In this document: piece after piece, positions 1 through 64,000 of the stretch | Layout: every line of letters begins with the position of its first letter | How positions within the stretch are numbered: the first letter of the stretch is position 1 | Assembly (NCBI GenBank): GCA_022763485.1 | Contig: JALEGX010000086.1 | Coordinates: forward strand, 1-64,000 | DNA: 64,000 bases | Direction of reading: 5' to 3' | From: Paracoccaceae bacterium | GTDB taxonomy: Bacteria > Pseudomonadota > Alphaproteobacteria > Rhodobacterales > Rhodobacteraceae | Translations under genes and position numbers: made by a program | The notes under the pieces: model-generated | Database searches by the model: none | Seen by the model: only the letters and a program-made list of their open reading frames with translations | What the model was told of the DNA's origin: nothing

Positions 1-357
1 CGCGGCGACGATGATCGCCGCGCAGTGAACGAGCAGCACCAGCTATGAAGAAGCAGGTGGACGCCAGTTCCTACACCATCTCCCGGGACACTACCAAATC
101 GACAGTCGCGGGCGCCCGGTTTCCGGCCTTTGGAGGAGAGATCCAATTGCCTGTGTGGCATCCTGCTTGTTTCACATGTGCTGCTCTGCGCACGGCCACG
201 GGCCGGCATCCGCCCGGTTGATACGCCAGTTATTTCACATGATTACAAAGCTGCGGCTGCGGCTCAACCCATACCCGGTTTCCAGCCCTGCAAACCCGCG
301 CAATTCGCGCAGGGAAGTTCCGCTTGACAGACCAAACGGGACGCTGCTATCAATTTA

Positions 358-371
358 ATTAACACGTTAAT
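358..371. promoter_or_regulatory. Palindrome ATTAAC-AC-GTTAAT upstream of hpaE
   Basis: 6-bp arms, 74 bp before the hpaE start, downstream of a TTGACA at 324. Confidence 0.45.
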
Positions 372-444
372 AAAGAAGCCTGCACGCCAGCTGACCAAAC
401 CGCCCCCATGGTCAGCGCGCGCCATAGATGTCGGAGACCTGACC

Positions 445-1953
445 ATGACCGCTCTTGAAACGAATCTGGCCAAGCTCGACGGGTATCTGTCCCGTTTCAG
501 GGAAACCGGCATCCTGAACCGCATTGCCGGTCAGGACACCGCCGGGTCCGGCGGGACTTTCCAGTCCACCTCCCCGGTCGACAAATCGGTGATCTGCGAC
601 GTCGCCCATGGCACGGCCCAGGATATCGACGCCGCTGCGACCGCCGCCAAGGACGCCTTCGCCGCCTGGCGTGACCTTCCGGCGACCGAACGTCGGCGCA
701 TCCTTCTGAACATCGCAGACGCGATCGAAGCCCGGGCCGAAGAAATCGCGCTGTGCGAATGCTGGGACACTGGTCAAACCCTGCGCTTCATGTCCAAGGC
801 CGCATTGCGCGGGGCAGAAAACTTCCGTTACTTCGCCGATCAGGTGGTGCAGGCGCGTGACGGCCAGCACCTGCAGTCCCCCACGCTGATGAACGTCACC
901 ACCCGCAAGCCGATTGGCCCGGTTGGCGTGATCACCCCGTGGAACACGCCCTTCATGCTGTCCACATGGAAAATTGCTCCGGCTCTGGCGGCAGGGTGCA
1001 CCGTGGTTCACAAACCCGCCGAAGCGTCCCCGCTAACCGCCCGCCTGCTGGTGGAAATCGCCGAAGAGGCGGGCCTGCCGCCCGGCGTTCTGAACACGGT
1101 GAACGGCTTTGGCGAAGACGCGGGCAAGGCGCTCTGCGAACATCCGGCTATCAAGGCCATCGCCTTTGTCGGCGAAAGCAGCACCGGCAGCCTGATCGTC
1201 AAACAAGGGGCGGATACGCTGAAACGCAACCACCTTGAACTTGGCGGCAAGAACCCCGTCATCGTTTTCGACGACGCAGACCTTGAACGCGCCCTGGATG
1301 CGGTGATCTTCATGATCTACTCGATCAACGGAGAACGCTGCACGTCTTCCTCGCGCCTGCTGATTCAGGACACGATCAAGGAAGAGTTCGAAGCTAAACT
1401 GATCGAGCGCGTCAATAACATCAGGGTGGGCCACCCGCTGGACCCTGCAACCGAAATCGGTCCCCTGGTCACCGAAGAGCACTACAACAAGGTGACCTCC
1501 TATTTTGACATCGCCAGGGAAGACGGGGCCACCGTGGCCGCGGGTGGCGAAAAGGTCGGCGACGCAGGCTATTTCGTGCGTCCCACCCTGTTCACCAATG
1601 CCAACAACCAGATGCGTATCGCACAGGAAGAGATCTTTGGCCCGGTGCTGACGTCCATCCCCTTTTCGACCGAAGAAGAGGCGCTGCGCATGGCCAATGA
1701 CATCGACTATGGGCTGACCGGCTATCTGTGGACCAATGACCTGACCCGCGCGCTGCGGTTCACCGACCAGCTTGAGGCCGGGATGATCTGGGTGAACTCG
1801 GAAAACGTGCGCCACCTGCCCACGCCCTTTGGCGGGGTCAAGGCCTCCGGCATCGGCCGCGACGGCGGTGACTGGTCTTTCGAATTCTACATGGAACAGA
1901 AGCACATCGGGTTTGCCACCGGCCAACACAAGATCATGCGCCTCGGCGCCTGA
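445..1953 (+). CDS. hpaE: Aldehyde dehydrogenase, likely 5-carboxymethyl-2-hydroxymuconate semialdehyde dehydrogenase
   Basis: 502-aa ORF with ALDH motifs (ITPWNTPFMLSTWKIAPALAAG, LELGGKNPVIVFDDAD, GERCTSSSRL); first gene of an hpa-type cluster. Confidence 0.85.
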   Translation: MTALETNLAKLDGYLSRFRETGILNRIAGQDTAGSGGTFQSTSPVDKSVICDVAHGTAQDIDAAATAAKDAFAAWRDLPATERRRILLNIADAIEARAEEIALCECWDTGQTLRFMSKAALRGAENFRYFADQVVQARDGQHLQSPTLMNVTTRKPIGPVGVITPWNTPFMLSTWKIAPALAAGCTVVHKPAEASPLTARLLVEIAEEAGLPPGVLNTVNGFGEDAGKALCEHPAIKAIAFVGESSTGSLIVKQGADTLKRNHLELGGKNPVIVFDDADLERALDAVIFMIYSINGERCTSSSRLLIQDTIKEEFEAKLIERVNNIRVGHPLDPATEIGPLVTEEHYNKVTSYFDIAREDGATVAAGGEKVGDAGYFVRPTLFTNANNQMRIAQEEIFGPVLTSIPFSTEEEALRMANDIDYGLTGYLWTNDLTRALRFTDQLEAGMIWVNSENVRHLPTPFGGVKASGIGRDGGDWSFEFYMEQKHIGFATGQHKIMRLGA

Positions 1954-1977
1954 CCCATCAGATCTCGGGAGGATATC

Positions 1978-2829
1978 ATGGGAGAAATCGTACTCGCCGC
2001 CAAGATGACCCACGTGCCGACCATGCTCATGTCCGAGCAGGACGGCCCGATCAAAGGCAAGCGCCAGGCCGCAATCGATGGCCACCGCGAAATCGCTCGG
2101 CGGGCGAAGGCGCTGGGCGCCACCACCGTCATCATCTGCGACACCCACTGGGTGATCAACGCAGGTTTTCACATCAATGCCAACGCCCGATTCGAGGGGC
2201 TGTTCACGTCAAATGAGTTCCCGCAGTTCATTCAGGATCTGCCTTACGCCTATGACGGCAACCCGGAGATGGGCGATGCAATCGCACGGATCGCCTCGGA
2301 CAAAGGGGCCTATACGCTGTGTCATCATCTGGACAGCCTTGAGCTGGAATATGGCACGCTGGTTCCGATGCGTTTCATGTCCCGCGAACACGAGATGAAG
2401 GTCGTTTCGGTGGCCGCCTGGGCCACCGTGCACGATCATGACGAAAGCCGTATTGTCGGTGAAGCCATCCGCGAGGCTGTGGAGGCCAGCGATGAAAAGG
2501 TCCTGCTGGTCGCCTCCGGCTCGCTGTCACACAAGATCTGGGCGAACAAGGACTATGCTGCCAACAACGGCACCTTCACCATTTCGAGCGAGTTCAACCG
2601 ACAGATGGACCTGCATGTGCTGGAGATGTGGAAGAACGGCGACCATGCCACCTTCCTGAAGATGCTGGGTGACTATGCCAGCTTCTGCTGCGGCGAAGGC
2701 TCCATGCATGACACGGCCATGCTCTACGGCGCGCTGGGCTGGGACACCTACCGGGGCAAATGCGAAGTTGTGACCGACTATTTCCCCTCTTCCGGCACGG
2801 GTCAGACCAACGTGATCTTCCCGGTCTGA
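1978..2829 (+). CDS. hpaD: 3,4-dihydroxyphenylacetate 2,3-dioxygenase (class III extradiol dioxygenase)
   Basis: 283-aa ORF, N-terminal AAKMTHVPTMLMSE and CDTHWVINAGFH typical of HpaD; RBS GGAGG upstream; cluster context. Confidence 0.88.
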   Translation: MGEIVLAAKMTHVPTMLMSEQDGPIKGKRQAAIDGHREIARRAKALGATTVIICDTHWVINAGFHINANARFEGLFTSNEFPQFIQDLPYAYDGNPEMGDAIARIASDKGAYTLCHHLDSLELEYGTLVPMRFMSREHEMKVVSVAAWATVHDHDESRIVGEAIREAVEASDEKVLLVASGSLSHKIWANKDYAANNGTFTISSEFNRQMDLHVLEMWKNGDHATFLKMLGDYASFCCGEGSMHDTAMLYGALGWDTYRGKCEVVTDYFPSSGTGQTNVIFPV

Positions 2830-2834
2830 ACCGA

Positions 2835-2857
2835 CCGGAATTTTACAAAAATTCCGG
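2835..2857. repeat. Palindromic element A (10-bp arms)
   Basis: CCGGAATTTTACAAAAATTCCGG. Confidence 0.85.
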
Positions 2858-2858
2858 G

Positions 2859-2881
2859 CCGTTTTCTTGGTAAGAAAACGG
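2859..2881. repeat. Palindromic element B (10-bp arms)
   Basis: CCGTTTTCTTGGTAAGAAAACGG, 1 nt after element A. Confidence 0.85.
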
Positions 2882-2911
2882 TTCCGCCCACCTCCAAACT
2901 CGGAGCTTTTC

Positions 2912-3766
2912 ATGCGCCTTGCCACCTATTCCGCCGACGGCCAGACCCACTATGGCGCGATCACCGACGATGGTGCCATCGCGCTGAGCCCCCGCTTTCC
3001 CCAATGGGCCACCCTTTATGAGGCGATCGCAGCGGGGGGAATCGCCGACCTTGCCCAGGCCGCCCGGAACGCAACCGTCACCCATGTCGATTTCGATTAT
3101 GACATGGTGATGCCCGATGCCCGCCGCATCCTCTGCGTCGGCGTCAACTTCCCGGACCGCAACGCCGAATACAAGGACGGAAGCGCACAGCCGAAATACA
3201 TGTCGCTCTTCCCGCGCTTTGCCAGCGGCTTTACCGGCCACAACCGCCCGCTGATCCGCCCGCCGGAGAACCACACGCTGGACTATGAAGGTGAAGTCGC
3301 CATCGTGATCGGCAAGACCGGCCGACGCATCGCAGCCGAAGACGCCTATGACCACATCGCCGCGCTGACCCTGTGCAACGAGGGAACCATTCGCGACTGG
3401 GTGCGCCACGCCAAGTTCAATGTGACCCAGGGCAAGAACTGGGATCGCTCCGGCGCAATTGGACCCTGGCTTGTTCCCTTTACCGATGCGGCGCAGCTGG
3501 ATGACGCCCGCATCGTCACCACCGTCAACGGCGAAGTTCGGCAAGACGACACACTGAACCGGATGATGTTCCCGATCCGTGAGGAAATCGCCTATATCTC
3601 CACCTTCATGACCTTGCAGCCCGGCGACATCATCGTGACCGGCACCCCCACTGGCGCCGGGGCCCGCTTTGATCCGCCCCGCTATCTTGCGCCCGGTGAT
3701 GTGGTTGAGATCACCGTCGACGGCATCGGGACCCTGCGCAACACCGTAGAGGATGAACAGCCATGA
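2912..3766 (+). CDS. Fumarylacetoacetate hydrolase family protein (HpaG-like isomerase/decarboxylase role possible)
   Basis: FAH motifs (ILCVGVNFPDRNAEY, DYEGEVAIVIGKTGRRI, GDIIVTGTPTGAGAR). ATG at 2912 preferred over 2867 because 2867-2911 overlaps a hairpin. Confidence 0.85.
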   Translation: MRLATYSADGQTHYGAITDDGAIALSPRFPQWATLYEAIAAGGIADLAQAARNATVTHVDFDYDMVMPDARRILCVGVNFPDRNAEYKDGSAQPKYMSLFPRFASGFTGHNRPLIRPPENHTLDYEGEVAIVIGKTGRRIAAEDAYDHIAALTLCNEGTIRDWVRHAKFNVTQGKNWDRSGAIGPWLVPFTDAAQLDDARIVTTVNGEVRQDDTLNRMMFPIREEIAYISTFMTLQPGDIIVTGTPTGAGARFDPPRYLAPGDVVEITVDGIGTLRNTVEDEQP

Positions 3767-4563
3767 CCCCCCAGGATCACGCCCGCGCCGCCGCCGACCT
3801 GTTGCAGGCCGAGGCCTCGGGCCAGCAAATCAGCCTGCTGTCCCTGCGTCATCCTAAAATGGACATGGATGATGCCTATGCGGTCCAGAATGCCATCTTC
3901 GAACAAAAGTTGGCACAGGGCCGCAAGGTGATCGGCTGGAAGATCGGCCTCACCTCCAAGGCGATGCAATATGCGCTCAACATCGACATCCCCGACAGCG
4001 GGATCCTGTTTGACGACATGGCCTTTGACACCGGCAGCACGGTTCCCAAGGGGCGCTTCATCCAGCCCCGCATCGAAGCCGAGATCGCCTTTGTGATGAA
4101 ATCCGCCATCGGCGGGGCCGACATCACCCGCGAAGACGTGATTGCCGCCACCGACTACGTCACCCCTTCGATCGAGATTCTGGACACCCGGATCCTGCGG
4201 GCCGACCCCGAAACCGGTCGCGCCCGCAATGTCTTTGACACGATCAGCGACAATGCCGCGAACGCCGGTATCGTGCTGGGGGCCGAGCGCCACGCCGTTG
4301 ACGCCTTTGACCTGCGCTGGGTTGGTGCGCTGACCTTCCGCAACGGCGAAATCGAGGAAACCGGGCTGGGCGCAGGCGTGCTGAACGATCCGGTCGAAAG
4401 CGTGGTCTGGCTGGCCCGGCGCATGGCACAATACGGCCAGAGCATCGAACCGGGTCAGATCATCCTGTCCGGCAGCTTCATCCGCCCCGTCGAATGCCCG
4501 GCCGGCACCCGGATCCACGCCGATTTCGGAACCTTCGGCTCTGTCGACATCAACTTCGAGTGA
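3763..4563 (+). CDS. hpaH: 2-oxo-hept-4-ene-1,7-dioate hydratase
   Basis: 266 aa, hydratase/decarboxylase family sequence (KVIGWKIGLTSKAMQ, PRIEAEIAFVM); overlaps the previous stop by 4 nt. Confidence 0.87.
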   Translation: MTPQDHARAAADLLQAEASGQQISLLSLRHPKMDMDDAYAVQNAIFEQKLAQGRKVIGWKIGLTSKAMQYALNIDIPDSGILFDDMAFDTGSTVPKGRFIQPRIEAEIAFVMKSAIGGADITREDVIAATDYVTPSIEILDTRILRADPETGRARNVFDTISDNAANAGIVLGAERHAVDAFDLRWVGALTFRNGEIEETGLGAGVLNDPVESVVWLARRMAQYGQSIEPGQIILSGSFIRPVECPAGTRIHADFGTFGSVDINFE

Positions 4564-4567
4564 CCCC

Positions 4568-5350
4568 ATGCCTGCCCCCAAGAACACTTTCAAACAAGCC
4601 CTGAACGAAGGCCGCGCCCAGATCGGATGCTGGGTGGGCCTGGCGGATGCCTATACCGCGGAAATCGCAGCAACCGCCGGGTTCGACTGGTTGTTGGTTG
4701 ATGGTGAGCACGCCCCAAATGATCTGCGTTCGATCCTGGAACAGGTGCGGGTGATTGACGCTTCGAACAGCGCACCGGTCGCGCGACTGCCGATCGGTGA
4801 GACCTGGATGATCAAGCAATATCTGGATGCCGGGGTGCAAAACCTGCTGGTGCCGATGGTCGAAAGCGGTGCCCAGGCCGCCGAGATGGTCGCAGCGGTC
4901 CGCTACCCGCCGCACGGCGTGCGGGGTGTCGGGTCGGCGCTGGCACGTGCGTCGAAGTTCGCCGCAATCCCCGACTACCTGACCACTGCGGATGCAGAGA
5001 TCTGTCTGCTGGTTCAGGTCGAAAACCGCGCCGGACTGGCCGCGCTGGAGGACATCCTGAAGACGGACGTGGATGGTGTCTTCATCGGGCCCTCAGACCT
5101 GTCCGCCGACATGGGCCATATCGGCAACGCCGGCCACCCAGAGGTCGAAGCCGCCGTTCTGGACGCTTTGCAACGGATCGTGGCCGCTGGAAAAGCCGCG
5201 GGTATCCTGACTCTGGATCCCGAAATGCAACGCAAGTGCATCGCACTGGGCGCCACCTTCGTTGCGACCGATATTGACGTTGTACTGTTCGCCAAGGCCA
5301 TCCGGTCTGCGGCCGCCAGGGGGCGGGACCTGCTGTCCGGCGAAGCCTGA
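4568..5350 (+). CDS. hpaI: 4-hydroxy-2-oxoheptanedioate aldolase (HpcH/HpaI family)
   Basis: 260 aa with FDWLLVDGEHAPND, VLVQVENRAGL-like, DGVFIGPSDLSADMGH motifs. Confidence 0.9.
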   Translation: MPAPKNTFKQALNEGRAQIGCWVGLADAYTAEIAATAGFDWLLVDGEHAPNDLRSILEQVRVIDASNSAPVARLPIGETWMIKQYLDAGVQNLLVPMVESGAQAAEMVAAVRYPPHGVRGVGSALARASKFAAIPDYLTTADAEICLLVQVENRAGLAALEDILKTDVDGVFIGPSDLSADMGHIGNAGHPEVEAAVLDALQRIVAAGKAAGILTLDPEMQRKCIALGATFVATDIDVVLFAKAIRSAAARGRDLLSGEA

Positions 5351-5396
5351 TCCGGAACGACGCCCGCCCGGCCACGCGGACCATTCCTGGTGAAAC

Positions 5397-5429
5397 GACA
5401 GGAATCGCATAGGCAATGACAGGAATCGC
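5397..5429. promoter_or_regulatory. Direct repeat GACAGGAATCGC x2 with 21-bp period (candidate AraC-family site)
   Basis: Exact 12-mer at 5397-5408 and 5418-5429, 73 bp upstream of the hydrolase start at 5502; an AraC-family gene closes this module. Confidence 0.5.
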
Positions 5430-5501
5430 GCCTCTCAGGCGCGGTCCGAACCTTCATGTTCTCTTCATCACGAACCGAACGGTCCAAGGATGGAGGACAT
5501 C

Positions 5502-6452
5502 ATGAAACTGACCACCCTCACCACCGCCGCAACCCTGATGGCGACCACCGCTCTGGCGGATATCGAAACCCGCACCGTCAGCTTTGAAAACGAAGGCGCG
5601 ACCCTGTCGGGCACGCTTTACCTGCCCGAAGGCCATGATGGCGGCCCGCTGCCCACCGTGGTCGTGACCGGGGCGTGGACCTCGGTCCAGGAGCAGATGC
5701 CGGCGAACTACGCCCGCGAGATGGCCGAGCGTGGCTTCGCCGCCTTTACCTTCGACTTCCGCGGCTGGGGCAAATCCGGCGACCTGCCGCAGAACATGCG
5801 CTTTGTCGAAAGCCCGGCGGCCAAGACCTCGGACATTCGTGCGGCGTTCGAATTCGTCGCGACCCTGCCCGAAGTGGACGGCGCGCAGATCAACGGTTTG
5901 GGCATCTGTGCCTCGGCGGGCTACATGGTCGACGCGGTTGCGGGCAATGACCTGGTGCGCCGGATCGGTCTGGTCGCGCCCTGGCTGCAGAATGGCGAGA
6001 TCGTCGAAGCGGTCTATGGCGGCGCCGAAGGCGTGGCCGGGCTGATCCAGGTGTCGCAAGCGGCCGAGGAAGCCGGTGGCCAGATCATCCCCGCCGCTGG
6101 CCCCGAGGGCGCCGAGGGCGTGCTGATGCCGATCGGCGGCTACTACTACGAGGCTGACCGGGGCGCGATCCCGGAATATGACAACCAGTGGAACAATGCG
6201 GGCTGGGAAGGCTGGCTGACCTATCACCCGGCGGACAACCCGCAGCGTCTGGAAAAACCCCTAGCCATCGTACATTCCGAAAGCGCGGCAATCCCGCAGG
6301 GGGTCCGGACCTTCCTGTCCGGGTTTGCGGGCGACGCCACCATGCAGTGGCTGGAGGGCGTGACCCAGTTCGACTTCTACGACAACCCTGAAGACGTGAC
6401 ACGCGCGGCGGACACGATGGCCCAGCACTTCCGCCCCGGTGCTGACAGCTGA
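5502..6452 (+). CDS. Secreted/periplasmic alpha/beta hydrolase (dienelactone-hydrolase-like)
   Basis: Signal peptide MKLTTLTTAATLMATTALA; GWGKSGD and nucleophile-elbow-like GLGICASAGYM. Confidence 0.75.
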   Translation: MKLTTLTTAATLMATTALADIETRTVSFENEGATLSGTLYLPEGHDGGPLPTVVVTGAWTSVQEQMPANYAREMAERGFAAFTFDFRGWGKSGDLPQNMRFVESPAAKTSDIRAAFEFVATLPEVDGAQINGLGICASAGYMVDAVAGNDLVRRIGLVAPWLQNGEIVEAVYGGAEGVAGLIQVSQAAEEAGGQIIPAAGPEGAEGVLMPIGGYYYEADRGAIPEYDNQWNNAGWEGWLTYHPADNPQRLEKPLAIVHSESAAIPQGVRTFLSGFAGDATMQWLEGVTQFDFYDNPEDVTRAADTMAQHFRPGADS

Positions 6453-6513
6453 TCGGACAGCGCGGGTCCCTGTGGCCCGCGCACCCCTGTTCACGAAACA
6501 AGGAGAGAAGAAG

Positions 6514-7020
6514 ATGACCCGCAAGCTTGCCACCGCTATCGCCGCCGCCACGCTGATCGGGGGGGCCGCGATGGCGGATCCGGCTGCGATCAGCCAGTCG
6601 ATCACCGATATCGCCGCTGGCGCCGACCGCCATGACTGGCCTCGCGTGCGCGACGCCTTTGCCGACACTGTGACCACAGATTACTCCAGCCTCTGGGGCG
6701 GGGAGCCGATGACCCAAACCGCCGATGATCTGGTGGCAGGCTGGGCCGCATTCCTGCCCGGGTTCGACGTGACCCATCACATGGTGACAAACCACACCAT
6801 CGTGGCCCTGGGAGAGACCACCGCAAGCGCCGAGGCAGATTTCACCGCGACCCACCGCATTGACGATGGACTCTGGGTGCTGGGCGGGCGGTACAGCTAT
6901 GAGCTGGTGAAGACCGACGCGCAGTGGAAGGTCACCAGCATGACCATGACCGCGCTGTGGGAAACCGGCAACCGCGCGCTGGTCGGTGTCGCGGGTGAAC
7001 GCGCCGTCGCTGCGAACTGA
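6514..7020 (+). CDS. SnoaL-like / NTF2-fold family exported protein
   Basis: Signal peptide MTRKLATAIAAATLIGGAAMA; SnoaL-like pattern (DWPRVRDAFADTVTTDYSSLWGG ... WKVTSMTMTALWETGN); ATG at 6514 preferred over the longer ORF. Confidence 0.6.
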   Translation: MTRKLATAIAAATLIGGAAMADPAAISQSITDIAAGADRHDWPRVRDAFADTVTTDYSSLWGGEPMTQTADDLVAGWAAFLPGFDVTHHMVTNHTIVALGETTASAEADFTATHRIDDGLWVLGGRYSYELVKTDAQWKVTSMTMTALWETGNRALVGVAGERAVAAN

Positions 7021-7030
7021 ACGCGCAGCC

Positions 7031-7055
7031 TTCGGGCGGCGTCATCCCGCCCGAA
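7031..7055. terminator. Hairpin between convergent genes
   Basis: TTCGGGCGG-7 nt-CCGCCCGAA, 9-bp perfect stem at the convergent junction; no strong T-tract. Confidence 0.4.
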
Positions 7056-7800
7056 ACGCCGCCGGTGTGGTGCCGAACTTTCGTTTGAAGTGCTGACCGA
7101 AGCGGCTCAGGTCCTGATATCCGACCCGCCATGCAATCTCGGCCACGGTCAGGGCACTGGTTTTCAGCAGGACCGATGCCTGTTCCAGGCGCGCCGAGAT
7201 GACATATTGCAACGGCGACCTGCCTGTTGCGGCCTTGAACGCCTTGGAAAAATGCGTCGCGCTCATCGCCGCGATCCCGGCCATAGCATCCAGCGACAGA
7301 TCTTCACCCAGGTTGTCATGGATGTAGTCCAGAACGCGCCGCAGACGGGCGTCGGCAATCCCTTCATGCCAGACCGGCGTCGGGCGAACCGTTTCGACAA
7401 TCTGTGCCGCCAACGCCCGCTGCATCGTTTCCTGATACAGCACTCCCCCTGCCAGCGCCGTGCTCGATGTCAGGCTGAGATTGAGCAGCAGCGGATCAAT
7501 GTCACCGACGATGGGTGCAAATTCAAAACTGTCCGACAGACCGAACTCGGTCAGAATATCCTGATCCAGATTGACCAGAACGAATTCCAGATCCTCATCA
7601 TATTCGCACAGGCCATCGCTGCCCGCGGGCAGGATCCAGCCCTGGTTTCTGGCCAACGGCATATGCTCGGCACGGCCACTGCCATGGGCAAACCGGTGCG
7701 CGGGCTGGTCGTTCAGGAAAATGCCCAGCGACAGGGTCGGAAGCTCAAATGCACCTCCTCCCGCCGGCATGACTGTCCTGTTTGAAACGACTTTGGCCAT
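7042..7800 (-). CDS. AraC family transcriptional regulator
   Basis: C-terminal double HTH (LSLDAMAGIAAMSATHFSKAFKAATGRSPLQYVISARLEQASVLL...GYQDLSRFGQHFKRKFGTTPAAFR). Confidence 0.9.
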   Translation of the reverse strand: MAKVVSNRTVMPAGGGAFELPTLSLGIFLNDQPAHRFAHGSGRAEHMPLARNQGWILPAGSDGLCEYDEDLEFVLVNLDQDILTEFGLSDSFEFAPIVGDIDPLLLNLSLTSSTALAGGVLYQETMQRALAAQIVETVRPTPVWHEGIADARLRRVLDYIHDNLGEDLSLDAMAGIAAMSATHFSKAFKAATGRSPLQYVISARLEQASVLLKTSALTVAEIAWRVGYQDLSRFGQHFKRKFGTTPAAFRAG

Positions 7801-7867
7801 GGCGCAAAGGTAATCGTTTCCACCCCGAATTCAAAGTCCAAGGCAGAGGGATCGTCCGAGATGATGC

Positions 7868-9544
7868 TCAGATCGCGGCGCCGCTGCTGTCACCGCCGAA
7901 CCGCTGCAATACATTTCGGGTCACCTGTTCGACCTGCCAGTCGCGGCGCGTCAGACCATTCACCCACTCACAGGTGGCAGCATTGAATATCTCACCCTGA
8001 CCCCGTGCCCAGTGAACGATCACACCGTTGCCCCGCGTGGCGCGATCCAGGGTCTCGGGAGTGCGCTCACCAAACATCGCCTGCGCTTTGAACTGTGCAT
8101 CCCCATCCCCGATATAGACCGTTTCGCCCCAGACCCCGTGCGCGGGTTCCACATTGGTGGCAAGCCCGAGCGCCAGGATCTGGATCGCCGGGTCCGCCCC
8201 GTCGCTGCCGGTGGGAAAGGGCAGGCCGTCCTCCATCCGGTAATCCACCCCGTCGACCTCATAGCCGAAGATGCGGGAACCCGCGCCCAGCTGATCGCCA
8301 TAGCCCAGTTGCGTTTCACTGAACGCCCAGTGTTCGGGCCGGTAGACCGTGTAGCCGCCACTGCCTTGACCGACACAGCGGCCCAGACCAGCATAGACGC
8401 CTTTCAACCCGTTCGCGCCGAAGGTCTGCGTTCCCGGCCAGTTCACCGGGTCAACCTCCCACGCGGCGGTGACCAGATGCGCCTGATCAGTCCCGACCAG
8501 AGGATCGCGGTCGGCGGTGTATTTATAACAGATCTGGGTGCGGCCCTCGTCCTCGATCCTTGTCTGCCACAGGAAATTCCCGCCAAACCGCGCAACCCGT
8601 CCGCCAGCTTCGACAAAGGCGTCCACCGCGTGGCGCATATTGGCCGTCCAGTATTCGTCGTGACCGACGAAGATCACGCATTTGTGGCGGCTCAGGAGAT
8701 CAGGATCCGCCTCAAGATCATGTTGCGTGGCGAAATCCAGTTCAAATCCCTGCGCTTCGGCCCAGCGCGCGAAATGGCGTTCATAGCTGGCCCATCCAGC
8801 CGAGGCGTATTTCTTGGAATACCCATAGGCGTAGGCCCATTCCATGTAGGGGTAGCGCACCATGCCACCGGGGACATGGGGGGTCTCAGGCACCGCACGC
8901 GGGGCGCCTTCGGGCAGTTTGCAGAACCCTCGTGTCCAAGGACGCTGGGTGGAAACAACCGGAGAGAATGCATTGCTTTCCGGCCCGGTGATCCCCTCGT
9001 AGTGGTTTGATCCGCCCCAGCAATTATAGGCCAGCCAGGTGCCCGTGGCACAGACCAGCAGGTAGGGTGCGGGATCCTTGTCTGGCGCGCGGCGCAGCAG
9101 GAACAGGTGATGTTCTTCAACCCGATCCCCGTCCCGTTCGGCGCTGAGCGTGACCAGATACCCGCCCTCACGCCAGTCCTGTGGGATGGTGAAGTCATAG
9201 GAGCCGTCCCACCCGCAACCGTTGACCGAACAGTCGACGGGCGTGTCCTGATGCTCTCCGGTCAACCCGGTTTCCGACAGCACAGGTTCATGGCGCTGCC
9301 CGTCGCGCGCGACCTCAACGCTCCATTGCGCGGCAGTGGTCGACACCCGCAAGGTCACCGTTTCACCCGGGGCATAGGTCATCCTGTCGGTATAGCCCCA
9401 GATTTCCAGCACGGACGCGTCGCGCGCCGGACCGATATAGTAATTGTCCAGGATATGCCGCGCCTTGGCTCGTGTGCGGGGCGTGGTGGCGGCGCCGGGG
9501 TTTTCCGAATGGCTCATCGGCAGATCCTGTATTTTGGACGGCAA
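7868..9544 (-). CDS. N,N-dimethylformamidase large (beta) subunit-like protein
   Basis: 558 aa; YLLVCATGTWLAYNCWGGSNHYEG, HDEYWTANMRHAVDAFVEAGGRVARFGGNFLWQTRIE resemble the DMFase beta-subunit C-terminal family. Confidence 0.65.
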   Translation of the reverse strand: MPSKIQDLPMSHSENPGAATTPRTRAKARHILDNYYIGPARDASVLEIWGYTDRMTYAPGETVTLRVSTTAAQWSVEVARDGQRHEPVLSETGLTGEHQDTPVDCSVNGCGWDGSYDFTIPQDWREGGYLVTLSAERDGDRVEEHHLFLLRRAPDKDPAPYLLVCATGTWLAYNCWGGSNHYEGITGPESNAFSPVVSTQRPWTRGFCKLPEGAPRAVPETPHVPGGMVRYPYMEWAYAYGYSKKYASAGWASYERHFARWAEAQGFELDFATQHDLEADPDLLSRHKCVIFVGHDEYWTANMRHAVDAFVEAGGRVARFGGNFLWQTRIEDEGRTQICYKYTADRDPLVGTDQAHLVTAAWEVDPVNWPGTQTFGANGLKGVYAGLGRCVGQGSGGYTVYRPEHWAFSETQLGYGDQLGAGSRIFGYEVDGVDYRMEDGLPFPTGSDGADPAIQILALGLATNVEPAHGVWGETVYIGDGDAQFKAQAMFGERTPETLDRATRGNGVIVHWARGQGEIFNAATCEWVNGLTRRDWQVEQVTRNVLQRFGGDSSGAAI

Positions 9545-9706
9545 TTGCTATGTTCCAGCCTTAGTCGCTTTCGGGATCAATCCAAGCCCTCATATTTGGT
9601 GTTTGCTTCAGCCAGACCGCCACCGGATAACCAGGCTAGCTTTTTACCTTAGCGTCAACCGAGCGGGCCGTTTTTTAGACACGGGCCGCCCGGACGCGTT
9701 GCGATG

Positions 9707-10558
9707 TCAGATGGTGTAGACCTCAAGGTCCTCGGCAATACCCGACGGGCCGTCAAAATGATCGGCCATCTCCTGACGGGCGCTTGCATGTCCTTCTTCG
9801 CTGTCCATATGGATCCGGAAGTGGGAAATCAGCAACCGCTTGACGCCAGAGGCCTGCGCCGATTTGGCGATATCCTCGGGGGTCGGGGAAAACTGCGAAA
9901 TGGCGGGATGCACGTCGTCCGACGACAGACGGTAGCACCAATGCACCAGGAAATCGGCATCGCTTTGCAGCTCCGACAGGGCCGGGCAAATGCCCGCATC
10001 ACCGGAATAGACAAACTTCTTGTCTCCCGCGGTCACCGAAAATGCCATGCAGTCAAAAGCCGGTTGAGCATGGGGGACTTCGCAGCTCTGCAAGGACCAC
10101 CCGTTGCCCTCGAAGGAAAAGCCGGGGGAAATCTCTGTCACCTCGGGCGCGGGCCAGGGCCGCGGCAGCGCGCCACCCCGGGCGACCCAGACCTGTTTGG
10201 ACGGCTCCAGCTCTGTCCGCGCGACCAGATCGGGCGACAACACGCCATCCTTGCCGAACAGCAGCTCGGTCTGTCGCGCGATGGGCTTTGGACCCCAGAC
10301 TTTCAGCGGCGGCGCGCCCTCATCCCAAGCCGCATGCACCAGCCGGGCATAATCCATCATGTGATCGGTATGCAGATGGGTAAAGAACAGATGGGTAATG
10401 TCGCTGGGCAGACGGCCAGAACGCACCAGATTGTCAAAGACGCCGCCACCGCAATCGAACAGGATCTTGTCCTCTCCGATCTCCAGCAGATATCCCGACG
10501 ACGCACGACGGATATAGGCCTCGGGCGATCCCGAGCCAAGAATGGTTAGTCTCATCAA
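9707..10558 (-). CDS. MBL-fold metallo-hydrolase (RNase Z-like)
   Basis: THLHTDHMMDYARL metal-binding motif, LGSGSP N-terminus, FVYSGDAGICPAL. Confidence 0.85.
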   Translation of the reverse strand: MMRLTILGSGSPEAYIRRASSGYLLEIGEDKILFDCGGGVFDNLVRSGRLPSDITHLFFTHLHTDHMMDYARLVHAAWDEGAPPLKVWGPKPIARQTELLFGKDGVLSPDLVARTELEPSKQVWVARGGALPRPWPAPEVTEISPGFSFEGNGWSLQSCEVPHAQPAFDCMAFSVTAGDKKFVYSGDAGICPALSELQSDADFLVHWCYRLSSDDVHPAISQFSPTPEDIAKSAQASGVKRLLISHFRIHMDSEEGHASARQEMADHFDGPSGIAEDLEVYTI

Positions 10559-11995
10559 TCAGTTCTCCAGCTTTGGCGGTGGGGTCGCGCCGGGCGCGCC
10601 CAGTGTCAGGGCGCGTGCGCGTCCCCCGTGTGAGGCAATCAGCGCGGCCTGGTCGGTGAACGCCTGTGCATCCACGGCCTCGGGATCACAGATCTGGCGC
10701 AGTTCCTGTTCCATCAGGGCCAGTGTCGCGGCGTAGTCAGGATGGGCCGCCAGATCATTCAGCTCTTCCGGGTCGGTCTCCAGATCAAAGAGCTCCGGCG
10801 CAAAACCCACGTAGTGATGGTATTTCCACCGCCCCTTGCGCAGCATGAAGGCCCCGGACACTGCGCCCGCGGCGTGATACTCCGAAAATACGGGCCGGTC
10901 CGGGTCTGTGGCTTCTGTTGCGATGGTCTCCAGCGGTTTGGCGCCGGGCGCCGCATCAAGGCTCTGCCCGAAATGCGAGGCCAGCATACAGGACAGATCC
11001 AGCAGGCTGACCGGCGTTTCACATTCCCCCACCGGCACGCCGGGCCCCGACAGGATCATCGGCACAGCCACGCTTTCCTGATAGAGGTTGGATTTGCCCC
11101 ACAGGCCGCGCGCGCCCAGATTGTCACCGTGATCGGAGGTGTAGACAATCGTCGTGTTTTCACCGAAGCCGCTCTGCTCCAATGCCGACAGGATCTGTCC
11201 GACATTGTGGTCCAGCCATGTGCAGAGCCCCAGATAGCTGGCGATCGCAACCTTGCGTTCGGTGTCATCCTGAAACTTTGCCTCACTGTCCATGAAGGCA
11301 TTCTGTTTTTCGACCCAGTCATGCCGCGCATGGCCATCACGGGGGTGCAGCTTGGGCTCGGGCAGCGTGTCCAGCGGGTAGAGGTCAAAGAACTCCTGCG
11401 GCACGACCAGCGGGAAATGCGGTGCGACCAGCCCGACATAGAGGCACCACGGGCGCTGATCCTCAGAGGCGGCCCGCTCTTGCAGCCAGCGGGTGGTCCG
11501 TTCGGTCACTGCGGCGTCGTATTCGGTATATTTTGAATGGCCGGGTCCGATGTAGTCGCCCAGCATTCGGCCCTTGCCGTAAACCCGCTCATCTTCCTTG
11601 CGGATGGAGGCCCAGACCATACCAACCCCGCCGGCCACCATCATCGGCAGATGCTCGGTATCGAACCCGGCCGGATCCTCCTCGGCACGATAGTGCAGCT
11701 TGCCGATGCTTTCGACAGGGACGTCGGCACCCTGCAACGCATGTCCCCACCCCCGGATTGAACCGTCATAGGGCATGGCATTGTCCCACAACCGGGTCTG
11801 ATGCGCATATTTGCCGGTGGCAAAGCTGGCCCTTGCGGGAACACAGATCGGTGAGGGTGTATAGGCGTTGGTAAACCGCGTCCCCCGCGCTGCCAGCCCA
11901 TCCAGATGCGGGGTCTGCACCAGCGGATGCCCCGCGCACCCCAGGGCCCGCGCCTGATGTTCATCAGACATGATGACCAACATGTTCGACGTCAT
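10559..11995 (-). CDS. Type I sulfatase (alkaline-phosphatase superfamily)
   Basis: Catalytic CxPxR: CVPARASFATGKYAHQTRLWDN; VYTSDHGDNLGARGLWGKSNLYQESVAVPMILSGPG. Confidence 0.88.
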   Translation of the reverse strand: MTSNMLVIMSDEHQARALGCAGHPLVQTPHLDGLAARGTRFTNAYTPSPICVPARASFATGKYAHQTRLWDNAMPYDGSIRGWGHALQGADVPVESIGKLHYRAEEDPAGFDTEHLPMMVAGGVGMVWASIRKEDERVYGKGRMLGDYIGPGHSKYTEYDAAVTERTTRWLQERAASEDQRPWCLYVGLVAPHFPLVVPQEFFDLYPLDTLPEPKLHPRDGHARHDWVEKQNAFMDSEAKFQDDTERKVAIASYLGLCTWLDHNVGQILSALEQSGFGENTTIVYTSDHGDNLGARGLWGKSNLYQESVAVPMILSGPGVPVGECETPVSLLDLSCMLASHFGQSLDAAPGAKPLETIATEATDPDRPVFSEYHAAGAVSGAFMLRKGRWKYHHYVGFAPELFDLETDPEELNDLAAHPDYAATLALMEQELRQICDPEAVDAQAFTDQAALIASHGGRARALTLGAPGATPPPKLEN

Positions 11996-12468
11996 TCTTT
12001 ACCATCCATTTCGTCTACGACCGCGTCCAGCTTCTGCAGCGCATTGAACAGTTCACGCTGCTCATCCGGGGTCAGGCTGCCCATCAGGCGTTCCTGTCGC
12101 GCGCGCATGTGCGGCCGGGCGCGATTGAAATGTTCCAGCCCTTTCGGCGTGAAGTCGATGTAGTGGGCGCGCTGATCTGATTCGCAGGTTTCGCTGGAAA
12201 TCAGGCCGCGATCGAGCATCGACTTGATCGCGCGGCTCAACTGGCCCTTGTCCAGATTCGTCTGCCGGATGATTTCTGAGGGCGTGATCTTTCCCATCGT
12301 CTCCAACGTCACGAAAACCCGCCACTGCATCAGCGACAAATCCGAGCTTTCCTTAAGGATTCTATTCGCTTGCGCGTTCAGCCGGGCGTGCAGACGGGAC
12401 ACGCGAAAGGTGATCATCTGCTGAAGATGCGCCCGTGTGACCGTCTGTTCTGGATCGTCTTTTGCCAT
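11992..12468 (-). CDS. MarR family transcriptional regulator
   Basis: MarR wHTH (SLMQWRVFVTLETMGKITPSEIIRQTNLDKGQLSRAIKSMLDRGLISSETCESDQRAHYIDFTPKG). ATG at 12468 (MAKDDPEQTV) preferred; the longer ORF to 12522 starts at a TTG inside the operator palindrome. Confidence 0.88.
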   Translation of the reverse strand: MAKDDPEQTVTRAHLQQMITFRVSRLHARLNAQANRILKESSDLSLMQWRVFVTLETMGKITPSEIIRQTNLDKGQLSRAIKSMLDRGLISSETCESDQRAHYIDFTPKGLEHFNRARPHMRARQERLMGSLTPDEQRELFNALQKLDAVVDEMDGKE

Positions 12469-12508
12469 TGTCTCTGCTTTCCGCTTTCTCCCAAGACTGA
12501 CCCCTTTA

Positions 12509-12544
12509 AGTTGATGTGTCAACTTTTTAGTTGACGCGTCAACT
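12509..12544. promoter_or_regulatory. Tandem palindromic operators (candidate MarR sites)
   Basis: AGTTGATGTGTCAACT (12509-12524) and perfect AGTTGACGCGTCAACT (12529-12544), centres 20 bp apart, in the divergent marR/tctC promoter region. Confidence 0.75.
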
Positions 12545-12587
12545 AGTCTTGAAGCAAGCTTTGAGGAACAAGATCAGGGAGAGAGAC

Positions 12588-13538
12588 ATGAAACGTATTT
12601 TCAAAGCAGGCATCGCGGCCCTGGGCGCCGTGGTTGTGGCAACCTCGGCCTTTGCAGCGGACTGGACGCCGCCCGGTCCGATCAAGCTGATGATCGGGTT
12701 CAAGGCCGGCGGCGGCGCCGACACCCAGGCCCGGCTGATCGCCGAAGAGCTGGAAGCGCGCATGGGGTGGAAGTTCATCCCCGAGCAAGTCACCGGCAAG
12801 GGCGGGCTGAACCTGGCAAACGCGCTGAAGGGTCAGCCCAACGACGGCACCGCCATCGGGTTGGTCGTGACCGAAACCCTTGGCTACAACATGGCAGCCG
12901 CAAATGCCGGCATGACCCCCGATGACTTCACCGGCCTGACCACGACGGCTGGCTTCCAAATGGGCGTTGTGGCCCGCACCGACAAAGGCTGGGCCACGTT
13001 TGACGACATGATTGCCGCTGCCAAGGCAGGTCAGGACGTGCGCTTCGGCGCCATGAGCCCGAAGCTGGCCGACCTCGCCTATCTGCTGGGCAAGGCGCAG
13101 GGCGTTGATTTCAACATCGTCAACGTCAAGGGCGGCAAAGGCGTGATGAACGGTGTCAACGCAGGGGATCTGGACGTCGGCTTCATGGCCGGGATCCAGA
13201 CCAAGGGCGTGGCAGCCGGGGATCTGGTCAATCTGGCCTCTGCCCTGTCCGTGCCGCTGGTCCAGACCCCGGAGGCACCGACCTTTGGCGATCTGGGTGT
13301 AGAGTTCAGCGCCGACGGCTACTTTGTCTTCATCGGCCCCGCCGGGATGCCCGACGATGCACGCGCGGCCCTGTCCAATGCCATCTCCAGCGTGGTGAGC
13401 GACGACAGCACCAAGGCAGGCGGTCTGATCAAGAAGGCCTTCGGCGGACCCGCAGCCATCTCGGGCGATGCGCTGACAGAACTTCTGGCAAATGATTATG
13501 CCAGCGCCGGTGCCCTGCTGGACGCAGCATCCGAGTAA
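12588..13538 (+). CDS. tctC: Tripartite tricarboxylate transporter substrate-binding protein (TctC/Bug family)
   Basis: Signal peptide MKRIFKAGIAALGAVVVATSAFAA; WTPPGPIKLMIGFKAGGGADTQAR; followed by TctB and TctA. Confidence 0.85.
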   Translation: MKRIFKAGIAALGAVVVATSAFAADWTPPGPIKLMIGFKAGGGADTQARLIAEELEARMGWKFIPEQVTGKGGLNLANALKGQPNDGTAIGLVVTETLGYNMAAANAGMTPDDFTGLTTTAGFQMGVVARTDKGWATFDDMIAAAKAGQDVRFGAMSPKLADLAYLLGKAQGVDFNIVNVKGGKGVMNGVNAGDLDVGFMAGIQTKGVAAGDLVNLASALSVPLVQTPEAPTFGDLGVEFSADGYFVFIGPAGMPDDARAALSNAISSVVSDDSTKAGGLIKKAFGGPAAISGDALTELLANDYASAGALLDAASE

Positions 13539-13547
13539 CCCCTTTCT

Positions 13548-13582
13548 GGCCGGGCACGTGCAAGACACCGCCCGGCCTTTTT
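13548..13582 (+). terminator. Intercistronic terminator/attenuator between tctC and tctB
   Basis: GGCCGGGC-14 nt-GCCCGGCC followed by TTTTT. Confidence 0.7.
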
Positions 13583-13602
13583 GTATCCAGGCGGAGGTTG
13601 AC

Positions 13603-14169
13603 GTGGCGAATTTACCCAGAAGCAACTTGGTTCTAGGCCTGCTGACGCTCGCATTCGCGGTGCTGCTGCTTTTCGTCTGGATCCCTATGGATACGCAGAC
13701 CGGTCTCATGGAAAAGGTCAGGCGGCAGGTGGTGATCGGGGATGCCCTGGCCCCGACAGTGGCCGCCCTCTTCCTGATCCTGGGCGGCGGGCTGTTGGCG
13801 GTGGTTGAGCGTAATGCTGAAAATCAGCCACGGATGTCTTTGCGCGGGCTGGGGTTCACGGCAATCCTGATGACAATCGTTTTCGTCGGTTTGCTGGTGA
13901 TGCGCCATGCCGGTCCGCTCTCAGTCTGGATCGTCAACGCGGTGCAGGGCGGTGAGCTGGAGTACCGCCTGCTGCGTGACACCGCACCCTGGAAATACAT
14001 TGGCTTTTTTCTGGGCGGCACCTTTCTGATTTCGGGGGTGATCTCTTTGGTTGAGGGGCGTGTCACCGGCCGGACAGTACTGGTGGCGATCCTTGCCGTC
14101 GTGGTGATGATCTTCATCTACGACGTGCCTTTCGATGACCTGCTGCTGCCGCCGAACGGGGATGTCTGA
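13603..14169 (+). CDS. tctB: Tripartite tricarboxylate transporter small membrane subunit TctB
   Basis: Four hydrophobic helices; position between TctC and TctA; GTG start at 13603 with GGCGGAGG upstream. Confidence 0.75.
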   Translation: MANLPRSNLVLGLLTLAFAVLLLFVWIPMDTQTGLMEKVRRQVVIGDALAPTVAALFLILGGGLLAVVERNAENQPRMSLRGLGFTAILMTIVFVGLLVMRHAGPLSVWIVNAVQGGELEYRLLRDTAPWKYIGFFLGGTFLISGVISLVEGRVTGRTVLVAILAVVVMIFIYDVPFDDLLLPPNGDV

Positions 14170-15758
14170 TGGGAACCTTCGACTATATCCTGATGGGCAT
14201 TCAGGCGGTCTTTCAGGGGCCGGCGCTGTTTTCGATCCTCGGGGTCTCAATTTCAGTCACATTGGTGATGATCTTTGGTGGCTTCCTGACGGGGATCGCC
14301 GTGGGTGCAACGCCCGGTCTGGCCGGTCCCGTGGCCATGGCGATTGCACTGCCGATCCTGATTTCGGTCTTTGGCTATACGCCCGATGCACTGTTGCCGG
14401 TGATGGGCTTCCTGATCGGCATCATGAAAGGCGCAACAATCGGTGGAGCCGTCCCGGCGATCCTGTTCAACACGCCCGGAACACCGGATGCCTTCATGAC
14501 CACGCTGGACGGCTACCCTATGACCAAGCGCGGCAAGGCAAAGAAAGCCCTGCGGGTGGCGCATTTCGCCTCGGCCTCCGGTGACACCTTCTCGGACATC
14601 GTGCTGATCATCTGCGCGCCGTTTCTGGCACTGATGGTCGAGGCCTATCTGGACCTGCCGGAAAAGACCGCGCTGCTGATCCTGTCGCTCAGCTTCATTG
14701 CCACCGTCATCGGCGGCTCTGCGGCAAAGGGTCTGATTTCCACCGGGCTGGGCCTGCTGGCCGCCTATATCGGCACGGGTGAGGACTTCTATCCCCGCCT
14801 GTCGATGGGGCAACCCGCCCTCAGCCAGGGCTTTCCCATCGCCACTGCGGTGCTGGGCGTGCTGATCATCGGCGCGGTGCTGAAAGAGCTGGAGGACCTG
14901 TGGCGGCGCAAACGCGACAGCGGCACCCTGCCCGAGCATCGTGACAAAGGCGATCAACGGTTGCGGGGCGCGGACGTTCGGCGCCTGTTGCCCTATATCG
15001 GGCGCTCGGCCCTGATCGGCACCGCCATCGGCGCCCTGCCCGGTATCGGTTCCACCCTTGCGGCCACATTGGGCTACACGGTCGGCAAGTCACGCTATGC
15101 CCGCAAGAAGCGCCCCGACGCGCCAGAGTTCGGCCAGGGCGCAGCCGAAGGGATTGCCGCCACCGAGGCCGCCAACTCCTCGGTCTCCGGCGCCAACTTG
15201 ATCCCGGTGCTCAGCCTGGGCATCCCCGGAAACGCCGCTGCCGTGTTCCTGATCCTGGCGGCGGAAAGCATCGGCGGCTTCAACCCCGGCCCGTCGGTCT
15301 TTCGCTTCACCACCGACAGCGTGAACCCGGAACTGGTCGTGGCCTTCGGTCTGTTCACCGCGATGATGATCGCCAACCTGCTGAACTGGACCGTTGGTGG
15401 GCTGTTCATGCGGTCCATGGGCGTGATGATCCGCATCCCGAAACATGTGCTGCTGCCCAGCGTTCTGTTGCTGACCCTGACCGCGATCTATGTGCAGGAA
15501 ACCCGGATCGAAGCGATCTGGTTTGCCCTGGGCTTCGGGGTACTGGGATATCTGATGCGGGCCGTCGCAATCTCTCCGCTGCCGTTTGTCATCGCCTTCA
15601 TCCTGGGCGGCAAGCTGGAAGAGAACGCGCGCCAGGCTTTTGCCGCAACAGGCGGTGATCCCTGGTTCCTGTTCACCAATCCCGGGGCCGCCATCCTGAT
15701 GGCCATGGCGCTGGCCGTCATCATCCTGACCTCTCGCAAACAGAAAGACCCCGCATGA
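14169..15758 (+). CDS. tctA: Tripartite tricarboxylate transporter large permease TctA
   Basis: 529 aa; GIAVGATPGLAGPVAMAIALPI, GFLIGIMKGATIGGAVPAILFNTPGTPDA characteristic of TctA. Confidence 0.93.
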   Translation: MGTFDYILMGIQAVFQGPALFSILGVSISVTLVMIFGGFLTGIAVGATPGLAGPVAMAIALPILISVFGYTPDALLPVMGFLIGIMKGATIGGAVPAILFNTPGTPDAFMTTLDGYPMTKRGKAKKALRVAHFASASGDTFSDIVLIICAPFLALMVEAYLDLPEKTALLILSLSFIATVIGGSAAKGLISTGLGLLAAYIGTGEDFYPRLSMGQPALSQGFPIATAVLGVLIIGAVLKELEDLWRRKRDSGTLPEHRDKGDQRLRGADVRRLLPYIGRSALIGTAIGALPGIGSTLAATLGYTVGKSRYARKKRPDAPEFGQGAAEGIAATEAANSSVSGANLIPVLSLGIPGNAAAVFLILAAESIGGFNPGPSVFRFTTDSVNPELVVAFGLFTAMMIANLLNWTVGGLFMRSMGVMIRIPKHVLLPSVLLLTLTAIYVQETRIEAIWFALGFGVLGYLMRAVAISPLPFVIAFILGGKLEENARQAFAATGGDPWFLFTNPGAAILMAMALAVIILTSRKQKDPA

Positions 15759-17278
15759 CACGTCCCAACATACTGTTGATTTCCGCCGACCAGCAGCGTG
15801 CGGATTGCTTTGGCTTCATGGGCCGCAAGGTCAAAACCCCGCATCTGGATCAGCTGGCCGCCGATGGCACGCATTTCACCAGCTGCATTACCCCTTCTGT
15901 CGTCTGCCAACCCGCACGGGCCTCCATTCTGACCGGGCAACTGTGCCGGACCCATGGCGTGCATGACAACGGGATCGATCTGGATCCGGACGTCGGCGAA
16001 AAAGGCTGGGCCGGAGCGATGAGCGCCGCCGGGTATCAGACCTCGCTCTTCGGCAAGGCGCATTTTTCCACCTATCACACCTATGACCCGACCGGCACGC
16101 CGGAATGCCTGCAATCCGCCCAGCGCTACGGTGCAGACTGGAACGGCCCCTATATGGGGTTCGAGCATCTGGAGCTCATGCTGGTCGGCCATAACTGGTG
16201 GGCACCGGAGAAACCGCCGGGCGGGCAGCACTATGAACGGTTCTATCATGCCGACGGACGCGGGGACGAACGCACCAAACTGATGTGGGAAAACGCCGGA
16301 GACACCAAGAACGCCGCGCAGACCTGGCATTCGAAACTGCCCACCGCCTTTCACAACACCAGTTGGACCGCGGACCGGTTCATCGAATGGGTAAATCATG
16401 GCCGGGACACCGACAAACCCTTTGCCACCTGGGTAAGCTTCCCGGATCCGCACCATCCGTTCGACTGTCCCGAACCATGGTCCCGCCTGCATGATCCAGC
16501 CGATGTCGACCTGCCACCGCATCGCAGCCGCAATCTTGAGGGCAAACCCTGGTGGCACAAGGCAGCACTCGAAGGGGAACCGGCGGATCCGAAGTTTGCC
16601 GACATCCGCAAGGCCTACAGCCGCATTCCGCCACAGACGGATGAACAGCTGCGCGAAATCATCGCCAATACCTATGGCCAGATCGCCTATATCGACCATG
16701 AGGTCGGGCGTATGATGATCGCTCTGCAACAGGCCGGTCTGGATGAGAACACGATCGTCATCTACATCTCCGATCATGGGGACTGGCTGGGCGATCACGG
16801 GCTGATCCTGAAAGGACCCATGCATTACGAAGGGCTGCTGCGCGTTCCGATGATCGTGCGCGGACCCGGCGTTCCCGCAGGCAAACGCGTCGAAGAGCCG
16901 ATTTCCACTCTGGATCTGGGGCCGACCTTCCTGGACTACGGGCAAGCACGGCCGCTACAGACCCAGCACGGGGAGAGCCTGCGCCCGCTGCTGGAAAGCG
17001 ATGCCACGCGGGACTTTGCCCGCAACGAATGGGGCCTGCTGCCGGGACGGGTCGGCGTTGCGCTGGAACTGCGGACCGTGCGCACACGCACCCACAAGCT
17101 GACCGTTGATCTGAACTCTGGCGAGGGTGAACTGTACGATCTGGCCAATGACCCGCATGAGCTGGAAAACCTGTTCCACGCCCCGGAGGCCGCAGAGATC
17201 CGTCAACAGCTGATGGCGTTCATTCACAGCCGCCCGGATGACACGAAACCTGACCGGGTTCCGGTGGGCACCGCCTGA
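15755..17278 (+). CDS. Type I sulfatase / phosphonate monoester hydrolase-like
   Basis: CxPxR motif CQPARASILTGQLCRTHGVHDNG; IYISDHGDWLGDHGLILKGPMHYEGLLRVPMIVRGPG. Confidence 0.87.
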   Translation: MTRPNILLISADQQRADCFGFMGRKVKTPHLDQLAADGTHFTSCITPSVVCQPARASILTGQLCRTHGVHDNGIDLDPDVGEKGWAGAMSAAGYQTSLFGKAHFSTYHTYDPTGTPECLQSAQRYGADWNGPYMGFEHLELMLVGHNWWAPEKPPGGQHYERFYHADGRGDERTKLMWENAGDTKNAAQTWHSKLPTAFHNTSWTADRFIEWVNHGRDTDKPFATWVSFPDPHHPFDCPEPWSRLHDPADVDLPPHRSRNLEGKPWWHKAALEGEPADPKFADIRKAYSRIPPQTDEQLREIIANTYGQIAYIDHEVGRMMIALQQAGLDENTIVIYISDHGDWLGDHGLILKGPMHYEGLLRVPMIVRGPGVPAGKRVEEPISTLDLGPTFLDYGQARPLQTQHGESLRPLLESDATRDFARNEWGLLPGRVGVALELRTVRTRTHKLTVDLNSGEGELYDLANDPHELENLFHAPEAAEIRQQLMAFIHSRPDDTKPDRVPVGTA

Positions 17279-17321
17279 CGGAGCAGGTGAACCGCAGATA
17301 TGAGGTTACCAGTGGACACAC

Positions 17322-17351
17322 CCTCTGCCCTGTATCAAGCCGGGGCAGAGG
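17322..17351. terminator. Candidate bidirectional terminator hairpin
   Basis: CCTCTGCCC-12 nt-GGGCAGAGG, 9-bp stem between convergent genes. Confidence 0.5.
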
Positions 17352-17381
17352 CGCATTTTCGCCGCTCGGGGTTGTGTCAGC

Positions 17382-18866
17382 TTACCCCACCGCCGCCTGC
17401 CCTGCATGATTCCCGGCAAGCCGTCCAAACACGGACCCGTTAATCAGCCCGGTGCCACCGGGGTAGTTGAAGAAGAACACGCCCCCCACCAGTTCCCCGG
17501 CCGCATAGAGCCCCGGGATCGGCAACAGGTCATTGTCCAGCACTTGGGCGCTGTCGGGATCAATGCGCAGTCCGCCGAAGGTGAAGGTGATGCCACAGCC
17601 CACCTGATAGGCCTCGAACGGGCCTCGGTCGATGGTATTGGCCCAGTTGCTCTTGGGCACTTCCAGCCCTTTGGTCCAGCGCCCATCCTTGACGTTGGGG
17701 TCAAAGGCCGTGTCCTGATCCACGGCGGCGTTGTACGCTGCGACCTCGGCCAGAAACGCCTGCGGATCCACGCCCTCCAGCTTCTGCGCCAGCTCTTCCA
17801 ACGTGTTGGCCGTCACCTTGGTCACCCGCTTGATCCGGTATTCATCGCGCAGCAGGTGGGTGACCTTTGCGTCAAACACCTGCCAGGCAAACTGGTCCGG
17901 CTGGTTCAGGATCACCCGGCCATATTTGGCATAGGTGTAGTTGCGGAAATCGGCCCCTTCATCCACGAACCTGCGCCCTGTTGCATTGACCATGATGCCC
18001 CAGGGATAGGAATGCTTCTGGAAGCCGTCGCCTACGTCCAGATCACCGAATTCGGGCGCGTTGTAGTCCCAGCCCACTGCGTGACAGCCCGACCAGTTGC
18101 CATAGGTTGACGCCCCGGCCTCCATCGCCATCTTGATACCTTCGCCGGTGTTGAAACGCGAGCCGCGCACGCGCGCCATTTCCCACCCCGGTCCAAGATA
18201 CCGGGTGCGCATTTCCGGGCTGGCCTGAAAGCCGCCGGCCGCCACCACCACCGACTTGGCCCGCAGATCCTCCAGCTGGCCCTTGTGCCGTACCCGGACA
18301 CCGGTCACCGCATGTCCATCGGTCAGCAGTTCCACCGCGCGGGTCTCATAGCGGATCTCGACACCGCTCTCGCGGGCGATGGCGGTATGGGCGTCGACTA
18401 GCCCCGGACCCCCACCCCAGCTTTCCAGCGTCAGACCGCCCCAGAACTTGAACCGGCCGTCCACCTTGAAGGCCTGGCGGCCATAGATCGGCATGAACCG
18501 AATGCCTTTTTCGCGCATCCAGTGCATCGTCGCCCGAGACGAGCGCACGATGCGTTCGCACAAGGCCGGGTCGGTGCGAAAGCGGGTGACGCGGAACATG
18601 TCGTCAAAGAACTGCTCTTCGGTGTAGGTGCCGAAATCGGTGATCGCGATCTGTTCTTCCGACAGATCCGGGCACAGCGCCCGGATGTCGTCCACCCCGT
18701 CATAGGCAAAGCGGATCGCCCCCGCAGTGTAACGCGAATTGCCGCCGTTTTCGTCCTCGGGCGCGCATTCCAGCATCAGCACGCTGGCCCCCTTTTCGCG
18801 TGCGGCATGGGCGGCGCAGAAGGCGGCGTTGCCCGCCCCGATGATGATCGTATCCCAATGGGTCAT
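17382..18866 (-). CDS. FAD-dependent dehydrogenase, TcuA (tricarballylate dehydrogenase)/fumarate-reductase flavoprotein-like
   Basis: IIIGAGNAAFCAAHAAREKGASVLMLECAPEDENGGNSRYTAGAIRF; GGLRIDPDSAQVLD; LYAAGELVGGVFFFNYPGGTGLINGSVFGRLAG. Confidence 0.8.
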   Translation of the reverse strand: MTHWDTIIIGAGNAAFCAAHAAREKGASVLMLECAPEDENGGNSRYTAGAIRFAYDGVDDIRALCPDLSEEQIAITDFGTYTEEQFFDDMFRVTRFRTDPALCERIVRSSRATMHWMREKGIRFMPIYGRQAFKVDGRFKFWGGLTLESWGGGPGLVDAHTAIARESGVEIRYETRAVELLTDGHAVTGVRVRHKGQLEDLRAKSVVVAAGGFQASPEMRTRYLGPGWEMARVRGSRFNTGEGIKMAMEAGASTYGNWSGCHAVGWDYNAPEFGDLDVGDGFQKHSYPWGIMVNATGRRFVDEGADFRNYTYAKYGRVILNQPDQFAWQVFDAKVTHLLRDEYRIKRVTKVTANTLEELAQKLEGVDPQAFLAEVAAYNAAVDQDTAFDPNVKDGRWTKGLEVPKSNWANTIDRGPFEAYQVGCGITFTFGGLRIDPDSAQVLDNDLLPIPGLYAAGELVGGVFFFNYPGGTGLINGSVFGRLAGNHAGQAAVG

Positions 18867-18867
18867 G

Positions 18868-20541
18868 TTACGTGTCCTCTGACGGGCTTTGGAACAGATC
18901 CTTGCGCAGCGTCATCAGCGCGCCCGGATCAATTCGGGCCTGAATTACGGTTGTCTGATTTCCGGCGATGGCGTCACGCAGGGCAGGCTCCATGCCCCCG
19001 GGCCCGTCGACCCAGATCCCCCTGCCGCCGCAGAGCTCGGCGAATTTGTCATAGCGGGGCGAGGTGATTTCCGCCCCCAAGAGCCGCCCGCCATAGAACT
19101 CCTGCTGATAGGCCTTCTCGGCCCCCCAGGCCTGGTTATCCAGCACCACGATCGTGATCGGCAGATTGTGTTGAATGGCGGTCTGGATCTCGATCATCGT
19201 ATATCCGACCGCACCGTCGCCCATCACCGCCACCACCGGACGGTCGGGCGCGGCGGCCTTGGCACCGATGGCGGCGGCCAGACCAAAGCCGACAAGGCCA
19301 AAGTCCAACGGCGTGATCAGCGACATCGGATCGTAATGGGCCAGCCGGTCGGCCGCCTGCAAGCAGGTGTTGCCAGTGTCTAGCGTGACAATCGCGTTTT
19401 CTGGCAGCGCGGCCCGGATCTCGCCCAATGCGCGGCGCGGATGCATCGGCAGGGTGTCGATCTGCGCCTCTTCCGCGCGTTCTGCGGCAAGTCTGACCAT
19501 GTCCTCGCGGAACGCGGCCCGCCACGCATCACAGCCGGGTCGCGACGCCCGGTCTACCAGCGCCTGAGCCGACAGGCGCGCATCGCCCTGGGCCGCGATT
19601 TCAGCGGGGAAGTAACGTCCCACGGCAGAGCCTTCGACATCGACATGGGCGATGCGGGTGTCTGCACCAACATAGTCGTTCGAATGAAAGGTGGAGTTGA
19701 AACCGAGCCTCGCGCCCAGCACCACCATCACATCCGCCTCCTTGGTCAGGCGGCTGGCAACGCGGTTGCCACGCGGGCCGGCCTGTCCGGCAAACCAGGG
19801 ATGGCCATGGCGCATGATATCGGCGTGACCAGTGGAGGCCACGACCGGCACCTCCAGCGTTTCGGCCAGCGCGGTCAGAGCGTCACGACCGGCGCCCCAT
19901 TTGAAGCCACCGCCCGCAAAGATCACCGGGCGCTCCGCGGTTGAGAGCAGGGTTGCGATGGCGTCGATGTCTTCCGGAGCGGCAGGCCCCGGGCGGGCGA
20001 TATTCAAACGTTGTGGCTCTATTGCTGGGATTTTGGCCGCAAACAGATCACGCGGCACATGCAGCACCACGGGGCCGCGACGGCCGGTATTGGCCAGCCG
20101 GATCGCGTCCTCCAGCATCGGGGCAAGCCGCGACGGATCGGTGACCATGACCGAGCGTTTGGAGATCGGCGCAAAAAGCGCAACCTGATCGATCTCCTGA
20201 AAGGTGTCCTTGCACTGATCGGATCGGGTGATGGCCCCAGCGATCACCACCAGCGGCGAATAGGCCAGCTGCGCTTCGGCCACGGCGGTGACGATATTGA
20301 CCACCCCCGGCCCCGCCTGCGCCCCCAGCACCACGCCGGGTTTGCCCGTCATCCGCGCCCAGGCATCGGCCATGTGGCCCGCCGCGCGTTCGTCGCGGGC
20401 GCCGACATAAGCGATCTCGCCGCCCTGATACATGGCGTCATAGAGTTCCAGCATGGACCCGCCCAGCAGGCCGAACACCGTGTCGATGCCATTGGCTTTC
20501 AAAACGCGATAGACGGCCTCGCCGCCGGTGATCCCAGTCAT
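18868..20541 (-). CDS. Thiamine pyrophosphate-dependent enzyme (acetolactate synthase-like)
   Basis: 557 aa; VFGLLGGSMLELYDA, RDERAAGHMADAWARMTGKPGVV, GDGAVGYTMIEIQTAIQHNLPITIVVLDNQAWG (ThDP site). Confidence 0.85.
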   Translation of the reverse strand: MTGITGGEAVYRVLKANGIDTVFGLLGGSMLELYDAMYQGGEIAYVGARDERAAGHMADAWARMTGKPGVVLGAQAGPGVVNIVTAVAEAQLAYSPLVVIAGAITRSDQCKDTFQEIDQVALFAPISKRSVMVTDPSRLAPMLEDAIRLANTGRRGPVVLHVPRDLFAAKIPAIEPQRLNIARPGPAAPEDIDAIATLLSTAERPVIFAGGGFKWGAGRDALTALAETLEVPVVASTGHADIMRHGHPWFAGQAGPRGNRVASRLTKEADVMVVLGARLGFNSTFHSNDYVGADTRIAHVDVEGSAVGRYFPAEIAAQGDARLSAQALVDRASRPGCDAWRAAFREDMVRLAAERAEEAQIDTLPMHPRRALGEIRAALPENAIVTLDTGNTCLQAADRLAHYDPMSLITPLDFGLVGFGLAAAIGAKAAAPDRPVVAVMGDGAVGYTMIEIQTAIQHNLPITIVVLDNQAWGAEKAYQQEFYGGRLLGAEITSPRYDKFAELCGGRGIWVDGPGGMEPALRDAIAGNQTTVIQARIDPGALMTLRKDLFQSPSEDT

Positions 20542-20543
20542 TC

Positions 20544-21899
20544 CTAGTCTCCTGATAAGTGGCGCTCGAGCAGTCGGGCAAAGCGCAACAATTTGGCATC
20601 GGCCCCTTTCGGGCCGGTGATATGGACCCCAACCGGCATCCCGTCCGACGACGTCCCGCAGGGCAAGGTGATCGACGGCAGTTCCAGCGGTGGGGTCAGC
20701 GTGACGGTGCGCCAGTCCTCCGGCAGCTCGTCATCCGCCAGATCGGCAGAGAACGGCAGCCCCGTGGTGGTGGGCCAAAGCGCGAATTCATAGCGGTCAA
20801 AGAAGCGGTTCACCTGCGCCAGCACCTCGGCGCGGGTGGTGTGATAGGCGATCAGATCCGCCAGCGACTTGCCCTCGGCCTGACCGCAGGCGGTGCGGAA
20901 GCTCTCCCCGGCAAGGTCCATGTCAGGTGCCAGGCTGGCCCGGATCTGCAAGGCGCATTGGCCGCGGATGATGTCCTCATGCACCATCAGCGGGGCAAGG
21001 TCCGGCTCTGCGTCCTCCACCTGCCACCCGGCGGCGCGAAGCACCGGCTCCAACCCCGCCAACGCCGCCTGAATGGACTCGTCGACCAGCGCGCCAAAGG
21101 GCTCCATCCGCAGCGCCACCCGTCCGGGTGCCATCGGTGCCTCTAGCGTGTCCAGCGCAGGCATCTCCTGCCAGAACCCCAGCGGCGCGCCCGTCAGGTT
21201 CCCCTGCATCACCTGCTGCATCAGCACCAGATCGTGAACCGACCGCGCCATGGGACCCGGCACGCTTAGCCCGTCAAAAGGGGCCGGGTTCGGCGCATAG
21301 GGGATGAGGCCCGAGCTGGGCCGGAAGCCCACCAGCCCGCACCAGGCCGCGGGGGTGCGCACACTACCGCCCAGGTCCGATCCATCCGCCAGAGCCACCA
21401 TGTGGCCCGCCAAGGCCGCAGCCGCGCCACCAGAGCTGCCTGCCACGGTCTTGTCCCTGTCCAGCGGGTTGCGGGTCGTGCCGCTGACCAGATTGCTGGT
21501 CTGACCGGAGAAGGTGAATTCCGGGATGTTGGTCTTGCCGATGATGACCGCCCCGGCCGCGCGCAGGCGGGCCACATGGGCGGCATCAAAGCCGGGCACG
21601 AACTCGGCAAAGCTGCGCGATCCCCAGGTGGTGCGCAGATCCTTGGTCTCGAAACAGTCCTTGATTGCAACCGGCACCCCATGCAGCGGACCTGCAAAGC
21701 CCCCCTTTGCCGCCATCGCATCCAGCTCTGCCGCCCGCGCCTCCGCGGCCTCCCAATCCAGGGTGACAAAGGCGTTGACGCGCGGCTCCAGCAGCTCAAC
21801 CTGTGCGCGGTGTGCGGCCAGCACCGCCCCTGCGGTCAGCTCACCGGCCCGCAGACCCGCCGCCATGTCAATTGCGCTCATCTGGATGATATCGGTCAT
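20544..21899 (-). CDS. Amidase (amidase signature family)
   Basis: TVAGSSGGAAAALAGHMVALADGSDLGGSVRTPAAWCGLVGFRPSSG amidase signature. Confidence 0.92.
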   Translation of the reverse strand: MTDIIQMSAIDMAAGLRAGELTAGAVLAAHRAQVELLEPRVNAFVTLDWEAAEARAAELDAMAAKGGFAGPLHGVPVAIKDCFETKDLRTTWGSRSFAEFVPGFDAAHVARLRAAGAVIIGKTNIPEFTFSGQTSNLVSGTTRNPLDRDKTVAGSSGGAAAALAGHMVALADGSDLGGSVRTPAAWCGLVGFRPSSGLIPYAPNPAPFDGLSVPGPMARSVHDLVLMQQVMQGNLTGAPLGFWQEMPALDTLEAPMAPGRVALRMEPFGALVDESIQAALAGLEPVLRAAGWQVEDAEPDLAPLMVHEDIIRGQCALQIRASLAPDMDLAGESFRTACGQAEGKSLADLIAYHTTRAEVLAQVNRFFDRYEFALWPTTTGLPFSADLADDELPEDWRTVTLTPPLELPSITLPCGTSSDGMPVGVHITGPKGADAKLLRFARLLERHLSGD

Positions 21900-22077
21900 A
21901 GGCTGTCCCTCTCCTGCCCGCCTGCGCCATCACCGGGGATGGCCTTCGACGAACGATAAAAAAGGGCTCCAGGGTTTTCGCCCAGAAAACGTCCGCTCCC
22001 ATGTCCAGCTGCGACCTGCGCCGGGCGGGCCGGTTGCAGCGCAATCACATTGGACAGAGAGGACAAGGGCTGCATGA

Positions 22078-24489
22078 TCAGTCCTCGGACCGGGGGCGCA
22101 GGTTCTGCGGATCGAACAGCGGCTGATCATGAACCGTGACCGGATAGGTTTGGTTCAGGACCTGTACACTCAGTCCCTCTTTCGGCGTTCCCTTGCGGAC
22201 AAAGAGCCAGCCCAACGATGCGCCGACGGTGTAGCCATAGCCGCCCGAGGTGGTCAGCCCGACCGCGTTCCCATCATAGAGCACCGGCTCCCCACCATGG
22301 ATGTCGATCCCGTCTGCGTGCAATTCGGCATAGAACAGCTCCCACTCCGGCGTGCTGTTCAGCAGCGCCTCACGGCCCAGGAAATCACGCCCCTCAGCCA
22401 CGACAAACCGCTCCAGTCCAACATCGAACGGCCCTACATCGGTGGTCAGCTCCCCGGACGCGCGATAGGCTTTTTCCATACGCATCCCGTTGAAGGCATA
22501 GCTGCCCAGATCGACCAGACCGTGCTTGCCCCCCGCCTCATGCAGCGCGTCATAAAGCGCGCCGATGTGGTCCAGCGGCGCATGCAGTTCCCAGCCGAGC
22601 TCACCAGTAAAGGCGACGCGCAGCGCGTAACACGGCACGCCCGCCACCGTGATCTCCTGCCCTGACAGCCATGGGAAGGCGGCGTTGGACAGATCCGCAT
22701 CGGTTAGCTCCGCCAGGATCCGGCGCGAGGCCGGGCCGGACAGCGCCAGCATCCCCCAGTCGGCGGACCGGTTGAGGATCTGAACGTCCTCGCCTTCGGC
22801 GATATGGCTACGCAACCAGTCCTGATCCGGGTTCGATCGGGCGATGGCGGATCCGATGAAATAGCGATCCTCAGCCATGCGCCAGATGGTGATTTCGGTT
22901 TCGAATTTCCCTTTGGCCGTCAGCAGGTGGTTGAGGCTGATCCGCCCGTCACGGCCCGGGATTGTGTTGGCCGACAGGCGGTCCAACAGCTTGCCCGCAT
23001 CGCACCCCGTCACCTCGGTCTGGGCAAAGGCGCAAAGGTCGATGACCCCGGCAGCGTCGCGGGTCGCCTTGGCCTCGGCCATCGCATTGGCGTGCCAGTT
23101 CTGATGCCCCCAGCCGATCTGTTCGACCTCGCCCACCTCGCCGAAATAGCGCGGGCGTTCCCATCCAGCGACCTCACCAAACACTGCACCCTTGGCGGCG
23201 AGCCGGTCATACAGCACATGGCGGTTCATGGGGCGCAGAGAATGGAACTGCTTGCCCGGGCACGGGGTGTCGTGCCGACGCATGAATTCATCCTTGGTGC
23301 GTTCGACGATAAAATTGTCGGTCGAGAAATCCCCATAGCGGCGCGGATCCATGCCGCGCGTGTTAATCGGGGTTTCGCCATGCACCATCCAGTCGGCCAG
23401 CACCTTGCCCGCGCCACCGCCCCAGGCCAGACCGATGGAGGAGCCGCAGGAGAGCCACACATTCGGCGTGCCCGAGGGCCCGACCAGCATCCCGCCATCC
23501 GGCGTATGGGTAATCGCGCCGCGCACCACGCGCTTGATCCCCAGTTCGGCCAGGATCGGCATCTTGTCAAACGCCACCATCAGGAAGTCGCCGATGCTGT
23601 CATAATCCGCCTCGAACAGCTCATTCTCCGCCGCCCAGGGCGCGCCCAGCGGCATCTCCCAAACGGTGGGGCAAACGTGGCCCTCGTAAATGCCGATCAG
23701 ACCGGATTTCTGCTCCTGCCGGATGTAGCCACCAAAGGCATTGTCGCGCATGACAGGCAGTTCCGGGCGGCCTTCGAATTCAGGCACAGTGTCGGTGACC
23801 AGATAGTGATGCAGGCACGAAACAGAAGGGATCTTCAGCCCGAACCATTCGCCAACCTGGTTGGCGTAGCTGCCGGCTGCAATCACCACATGTTCGGCCC
23901 AGACATCACCCTTTTCGGTGCGCAGCAGCCAGCCGTCCCCCTTGCGCGAGGCGCCGGTGACGCGGTTGTGGCGTTCGATCTTCGCCCCGCGCGCTCGGGT
24001 CGCCGCAGCCAGCGCCATGGTGACGCCCGAGGGGTCGATATGGCCGTCCTCAAACGTCTGAATCGCCGCCTTGACGTCATCAACCTTGTAGAACGGGTTG
24101 ACCTTTGCGACCTCCCCGGGGCCGACCAATTCCATCGGCAGGTCCAGCAGTTTGCCGACCCCCATGATGGATTTCATCCAGTCGACCTCATCATCAGTGG
24201 TGGCGATCCTAAACCCACCAACCTCGTGCCAGCCGATGGATTGGCCGGTTTCCGCCTCGACCCGCTTGTAGGTCTCGATCGAGGTCTTGTTGATCCAGCC
24301 CGCCAGGCGCGAGCCGACCGCATGGGCAATCTGCCCGGCGGCGTGCCAGGTGGAACCGCTGGTCAGTTCGGCCTTCTCAAAGAGGATGGTGTCGATCCAG
24401 CCGTTTTCGGCCAATTGGAACTGGGTTGCGACCCCCATGATGCCGCCGCCGATAATGGCGACCCGGGTGGTGCGGAGGGTATCAGACAT
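22078..24489 (-). CDS. DAO-GcvT fusion FAD oxidoreductase (dimethylglycine/sarcosine dehydrogenase-like)
   Basis: N-terminal GGGIMGVATQFQLAENGW...LTSGSTWHAAGQ; C-terminal aminomethyltransferase (GCV_T) domain. Confidence 0.87.
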   Translation of the reverse strand: MSDTLRTTRVAIIGGGIMGVATQFQLAENGWIDTILFEKAELTSGSTWHAAGQIAHAVGSRLAGWINKTSIETYKRVEAETGQSIGWHEVGGFRIATTDDEVDWMKSIMGVGKLLDLPMELVGPGEVAKVNPFYKVDDVKAAIQTFEDGHIDPSGVTMALAAATRARGAKIERHNRVTGASRKGDGWLLRTEKGDVWAEHVVIAAGSYANQVGEWFGLKIPSVSCLHHYLVTDTVPEFEGRPELPVMRDNAFGGYIRQEQKSGLIGIYEGHVCPTVWEMPLGAPWAAENELFEADYDSIGDFLMVAFDKMPILAELGIKRVVRGAITHTPDGGMLVGPSGTPNVWLSCGSSIGLAWGGGAGKVLADWMVHGETPINTRGMDPRRYGDFSTDNFIVERTKDEFMRRHDTPCPGKQFHSLRPMNRHVLYDRLAAKGAVFGEVAGWERPRYFGEVGEVEQIGWGHQNWHANAMAEAKATRDAAGVIDLCAFAQTEVTGCDAGKLLDRLSANTIPGRDGRISLNHLLTAKGKFETEITIWRMAEDRYFIGSAIARSNPDQDWLRSHIAEGEDVQILNRSADWGMLALSGPASRRILAELTDADLSNAAFPWLSGQEITVAGVPCYALRVAFTGELGWELHAPLDHIGALYDALHEAGGKHGLVDLGSYAFNGMRMEKAYRASGELTTDVGPFDVGLERFVVAEGRDFLGREALLNSTPEWELFYAELHADGIDIHGGEPVLYDGNAVGLTTSGGYGYTVGASLGWLFVRKGTPKEGLSVQVLNQTYPVTVHDQPLFDPQNLRPRSED

Positions 24490-26911
24490 CTGCAAATGCC
24501 TCTTTCGCAGGTTTCAGAGAAACGCGGGCTGGGTAGCGGGTGCAGGCGATGTCGACCTCGACAGGCCATGTGCCATCCGGCAAAGATTTTTCGCCGAAAA
24601 ATCTTTGCCCGCCCGTGATCATGGCCAGCGCGACCGAGCGGCCAAAACGATAGCTCCAGGCGGCGGAGGTGATCTGGCCCACCACCTCGCCCCCGGCATA
24701 GATCGGTTCGTCATGGATCGGGATCGCGTCGGGCGAGTCAAACAGCAGCGACACGATCAGTCGGCCCGCGCCCAGAGAATTCTGCGAATTCTCTGACAAC
24801 GCCGCCTCGCCCACGAAGCCGGTGCCAAAGGCGCAGAACGGATCTAATCCAGCCTCAATCGGCGTCGTACCCGGGGTCAGCTCGTGCCCAAAGGCGCGGA
24901 AACCGCTTTCGATGCGTAACGAACCGCTGGCGAAGAGGCCCGCATGAGTCGCACCAGCGGCAACCAAGGCTTCATGCGCGGCCATGGCCATGTCGGCGGG
25001 GATGTAGAGCTCATACCCTTCTTCTCCGGTGAACGACAGCCGCCCGACCCAGCCGCGCGCCAGGCCGATTTCGACCGGCGCAAAGCCGAACCGTTTCAGA
25101 TCCAGAACCGGCGCGTTCGATGTGGCCTGCAATACCTCGCGTGCCTTGGCACCTGCCAGACCAATGATCGCATAACCGCTGGTCACATCGGTGAATTCGA
25201 CGCGGAAATCACCCCGGGTTTCGCGCATCCGTTTCAGGTCGCGCACGACTTCGCCCGCACCAACGATCATCAGATAGGTCTCAGGCCCGTGGCGCTGCAC
25301 GGTGAGATCGCTTTCCACCCCGCCGCGTTTGTTCAGGATCTGCGTATAGGCGATGCGGCCCAGCGCGATGTCCATCTGCGCCGCGCACAGGTGGTTCAGG
25401 AAGGCGCAGGCATCCGGCCCCTGCACCATGATCTTGCCAAAGGCGCTCTGATCCAGGATCGCGGCGCCGGTGCGGCAGGCCTCGACCTCCCGGCCGACCT
25501 GTTCGCGCCAGGCCGGTGCGCCGAATGTCAGCGGCAGATGCGCGGCTTCGCCCCCGAAATGCACCGCCCGTTCCCAGCCACCCCGGCTTTCAAACCGCGC
25601 GCCCGCAGCAACAAGGCCCGCGTGGATCGGCGAGCGCCTTTGCCCCCGCGCTGTCTCCATCGACCGGCCCGGAAAGGGGTTGTCATAATGGCGGCCCAGC
25701 ACCTCGGGGATCCGCGCCTCCAGCGCGCCCAGCACGTTCATTTCGGGACTGAACCGGCGAATATCGGCCTCGTTCAGCTCCATCGTCGGTTCGCCCGCGA
25801 TGATCCATTCGGCCATGGCCTTGCCGGCGCCACCGGCCAGCGCGATGCCGGTGGAGTTCATCCCGCCCATCAGGAACAGGCCCGGCACCTCGGGGCTTTC
25901 CCCCATCATGAACTGGCTATCGAGCGTAAAGCTTTCCGGCCCGTTCAGCAGCATCCGCACCTCGGCCTTTTCCAGCGCGGGAATGCGGCGCAGGGCGTTT
26001 TCCATCATCGGCATGAAGTGGTCCCAGTCTTCGTCCAGCAGGTCAAAGCTGAAATCGCGCGGCAGCCGGTCCAGCGGCAGCCCCTTGGCGTGGGGTTCGA
26101 AACAGCCCACCAACAGCCCCTCGACATCGTCGCGCGCATAGAGGAAGGCATCCTGATCGTTCAGCGTCGGCAGATGCGCGCCCTTGCCCAGCGCCTGCAC
26201 TTCCGCAAGCGGTTTGGTCAGGATGTAGAAATGTTCGCAGGCGTACAGCGGCATATGCGCGCCCGCCATCGCCGCCACTTCGCGCGACCAGAGGCCACAG
26301 GCGATCACCACCTCATCAGCCTCGATCACATGTTCGCCGACCTCAACACCGGAAATGCGGCCGCTCTTTTTCCGCAGGCCAGTGACGCGGGTATCCTCAA
26401 AGATCTGCACGCCGCGCGCCCGGGCGCCCTTGGACAGCGCCAGCGCCACATCCGACGGGTTCACACGCCCGTCCGCAGGCGACCAGACCGCGCCGATCAC
26501 ATCATCGACCTCGATCAGCGGCCACAACTCCTTGGCACGGACGGCATCGACCACTTCGGCCTCCAGACCGAACGCGCGGCCCAAGGAAACCTGGCGTTTG
26601 ATATTGGTCAGCCGGTCCTCATTGGTGGCCAGCGTCAGCGATCCGGTCTGGGTCCAGCCGGTGGCCTGACCGGTTTCGACTTTAAGCTCTCCGTACAAAT
26701 CAATCGAGTAGTTGATCAGCTTGGTCAGCGTCGCCGAGGGGCGCAGGCGGCGCACCAGACCGGCGGCGTGCCAGGTGGTGCCCGAGGTCAGCTTGGACCG
26801 TTCCAGTACCACGATGTCCTTTCGCCCTTCGCGGGCCAGGTGATAGGCAATAGAGCAGCCGATGACGCCACCGCCGATGATGACGGTGCGGGCATGGGAA
26901 GGCAGGGTCAT
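24482..26911 (-). CDS. DAO-GcvT fusion FAD oxidoreductase (dimethylglycine/sarcosine dehydrogenase-like)
   Basis: IIGGGVIGCSIAYHLAREGRKDIVVLERSKLTSGTTWHAAGLV; C-terminal GCV_T; two palindromes lie inside its 3' part. Confidence 0.87.
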   Translation of the reverse strand: MTLPSHARTVIIGGGVIGCSIAYHLAREGRKDIVVLERSKLTSGTTWHAAGLVRRLRPSATLTKLINYSIDLYGELKVETGQATGWTQTGSLTLATNEDRLTNIKRQVSLGRAFGLEAEVVDAVRAKELWPLIEVDDVIGAVWSPADGRVNPSDVALALSKGARARGVQIFEDTRVTGLRKKSGRISGVEVGEHVIEADEVVIACGLWSREVAAMAGAHMPLYACEHFYILTKPLAEVQALGKGAHLPTLNDQDAFLYARDDVEGLLVGCFEPHAKGLPLDRLPRDFSFDLLDEDWDHFMPMMENALRRIPALEKAEVRMLLNGPESFTLDSQFMMGESPEVPGLFLMGGMNSTGIALAGGAGKAMAEWIIAGEPTMELNEADIRRFSPEMNVLGALEARIPEVLGRHYDNPFPGRSMETARGQRRSPIHAGLVAAGARFESRGGWERAVHFGGEAAHLPLTFGAPAWREQVGREVEACRTGAAILDQSAFGKIMVQGPDACAFLNHLCAAQMDIALGRIAYTQILNKRGGVESDLTVQRHGPETYLMIVGAGEVVRDLKRMRETRGDFRVEFTDVTSGYAIIGLAGAKAREVLQATSNAPVLDLKRFGFAPVEIGLARGWVGRLSFTGEEGYELYIPADMAMAAHEALVAAGATHAGLFASGSLRIESGFRAFGHELTPGTTPIEAGLDPFCAFGTGFVGEAALSENSQNSLGAGRLIVSLLFDSPDAIPIHDEPIYAGGEVVGQITSAAWSYRFGRSVALAMITGGQRFFGEKSLPDGTWPVEVDIACTRYPARVSLKPAKEAFADV
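24579..24609. repeat. Palindromic element C (15-bp arms, 1-nt centre), inside CDS
   Basis: GGCAAAGATTTTTCGCCGAAAAATCTTTGCC. Confidence 0.85.
24773..24795. repeat. Palindromic element D (10-bp arms, 3-nt centre), inside CDS
   Basis: CAGAGAATTCTGCGAATTCTCTG. Confidence 0.75.
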
Positions 26912-28206
26912 GACAGCACTCCGTCACGGATGAGCGTGGAAATGGCATCGTCGAACAGGCTGATCGCCTCATCGATCAGATCGGGCGTATGCGGCAGACC
27001 GGTCACGCAGGAGGTGAAGGACATGAAATCGACACCCCGCTCCAACAGGGCGTCACGCAGGGCTTTCACCAGCGCGGGCGGCGTCCGGCGGATGGCCGCG
27101 GCGTCCAGACCGCCAATCGAAGGGCCGCCGAAATAGAGGTGGCAGGTCGAGCTATCGCCATACGCCAGCGCCGCCACGCCATGGCGTTCGAAACTTGCAT
27201 TGAACCCCTCCCGCAGTCGGGCGGCCATGGCATCGGCATGGCTCTGAACCGCCCCTGTCGACAGAAGTTCCATCGCCTTCACGGCCCCGGCGGCCACCAT
27301 GGGGGCGGCGTTGAAGGTGCCCTTGTGGCTGACCGGCGGGGACAGGCCGTCGCGGGTTTCCGCAGGTGACAAGAGCTCCATGATTTCGGCCTTGCCAACC
27401 ACGGCACCGCCGGGCAGGCCGCCGGTCACCACCTTGGCCAGCGTGGTCAGGTCCGGGGTCACACCATCCCGCGCCTGACGGCCACCCGGTGACCAGCGCA
27501 GGCCGGTGATGACCTCGTCAAAGATCAGCACGTGACCGGAGTCGCTGGCAATTTCGCGGACGCCGGTCAGGAACCCCTCCGGCAGCGGGACCGAGCCATA
27601 ATTGGCACCCGAAGCTTCGACAAAAATCGTGCCGATCTGCGGGTCACGGTCCAGGATATCAGCGATGGATGCCAGATCGGGTGGAGCAATCACGGTCAGG
27701 TCACTGACCGCCTGCGGCACCCCAAGGGACGGCGCGGTATTGGCGCCGGGCTTGGCCCCTTTCAGCAGCATGTCATGCCAACCGTGGAAATGCCCGTCGA
27801 TGCGCAGCACCCTGTCACGGCCCGAAAAGGCCCGGCCAAGGCGCAAAGCCAGCATCGTCGATTCCGTGCCGGATCCGGTGAAACGCACCCGTTCAGCGCT
27901 GGGAAACAGCTGACACAGCCATTCCGCCCATTCCACCTCCAGCGGGTGACAATCCCCGGTATAGGGCATGGTCCCCATCTGGCGCGACACGGCCTCGACA
28001 ATCTCGGGATGTGCATGGCCCAGCAGCTGGCTTGCCGCGCCAAGCTTGAAGTCGATGTACCGCTTGCCGTCTGCGTCCCATTTTTCGGCCCCTTCAGCAC
28101 GGGTGAAATAGGCCGGATAAGGCGCGCGATAGCGCAGCTCGTGGCTGACACCGCCCGGCATGACGGCACGGGCCCGCGCGGCCCACTCTGCGTTCTGTCC
28201 GCTCAT
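26908..28206 (-). CDS. Class III aminotransferase, glutamate-1-semialdehyde aminomutase-like
   Basis: MPGGVSHELRYRAPYPAYFTRAEGAEKWDADGKRYIDFKLG; LIFDEVITGLRWSPGG; ATG at 28206 overlapping the ALDH stop. Confidence 0.83.
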   Translation of the reverse strand: MSGQNAEWAARARAVMPGGVSHELRYRAPYPAYFTRAEGAEKWDADGKRYIDFKLGAASQLLGHAHPEIVEAVSRQMGTMPYTGDCHPLEVEWAEWLCQLFPSAERVRFTGSGTESTMLALRLGRAFSGRDRVLRIDGHFHGWHDMLLKGAKPGANTAPSLGVPQAVSDLTVIAPPDLASIADILDRDPQIGTIFVEASGANYGSVPLPEGFLTGVREIASDSGHVLIFDEVITGLRWSPGGRQARDGVTPDLTTLAKVVTGGLPGGAVVGKAEIMELLSPAETRDGLSPPVSHKGTFNAAPMVAAGAVKAMELLSTGAVQSHADAMAARLREGFNASFERHGVAALAYGDSSTCHLYFGGPSIGGLDAAAIRRTPPALVKALRDALLERGVDFMSFTSCVTGLPHTPDLIDEAISLFDDAISTLIRDGVLS

Positions 28207-29648
28207 GTCGGCCTCGCATGGTTCAGGATGATCGATTTCGTCGCCAGATAGGCGGAGAGGCCAGCCAGCCCCTTTTCCCGCCCGATGCCCGAGTGTTTCA
28301 CGCCGCCGAATGGGACGGTGTCGCCACCGGTCAGGAAGCCATTGACGAAGACCTGTCCGGCCTCCAATCGGCGCGCCAGCCACAGGGCGGTGTCGTGGCT
28401 TTGCGTGTAGACACCGGCAACCAACCCATAAGGGCTGTCGTTTGCGATGCGCAGCGCGTCCTCCGCGTCATCACAAAGATGGGTCACCAGCACGGGGCCA
28501 AAGACCTCTTCCCGCGCGATTTCCGCCTCGGGCGGCACATCGGTGAAGATCGTGGGCGGGTAGAAATAGCCAGGCCGCTCCAAACGCGCGCCGCCCAGCG
28601 CACAGGTCATCCCTTGCCCTTTGGCCCGCTGCACGAACCCTTCGACCCGCGCAAGCTGTGCCGCAGACACCAGAGGCCCAAGCGCCGGGTCGTCCAACGG
28701 ATCGCCGACCCCCATCGCGCGTGTCTTCTGCGCCAGCTTGTCGACCAGCGCGTCATGTACACCCCGGGTACAGATCAGGCGCGACCCCGCGGCGCAAACC
28801 TGCCCGGCATTGAAGAAGATCCCGCGCATCACACCGTCTGCGGCGGCCTCCAGATCCGCGTCCTCCAACACGATCACCGGGGATTTGCCGCCCAGCTCCA
28901 GCGTCACGCCTGCCACCGGGACCGACGCCGCCTGCATCACCCTGCGGCCGGTTGTGGTAGACCCCGTGAAGGTCACATGGGCGATCTTCGGATATCCGGC
29001 CAACGCCGCGCCGACGTCACCGCCGCCCAGCACCACGTTGCAGGCACCGTCCGGCAGCCCCGCCTGCTTGGCAAGCCGCGCGACCTCAAAAGCCGAAAAC
29101 GGAGTGAGTTCCGACGGTTTGGCCACCACGGTTGCCCCCGCCGCCAAAGCCGGCGCCATGCCCCGGGCGAGTGTCGAAATCGGGTAGTTCCACGGCAGGA
29201 TATGCGCAGTGACGCCAACGGGTTCCGCAAGGGTCAGCGCCGTTTGATCCGGCCCCAGGGGGATCGTCTCCCCATTCAGCTTGTCACAGACCCCCGCGTA
29301 GAAGCGGAAGTAATCCGCGGCGCGCCCGACATCCCGCAGCGCCTGTGACAGGGGTTTGCCCACATTCGCGGCCTCTATCCGTGCAAGACGGTCGGCCTCC
29401 TGAGCGATCAGATCCGCCAGCCGCAAAAGCACCGCGGCACGCCGACCGGGCAATGTCCCAGCCCAGATCGGCAAGGCCGCGGCGGCAGAAGCGACGGCTT
29501 GCCCGACTTGGTCTTCAATCGCCTCACAAAACGGTTCAAGCGGGGTTTCGGTTGCGGGGTTGACCAGACCGCGCGCGGCCCCTTCACCGGGTTGCGGCTC
29601 TCCCCCGATCCACAGGCCGAGCTTAGCAGTCGAAACGGACACTGGCAT
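28203..29648 (-). CDS. Aldehyde dehydrogenase
   Basis: 481 aa; ILPWNYPISTLARGMAPALAAG, LELGGKSPVIVLEDADLEAA, NAGQVCAAGSRL. Confidence 0.9.
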   Translation of the reverse strand: MPVSVSTAKLGLWIGGEPQPGEGAARGLVNPATETPLEPFCEAIEDQVGQAVASAAAALPIWAGTLPGRRAAVLLRLADLIAQEADRLARIEAANVGKPLSQALRDVGRAADYFRFYAGVCDKLNGETIPLGPDQTALTLAEPVGVTAHILPWNYPISTLARGMAPALAAGATVVAKPSELTPFSAFEVARLAKQAGLPDGACNVVLGGGDVGAALAGYPKIAHVTFTGSTTTGRRVMQAASVPVAGVTLELGGKSPVIVLEDADLEAAADGVMRGIFFNAGQVCAAGSRLICTRGVHDALVDKLAQKTRAMGVGDPLDDPALGPLVSAAQLARVEGFVQRAKGQGMTCALGGARLERPGYFYPPTIFTDVPPEAEIAREEVFGPVLVTHLCDDAEDALRIANDSPYGLVAGVYTQSHDTALWLARRLEAGQVFVNGFLTGGDTVPFGGVKHSGIGREKGLAGLSAYLATKSIILNHARPT

Positions 29649-31189
29649 TACCCCCGCCCGATCTGCGCGCGCGTCAGGCGAATATCGAACTCTTCGCGCA
29701 ATCCCAGATCCAGATCATCCGGGATGTGCGACGGGAAGTGGCTGGCCAGGATCTCGCGCGCCCGTTCGCGGGCCACGTCTCCCACACGCTGCGCGCCGCT
29801 GTCCTGCCAGTCCCTTGGACTGCGCCGATCCCCCACTTCGGGATAGAAATAGTCGGACTTCATCCGGTCGAATGTATGGGTTTCCCCCAGATAGTGCCCT
29901 TCGCCCCGGCACACCTCTGCAATGACATCGGCGGCGATGTTTTCGGGCGTGGCTTCAACCCCGCGAATGGTCCGCAGGATATTGCCCAGCAGATCATTGT
30001 CGCTGACATAGGCCGCGTGGCTGACCCCCAGAAGCGAGGACATCATGCCCGCCGCCTGGGTCACGATGTTGGACCCGGCATGGGCCGCCATGGTCACCGC
30101 CAGCGATTTTTCGGCCCCGTATTGCGCGTCCAGCCGCTTGGCATCGGTGATCCCGGCAATGGAACTGGTGGGCAGGTCCCAGTGTCGGCCCATCTGCGCC
30201 GCGCCTGCCATCAGGATAGCCTGTTCTCCACCGCCGCCGCTCATCGATCCGGTGCGCAGATCGGCAACCAGGGGCTTCGGGGCAAAAATCGCCCGGACCT
30301 CCGGATCAACCAGCCGGGCAAAGACCAGTCCCGCCAGCGTTTCCGCCACGGCCTGGACCAGCGACCCGGCAATCGTGGCCGCGCTGGTCGCCCCCGCCTG
30401 TCCGGCGCTGATCAGTTGGACGGGGAAGCCAGCTCGGATCGCCAGTTCCAGCACATCGCAGGCCTCTTCTGCAAAGCGCATCGGCGGCACGACGTGACAG
30501 ACCATGACCGTCAGGAAGGGCCGCGCCCGAAACGCCGCTTCCCCGCCGGCGATCCGATAGCAGAGATCGGCAATCGCCTGCACGTTCAGCGGCTCGGTGA
30601 TCGAGATCGATACATGCTTCGACGTCCCCATCAGGCACGCATAGGCAGTGTTCAGATCCATCGCCGCGTTGTCTTCGATGTCCCGCGCCACGACCGAGCG
30701 GCTGAAATGGTGGATGTTGTCCATCTGATCCACGATGCGCGCCGCATCATAGAGATCCTGCAACGTCGAATCCCGATAGTCGTGGGTGTCCAGATCAAAC
30801 ACCCCCGGAGCCGCGCCCCCGGTGGACATATGCACCCGGGCGCCAGAGATGTTCAGATCATTCTCCCGTCGCTGCCCGCACAGCGCGAAGCCACGAGCCG
30901 CCCCATCGATGGCCCACTGAACCAGGGCCCGCGGAAAGAGCAGACGCTGATCGGCAGTCAGCGAGCCACCTGCCTCGACCACCATGTCGATCATCGAAGG
31001 TGTCGCCTGGCTCAAACCCAGCGTTTCCAGCAGGACAAAGGCACTTTCCTGAATCCGGACGACCTCTGCCTCTGACAGCGGCTTCAATCGCCCGCCTTCA
31101 ACTCCGGGCCAGACTGGTGGGTTTTCCTCAGGTGTTGCGACCTGTTGCAGGCGGTGTTTTCGCCCACGTCGCCGGGTGATTTCTGTCAT
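29648..31189 (-). CDS. Trimethylamine methyltransferase (MttB) superfamily protein, non-pyrrolysine type
   Basis: MttB-like body (STGGAAPGVFDLDTHDYRDSTLQDLYDAARIVDQMDNIHHFSRSVVARD...); uninterrupted ORF, no internal amber; ATG at 31189. Confidence 0.85.
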   Translation of the reverse strand: MTEITRRRGRKHRLQQVATPEENPPVWPGVEGGRLKPLSEAEVVRIQESAFVLLETLGLSQATPSMIDMVVEAGGSLTADQRLLFPRALVQWAIDGAARGFALCGQRRENDLNISGARVHMSTGGAAPGVFDLDTHDYRDSTLQDLYDAARIVDQMDNIHHFSRSVVARDIEDNAAMDLNTAYACLMGTSKHVSISITEPLNVQAIADLCYRIAGGEAAFRARPFLTVMVCHVVPPMRFAEEACDVLELAIRAGFPVQLISAGQAGATSAATIAGSLVQAVAETLAGLVFARLVDPEVRAIFAPKPLVADLRTGSMSGGGGEQAILMAGAAQMGRHWDLPTSSIAGITDAKRLDAQYGAEKSLAVTMAAHAGSNIVTQAAGMMSSLLGVSHAAYVSDNDLLGNILRTIRGVEATPENIAADVIAEVCRGEGHYLGETHTFDRMKSDYFYPEVGDRRSPRDWQDSGAQRVGDVARERAREILASHFPSHIPDDLDLGLREEFDIRLTRAQIGRG

Positions 31190-31268
31190 GGCGCCTGGAT
31201 TTCCGTGCTTTTCCGGGCAGAAAAGACCACGCCGATGCAAGCTTTACAAAGACAGCTTTCTCAGCAAA

Positions 31269-31280
31269 TGATGAGTAAAA
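31269..31280. promoter_or_regulatory. Shared promoter motif copy 1 (TGATGAGTAAAA)
   Basis: Exact 12-mer shared with 47903-47914; lies between divergent mttB-like (31189) and lysR (31298). Confidence 0.5.
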
Positions 31281-31297
31281 CTTTACGATGGACCGTC

Positions 31298-32176
31298 ATG
31301 CTTCCCTCCCTTCCCGCCCTGCGCGCCTTTGATGCCGCCGCCCGTCTGGGCAGCTTTCGTGCCGCAGCCGAAGCGCTGTCGATCAGCTCGACCGCGATCA
31401 GCCACCATGTGAGGGGGCTGGAAGAGCAGTTGCAGGTGCCGCTGTTTCATCGCACGGGCCGGACGGTGACCTTGAGCGACGCGGGCAAAAGGCTGGCCGA
31501 AGCCACGGCACAGGCCTTCGACATTCTGGAAGAGGCCGTGGACGGGTTTCGCACCAATACGCAGCGGGTGGTGCGCATCGCGGCGGGTCCGATCCTGACC
31601 GCGCGCTGGCTGATGCCGCGGATCAGCGATTTCTGGGAACAGCACCCGGGCATAGAGCTGGAGTTCGCACCTTCCTGGCGACCCAGCAGTGCGGGCACCG
31701 GGACCGCAGACATTGTCCTTCGCTGGGAGCGTCTGCAAGACATGCCTGTCGACGCGGCCAAGCTGCTTGAACTGCAACCCGTTGCCGTGGCCAGCCCGGA
31801 TTTCGTGGAACGGTACGGCCCGTTCAGGGATCCGGTGGACCTGCTGCGGGTTCCGATCCTGCACCAGCGCAATCACTGGGGTTGGATGGATTGGTTTTCG
31901 GCCCAGGGGATCAGCATCGATCACCCGCCGCGTGGTGCTGTCTTCGAGGACGCCAATGTCTTGATCCGCGGGGCTGCCGAAGGTCAGGGAGCAATCGTTG
32001 GCTGGATGCCGCTGATCGAGCAGGATCTGAAAGAGGGGCGCGTCATCCGCTTGTTCGATGAAGACATACCCCCCACACATGGCTATTTCATCGAAATGCG
32101 CGAGCCGGGCCGCCTGCGCCGTGACAGCCGCGCGGTTTTCGACTGGCTTAAGGGATCAGGGCTTGCCGCAAGCTGA
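31298..32176 (+). CDS. LysR family transcriptional regulator (GcvA-like)
   Basis: LPSLPALRAFDAAARLGSFRAAAEALSISSTAISHHVRGLEEQLQVPLFHRTGRTVTLSDAG. Confidence 0.9.
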   Translation: MLPSLPALRAFDAAARLGSFRAAAEALSISSTAISHHVRGLEEQLQVPLFHRTGRTVTLSDAGKRLAEATAQAFDILEEAVDGFRTNTQRVVRIAAGPILTARWLMPRISDFWEQHPGIELEFAPSWRPSSAGTGTADIVLRWERLQDMPVDAAKLLELQPVAVASPDFVERYGPFRDPVDLLRVPILHQRNHWGWMDWFSAQGISIDHPPRGAVFEDANVLIRGAAEGQGAIVGWMPLIEQDLKEGRVIRLFDEDIPPTHGYFIEMREPGRLRRDSRAVFDWLKGSGLAAS

Positions 32177-32200
32177 CATCCCCGACGCCTTCGGCGGGCG

Positions 32201-33076
32201 TCATGCCAGAGCAGACAGGAGCTTTTCAAATGTGCGCGTGCTCCTGAACCCCGGCGCACAGGACAGAACAAGTCGGCGATCCAACGCCACCTTGTCCGGA
32301 AACGGAGCAACCAGACGGCCGCTGTCCAGCCGCGACTGGACCAGCGCCTCATGCGCCATCAGGACCCCGGCCCCGTTACAGGCTTCCTCCAGCGCGACGC
32401 TGAACAGCGAATGCACCGGCCCGCGCTGCCCCTTGCGCGGTGCGCCGTCCACCGCTTGCAACCAATGCGCCCAATCCCCGGCCCAGGCGGAATCGTGGAT
32501 CAGCGTCTCACCCGCCAGATCGGCGACCGACTTCAACCGCGAGGCCAGATCGGGTGTGCAGACCGGAAAGATCCGATCCCGGAACAAGGCCGTCTGATGC
32601 GGCTCCGGGTCGCTACTTTGAAAGAACAGGCTGACGTCAAAGGGTTCTCGCGCAAGGTTTGGCGGATGCTCCACGGCAACGACAGAGACCGAGATTTCGG
32701 GCGCGATGCGACGCAGGGCCCCCAGCTTGCCGGAGAGCCAAAGCTGCGCAAGCGAAGGCAGCGTTGCGATCCGGATATTGTGCGGCGCACTGCGGGTGCG
32801 CAGCGCGTGCACCGCCTGCCCCAGCATATCGAACGCCGCCGTGAATTCCGGTAACAGCTCCGCCCCAAGTGGTGTGAGTTCCACCCCCCGGGTGCGCCGA
32901 ATGAACAGATCCCCTTCGGCCCAGGCCTCCAGCGCCTTGACATGTTGCGCCACCGCCCCTGGCGACACGCTCAGCTCTTCGGCGGCGGCGGCAAAGCTTT
33001 TCAGCCGCCCGGCGCTTTCAAAGGCGCGAAGGGCATTCAGATGCGGACCTTTGGGACGTGGCGGGGCAACGGACAT
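32201..33076 (-). CDS. LysR family transcriptional regulator (GcvA-like)
   Basis: LNALRAFESAGRLKSFAAAAEELSVSPGAVAQHVKALEAWAEGDLFIRRTRGVELTPLG. Confidence 0.9.
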   Translation of the reverse strand: MSVAPPRPKGPHLNALRAFESAGRLKSFAAAAEELSVSPGAVAQHVKALEAWAEGDLFIRRTRGVELTPLGAELLPEFTAAFDMLGQAVHALRTRSAPHNIRIATLPSLAQLWLSGKLGALRRIAPEISVSVVAVEHPPNLAREPFDVSLFFQSSDPEPHQTALFRDRIFPVCTPDLASRLKSVADLAGETLIHDSAWAGDWAHWLQAVDGAPRKGQRGPVHSLFSVALEEACNGAGVLMAHEALVQSRLDSGRLVAPFPDKVALDRRLVLSCAPGFRSTRTFEKLLSALA

Positions 33077-33194
33077 GGCATTTCAGGCATAGTTTTTCTA
33101 CGGTGAATTTTTAGCAAATCTGGTTTGTCAGGTCTATGCCTGCTCCGGGATGATGGCGGCATTCCTCATGTTTCAGCCCCAAGGACCCGTACCC

Positions 33195-34457
33195 ATGACC
33201 GCCCATTTTCAAACCCCTGTGTCCGAAACCGATCCGCTGATTGCCACCGCGCTGCGGGATGAAAAGACCCGGCAGCAGGATCAGATCGAGCTGATCGCCT
33301 CGGAAAACATCGTCAGCCGAGCGGTTCTGGACGCGCTGGGGCACGAGATGACCAACAAGACGCTGGAGGGCTATCCCGGCAACCGGTTCCACGGCGGCGG
33401 CCGCTACGTGGACGTCGTTGAACAGGCCGCCATCGACCGGGCGCGGCAAGTGTTCGGATGTGACCATGCCAACGTACAGCCGCATTCGGGCAGTCAGGCC
33501 AATCTGGCGGTGTTCTTTCTGCTCCTGAAACCCGGCGACCGGGTGCTGTCTCTGGATCTGGCTGCGGGCGGGCATCTGTCACACGGGTTGAAGGCCAACC
33601 TGTCTGGCCGCTGGTTTGACCCCCATCACTACGGCGTGGATGCTGAGACGGAGGTGATCAACTATGAGGATCTGGAACGCCAGGCCGCGCAGATCAAACC
33701 CCGGCTGATCATTGCTGGCGGCTCTGCCTATCCGCGCCAGATCGATTTCGAGCGCATGGGCCGGATCGCGCGCAAGGTCGGCGCATGGTTTCACGTCGAC
33801 ATGGCCCATATCGCCGGTCTGGTGGCGGGTGGTGAACATCCCAGCCCCTTCCCCCACGCGGATATCGTGACCTGCACAACCACAAAAACCCTGCGCGGCC
33901 CGCGTGGCGGGCTGATCCTGACCAACAACGCGGACTGGTCCAAACGGTTGCAGTCGGCGGTCTTCCCCGGCGTACAGGGGTCGATCCATACGCAGGTGCT
34001 GGCCGCCAAGGCGATCTGCCTGGGCGAGGCGCTGACTGATGACTTCCGCACCTATGCCGCGCAGGTCCGCGCCAATGCCCGCGCGCTGGCAGACACGTTG
34101 CAAGCGCGCGGTATCCGTATCGTGTCAGGCGGCACGGACACCCATCTGGTGCTGCTGGATCTGAGCTCCAAAGGCCTGACGGGCAAACGGGTGGAACGCG
34201 TGCTGGAGGCGGCGAACATCACCGCCAACAAGAACGCCATCCCCGGCGACAGCCCACGCCCGCCGGAATGGGTAGGCCTGCGCCTTGGCACCGGGGCCGC
34301 CACGACACGCGGCATGGCAGCCCCGGAATTCATCGAGCTTGGCACGATGATCGCCGATCTGGTCGAGGCAGAGGCCGCAGGCCACGCAGAGGAGGTGATC
34401 GCCCTCTGCAAAGCCCGCGTTGCGGCGCTCTGTGCCCGCTTTCCAGTCCACGCCTGA
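33195..34457 (+). CDS. glyA: Serine hydroxymethyltransferase
   Basis: QIELIASENIVSRAVLDALGHEMTNKTLEGYPGNRFHGGGRYVDVVE; VDMAHIAGLVAGGEHPSPFPHADIVTCTTTKTLRGPRGG. Confidence 0.93.
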   Translation: MTAHFQTPVSETDPLIATALRDEKTRQQDQIELIASENIVSRAVLDALGHEMTNKTLEGYPGNRFHGGGRYVDVVEQAAIDRARQVFGCDHANVQPHSGSQANLAVFFLLLKPGDRVLSLDLAAGGHLSHGLKANLSGRWFDPHHYGVDAETEVINYEDLERQAAQIKPRLIIAGGSAYPRQIDFERMGRIARKVGAWFHVDMAHIAGLVAGGEHPSPFPHADIVTCTTTKTLRGPRGGLILTNNADWSKRLQSAVFPGVQGSIHTQVLAAKAICLGEALTDDFRTYAAQVRANARALADTLQARGIRIVSGGTDTHLVLLDLSSKGLTGKRVERVLEAANITANKNAIPGDSPRPPEWVGLRLGTGAATTRGMAAPEFIELGTMIADLVEAEAAGHAEEVIALCKARVAALCARFPVHA

Positions 34458-34464
34458 TCCGGGA

Positions 34465-35718
34465 TCAACCCTCCAGGCTCTTGATCGCCCCAAGCAGTTT
34501 GGCGATCTCGGTCTCGGTGTTGTAGTGGCAGAAGGAGATCCGGATGCAATCGGGCAGCCCCAGTGGAGTCAGCACATTGCCCGAATAGTGATCGGCCTTG
34601 CGGGTGTGGGTGCGGATGCCCTGGCTGTTCAGGATCTCCACAACCTGCTCGGACGGAGTGCCGTCCACCACGATCGACACCAGACCTTCGCGGGCGGGGT
34701 TATCCTCGCCCGCCAGGATCCGCACATGCGCCATCTCCCGCAGCCCCGGCAGGTTGTCGATACCGTTTATCGCGGCATTGGTCAGATGGGTTTCATAGGC
34801 ATGAATGGCCCGGCCTGCGGCTTCGATCCTCTTGCGCGGCTCGGTTTCATCCGACACTTCGCCGCCCAGCCAGTCAAAATACTCGATCACGTTCGACATG
34901 GTGGCATAAGAACCGGTGTCGCGCGTGCCGAACTCCCACCCCGTCGCGGGCGCGTCGATCAACATGTCATGGGGCGCCGCGCTCAACCGGTCCGAGATCC
35001 AGGCGATGCCGTAGCCATGGCGCGAGAACACCTTGTAGGGCGAAATCGCGTAGCCATCGACGTTATAGGCCGCCAGATCCAGCTGGCCATGGGCCGCGTG
35101 CTGGATGCCGTCCACGATGATCATACAGTCCGGCGCTACCGCGCGGATCGCGGCTGAAATCGCCGCCACATCCATGCCCATGCCGGTCACCGGTGAGGCG
35201 TGCAGGATCGTCGCCACCGCCACATCCGGGGTCATCAACGCGGTGTAATCCTCGGCGGTTACCAGGCCGGTTGCATCGTCATGCGGAACATTCACATAGT
35301 CCAGCCCGGCAATCCCGGCCCAGCGGCGCGCGGCGGAACGGGTGGCCGGATGTTCGATGGACGACCCGATCACCTTGGCCCCTTTGGGCGCGTTCACGCA
35401 GGCGGTGCGGATCAGGCGGAACAGCAGCTCAGTACCGCTTTCCCCGGCAAAGAACTGACCCGAGGAAGCGTTCATGAATACCGCCAGATCACCCTTAGCC
35501 TTGTTGATCACATTCTGCGTTCCCTGACCTGCCGGATTGATCCGGCCCGGATTATCGGGGATCGCGGCATAGAACGCCGAGGTTTCCGCTACCGATTTCA
35601 GGGTCAGCGCGCCGCCGGCGTTTTCGAAAAAGATCCGCTCGCCCTGAAACGGGCAGCTGTCCACATGCGCAAACCGGTCGCGAATAGCGGCGATAAGATC
35701 GGGATTGTTCTGAATCAT
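34465..35718 (-). CDS. Class V aminotransferase / cysteine desulfurase-like PLP enzyme
   Basis: FENAGGALTLKSVAETSAFY; IIVDGIQHAAHGQLDLAAYNVDGYAISPYKVFSRHGYGI (PLP-Lys region). Confidence 0.82.
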   Translation of the reverse strand: MIQNNPDLIAAIRDRFAHVDSCPFQGERIFFENAGGALTLKSVAETSAFYAAIPDNPGRINPAGQGTQNVINKAKGDLAVFMNASSGQFFAGESGTELLFRLIRTACVNAPKGAKVIGSSIEHPATRSAARRWAGIAGLDYVNVPHDDATGLVTAEDYTALMTPDVAVATILHASPVTGMGMDVAAISAAIRAVAPDCMIIVDGIQHAAHGQLDLAAYNVDGYAISPYKVFSRHGYGIAWISDRLSAAPHDMLIDAPATGWEFGTRDTGSYATMSNVIEYFDWLGGEVSDETEPRKRIEAAGRAIHAYETHLTNAAINGIDNLPGLREMAHVRILAGEDNPAREGLVSIVVDGTPSEQVVEILNSQGIRTHTRKADHYSGNVLTPLGLPDCIRISFCHYNTETEIAKLLGAIKSLEG

Positions 35719-35733
35719 GAGTCTTCCTGTCTG

Positions 35734-36747
35734 TCAGAGCGCGCGGCTCACAATCGTGCGGCAGAGTTCGGCCACCGCGATATGGCTGTTTCTTGGGAAA
35801 CCATCGACGCTGTCATCGACAATCCCGTGGGTCGAATTGATCAAACCATTGGCCACCATCGTGTCCAATAGCAAGGCCTCACGTTCGGGCGTGTGCAGCA
35901 GTTTGGAATTGCCTGCGCGCGCGGCCATCGCCGCCGCAATCGCGGTGCAACCCCAGTTCGAACAGGCCGCCGTCACCAGCACATCGCAGCCCGTGACCGC
36001 GCCGATGCCGCCACCGCAGCCGCATTGGCAAGTATCGCCATAGGGCACATGCGCCTTCACATGGTCGGCCACCTTGCCCATGCCGATCTCATTGCCACCA
36101 TCGCCGACCGCGACCACCGGAATGCCGCGCTCCAACGCCAGATCGAAAAGAAAATCCACCCGCGCCCGGCCCATGCCATAGTCGATGCCCTTCATCGAAT
36201 GGTAGACGCCAAATTCGTTGCGCCCCACCCGCTCGGTCGAAAACATCAGGTCCGGCTGCAGTTCGTCCAGCATCTGCACCGCTTGCGCCTTGCCGGTTTC
36301 GTCATCGGTGGCGTAGGGGATCATCACGATGGTGGCGAGGCTCTTATCCGCCTTGGCGATCGCCGCCTGCTCCAGCGTCACCGGGAACAGCCCCGCCGCC
36401 TGGCAGGTGTTGCGGATCGCGGGTAAAAGCGTTTCTTCGCAGACCATCACGCAGGTCACGTTGCGCGCTAGCACCAGCGCCCGCGCAATCGCCGCCGCGC
36501 CCGAGGGGCCGTCATTTTCCCCCAGATCCGTGGTGATCCAGGCGCGCGAGACGGACCCGGTGGTCAGCACCACCGTGCCGCCTTCAGGGACAGCCATCAG
36601 CGCATCCGCAGCCGCCCCCACGAGGGATTCCCCCTGAAGCGCACGCGCGGCTTCGAACAAATGCTCGACCCCGCGTTCGCCCATGTCGATCTTCACCAGC
36701 TGGTCCAGACGGTTGTCCAGACGGGTAATCAAATCCTTGTCGCCCAT
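35734..36747 (-). CDS. D-glutamate cyclase-like (DUF4392) protein
   Basis: VVLTTGSVSRAWITTDLGENDGPSGAAAIARAL; VVAVGDGGNEIGMGKV; CQCGCGGGIGAVTGCDVLVTAACSNWGCTAIAAAMAA. Confidence 0.72.
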   Translation of the reverse strand: MGDKDLITRLDNRLDQLVKIDMGERGVEHLFEAARALQGESLVGAAADALMAVPEGGTVVLTTGSVSRAWITTDLGENDGPSGAAAIARALVLARNVTCVMVCEETLLPAIRNTCQAAGLFPVTLEQAAIAKADKSLATIVMIPYATDDETGKAQAVQMLDELQPDLMFSTERVGRNEFGVYHSMKGIDYGMGRARVDFLFDLALERGIPVVAVGDGGNEIGMGKVADHVKAHVPYGDTCQCGCGGGIGAVTGCDVLVTAACSNWGCTAIAAAMAARAGNSKLLHTPEREALLLDTMVANGLINSTHGIVDDSVDGFPRNSHIAVAELCRTIVSRAL

Positions 36748-36761
36748 ATCAATAGTCTCCC

Positions 36762-36807
36762 GCCCGGCTGCAAGCCGGGCTGCGCCACCCTGCGGGGCGG
36801 CGCAGCC
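36762..36807. repeat. Two overlapping GC-rich hairpins in an intergenic gap
   Basis: GCCCGGCT-GCA-AGCCGGGC (36762-36780) and GGCTGCGCC-12 nt-GGCGCAGCC (36778-36807); arms overlap by 3 nt. Confidence 0.75.
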
Positions 36808-36843
36808 CTCAACGCCAGATTTTCAACAAGAGGAATAGCCATC

Positions 36844-37428
36844 TCACCCCTCCCCAAAAAGCAGTTCCGCGAACCAGTCCGGATCCTCCAGATGCGCCGC
36901 GACCTCGCGCAGCGCGCCGTGCAGACAGGCCGCCACCGCCGCCAACACCGCCTGAACGCCCGCCAGATCATGCACCTCTCGCACCGCGACCCCCGCCAGC
37001 CGCGCGCCGCGCAGGACCGAGGCATGGCTGCGGTCGCCCGCCGCCACCAGCGACAGCACCGGCTTGCCGCCGGAATGCGCCAGCACGGTCGCCACGATGC
37101 CCGCACTGGTGCGGTTGACCACTGCGGCGGCCTCGTGCCCCTGCCCGCCCAGGTGAGAGATCGCCGCCTGACGCAGCTCCTCGCCGAACAGGCCGGGGCC
37201 GATCCATTCCTCGCAATTGATGCTCAGATCCTCGGGCGTGGCCGGGTAGAACCGAAGGTTGCCGGTGCAGATCGCGATCCTGTCGATACCTTCGCGCGCC
37301 ACAAAATCCGCCGCCACCCGCCCCGCCTGTGTCAGACGGCGCACCTCATCGGCCGAGCCGCGCAGCAGCGATCCCCGGGCATAGCCCACGCCCGGGTCGA
37401 TTTCGTTGCCAAAGCGGTCTGCGCTCAT
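36844..37428 (-). CDS. Small uncharacterised protein with SelA/PLP-transferase-like N-terminal half
   Basis: 194-aa ORF from ATG 37428, in operon with upstream ALDH (4-nt overlap); segment VVNRTSAGIVATVLAHSGGKPVLSLVAAGDRSHASVLRGARLAGVAVREV. Confidence 0.6.
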   Translation of the reverse strand: MSADRFGNEIDPGVGYARGSLLRGSADEVRRLTQAGRVAADFVAREGIDRIAICTGNLRFYPATPEDLSINCEEWIGPGLFGEELRQAAISHLGGQGHEAAAVVNRTSAGIVATVLAHSGGKPVLSLVAAGDRSHASVLRGARLAGVAVREVHDLAGVQAVLAAVAACLHGALREVAAHLEDPDWFAELLFGEG

Positions 37429-38909
37429 CCATCCGCCTCGATATTGATGGTGATGCATTTACGGTAGGTATAGGCCTCCAGCGCGCCTTCGATCGAATAT
37501 TCGCTGCCCATGCCCGACTGTTTGGTGCCACCATAGGACATGCCCGGGATCTGCCCCCCGCCCTGGTTCACCTGGATCCAGCCCGCATCAATGGCGCGGG
37601 TCAGGCGGGTGATCCGGCTGACGTCATGGGTGAACAGGAAGGCCGCCAACCCGTAATGGGTATCATTTGCCATTTCGATCACGTCCGACTCGGACTCAAA
37701 CGGGATCGCGACCATGACCGGGCCGAACACCTCCTCGCGCGAGATGCGCCAGCTGTTGTCCACCCCGGTGAGGATGGTCGGGTTCGGACAGAAGCCCGCC
37801 GGATCCTCGGCCGGGGTCTCGCCAATCAGGAACTGTGCTCCTTCAGCCTCCGCCTCGGCGACAAAGCCGCGGATCTCGCCATAGCGTTCGGCGTTCACCA
37901 CCGCGCCCATATCGACGTCAGGATCCAGCGCGTCGCCCACGTTCAGAGCAGCGGATTTTTCCGCCACCTTGGGCATCAGCACATCCCAGATGTCGCGATG
38001 CACGAACAGGCGCGAACCTGCGGTACAGCTTTGCCCCTGCCGCATGAAGCGCATGGCGTTGGCCACCTGCTGTGCGGTCGCGTCCAGGCGTCCGTTTTCG
38101 ATGGCGTCGGGGAAGACGATGGTGGGCGACTTGCCGCCCAGTTCCAGCGTCAGGTTGGCGATGCGGTCCGCCGTCACCTTGCCGATCAGCTTGCCCACCT
38201 CGGACGAGCCGGTAAAGGACACCTTGTCCACGCCCGGATGCGCCACCAGCGCGGCGCCAGCCTCTTCGCCCACGCCCGTCACCACGTTGAACACGCCCGG
38301 CGGGAACAGCCCGTCGGCCAGCTCCGCCAGCTTCAGGATCGCCAGCGGCGCGTCCTCGGCAGGTTTCAGCACCAGGCAGTTGCCGGTCGCCAGCGCCATC
38401 GAGATCTTGACCGCGCCCAGCTGCAGGGGCGAGTTCCACGGGATGATCGAGCCGACAACGCCATGGGGTTCACGCGTCGAATAGCTGAGGATGCCGGGAC
38501 CCAGCGGCAGGGTCTCGCCCTTCTGCTCGACCGCGACGCCGCCATAGTATTTCAGCACGCCCGCCGCGCCCATCGCTTCGCCCCGCGACTGGGTTTTGAT
38601 GGCATTGCCGGATTCCGCCGCCAGCACGCGCGCGACCTCCTCCGCGTTCTCCTCCAGCCGACGGCCGAGCTCGCTCAGCAGCCTGCCACGCTCGCTCGCC
38701 GCCAGAGCACGCCACGCCGGCAGCGCGGCACGGGCGGCGTCGACAGCCAGAGAGACCTCCGTCGCCGTGCCGCGACCGACCTCGCAAATCGGTTCGCGGC
38801 GCGAGGGGTTTTCGACTACCAGCCGACCTTCCGGCCAATGCCAGGCCCCGTTGATATAGCTACCGGCCAGGCCCGCCCCGGGCAGTTTCGGTTCCAGCAA
38901 TGCACCCAT
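37425..38909 (-). CDS. Aldehyde dehydrogenase
   Basis: 494 aa; IIPWNSPLQLGAVKISMALATGNCLVLKPAED, LELGGKSPTIVFPDAI, RQGQSCTAGSRL. Confidence 0.9.
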   Translation of the reverse strand: MGALLEPKLPGAGLAGSYINGAWHWPEGRLVVENPSRREPICEVGRGTATEVSLAVDAARAALPAWRALAASERGRLLSELGRRLEENAEEVARVLAAESGNAIKTQSRGEAMGAAGVLKYYGGVAVEQKGETLPLGPGILSYSTREPHGVVGSIIPWNSPLQLGAVKISMALATGNCLVLKPAEDAPLAILKLAELADGLFPPGVFNVVTGVGEEAGAALVAHPGVDKVSFTGSSEVGKLIGKVTADRIANLTLELGGKSPTIVFPDAIENGRLDATAQQVANAMRFMRQGQSCTAGSRLFVHRDIWDVLMPKVAEKSAALNVGDALDPDVDMGAVVNAERYGEIRGFVAEAEAEGAQFLIGETPAEDPAGFCPNPTILTGVDNSWRISREEVFGPVMVAIPFESESDVIEMANDTHYGLAAFLFTHDVSRITRLTRAIDAGWIQVNQGGGQIPGMSYGGTKQSGMGSEYSIEGALEAYTYRKCITINIEADG

Positions 38910-38923
38910 GATCCAGCCCTTCC

Positions 38924-40300
38924 TTACATCCTGGCCCTGACGACCGCCCAGGCGTCATCCAGCGCGCCCTTGAAGCGGTCCGCCGCGATGTCGATTTCGT
39001 CGTCGTTGATGATCAGCGGCGGCATGAAGCTCATCCGGTCGCCGATCGCCCGCAGATACAACCCTCGGTCATGAGCAAAGTTCTGCACAAGCTCGCCCAC
39101 TTTCCAAGCCGGATCAAACGGCACCCGCGTCTTGGCATCCTTCATCAGCTCAAAGCCGCAGAAGAGGCCCACGCCGCGCACCTCGGCCACCAGCGGGTGA
39201 TCCGACATGCCATAACAGCGCTCCAGAAAGCGTTTCGAGACCTTGCGCACATGGCCCACCAGGTCGATCTCGTCATAGATGTCCAGCGCCTCCAGCCCGA
39301 CAGCCGCGCCCACCGGGTGACCCGCATAGGTGTAGCCGTGGCCGAAGGTGCCGACCTCGTCCGAGTTCTTCATCATGTCCGCATACATCTCGTCCTTGAA
39401 CATCAGGGCCGAGATCGGGAAGAACGCCGCCGACAGTGCCTTGGCGCAGGAGATCATGTCCGGCTCCAGCCCCCAGGTCTGCGATCCCCACATGTTGCCG
39501 GTCCGGCCAAAGCCGCAGACGACCTCGTCGGCCAGCAGCTTGATGTCATATTTGCGCAGGACGGCCTGCATCTCTTTCCAGTAACCCTCCGGCGGCATCA
39601 GCGCCCCCCCGCCCGAGATCGCAGGCTCCGCAAAGAACGCCGCAACCGTCTCAGGACCTTCCGCCAGGATCAGCTTTTCGAACTCGCAGGCCATCCGGGC
39701 CGAGAACTCCTCTTCGCTCTCCCCATCGATATGGAAGCGATAATAGTTGGGCAGCTCGGTATGCTTGAACTCAGGCAAAGGCAGGCCGAACTTGGCGTGC
39801 ATATGCGGCTGGCCCGACAGCGACACGGTGGCAATAGTATTGCCGTGATAGCCCCGCACACGGCCGATGATCTTGCGCCGGTTCGGCTCCCCCTTGGCGG
39901 TGTTCGTGTACCACAACAGCTTGATCGCCGTGTCATTTGCTTCGGACCCCGAGCATTGGAACATCACCCGGTTCATACCGCCGGGCGCCATGTTGATCAG
40001 ACGCTCCCCCAGCTCCGCCACCCGCGGATGCGACCGGTTGTAGAAGGTCGGCGCAAAGGGCAGCACATCCATCTGGCGCTTCGCCGCATTGGACAGGCGT
40101 TCATTGTGATAGCCCAGCGACACGCAGCCCAGACCCGAAAACCCGTCAATGATCTCGCGCCCTTCGCTGTCATAGATGAACACGCCCTTGCCGTGGGTGA
40201 TCATGGTTGGCCCCTGTTCGGCATGCTGGCGCAGGTTGGATTGCGGATGCACGTGGTGGGCTTTGTCCTGCTCGATCGAGCGGCTGACATCGACGTTCAT
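38924..40300 (-). CDS. Class III aminotransferase (omega-aminotransferase-like)
   Basis: GVFIYDSEGREIIDGFSGLGCVSLGYHNERL; LLADEVVCGFGRTGNMWGSQTWGLEPDMISCAKALSAAFFPISAL. Confidence 0.88.
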   Translation of the reverse strand: MNVDVSRSIEQDKAHHVHPQSNLRQHAEQGPTMITHGKGVFIYDSEGREIIDGFSGLGCVSLGYHNERLSNAAKRQMDVLPFAPTFYNRSHPRVAELGERLINMAPGGMNRVMFQCSGSEANDTAIKLLWYTNTAKGEPNRRKIIGRVRGYHGNTIATVSLSGQPHMHAKFGLPLPEFKHTELPNYYRFHIDGESEEEFSARMACEFEKLILAEGPETVAAFFAEPAISGGGALMPPEGYWKEMQAVLRKYDIKLLADEVVCGFGRTGNMWGSQTWGLEPDMISCAKALSAAFFPISALMFKDEMYADMMKNSDEVGTFGHGYTYAGHPVGAAVGLEALDIYDEIDLVGHVRKVSKRFLERCYGMSDHPLVAEVRGVGLFCGFELMKDAKTRVPFDPAWKVGELVQNFAHDRGLYLRAIGDRMSFMPPLIINDDEIDIAADRFKGALDDAWAVVRARM

Positions 40301-40375
40301 TTCTGGCTCCGAAGGAATGTGTTTCGGCGATTTCACATCCCCCTTGACTGAGAATCAATCTCGAAGTTTTCTCGA

Positions 40376-40392
40376 TTTGATGAACCAAATTC
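40376..40392. promoter_or_regulatory. Shared promoter motif copy 2 (TTTGATGAACCAAATTC)
   Basis: 14/17 identity to TTTGATGAGTAAAATTC at 47901-47917; contains ATTTG-N6-CAAAT (40375-40390); between divergent aminotransferase and lysR. Confidence 0.55.
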
Positions 40393-40404
40393 AGGCAAAA
40401 TCTC

Positions 40405-41331
40405 ATGAAACCACGCCTTGACCTGCGCCACCTGCAACTGATCCAGGCTATCATACAGACCGGGCGGATCACCGATGCGGCCAAAATGCTGGGCGTCACC
40501 CCATCAGCGCTGTCACACCGCCTGCGCGAGGCCGAACGGCGGCTGGACGTGCCGCTGTTCACCCGGATGCACAAGAAGCTGCGCCGCACCCCGGCGGCGG
40601 ATTACATGGCCGTGGTGGCCGAACGGATCCTGTCCGATCTCAGCCGCGCCGAAGAGGACGTGCGCCGCATGAACGCCAACGTGCAGCACGTGGTGCGCCT
40701 GTCGGTCGAGGCCTACAGCAACTATCGCTGGCTGCCCGCCTTCATCAAGTTCCTGAAATCCCGCACCGATGGCATCGACCTGCAGATCATGGCGGGTGCA
40801 CGCAGCGATCCGCTCAACGGGGTGCTGAACCGGCATATCGACATCGCCGTGATGTCCGGCACCGTTGCCCAGGCCGGCTTGCGCAGCCTGCCCCTGTTCG
40901 AAGATCCCCTGCTGTACATCATGTCGCCCACGCACCGGCTGGCCGACCGCGACTTCGTTGAAGGGGCCGATATCGTGGGTGAGCCTTTCATCACCTACAC
41001 CAAGGTGCCGGAGCCGGATCGCGAATTTGCCCTGCTCTTCCGCCCCACCGACAGCTACCCGAAATGGGCCGCCACGGTGGAGCTGCCCGAGGCAATTGTC
41101 GAGCTTGTGGCCTCCGACCTTGGCACCAGCGTGCTGTCGAACTGGGCCTTGCAGACCGCGCTCAAGGAAGGCCGGATCGTCGGCGCGCGCGTCACCCGGG
41201 ACGGCATCTCCGTGCCCTGGTGCGCCGCCATCCGGGCCGAAGACATGGAGGACGGCGACCCGATCTACCTGGTCGCGCAGCTCCTGTCAGAATGGTGCAG
41301 CCTGCCGGATGCGGGGTTTCACAAGGTCTGA
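40405..41331 (+). CDS. LysR family transcriptional regulator
   Basis: LDLRHLQLIQAIIQTGRITDAAKMLGVTPSALSHRLREAERRLDVPLFTRMHKKLRRTPAADYM. Confidence 0.9.
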   Translation: MKPRLDLRHLQLIQAIIQTGRITDAAKMLGVTPSALSHRLREAERRLDVPLFTRMHKKLRRTPAADYMAVVAERILSDLSRAEEDVRRMNANVQHVVRLSVEAYSNYRWLPAFIKFLKSRTDGIDLQIMAGARSDPLNGVLNRHIDIAVMSGTVAQAGLRSLPLFEDPLLYIMSPTHRLADRDFVEGADIVGEPFITYTKVPEPDREFALLFRPTDSYPKWAATVELPEAIVELVASDLGTSVLSNWALQTALKEGRIVGARVTRDGISVPWCAAIRAEDMEDGDPIYLVAQLLSEWCSLPDAGFHKV

Positions 41332-41339
41332 CCTGTCGC

Positions 41340-43755
41340 CTAGCCGCGCGCCCGTGACATGTCCGGATCATGGAAAGGGCGCAGGCTGGCCTGCGCCTTG
41401 ACCGCGCGGCCATTGACCATCACCTCGAAATCGCCCGCCGCCAGATCCTTGAGCGTCATGCCTTCGGGTCGGGCCACATAGCCCAGTCCGACCGCGCCAC
41501 CCACGGTCCACCCGTAGGAGGCAGACGTCAGCCGCCCGACAATCTTGCCGTCCCGCAGGACCGGTTCCTTGCCAAAGATCAGCGCCTCCGGGTCCTCCAG
41601 TCGGAAACACAGCAAACGACTGCTCGTAACATTGGCTTTTCGCGCCTCGATGGCCGGTTTCCCGGTGAACTCGGTCGCGAAATCGCAGGCGAAGGTCAGA
41701 CCGCTTTCCACCGGGCCGTCGAAGGGCCCGATGTCATGCCCCCAGTGGCGGAAGCCCTTTTCGATCCGACAGGAATCCACCGCCATGCCACCACACAGGC
41801 GCGGCGCGTCCTCGGCGGCCATCAGCGTCTCAAACACCTGCTGCGCGAACTCCGCCGGGACATGCAGTTCCCAACCCAGCTCGCCCACATAGGTGATCCG
41901 CTGCGCCCGCACCGGCGCATGTCCCACATGCAGGTTCTGCCAGGTGCCAAAGGGGAAGGCCTCGTTCGACAGATCCGCGCCTGTAAGTGCGGTCAGGAAG
42001 TCGCGCGACCGCGGCCCCATCACCGCCAGCGTCGCCTCGCCCGCTGTCACGTTCACCACGCTGACGCCGGATCCCTCGACACCGGATTTCAGCCAGCTTT
42101 CGGTCTGCGGTTCGGCCCCGGCCGAGGCCATCACCAGATAGCGCGTCGCAGACAGGCGCGCGACGGTCACATCCGCCTCGATCCCCCCTTTGTTCGTTGA
42201 ACATATGGGTATAAACCAGCGCGCCGGGCGCCACGGCCATATCGGCGCCGCAAAGCTTTTGCAGCTGCGCCTCAGCCCCTGCCCCGTCCAGAATGAACCG
42301 GCCAAAGGTCAGGTCGATCAGCCCCAGATCATTGCGCAGCGCCTCGTGCTCCGCTTTCCAGTCGTCAAACCACGGCTCGCGCCCGAACCCATCGGTCATC
42401 TCGCGCCCGTAATACAGGGGCCGTTCCCAGCCATTGGCGCTGCCGAACTGCGCGCCCGCATCCCGCAGTTGCGTATAGTACGGCGTGCGGCGCAGACCGC
42501 GCGCTTGCGATTTGCGCAAGTAAGGCCAGTGCATTGCATAGGCGTGGCCCAGCGTTTCCGCCGCCTTGGTCGCGGTGTAGCTGCGCGCGTTCAGACCCGG
42601 CACGATGCGACGTGAATCCACATCCGTCAGGTCCATGGTCATATGGCCGTACATGATCCATTCGGCCAGCGCCTTGCCCGCGCCCGGCCCGTTCTGGATG
42701 CCCGTAGAGTTGAAGCCCGCAGCGACCCAATAGCCTTTCACATCGGTGATCGGCCCCAGATAGTGTTTCGCATCAGGCGTAAAGCACTCCGGCCCGTTAA
42801 AGAACTTGCGAATACCGGATTCTGCCAACGCCGGAACCCGCTCCATCGCTGCCTCAAGAATGGGGTAGAGGTGTTCCTCGTCACAGGGCAGCTCATCAAA
42901 CTCAAAGCTCTCCGGCAGGCCGTTTTCGGGCAGCCAGGGCGTGGCATTAGGTTCCGAGCAGCCGATCAGCAGCTTGCCCGCGTCTTCCTTGTAATAGGCG
43001 TATTCATCCATCACCCGCAGCACCGGCAGGTCGCCGGTGACGCCTTCGATGGGGTCGGTGACGACATAGTAGTGGTTGGTGTAGTGCAGCGGGATCTGCA
43101 CGCCGTGGGTCAGCCCGAATTCGCGCGCCCACATGCCGGTGGCGTTGACCACATGCTCGGCACGGATCAAGCCCTGTTCGGTTTCCACACCCACCGCGCG
43201 GCCACCTTCGATCACCACACGGCTGACAAGGGTATCTTCGAAAATCTGCGCCCCGTTCATGCGCGCGCCCTTGGCCAGCGCCATGGTGGTGTCGATGGGG
43301 TTGGTATAGCCGTCACCGGGAAACCAGAACGCGCCTTTGGCGCCGTCGATGGACAACAAGGGCCAACGCTCCTGCGCCTCGGCCAGCCCGATCTCCTCGG
43401 CACGGATGCCACAGCCATGGGCGTAGTCCACCTTGCGCCGCAACTCTTCCATCCGCGCATCATTCAGGGCCACGGTCATCGAACCATTGCGCTTGAAGCC
43501 GGTGTTCTGGCCGGTCTCGTCCTCAAGGGCTTCCATCAGGTCGAGGCCGTATTTCGCCAGCGCCGTCATCACCGGCACGCCCTGTGTTTCGCTGACCAGA
43601 CCAGCCGCGTGCCAGGTGGTGCCGGAGGTCAGCTTCTTGCGTTCCAAAAGCGCCACCGACCAGCCCGCCTTGGCGAGGTGATAGGCCGTCGCACAGCCAA
43701 CGATGCCACCGCCGATGATGGCAACCTGAACGTCTGTGGGCAGGGGTTTGGTCAT
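41340..43755 (-). pseudogene. DAO-GcvT fusion FAD oxidoreductase interrupted by a 1-nt frameshift (true pseudogene or assembly error)
   Basis: N-terminal part in ORF 41830..43857 (start ATG 43755), C-terminal part in ORF 41340..42305; frames join at a C6 run at 42183-42188. One fewer C restores ...YTHMFNEQRGIEADVTVARLS... Confidence 0.85.
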
Positions 43756-43759
43756 GCTT

Positions 43760-46177
43760 CTACCCCCGCAGCCGTTCATTCTCGGGATCATAAAACGGCA
43801 CCGTCGCAACAGTCGCCTTGACCGGCACGCCCAGCACTTCGATCTCGTAGACATCACCCGGATTGGACGGCTCGGTCAGATAGCCCAACGCGATCCGCTT
43901 GCCGATGCGGAACCCCGTCCCGCCCGAACTGACATAGCCCACCGGCGCACCGTCCCGGCAGATCGGGCTTGAGGACAGCGCATCCGCGCCATGCCCCTCC
44001 AGCACAAAGGCGGTGAAGTGGTATGCCTTCTCCTGATCCGCCTGCGCCAGAAACGCATCGCGGCCCACAAAGCTCTCTTTTGACTTGCTGACGAACCGCT
44101 CCAGACCCGCATCAAACGCACTGTATTCTATCCCGAAGTCCGCGCCCCAGCCGTGATAACCTTTTTCCAGGCGCATCGCGTTCAACCCGTAGGATCCGAA
44201 CTCAACCATGCCCTTGTCGGCGCCCTGCTTCATGATCGCCTCGTAAACGGCAACCAGATCGTCGCTGCGCAGATGCAGCTCCCAGCCCAGCTCGCCCACA
44301 TAGGACACCCGCAGCGCAATCACCGGCGCACCGGCGATGGTGATCTCGCGCACTGACATCCAGGGGGCCGCCTCTTTCGACAGGTCATCGTCGGTCAACG
44401 GCTGCAGCACGTCGCGTGATTTCGGACCCATCACCATCAGCGCCGCGTCAAACTCAGACCCGCGCGTCAGCGTCACGCCCTCCTCAGGCAGGAATTTGGA
44501 CATCCAGTCGTGGTCGCGCTGATCGGCCAGCGTCGGGCCACACAGCAGGTATTTCTCCTCGCCCAGACGCGCGATCGTCGCCTCGGACCAGACCTTGCCC
44601 TTGGGCGTCAGCATGTAGGACAGCTTGACCCGACCCACCTTTGGCATCGCGCCACAGAACACTTCGTTCAGGAACTCGGTCGCCTTCGGCCCCTCAACCT
44701 CGTAGCGGGTGAAACCGCCGTGATCCATCACACCCACATTGTCGCGCACGCCTTCGCACTCGGCCTTGACCGCATCATGCCAGCATTCATGATGGAAACT
44801 CAGCGCACCATCATTCTTGATCGCATCCGTCTCAAACCAGAACGCCCGCTCCCAACCGGCAACCTGACCAAACTGGGCACCATTCGCTTTCAGCCTGTCA
44901 TAAAGCGGCGTGGTCTGGACCGGACGCGCCGATGCCCACAGGCGGTGCGGGTAAGGGATCGCATACTGGTTTTCATAGAGCTCGCTCGACCGTTTGACGG
45001 TGTAATCAAACGTCGCCCAGTCTTCACCAAAGCGGCGCGGATCCCAGAAGGACATGTCCCATTCGGTCTCGCCCTCGGTGATCCATTCGGTCAGCGTCTT
45101 CGCCGCCGCAGCCGAATGGGTGATGCCAACCGGGAAGCAGCAGGCATGATAGAAGTTCGGCAGACCGAACGCGGGACCGCACAGCGGCGCGCCATCGGGG
45201 CTATAGGGGATCGGGCCGTTCACGAAGCGGCTCACACCTGCCTCGCCCAATAGCGGCACATGCTCCAGAGCGGCCTCGAGAATTTCGGCGATGTCATCAA
45301 CGCTGTCGGGGTAAAGCTGGTTGGCAAAGCAATCCGGCATCCCGTCCAGCCACGCGGGGCGGCCTTCGTGCCCATAGGACCCCAGTAGCAGCCCGTTCCG
45401 CTCGCGGCGCAGGTAGTACATGATGTCCGGATCACGGACGAGCGGGAAGTTCTCCGGGTTCGCTTCCAGTTCCGGCAGGCTGTCGGTCACCAGATACTGG
45501 TGCTCAAGCGTGACGACGGGCAGTTTTTGCCCCACCATCTCGCCCACCACGCGGCCATAGTAGCCACCGGCGTTGATCACGATGTCACAGACCACATTGC
45601 CCTTGTCGGTCACAACCTCCCACTCACCTGACGGGCGGCGGTTGATGCCGGTGACCTGGGTAAAGCGCGCGATTTCAGCGCCCAGATCCCGCGAGCCTTT
45701 GGCAAGGGCCTGGGTCAACTGCGAGGGGTCAACATCGCCTTCATAGGGGTCCAGAATACCGCCGATGATGCTGTCGCCCGAGCTGAAATAGGGGTGCATG
45801 TCGTCCATCTCGGACGGGGTCAGGAGGCCCATGTCATATCCCAGCCCCTTGGAGATGCCCACCAGATGGCGGAACAGGTCCATACGTTCTTCGGTATGGG
45901 CAGGCCAGAAGGCGCCAGTGTGGCGGTAGGTGATCGGGTAATCCACCTCCTCAGCCAGATCCTTGTAGAGCCGCCAGGCATAGTTGCCCGCGCGCATCCC
46001 GCCCCAGCTGTTGGCGTAGGTCGGGATGTTGCCCGCCGCATGCCATGTCGACCCGCTGGTCAGTTCGTTCTTTTCAATTAGCAGCGTATCGGTCACGCCC
46101 GCCTTGGCCAGGTGATAGAGGGTCGACACGCCAACCGCACCGCCCCCGATAATGACAACTTTGGCTTGGGTTTTCAT
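43760..46177 (-). CDS. DAO-GcvT fusion FAD oxidoreductase (dimethylglycine/sarcosine dehydrogenase-like)
   Basis: MKTQAKVVIIGGGAVGVSTLYHLAKAGVTDTLLIEKNELTSGSTWHAAGNIPTY; C-terminal GCV_T domain. Confidence 0.88.
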   Translation of the reverse strand: MKTQAKVVIIGGGAVGVSTLYHLAKAGVTDTLLIEKNELTSGSTWHAAGNIPTYANSWGGMRAGNYAWRLYKDLAEEVDYPITYRHTGAFWPAHTEERMDLFRHLVGISKGLGYDMGLLTPSEMDDMHPYFSSGDSIIGGILDPYEGDVDPSQLTQALAKGSRDLGAEIARFTQVTGINRRPSGEWEVVTDKGNVVCDIVINAGGYYGRVVGEMVGQKLPVVTLEHQYLVTDSLPELEANPENFPLVRDPDIMYYLRRERNGLLLGSYGHEGRPAWLDGMPDCFANQLYPDSVDDIAEILEAALEHVPLLGEAGVSRFVNGPIPYSPDGAPLCGPAFGLPNFYHACCFPVGITHSAAAAKTLTEWITEGETEWDMSFWDPRRFGEDWATFDYTVKRSSELYENQYAIPYPHRLWASARPVQTTPLYDRLKANGAQFGQVAGWERAFWFETDAIKNDGALSFHHECWHDAVKAECEGVRDNVGVMDHGGFTRYEVEGPKATEFLNEVFCGAMPKVGRVKLSYMLTPKGKVWSEATIARLGEEKYLLCGPTLADQRDHDWMSKFLPEEGVTLTRGSEFDAALMVMGPKSRDVLQPLTDDDLSKEAAPWMSVREITIAGAPVIALRVSYVGELGWELHLRSDDLVAVYEAIMKQGADKGMVEFGSYGLNAMRLEKGYHGWGADFGIEYSAFDAGLERFVSKSKESFVGRDAFLAQADQEKAYHFTAFVLEGHGADALSSSPICRDGAPVGYVSSGGTGFRIGKRIALGYLTEPSNPGDVYEIEVLGVPVKATVATVPFYDPENERLRG

Positions 46178-46217
46178 AAGCTTTTCCACGCGATTAGGAG
46201 CGCGCCTGACCCTGGGT

Positions 46218-46276
46218 GGGCGCTTTTGCGCCCTCCCGTGGGGAGGGTCGGGCGCGGTCCGGCCTGCCGCCGGACC
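46218..46276. repeat. Three consecutive GC-rich hairpins between mttB-like and gcvT-fusion genes
   Basis: GGGCGC-TTTT-GCGCCC (46218-46233); CCCTCCC-GTG-GGGAGGG (46231-46247); GGTCCGGC-CTGCC-GCCGGACC (46256-46276). Confidence 0.75.
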
Positions 46277-46315
46277 AACTGGTGTTTGTTGAGTGTGTAC
46301 ATCGTTGTTCCCTAC

Positions 46316-47827
46316 CTAGCGGTCGCTCGGCGGCAGCCGGATCGGCAGACGCGCGCGCAGGGCGGCTTCGACATCTGCGGGCAGGTGGGTCGGCGCAGGC
46401 TGCGCCTCGATTTCGGCGACGCGGGCGATGGCCCTGTCCCAGACGGTCTGCGCACCGCTGTCCAGCCAGTCGTTCACGCTTTGGCGGTCGCCCAGCTTGG
46501 GATAGACATATTCCTTGGTCATCAGGTCCAGCGTCTGCGCGGTACCAAGAAAGTGCCCCTCGCCCGTCACCACCTCTTCGATCATGTCCAGATCAATCGA
46601 GCCTTCGAACATCTCGACCCCACGCACCGAGCGCAGGATCGCGCCGCACATGTCGTTGTCGATCACCAGCGCTTCCTTGCTGGCCGCCATGATCGACCCC
46701 AACATGCCCACCGACAGGTTGATCATGTCAGCCCCGCCCTGCGCGGCGAGTGCGATGGTATAGCCCTTTTCATATCCCGACTGCGCATCTGCGGTCTTGG
46801 CGTCGGTCATGCCCGCAGACACGGTCGACGGCAGGCCCAGGTTCAGCAGCAACTGCGCGGCGGCGGCGTTGGCCACTGCGGCCTCGCCCGAGCCACCGGT
46901 CATAGCGCCGGTCCGCAGGTCGGAAATGAACGGCAGGAACGCGAGGATACAGGGAAAGCCCGGCTGCATCATGTTGACCAGCACCAGACCGGCCAGCGAT
47001 TCCGCCAGTCCCTGTGCCAAGGCACCGGCCAGCGAGGCCGGGCTGGTCGCGCCCGCCTGCGCAGCGGAACAGATCTGCAGCGGCATCCCCAGACGCACGC
47101 ATTCGAACATCACGCCGCAGGCTTCCTCGGCCAGGGTCAGCGGCGGCACCACATGGCAAACCGAGGCGAAGCAGAACGGCTGAGCGCGGAACCGCCCTTC
47201 ACCACCCAGCGCGTGGTCGAACATATCGACGATGGGCACCACGTTCGCAGGCTCGAAAAAGCTGGTGCCGATGGGCTTCGAGGTCGCCTTCATCGCGGCA
47301 AAGGCGGTGTTGATGTCCAGCGTCAGAGGATCCTCAAGATCCCGCGCCACGACCGGGCGCAGGGAGTAGTGGATACTGTCGCAAGCGTCCACGATGCGCA
47401 TCAGCCCATAGAGATCCTGCAAGGTACTGTCGCGAAATCCATTTGTCGCCGCATCAAGCACCTGTACTGCCGCGCCGCCGGTGCCGATATGCACCTTGCC
47501 ACCGCCCACCTCGATCCCGCGGTCACGAAGGTAACCGGGCAACTCGACCCGCTTGCACGCCTTGGCGATCATGTCCTCGACAAGCGGTCTCGGGAAGGTG
47601 ATCCGCCCGTCCGCACGCGCAACAGCACCATTATTCAGCGCCAGTTCCCGAATGTCTTCAGGCGCTTGCGACACGCCGATCCGTTCCAGGATCTGAAACG
47701 CGGTGTCGGTGATATGGGCCAGCTTGGCGTCTTCCAACGGTCTGAACCGCCCCCCGATCGGAGGCTGGGTTAGTTCAAGCACCGCTGAGTTGCCGCCGCG
47801 TTTCATTCTTGTTCGCCGCATGGGCAC
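46316..47827 (-). CDS. Trimethylamine methyltransferase (MttB) superfamily protein, non-pyrrolysine type
   Basis: GTGGAAVQVLDAATNGFRDSTLQDLYGLMRIVDACDSIHYSLRPVVARDLED; clear paralog of 29648..31189; start could be 47827 or 47806. Confidence 0.85.
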   Translation of the reverse strand: MPMRRTRMKRGGNSAVLELTQPPIGGRFRPLEDAKLAHITDTAFQILERIGVSQAPEDIRELALNNGAVARADGRITFPRPLVEDMIAKACKRVELPGYLRDRGIEVGGGKVHIGTGGAAVQVLDAATNGFRDSTLQDLYGLMRIVDACDSIHYSLRPVVARDLEDPLTLDINTAFAAMKATSKPIGTSFFEPANVVPIVDMFDHALGGEGRFRAQPFCFASVCHVVPPLTLAEEACGVMFECVRLGMPLQICSAAQAGATSPASLAGALAQGLAESLAGLVLVNMMQPGFPCILAFLPFISDLRTGAMTGGSGEAAVANAAAAQLLLNLGLPSTVSAGMTDAKTADAQSGYEKGYTIALAAQGGADMINLSVGMLGSIMAASKEALVIDNDMCGAILRSVRGVEMFEGSIDLDMIEEVVTGEGHFLGTAQTLDLMTKEYVYPKLGDRQSVNDWLDSGAQTVWDRAIARVAEIEAQPAPTHLPADVEAALRARLPIRLPPSDR

Positions 47828-47900
47828 GTCCCTGATGGTCTGTTGTCTTGCAGCATCTTAGGAACGACAAGAAATTAGCTCAATTCAAATAGTTGCGCCA

Positions 47901-47917
47901 TTTGATGAGTAAAATTC
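47901..47917. promoter_or_regulatory. Shared promoter motif copy 3 (TTTGATGAGTAAAATTC)
   Basis: TGATGAGTAAAA at 47903-47914 identical to 31269-31280. Confidence 0.55.
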
Positions 47918-48126
47918 ACCCAAGATCGCAGTTCGGACAAACTCTGATCCGACTAATGTGGAGCTGGATTTTCTTCACACAGTCACCGAGGGCCGTCAAA
48001 AATCAGGGGGGGAAATGGCCGTTTCAGTGACCAGGCCGCCTCTCTACCGGCATTGAAGTACCGAATTTTATCTCATCCAAGCGGCTGGAAAATCTTCGAA
48101 AACGAGCTTTGGACGAGGACAGAAAC

Positions 48127-48158
48127 AAAAAATGCCCCGCTCGAAACAACGGGGCATT
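48127..48158 (-). terminator. Rho-independent terminator of gyrB
   Basis: Minus strand AATGCCCCG-10 nt-CGGGGCATT followed by a T-rich tract. Confidence 0.85.
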
Positions 48159-48240
48159 CCTTGCCGAAACGCAAATGCGCCTCTGACCAAATTTTCAACC
48201 TTCCAGCGCCCGTAGCGCCAGAGGCATTACCGGGAAGACC

Positions 48241-50658
<2,418 letters not shown>

Positions 50659-50838
50659 TCAGGGCTTCCCTTGTGATTTTGCTGACTTATACGCGTCAGA
50701 CGGGGGATTGTCACCCTTTTGACATAAGTTTAGCGGCGCGGATTCAGCAGGAAATCGCGGACAGAGCCGGCCCCTCTGCACCGCCCGAAACAATGCGCTG
50801 TCAAAGGGTCCGCCCTTTGCGTCTGGGCAGAAATGGGA

Positions 50839-51459
50839 TCAGGTCAAAAGGACCAGAACCGCCACCCCCAAGAGGAGCACACCCGACACCACGTTCAGGC
50901 GGCGACGTGCCCCTGCCGAGGTGATCAGATGCCGCGTGCGGTCGACAAAAGCGGCGAAGCACAGGTTTCCCAGCAAAGGCACAACGAAAGACAGTACGAC
51001 GATGGCCAGCATGTCGGCACCACCGACCCCGGACAGGTCAAAGAAGCCGGGCAGCACGCCCATGTAGAACAGGATCGCCTTGGGGTTTCCAAGGATCACC
51101 GCAACCCCGGCGGTGAAGCCTGCAATCCGGCCAGGGCGCAGCAACGCTGGGTTCTCCTGCACCCCTGCTCCGGCCGCCCTGATCTGAACGATCCCAAGCA
51201 CGGCAAAGATCAGCGCCGCCAGCCACTTGAGGCCGGTCAGCACACCGTCCACTTCGGCCCCGATCCAGCTGATGCCGAGGATCGCAACCAGGGGCCAGAC
51301 AATGTCCCCCACGGCCACGCCGACCGCTAGGGGCCATGCCGCTTCGAAGCCGCCGGACACTGCCCGTGCGATCAGCGCCAGCCAGACTGGCCCCGGTGTC
51401 AGGAACAGGATGAACAGCGCCCCGGCATAGAGCGCAAGATCCCAGGCTGTAACGGTCAT
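50839..51459 (-). CDS. LysE family translocator
   Basis: 206 aa; LFLTPGPVWLALIARAVSGGFEAAWPLAVGVAVGD; start overlaps the recF stop by 4 nt. Confidence 0.82.
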   Translation of the reverse strand: MTVTAWDLALYAGALFILFLTPGPVWLALIARAVSGGFEAAWPLAVGVAVGDIVWPLVAILGISWIGAEVDGVLTGLKWLAALIFAVLGIVQIRAAGAGVQENPALLRPGRIAGFTAGVAVILGNPKAILFYMGVLPGFFDLSGVGGADMLAIVVLSFVVPLLGNLCFAAFVDRTRHLITSAGARRRLNVVSGVLLLGVAVLVLLT

Positions 51460-52553
51460 TGCGCGGTCACGGTGGAGGTGCCCCCCTCGTCCGTTACCTG
51501 CACGGTCTGCGCCCGGTCCCCCAGTTCAGCGAACAGTTCGGGACCGGTTCCGGTCATCCAGACTTGAGCCCCCAGCGCGCAGATCTCATCATAGAGCGCC
51601 GCGCGACGACCGGCATCCAGATGGGCCGCGACCTCATCCAGCAGGACAATGGGGGGTGTGCCGATCTGCGCCGTCAGCGCGCGGGCGTTCGCCAGCACCA
51701 GCGAGATCAGCAGCGCTTTCTGCTCGCCCGTGGAACAGTCCCGCGCCAGCGCGCCCTTGGCCGCATATTCGGCGTGCAGATCGCTGCGATGTGGCCCAAC
51801 AAGCGTCCGCCCGGCCGCCAGATCACGGCCACGACCGTCCCTGAGCGCGGACAGGATGTCGTCCTCGGTGGCCAATGGTGCATCCTCGGCCTGCCGCAGC
51901 TCCATCGTTGCAACCGGAAAGGCCGTTTCCGCGCCCTCCTGCGCCCGGGCGATATGCTCCAGCGCCTGCAGGCGTGCGGCATGGATCCGGACGCCGGACG
52001 CGGCCATCTGGCGTTCCAGCGCGACGTACCAATGGGCATCGCGCACCTGATCCTTCAACAGGCGATTGCGCTCGCGCATGGCCTTTTCATAGGACAGGAC
52101 AGCCTCAGCATGGGACGGCTCAAAGCTCAGCGTGATGCGGTCCAGAAACCGTCGGCGCCCGTCCGCCCCTTCGGTCCACAAGCGGTCCATCGCCGGCACC
52201 AGCCACACGACGCGCGCAAGTTTGCCCAGCGCGATCTGGCTGGCCGCCTTGCCGTCGATCCGAACCTGACGGGCTGCGCCCCCTTCGGACCATGTTTCCA
52301 CTTCGTAGTGACGGCCAGAGACCTGCAGGTCCGCCTTCAGCTTCCAACCCAGGCTTTCGGGACGACGCGCCATATCCGCGGCGCCTGCGCGCCGGATACC
52401 ACGCCCCGGCGAAAACAGCGACACCGCTTCCAGCAGGTTTGTCTTGCCCGCCCCGTTTGGACCCAGAATGGCCACGGGCCGTCCATCCAGCGCCATTTCG
52501 GCACGTTTGTGGGAACGGAAATGAGAAAGGCTGAGAGAGGTCAGGGCCAACAT
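51456..52553 (-). CDS. recF: DNA replication and repair protein RecF
   Basis: LTSLSLSHFRSHKRAEMALDGRPVAILGPNGAGKTNLLEAVSLFSPGRGIR; IVLLDEVAAHLD. Confidence 0.95.
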   Translation of the reverse strand: MLALTSLSLSHFRSHKRAEMALDGRPVAILGPNGAGKTNLLEAVSLFSPGRGIRRAGAADMARRPESLGWKLKADLQVSGRHYEVETWSEGGAARQVRIDGKAASQIALGKLARVVWLVPAMDRLWTEGADGRRRFLDRITLSFEPSHAEAVLSYEKAMRERNRLLKDQVRDAHWYVALERQMAASGVRIHAARLQALEHIARAQEGAETAFPVATMELRQAEDAPLATEDDILSALRDGRGRDLAAGRTLVGPHRSDLHAEYAAKGALARDCSTGEQKALLISLVLANARALTAQIGTPPIVLLDEVAAHLDAGRRAALYDEICALGAQVWMTGTGPELFAELGDRAQTVQVTDEGGTSTVTAQ

Positions 52554-52615
52554 TCGATTGGCCCCCTCATCATCGTGTACAAAGTGCCTGAATCACCGAA
52601 CAGAACGACGCGCGC

Positions 52616-53734
52616 TTAGACGCGCATCGGCATGACAACGTAGACCGCGCTCTGATCCGTACCTTCACGCATCAGGGTCGGGTCACCGGACGAATTGAAC
52701 AGGAACACGGCGTTTTCACGGTCCACCTGGCTGGCGATCTCCAACAGGTATTTGGCGTTGAAGCCGATTTCCAGACGCTCATCCCCGTAGGCAACGGCCA
52801 GCTCTTCTTCGGCGGCACCGCTGTCGGGTGCGTTCACCGACAGGACCAGCTTGTCCTCGTCCAGCTGCAGTTTCACCGCACGCGAGCGTTCCGAAGATAC
52901 GGTTGCCACGCGGTCAACGGCTTGCGCGAATTCGGTCGCGTCCACTTCCAGACGACGTGTGTTCGCCACCGGGATAACCCGAGTGTAGTCCGGGAAGGTG
53001 CCATCGATGACTTTCGAGGTCAGCGTGATATCCGGGGTCGCAAAGCGAATTTTCGACTCGCTGACGGACACGGCGATGTCCATGTCGTCATCATCCAGCA
53101 GCTTGCGCAGCTCACCCACGGTCTTGCGCGGGACAATCACACCCGGCATGTCTTCGGCACCGATGGGAAGGCCCGCATCAATCCGCGCCAGCCGGTGGCC
53201 ATCCGTTGCAACGCAGCGCAGGGCCCGGCCATCTTCACTGTCTGCGATGTGCATATAGACGCCGTTCAGGTAATAGCGGGTCTCTTCCGTCGAGATGGCG
53301 AATTTCGACTTGTCGAACAGGCGGCGCAGCACTGCGGCCTTGGCCGAGAAGTTTGACTGATATTCGGACGAGGCCATGACCGGGAAGTCTTCGCGCGGCA
53401 GCGTGGCGAGGGAGAAGTTGGAGCGCCCCGCTTCAACCGTCAGACGTCCGGTCGCGTTGTCCGCAGTCAGCGAGACCAGCGCCCCGTCCGGCAGTTTGCG
53501 GACGATTTCATGCAGGGTAGTTGCCGCAACCGTGGTCGCCCCGGCGCGTTCGACCTGTGCAGGGGCCTTGTCCACCACTTCGATGTCCAGATCGGTGGCC
53601 CGGAACTGGACCTGATCCCCATCGGCTTCGATCAGAACATTGGCAAGGATCGGGATCGTGTTCCGGCGTTCGACAACCGACTGCGCTTGCGCCACAGCTT
53701 TCAGCAAGGCTGCGCGTTCAATACTGATCTTCAT
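52616..53734 (-). CDS. dnaN: DNA polymerase III subunit beta
   Basis: MKISIERAALLKAVAQAQSVVERRNTIPILANVLIEA...; C-terminal YVVMPMRV. Confidence 0.98.
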   Translation of the reverse strand: MKISIERAALLKAVAQAQSVVERRNTIPILANVLIEADGDQVQFRATDLDIEVVDKAPAQVERAGATTVAATTLHEIVRKLPDGALVSLTADNATGRLTVEAGRSNFSLATLPREDFPVMASSEYQSNFSAKAAVLRRLFDKSKFAISTEETRYYLNGVYMHIADSEDGRALRCVATDGHRLARIDAGLPIGAEDMPGVIVPRKTVGELRKLLDDDDMDIAVSVSESKIRFATPDITLTSKVIDGTFPDYTRVIPVANTRRLEVDATEFAQAVDRVATVSSERSRAVKLQLDEDKLVLSVNAPDSGAAEEELAVAYGDERLEIGFNAKYLLEIASQVDRENAVFLFNSSGDPTLMREGTDQSAVYVVMPMRV

Positions 53735-53892
53735 ATCCCTCTATCCTCTCCGCATCGCCGGGAGGGCCACGTTAACGCGTTGACCCATCGACACAAGGTT
53801 TTTGTCGATTTCTCCGCAGCTTTTCGGAGGGCGTCAAGAGGGGCACCCGGACTTCGCTGCGATCCATCTCAATTCGTTGCATGTGAACATAA

Positions 53893-53927
53893 GAAAATGG
53901 CCCCGCCCGATGGGCAAGGCCAAAATT
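53893..53927 (-). terminator. Probable dnaA terminator
   Basis: Minus strand AATTTTGGCC...GGGGCCATTTTC hairpin just downstream of the dnaA stop. Confidence 0.55.
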
Positions 53928-53948
53928 CAGGAACTCACGCAGGGCTGT

Positions 53949-55343
53949 TTACGCTTCCAGCGACCGGCGCAGCATTTCCACGTCTTCAGCGATCTGGCCA
54001 TCGGTCAGCTTCAGCTCTTCGATGCGCTTCACGCCGTGCATGACGGTGGTGTGGTCGCGGCCACCAAAGCGGCGTCCGATTTCTGGTAGCGAGCGGCTGG
54101 TCAGCTGCTTGCACAGATACATCGCCACCTGCCGCGGGCGCGCATAGGACCGCAGGCGCTTGGGGCCGATGATGTCGCTCAGGCGGATGTTGTAGTAATC
54201 CGACACCTTGCGCTGAATTTCTTCGACCGTGATCTTGCGCTCAGACGCGCGCAGAACGTCGGCCAGACAGTCCTGGGTCAGATCCATGTCGATTTCACGG
54301 CCCACCAGCGACGCGAAGGCAAACAGGCGGGTCAAGGCGCCTTCCAGCACCCGGACGTTGGTCGAGATGCGATGGGCCAGGAACTCCAGCACGCCATCGG
54401 CGATCTTGAGATCCGGATAGGTCGAGCGATTCTGCTGAACCTTGGTCTGCAGGATCCCCAGGCGCAGTTCGTAATCGGTCGGGTGCAGATCCACGACCAG
54501 ACCGCACTGCAAGCGCGATTTGACCCGGTCTTCCAGATCCTTGATCTCACCCGGCGCGCGGTCGGCCGAAATGATGATCTGCTTGTTCTGATCCACCAGC
54601 GCATTGAACGTGTGGAAGAATTCTTCCTGGGTCGAATCCTTGCCCGCGATGAACTGAACATCGTCCACCATCAACACGTCAACCGACCGGAACAGGTGTT
54701 TGAAGTCCAGCATCTTGCGCTCACGCAGGGCCTGCACAAAACGGTACATGAACTGCTCGGCAGACAGGTACAGAACGTTCAGATCCGGACGCTTGGATTT
54801 CAGCTCCCACGCGATGGCGTGCATCAGGTGGGTTTTACCAAGGCCAACACCCCCATACAGCACCAGCGGGTTGAAGGTGACGGGGCCGCCTTCGGCAACA
54901 CGACGGGCCGCAGCATGGGCCAGTTCGTTCGGTTTACCGACAACAAAGCTGTCAAAAGTGAAGCGCGCATCCAGAGGGGCCGCCTGCAGCTCTTCCAGCG
55001 GGTTGTTGGCCGTGAACGACGCCGAGGCCGGTTGCACACGCGCCTGCTCCACTTCCGGCTCTGCCGGAGATTCGACACTGCGCATCGGGCGCGTCGTCGA
55101 GTTTGCCGCCACTTCGAAAGTGACACGCTGCACGGTTTCGCCAGCAGAATTCAATTCATACAGAATCAAATCCGCGAAATTCTGGCTTACGTAATTCCCC
55201 ATGAAGTTTGTCGGTACGTTGAATACCGCAACACCATCGGAAAGATCCGAGAATTCAAGAGGTTCGATCCAAGTGGTGTAGTTGTTCTGGCCTACGGTTT
55301 TCAGGAGCTTCTGCCGGAGCTGCCCCCATTTTTCTTGTGTCAT
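53949..55343 (-). CDS. dnaA: Chromosomal replication initiator protein DnaA
   Basis: [99 protein letters not shown] at 55343 preferred. Confidence 0.97.
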
Positions 55344-55838
55344 CCAGCGCCTCACGCAATCCCATCTTCCGGCCATTCGGCCTTTTACTTTTTGGTCGGT
55401 CGGGACAGAGCCCGGCCTGGATTCACGCACTACTTCTCAGAGTACTGAAAGCACTGCCTTCAGCATTTGCCCCCATCCAGAGACAACAGCAAACACGGCC
55501 TTCACCAGCGTGCCCATCATCCCAAATGGCACGGCTCAGCAAATATAACCGTATATACTCTCATAGTATTGACAGGGTCTTACATTCGGCAGCTACCGAC
55601 GCAGACTTGTCAAAACACCCACAAAAACAATTTTGGGCGTTTGACGTTCGTCCCGGATTTCTTCTGATGCCCGTCAGATGATCCCGGAGCGGCCTGTCCC
55701 CCCAAGCGAGTGAATCGCTAAATACTTGGTAGCAAGATCCACCACCGGCCAGCAACGAAACTATGATGTTGACTCGGGGTTTGGGGATAAAGAATCTCCC
55801 GAGCTTGCAGAAGCGCAAAGTTGACGCTTGGACAAATC

Positions 55839-55872
55839 AAAAAGGGCACCCCTCACAGGATGCCCCCTTTGC
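55839..55872 (-). terminator. rpsT terminator
   Basis: Minus strand AAAGGGGGCATCCTGTGAGGGGTGCCCTTTTT. Confidence 0.75.
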
Positions 55873-55919
55873 ATTTTTGAGCAGACGCTCTGGATCCGGG
55901 CTCAGCGCCCGAACCGGCC

Positions 55920-56183
55920 TTAGCCCAGCGCTTTGACGCGAGCCGACAGGCGCGAAATCTTGCGCGATGCGGTGTTTTTGTGGAACACACCCTTGGTCAC
56001 GCCGCGCATCAGTTCGGGCTGAGCTGCGCGCAGAGCTGCGGTTGCTGCTTCCTTGTCGCCGGACGCAATTGCTTCTTCAACTTTACGCAGGAAGGTGCGG
56101 ATGCGCGAACGACGGGCTTTGTTGACGGCGAAACGCTTTTCGTTCTGACGGGCGCGCTTCTTTGCCTGGGGCGAATTTGCCAT
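55920..56183 (-). CDS. rpsT: 30S ribosomal protein S20
   Basis: [39 protein letters not shown]. Confidence 0.97.
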
Positions 56184-56382
56184 GTGTAGTGACCTTGTAT
56201 CTTACGGGTTCATGTCTCTGACGCGAATGCCAGCCAACCCGGGCAAGGACTACCGGATGTGATTCTAGCCATAGCGGGCCGCACGCGCATGTATGGCGGC
56301 GGTAACTATCCAAAACCCATGCGTTTGGCAACCCGCAAAGCGGATATGCCCATCCACCCCGGTTTCGGCCCCACGGAAACGA

Positions 56383-56413
56383 AAAAGGGCAGCCCCTCCG
56401 GCCGCCCCTTACG
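56383..56413 (-). terminator. Terminator of enoyl-CoA hydratase gene
   Basis: Minus strand AAGGGGCGGCCGGAGGGGCTGCCCTTTTTC. Confidence 0.7.
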
Positions 56414-56435
56414 ATCGCAGAATCTGCTCTGCGGA

Positions 56436-57212
56436 TCACTTGTCGCGGAACTGCGCTTCGCGCTTTTCCAGGAAAGCCGCCATGCCTTCCTTCTGGTCTT
56501 CGGTTGCAAACATCGAGTGGAACACACGACGTTCGAACAACATGCCTTCGCTCAGGGTCAGGTCGTAGCTGCGGTTCACGGCTTCCTTGGCCGCCATGGC
56601 GGTCAGCATCGATTTTTCGGCGATCTTCTGCGCTGCGCCCAGCGCTTCGTCCATCAGCTTCTTCGCGGGCACGACCCGCGACACCAGACCTGCACGCTCG
56701 GCTTCTTCGGCATTCATGAAGCGACCGGTCAGATTCATGTCCATGGACTTCGACTTGCCGATAAAGCGGGTCAGACGCTGGGTCCCACCGATTCCGGCAA
56801 TCACCCCCAGGTTGATTTCAGGCTGACCGAATTTCGCGGTATCCGCCGCGATGATGAAGTCACAGGTCATCGCCAATTCACAGCCACCGCCCAGAGCATA
56901 GCCAGCAACGGCGGCGATGATCGGCTTGCGGATCGCGGTGATGCGGTCGTTCACATCAGCAAAGAGATTCGCGTTGAAAACGTCGACGAAGCTCATGGTC
57001 GACATTTCTTTGATGTCCGCACCCGCGGCAAAGGCCTTTTCGGATCCGGTCAGAACAATGCAGCGCACCTTGTCATTGGCGTCGGCCTCTTCCAGGGCGG
57101 TGCAAAGCTCGCCAAGCAGTTGGGTATTGAGCGCATTCAACGCGTCCGGGCGGTTCAGTTTGATAAGGGAAACGTGGTCCTGCACTTCGACGTTGATCGT
57201 CTCAAAGGCCAT
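56436..57212 (-). CDS. Enoyl-CoA hydratase
   Basis: [62 protein letters not shown]. Confidence 0.95.
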
Positions 57213-57276
57213 GATGTCAGCTTTCGGTTGTTCCGTTCAGGAACGATTCCTTACCATGAGACACATCTCGTTCAAG

Positions 57277-58128
57277 TTATCTTTGGCATTGCGCGCAGAA
57301 GAAGGATGAGCGTCCGGATTGAGTGATTCTCTGGATCTGGGCCTTGCACCCTTCGCTGCGGCAGGGCTCACCTTCCCTTCCGTAAACGTCAAAGCTGTGC
57401 TGAAAATATCCAAGTTCTCCATCGGCTTGGCGGAAATCTTTGAGCGTGGATCCCCCCGCGGCAATGGCATCCTGCAGCACCTGGCGGATGATGGGCACCA
57501 GTGTCGCGATTCGTTTGGCCGAGATCTGCTTGGCTTTGCGGCGCGGCGAGATGCCCGCCCGGAACAGGGCTTCGCAGACATAGATGTTACCAAGACCCGC
57601 AATGATTCCCTGATCCAGTAACGCCGTTTTCACCGGGCTGTTCTTGTTCCGGAACGCTTCGATCAGGTGGGCTTCGTGGAAATCATTGCCAAGGGGCTCC
57701 GGCCCCAGCACCGACAACAGCTTGTGCTGTTCGGCGGTGCCCGTCTCCAACAGGTCCATCGCCCCGAAGCGGCGCGGATCGTTGAAGGTGACGCGAGCGC
57801 CATTGTCCATGTCAAAGACCACATGATCATGCTTTTCGGCCTGCGGGTGCTGAAGCACGAACTGACCCAGCGGATCGCCCGAAACGGTCATACGCCCGGA
57901 CATGCCCAGATGAATCAACAGGGTCTCCCCGGTATCCAGGTCGGCCAGGATGTATTTTGACCGCCGACGCAGCTGGTTCACCCGTGCCCCGGTCAGGCGC
58001 TCCGCCATGCGTTCGGGAAAGGGCCAGCGCAGATCGGGGCGGTTCACCTGAGCGGTAACGATCACAGCGCCCTCCATCGAGGGTTGTAGACCACGCCGCA
58101 CGGTTTCCACTTCGGGCAGTTCAGGCAT
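57277..58128 (-). CDS. mutM: Formamidopyrimidine-DNA glycosylase
   Basis: [15 protein letters not shown]-terminal zinc finger [35 protein letters not shown]. Confidence 0.97.
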
Positions 58129-58784
58129 CAGCGCCCTCCATTGCTCTGCCGCGCAAGGGCGGACAGCATGATTCTCAGTTTCAGATCGCGTTCCGATAGT
58201 GCCTCAAGCAGCTGCCGATACCCGGAGTTTCGCGCCCGGATCCTGAGCTGACGACCATCGGTAAAATGCAGCCGAACGCCCCCGGCAATGGTTTTGGACA
58301 GCGGCGTGACCCGGTCCAATGTGGCCATTTCGGCAACGAAGGGACGGGCCAACCAGGAGGTGCGCGCAATCTTGACGCCATCAAACAGGATGCGATCAAA
58401 CGACATCGCAAACATCCACAGGGAAAGCCCCGCAAAGCCAGTAAACAGGACAACAGTCATCCAGTGCTTTGCCAACTCGTCAGGCTTCGGTTCTGCAACC
58501 ATCCCCATGAACCATGCGCCCCCCCCGAAGAAGAGAATGCCGAACACGCTGGCCTTGCGCAGTTTCAGCGGCCGCAGGATCAGCACGCCGCCGGATGAGA
58601 CCTCGCCATCTTGGGTCCAGCCTGCAAAATTGTCGCGCAGTGCTTTCTGTTGCGCTTTGCCGATGAAGTGCCATTTCAAGTAGATGACCGTCACAACAAG
58701 AGTGAGGCCGATGGTATAGGCAACGGGATAGGCGCGGAACAATTCGGCATTGCCACGCAAGGCTTCTGTGATGGTCTGAAACAC
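58128..58784 (-). CDS. Hypothetical membrane protein (bPH-domain-like)
   Basis: 218 aa, hydrophobic segments; stop overlaps the mutM start. Confidence 0.6.
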
Positions 58785-58866
58785 CTGTGATTACCGCGCG
58801 GATTTTGCCATTTGTATCATCCCGACAAAGCCTATATCCCGGGCGCAACTGGAACAAGGTGCGAAG

Positions 58867-59619
58867 ATGGCTGACACGTCCGACAACACCACCCATTTCG
58901 GGTTCGAAACCGTCCGCGAGGACGAAAAGGCCGGGCGCGTTCAGGGCGTGTTCAACTCGGTCGCCTCCAAATACGACATCATGAATGACGTCATGAGCGT
59001 TGGCATCCACCGGGTGTGGAAAGACGCGATGATGGACTGGCTGGCGCCCCGCCCCGGACAGCGTTTGCTGGATGTTGCAGGCGGCACCGGGGACATTTCC
59101 TTCCGCTTCCTGGAACGAGCCGGACATGGCCATTCCACGGTGCTGGACCTGACCGAGCCCATGCTGGTCGAAGGCCGAAAACGGGCCGAAGCGGCACAGA
59201 TGGCGGACAGTCTGGATTGGGTGACCGGGGACGCGATGGCCCTGCCCTTCCTGGACAACACCTTTGATGTCTACACGATCTCTTTCGGCATCCGGAACGT
59301 GACCCGCCCGCAAGAAGCGCTCAACGAAGCTTTCCGCGTGCTGAAACCCGGCGGTCGTCTGATGGTGCTGGAATTCAGCCAGCTGCCAAACGACGGTTTG
59401 CAGAAGCTGTACGACCTCTACAGCTTCAACGTCATTCCCCGCATGGGCAAGCTGATCGCTGATGACTACGACAGCTATCAGTACCTGGTGGAATCGATCC
59501 GCAAATTCCCCGATCAGGAGACCTTCCTGGGCATGGTGCGCAAAGCCGGCTTTGAAAACGCGAAGTACCGCAACCTGTCGATGGGCATCGCTGCCTTGCA
59601 CTCCGGCTGGAAGATCTGA
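58867..59619 (+). CDS. ubiE: Ubiquinone/menaquinone biosynthesis C-methyltransferase
   Basis: [59 protein letters not shown]. Confidence 0.97.
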
Positions 59620-61151
59620 TGCGCGGCCCTCACAACATTATCCGGCTGATCCGGACCGGGGCCACGCTGGAGCGAACCGGGGCGATGAATGTCGTGCTGG
59701 ACGCTTTTGAGGCCCCGAAACCGCTGCGCATCGTGGCGCATGTTCTGGGCTGGCCGTTCAAATGGCTGGGCTACAAGGGTGAGCCCGACATGCCCCCAGC
59801 GACCCGCGCACTGACGGCGCTTGGTCCGGCCTACATCAAGTTTGGTCAGGTTCTGTCGACCCGTCCCGATGTTGTGGGGGACGAGCTGGCCGAACAGCTG
59901 CGCGTGCTGCAGGACAAGCTGCCGCCGTTTTCCCGCGCCGAAGCCATGGCCGAGGTGGAGAAGGAACTGGGCGTCAAGATTGATGACGTGTTTTCCGAGT
60001 TCAGCGAACCAATCGCCGCGGCCTCGATCGCGCAGGTTCACCGCGCCCGCCTGGTCGAAACCGGCGAAGACGTCGCGGTCAAGGTGCTACGCCCGGGCAT
60101 CGAGCGCGCTTTCCAGAAGGATGTTGACGCCTTCTACTTCGCCGCCCGTATCGTCGACCTGTTCGCCCCCGGAGCCCGTCGGCTGCGACCGATGGATGTC
60201 ATCGAACATTTCGACGGTGTCGTGCAGGGTGAGCTGGACCTGAGGCTTGAAAGCGCCTCGGCCTCTGAATTTGAAGCGAACACCGCGCAGGATGAGGGGT
60301 TCCAGCTTCCCCCTGTCCTGTGGAACCTGTCCGCGCGCCGGGTGATGACCCTGGGCTGGGCCGATGGCCTGCCCTTGGGTGATAACGCCGCGCTGGATGC
60401 TGCGGGACACGACCGCCGTGCCCTGGGTGAACGGGTGCTGACCCTGTTTCTGCGCCATGCGCTGCGCGACGGTTTCTTTCACGCCGATATGCATCAGGGC
60501 AACCTGAAGGTCGCCGCCAATGGGGACATCATTGCCTATGACTTCGGCATCATGGGCCATATCGACGAATACACCCGCCGCGTTTACGCCGAGATCCTGT
60601 TTGGCTTCATCAAGCGGGACTACAAGCGCGTTGCCGAGGTGCATTTCGAAGCGGGCTATGTTCCTGCCACGCAGGACGTTGATGAGTTCGCCCGCGCCCT
60701 GCGCGCGGTGGGCGAGCCGATCTTTGGCATGGACGCCACTCATATCTCTATGGGGCGTCTGCTGAATTACCTGTTCGAAGTCACCGAACGCTTCGGCATG
60801 GAAACCCGGACAGAGCTGATCCTGCTGCAGCGCACCATGGTTGTGGTAGAAGGCGTGGCCCGGTCTCTGGATCCCCGGATCAACATCTGGGAAGCGGCCC
60901 GCCCCGTTGTCGAGGATTATATCAAGCGGTCGATCGGTCCGCGTGCCGTCGCCTCGGACTTGCTGGACACCGCGCGGGTGATGGCGCGTTTTGGCCCGCG
61001 CCTGCCTGCGCTGGTGGAATCGGCACTGATCGCCCAATCCAACCCTCAACCGCAGAATACGGATGGGTTCTTGCGCTCGCGCTGGATGCCGGCGCTTGCT
61101 GGTGGGGCCGTCGGGGTTCTGGCCACTGTGATCCTGTCGCAGGTGTTCTGA
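59619..61151 (+). CDS. ubiB: 2-polyprenylphenol 6-hydroxylase accessory kinase-like protein UbiB
   Basis: LGPAYIKFGQVLSTRPDVVGDELAEQLRVLQDKLPPF; AAASIAQVHRARL; FFHADMHQGNLKV. Confidence 0.96.
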   Translation: MRGPHNIIRLIRTGATLERTGAMNVVLDAFEAPKPLRIVAHVLGWPFKWLGYKGEPDMPPATRALTALGPAYIKFGQVLSTRPDVVGDELAEQLRVLQDKLPPFSRAEAMAEVEKELGVKIDDVFSEFSEPIAAASIAQVHRARLVETGEDVAVKVLRPGIERAFQKDVDAFYFAARIVDLFAPGARRLRPMDVIEHFDGVVQGELDLRLESASASEFEANTAQDEGFQLPPVLWNLSARRVMTLGWADGLPLGDNAALDAAGHDRRALGERVLTLFLRHALRDGFFHADMHQGNLKVAANGDIIAYDFGIMGHIDEYTRRVYAEILFGFIKRDYKRVAEVHFEAGYVPATQDVDEFARALRAVGEPIFGMDATHISMGRLLNYLFEVTERFGMETRTELILLQRTMVVVEGVARSLDPRINIWEAARPVVEDYIKRSIGPRAVASDLLDTARVMARFGPRLPALVESALIAQSNPQPQNTDGFLRSRWMPALAGGAVGVLATVILSQVF

Positions 61152-61193
61152 CCGAAACCGTAAAAACGGACCTTGAGACAGACCAACGAAAGA

Positions 61194-61219
61194 GGGGGCC
61201 ACGCGGCCCCCTTTGTGTT
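61194..61219 (+). terminator. ubiB terminator
   Basis: GGGGGCC-ACGC-GGCCCCC followed by TTTGTGTTT. Confidence 0.75.
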
Positions 61220-61248
61220 TGAAGTGCTGTCTTAAGCTTTCGGCCTGA

Positions 61249-62424
61249 TCACAGACGTTCGATTGCCAGCGCGATCCCCTGCCCGCCACCGATACACATG
61301 GTGATCAGAGCCTTGGAGCCGCCAATGCGCTCCAGCTCATAGAGGGCCTTGATGGTGATGATGGCACCGGTTGCGCCCACCGGGTGACCCAGCGCAATGG
61401 CCCCGCCGTTCGGGTTCACCTTGGCCGGATCCAGACCAAGTTCCTTGTTCACCGCCAGCGCTTGTGCTGCGAAGGCTTCATTGGATTCGATGACGTCGAA
61501 ATCACCGACCGACAGGCCTGTGCGGGCCAGCAGATTCTGAACGGCAGGCACAGGGCCGATTCCCATGACTTCGGGACGGACCCCGGCGTGGGCGTAGCCC
61601 AGCACCCGTGCGCGCGGCTTCAGGCCCGCCTTATCGGCTGCATCGGCATTTGCCAGAACCAGAGCAGCCGCACCGTCGTTGATGCCCGACGCGTTGCCCG
61701 CCGTAACGCGGCCGTCCTTCTTGAACACCGGACGCAGCCCTGCCAGCGCCTCTGCGGTCGAGGCCTTGGGGTGCTCATCGACTTCAAAGGGAACCATGTC
61801 GCGCTTGACCTTGACCTCAACCGGGGTGATCTGGCTCTTGAAATATCCCTCGGCGATGGCGTTGGCGGCCCGTTCCTGGCTGGCAACGGCGAAGGCATCC
61901 ATCTGCTCGCGCGTGACGTCATGTTCATCAGCAACGTTTTCAGCCGTCACCCCCATGTGACCGGTTCCGAACGGGCAGTTCAGCGCACCCAGCATCATGT
62001 CCAGCGATTTGACATCGCCCATCTTCGCGCCCCAGCGCTGCTGAGGCATGATGAACGGGCTGCGGGACATGTTCTCGGCACCACCCGCCAGAGCGAAATC
62101 GGCATCGCCCAGCATCACCGACTGGATACCCGAAACGATGGCTTGCGCGCCAGAGCCGCACAGGCGGTTCACGTTCATCGCTGGCGTGCCGTTGGGGATA
62201 CCCGCTTGCATCGCGGCAACACGCGACAGATACATGTCTCGGGGTTCCGTGTTGATCACATGGCCGAACACGACGTGGCCGATCTGCGCCCCTTCAACAC
62301 CGGAACGCTCCATCGCGGCTTTGGACGCGGCCGTGGCCAGGTCGATCGGGGTTGTGTTGGCCAGGCTGCCACCAAAGGTGCCGATGGCCGTCCGTGCGCC
62401 ATCCAGGATTACGATATCGGTCAC
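61249..62424 (-). CDS. Acetyl-CoA C-acyltransferase (thiolase)
   Basis: VNRLCGSGAQAIVSGIQSVMLGDADFALAGGAENMSRSP; NPNGGAIALGHPVGATGAIITIKALYEL; GTG start at 62424. Confidence 0.95.
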   Translation of the reverse strand: MTDIVILDGARTAIGTFGGSLANTTPIDLATAASKAAMERSGVEGAQIGHVVFGHVINTEPRDMYLSRVAAMQAGIPNGTPAMNVNRLCGSGAQAIVSGIQSVMLGDADFALAGGAENMSRSPFIMPQQRWGAKMGDVKSLDMMLGALNCPFGTGHMGVTAENVADEHDVTREQMDAFAVASQERAANAIAEGYFKSQITPVEVKVKRDMVPFEVDEHPKASTAEALAGLRPVFKKDGRVTAGNASGINDGAAALVLANADAADKAGLKPRARVLGYAHAGVRPEVMGIGPVPAVQNLLARTGLSVGDFDVIESNEAFAAQALAVNKELGLDPAKVNPNGGAIALGHPVGATGAIITIKALYELERIGGSKALITMCIGGGQGIALAIERL

Positions 62425-62597
62425 GAAGAAGTCCTCCAGTCGGTTTCTGCGCCACTTTGCACACGCAGTATCATGATGTCTTTCGGAACGTACCGTCATC
62501 AGCGCGCGCAGGGATCCGGACAAAACCGCCCGCGACGGTGGACCGCAGGCAGGACAGCGGAATTGACATCGCGCAGCTTCCAGCGCAGAAATCCGCT

Positions 62598-63164
62598 ATG
62601 ACGGAGAACCCAGACGATATCCTGACCCGCTTGCCCGCCAGGCTGAAAGAGGCCCGCAGGGCGCAGGGCTTGTCGCTGGAGGCCGTGGCCAACCTGTCGG
62701 GCGTGTCGCGCTCCATGGTCAGCCAGATCGAACGCGGCGAAAGCTCTCCGACGATTGCCACGCTGTGGAACCTCACACGGGCTTTGCAGGTGGATTTCGC
62801 CGGGTTGCTGGAAGCCGGGGACACCGCGGACCGGATCGACGTCTTGCGCGCCGAAGATGTGCCGAAGATCGAAAACATGGGCCAGGGCTGCCGTATCCGG
62901 ATCCTCTCGCCGCCGGAAGAAGCCGGCGGGCATGAGGTCTATGACATCCGGTTTGACAAAGGCGGTGCATTGAACAGCCAACCGCATACCCGCGGCGCGC
63001 TGGAACAGCTCACGGTGCTGGAAGGTGAGATCGCGCTGAGCTCGGGCGCGGCTGAAAGCCGTCTCAGCTCCGGCGATACCGCTCGCTATGCTGCGGATGT
63101 GCCCCATGCGATCACCGCGCCTGACAGCGCGGCGCGCGTCTTTTTGATCGTCAAGAACGCCTGA
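62598..63164 (+). CDS. XRE family regulator with C-terminal cupin domain
   Basis: [60 protein letters not shown]; cupin-like C-terminus. Confidence 0.9.
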
Positions 63165-63175
63165 GTTCCCGCAAG

Positions 63176-63201
63176 GAAAGAATTTTCGCGAAAATTCTTT
63201 C
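63176..63201. repeat. Palindromic element E (perfect 26-nt palindrome)
   Basis: GAAAGAATTTTCGCGAAAATTCTTTC. Confidence 0.88.
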
Positions 63202-63269
63202 TCCCCGCACACCCTGGGTTTCAGGTCGAAACGCAGGCCCCTTGCCAGTGCAAACACGTCCGTATCACC

Positions 63270-63299
63270 GGGTAAGAATTTTCCCGAAAATTCTTACCC
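63270..63299. repeat. Palindromic element F (14-bp arms, CC centre)
   Basis: GGGTAAGAATTTTCCCGAAAATTCTTACCC. Confidence 0.88.
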
Positions 63300-63334
63300 T
63301 CCAAAAATTCCACCTTCACGGAAATTTTTCCATA

Positions 63335-63360
63335 ATTTGGGATTTCCTCTATTTGGGATT
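63335..63360. promoter_or_regulatory. Tandem ATTTGGGATT repeat upstream of kbl
   Basis: ATTTGGGATT at 63335-63344 and 63351-63360 (16-bp period). Confidence 0.4.
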
Positions 63361-63406
63361 CAATTCCGTTATGGTAGAAGTCGACTCGCACCAAGGAGTC
63401 ACACCC

Positions 63407-64000
63407 ATGTCCAACGCCTTTCTGAACGACATCTCGGCCACGCTTGCGCAGATCGAAGACGACGGTCTGTATAAGCGCGAGCGCATGATCACCTCACCGC
63501 AGGGCGGTGAGATCATGGTGGGCGACCGCGAAGTCATCAACCTCTGCGCCAACAACTATCTGGGGCTGGCAGATCACCCCGCGCTGATCGAAGCGGCACA
63601 GGCGGCGATGGGTCCCAAGGGGTTCGGCATGGCGAGCGTGCGGTTCATCTGCGGCACCCAGGACATTCACCGCGAGCTGGAGCAGAAGCTGGCGCAATTC
63701 CTGGGCAAGGATGATGCGATCCTGTTTGCCGCTTGTTTCGACGCCAATGGGGGGCTGTTCGAACCGCTACTGGGTCCAGAGGATGCAATCATTTCCGACA
63801 GCCTTAACCATGCGTCGATCATCGACGGCGTGCGGCTGTGCAAGGCAAAGCGCTATCGCTACCTGAACAGTGACATGAACGACCTTGAGGCCTGGCTGAA
63901 GCAGGCGCGGGAGGATGGCGCCCGCCACATCATGATCGCCACGGATGGTGTATTTTCGATGGATGGCTATCTGGCAAAGCTGCCGGAAATCCGGGCGCTA
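63407..64000 (+). CDS. kbl: Glycine C-acetyltransferase (2-amino-3-ketobutyrate CoA ligase), truncated by window end
   Basis: [58 protein letters not shown]; frame open to 64000. Confidence 0.93.

Follow-up and report, generated by a model that had tools for sequence, protein, structure and literature searches.

Methylated amines form a large marine pool of nitrogen and carbon, and the MttB paralogs of Roseobacters mostly lack an assigned substrate. Routes for 2,4-diaminobutyrate (ectoine degradation), GABA, beta-alanine and taurine combine a class III aminotransferase with an aldehyde dehydrogenase (ALDH), the two families being encoded in one operon and taking an amine through an aldehyde to an acid. 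In the MtgBCD route of Ruegeria pomeroyi (PMC12478193), an MttB-family protein and a shared corrinoid protein demethylate glycine betaine, and dimethylglycine and sarcosine dehydrogenases act next. A mammalian DUF4392 relative converts D-glutamate into 5-oxo-D-proline (PMC5339696). Among relatives of the full-length SelA-like enzyme discussed below, only MJ0158 (PDB 2AEU; E 3e-35), of the TIGR03576 family, has a solved structure.

The locus analysed here lies on contig JALEGX010000086.1 of a Paracoccaceae bacterium (assembly GCA_022763485.1), within a window of 64,000 nt. We propose, with moderate confidence, that it serves, under LysR control, the catabolism of a trimethylammonio compound, probably one that has an amino-acid group as well. 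The lower half of the route would be encoded by five tightly packed minus-strand genes at 34465–40300 which lie beside a divergent LysR gene at 40405–41331, just as the earlier note had described them. Relative to the omega-amine routes, with which it shares both families in one operon, the locus has three extra downstream enzymes and an upstream demethylation unit. With the MtgBCD route it has in common a first demethylation by an MttB-family protein, later ones by FAD/folate enzymes of the DMGDH type, and occurrence in marine Roseobacters; it differs in the clade of its MttB paralog and in adding an omega-aminotransferase, an ALDH, a SelA-like protein, a DUF4392 protein and a class V enzyme. 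These additional downstream enzymes imply a demethylated product other than plain glycine.

The Pfam matches of the operon to Aminotran_3, Aldedh, GLUCM-like_C and Aminotran_5 are all far above cut-off. AT3 (38924–40300, minus strand; 458 aa) is a class III omega-aminotransferase of the PRK06105 subfamily with a predicted PLP lysine at Lys287, and it passes the curated NCBIfam cut-off (NF004767, 611.8 bits versus 517). The ALDH (37425–38909, minus strand; 494 aa) has catalytic Cys295 and Glu256 by motif, has orthologs at 88–94% in relatives and overlaps the SelA-like gene by 4 nt. The DUF4392/GLUCM-like_C protein (35734–36747, minus strand; 337 aa) matches Pfam with 237.8 bits (E 2e-70) and shares the PF14336 domain with DGLUCY and archaeal TON_0340. 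Alignment places all six acidic metal ligands of TON_0340, as listed in PMC5132392, at E77, D79, E172, D216, E220 and D315. In contrast to mammalian DGLUCY, PF14336 is its sole domain, the fused DUF1445 of the vertebrate protein is absent, and its gene is embedded in an amine-catabolic operon. AT5 (34465–35718, minus strand; 417 aa) is a class V PLP enzyme with a predicted PLP lysine at Lys229 (SPYK) and with orthologs at 85–91% in the same place in relatives. By curated NCBIfam cut-offs AT5 is not a cysteine desulfurase, its scores lying far under them (SufS, 98 versus 475 bits; CsdA, 69 versus 494), and it also falls below the cut-off of TIGR01976 (161 versus 352 bits). The dN/dS ratios of the operon genes against a related locus (L019) are about 0.06–0.13, the L034 ALDH row being left out of the set for an ungapped misalignment, and values this low indicate purifying selection. 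The SHMT gene at 33150–34457 is a neighbour that is not conserved and was rejected as a member of the system.

The earlier note had made its proposal depend on the gene order recurring elsewhere. Thirteen other assemblies, which represent at least six named Roseobacter genera, have the intact order LysR | AT3-ALDH-SelA-DUF4392-AT5, so that the arrangement is not a matter of chance. The 13 comprise ten loci (L011–L015, L017 and L019–L022), Leisingera, in which the locus is split over L018 and L045, and Alisedimentitalea and strain M382, in which the copies are on plasmids. L016 is a contig fragment whose SelA protein is identical to that of L015, and apparent duplicate records (L008/L017, L009/L016, L019/L056 and M382 plasmid/G810) were each counted once. 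The set is rare and patchy, being found in 4 of 150 genomes of the family (the window's own included), 2 of 289 in the class and 1 of 399 in the phylum. The LysR-family regulator (plus strand) is conserved with the operon at 83–91%. Between it and AT3 lies an operator-like block (40336–40387, minus strand) in which 33 of 52 columns are invariant in 13 sequences; it matches once in the window, where no match is expected, and in the loci examined it occurs only at the LysR-AT3 position. A search upstream of the MttB unit found no second operator site.

The five-gene operon is the lower half of a larger, conserved eight-enzyme gene set that includes MttB, DMGDH2 and DMGDH1. This set, which occurs in scattered marine bacteria, most likely demethylates a methylated amine and degrades what is left of it. 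The unit of five genes and LysR in the earlier note stood, but the note had missed the MttB gene and the two DMGDH-like genes at 41340–47827. The MttB-family methyltransferase (46316–47827, minus strand; 503 aa; Pfam MTTB, E 9e-102) has an open frame with no in-frame stop and is thus of the non-pyrrolysine type. DMGDH2 (43760–46189, minus strand; 809 aa) is a DMGDH/sarcosine-dehydrogenase-like protein with FAD and folate domains and NCBIfam matches of the soxA/GcvT/ThiO type, and DMGDH1 (41340–43755, minus strand) is an FAD oxidoreductase with a GCV_T-type half. All three genes (41.3–47.8 kb) accompany the operon in 13 of 13 assemblies, in two different arrangements. In relatives the two DMGDH genes adjoin the operon on a side that varies, Ruegeria having them on the other side, and in 10 of 11 genomes the block runs straight on into an MttB ortholog (82–93%); in Leisingera this ortholog sits on the contig that continues the block. 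Upstream of MttB the clusters vary: eight of the 13 have a Dpp-type ABC transporter there, and five have a HalD-like Fe/2OG enzyme. Close orthologs of both were sought and not found in the window's genome, where gyrB, dnaN and dnaA stand before MttB and no transporter adjoins the unit. The HalD-like enzyme was rejected as a core step, only five of 13 clusters carrying the gene. As corrinoid partner, a free-standing B12-binding ORF of 269 aa in the window's genome (G000:C5) is a candidate only. Roseobacter genomes have three to seven MttB matches each, and the window itself contains a second MttB-ALDH-AT3-DMGDH-DMGDH set.

The remaining operon gene (36844–37428, minus strand) had appeared in the earlier note as a 194-aa orphan PLP half protein, a description that the comparison with relatives overturned. 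The SelA-like proteins of twelve related loci from sequenced genomes have 420–423 aa, which led us to reject a small family of half proteins, and the gene is full length in both of the other genomes examined from the same genus. The window copy matches these relatives at 76–88% over its first ~163 residues and then continues with their last ~31, the junction lying near 36941. Nucleotide comparison shows that exactly 678 nt are missing, in frame, at ORF position ~487. The enzyme has therefore lost its middle here, and for this reason resembled an orphan half protein. The deleted segment carries the Asp-Lys motif with the predicted PLP lysine, which the window copy consequently lacks; the prediction is based on SelA-type motifs, and the ADKAG motif of the relatives aligns with the DK of MJ0158. 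The remnant has no Pfam match and only a weak NCBIfam match to the first third of TIGR03576, and a full-length relative scores 165 bits against this profile, under its curated cut-off of 304. An AlphaFold model of the SelA-like enzyme had a mean pLDDT of 55.9 and was set aside. Between the remnant and the DUF4392 gene lie 96 nt that contain two strong hairpins (36748–36843), at a point where the two genes abut in relatives; the insertion is single copy in the genome, and no multi-copy repeat was found.

DMGDH1 is also damaged. Its two ORFs (41830–43755 and 41340–42305) reflect a +1 frameshift near 42191–42194, inside an A3G6 run, relative to L019 and L021, and its orthologs are intact at 802–806 aa. 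With the SelA-like gene deleted and DMGDH1 frameshifted, the pathway in this genome is probably non-functional as assembled. The draft state of the assembly (161 contigs, 93% complete) leaves room for a sequencing or assembly artefact behind either lesion or both, and the pathway may then be intact in the living strain. The position of the frameshift in the A3G6 run, the exactly in-frame deletion and the constrained appearance of the remaining operon genes are consistent with this explanation. However, a search around the deletion found no repeat long enough for assembly collapse, the flanks having just a few bases of microhomology, and the 96-nt segment after the remnant looks like a real local rearrangement. 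We regard artefact as the somewhat unlikely explanation of the two lesions.

The gene content, gene order, conservation and intact catalytic motifs are the directly supported part of the pathway; the reactions proposed for it draw on family knowledge. The MttB-family enzyme would pass a first methyl group to a corrinoid protein, and the two DMGDH-like flavoenzymes would put the other two onto tetrahydrofolate, leaving R-CH2-NH2. The class III aminotransferase would turn this amine into R-CHO, which the ALDH would oxidize to R-COOH. More speculatively, the SelA-like enzyme and the Mn-type DUF4392 protein may process R-COOH, perhaps by elimination and by lactam opening or closing, and the class V PLP enzyme may finish the carbon skeleton. 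One MttB and two DMGDH-type enzymes fit exactly three demethylations, and the presence of these genes next to the operon points to a quaternary (trimethylated) amine. The second set of similar genes in the window, the operator-like block and the purifying selection also speak for the proposed route. A weak hint of lactam chemistry at the DUF4392 step comes from the intact metal site, from the D-glutamate activity of the mammalian relative and from oxoprolinase-type genes in the neighbourhood of a related SelA gene and of a distant DUF4392 gene. The former case is seen at locus L032, where a SelA-like gene (41%) stands beside genes for a class V enzyme, an ALDH, class III aminotransferases and hydantoinase/oxoprolinase proteins. 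A link to D-glutamate itself would derive from the DUF4392 family name only.

Part of the lower pathway recurs in other settings. In soybean rhizobia (Bradyrhizobium elkanii, Sinorhizobium fredii), Paraburkholderia caffeinilytica and Caballeronia NK8, a plasmid-borne core of the order LysR | dehydrogenase-ALDH-DUF4392-SelA-DUF4392, for which open-access text yielded no description either, contains orthologs of the window's ALDH, SelA-like and DUF4392 proteins (63, 54 and 58% in the rhizobia). It differs from the Roseobacter form in that a 3-hydroxyisobutyrate-type dehydrogenase replaces the aminotransferase, in a second DUF4392 gene and in amino-acid ABC transporters, which flank the core where annotated. 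Of the two DUF4392 genes, the second is orthologous to that of the window (58%) and the first has only ~28% identity to it. The annotation of S. fredii CCBAU 45436 divides the SelA stretch into separate hypothetical proteins. An amine would lead into the core in one form and an alcohol in the other, which suggests that the marine and rhizobial forms converge on the same or a similar acid. As a more tentative proposal, the ALDH, the SelA-like enzyme and the DUF4392 protein may constitute a catabolic core, so far undescribed, for an acid that would arise from a trimethylated amine in marine Roseobacters and from an alcohol in soybean-nodulating rhizobia, with a tandem step by a SelA-type PLP enzyme and a metal-dependent DUF4392 protein that would be new to amino-acid catabolism.

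The rhizobial core has neither MttB nor DMGDH and is therefore not tied to methylated substrates. This raises the alternative that the five genes serve a pathway of their own, its substrate being an amine or amino acid that is not methylated, such as a D-amino acid or a diamine, with the MttB and DMGDH genes merely co-localised. The MttB/DMGDH genes are indeed a transcription unit separate from the AT3 operon, and the DMGDH genes of Ruegeria sit across the operon. Against this, the operon has MttB and both DMGDH genes with it in every one of the 13 assemblies even though their arrangement differs, and a diverged form at locus L010 still keeps MttB and DMGDH2 together with ALDH (75%) and SelA (60%), the contig ending within SelA. 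L010 favours the quaternary-amine reading in this respect, but its MttB adjoins a 3-hydroxyisobutyrate-type, and so alcohol-type, dehydrogenase rather than AT3, which counts against it. The missing operator site upstream of the MttB unit and the missing transporter beside the unit in the window's genome also weigh against that reading. On balance we consider an unmethylated substrate unlikely and retain a trimethylammonio compound as the probable one.

A more specific possibility is an N-omega-trimethylated diamino acid, such as N6-trimethyllysine (laminine) or trimethylornithine, which would yield 2-aminoadipate or glutamate after the ALDH step. A sequence from quaternary amine through omega-aminotransferase to ALDH fits such a substrate, the HalD-like enzyme of five clusters has lysine halogenases and hydroxylases as its nearest, weak PDB matches, and amino-acid transporters flank the rhizobial core. 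Yet lysine, ornithine or glutamate would need no SelA-like or DUF4392 enzymes, the HalD-like gene is missing from eight of 13 clusters, and the transporter similarity is too weak for ligand assignment, so that we find this identity quite improbable. Attempts to read the substrate from the transporters were dropped, the Dpp-type binding protein having only distant PDB relatives and the rhizobial one having assorted amino-acid-binding proteins as its nearest. None of the other substrates considered, namely rhizobitoxine-like compounds, the head groups of betaine lipids, trimethyltaurine and trimethylated 2-aminoethylphosphonate, explains all genes.

A search of open-access full text (DUF4392, D-glutamate cyclase, Roseobacter MttB/DMGDH and trimethyllysine catabolism) found no description of the locus. 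The suggestion of the earlier note that a dedicated amine catabolic pathway without a textbook match is encoded here is thereby supported, as it is by the conserved order. The locus is apparently an undescribed, conserved catabolic one of the recognisable MttB/DMGDH quaternary-amine kind with an unusual lower pathway. It connects one clade of MttB proteins with a candidate route that is complete and has a regulator and an operator-like site of its own, and it provides a testable context for bacterial DUF4392 and SelA-like TIGR03576-type proteins; if the tandem step is real, both orphan families would gain a first bacterial function. That soybean rhizobia carry a related core on symbiotic plasmids suggests an exposure of marine and plant-associated bacteria to chemically related compounds.

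Paralogs of AT5 (60–67%) occur elsewhere in Roseobacters. Two of their contexts adjoin a gene for an 805-aa FAD-dependent oxidoreductase, and one context adds an Asp/Glu-racemase-family gene and a D-amino-acid-dehydrogenase-like gene.

Comparison of the operon with related loci revealed that the SelA remnant (the 194-aa product of 36844-37428) shares 88% identity with its Ruegeria relative (L013), versus 77% with that of the congener L019, whereas neither the class III aminotransferase nor ALDH is appreciably closer to one of these two loci than to the other. This difference suggests that recombination took place inside the operon. The remnant is flanked by a 96-nt segment (36748-36843), with DUF4392 on its other side, which contains two adjacent, perfect-looking hairpins, occurs once in the genome and has no counterpart in the relatives. 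Relative to all the relatives compared, including L019 and L021, the frame of the FAD oxidoreductase gene DMGDH1 is shifted by a 1-base insertion in an A/G run (42191-42194).

The locus is adjoined by gyrB, dnaN and dnaA (48241-55430), which indicates that it probably lies near the chromosomal replication origin; in contrast, it is plasmid-borne in close relatives. The window also carries a parallel set (17382-31240, including the genes that follow it), ordered MttB, ALDH, HemL-like class III aminotransferase and two DMGDH-like genes; next come genes for an amidase, a TPP enzyme resembling sulfoacetaldehyde acetyltransferase and a TcuA-like flavoprotein. This set probably encodes a pathway for a quaternary amine other than the putative substrate of the main locus.

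A plasmid cluster of rhizobia, Paraburkholderia and Caballeronia (L026, L028, L029 and L033) has the order LysR / dehydrogenase-ALDH-DUF4392-SelA-DUF4392; it is accompanied by amino-acid ABC transporters, is concentrated in soybean symbionts and, so far as we could find, is undescribed. On two Leisingera plasmids (L048 and L051), an enzyme closely paralogous to the class V protein is encoded in a cluster with a TAXI-TRAP transporter, a D-amino-acid-dehydrogenase-like gene and an Asp/Glu-racemase-family gene; in L048, one annotated neighbour of this paralog is an FAD oxidoreductase of 805 aa.
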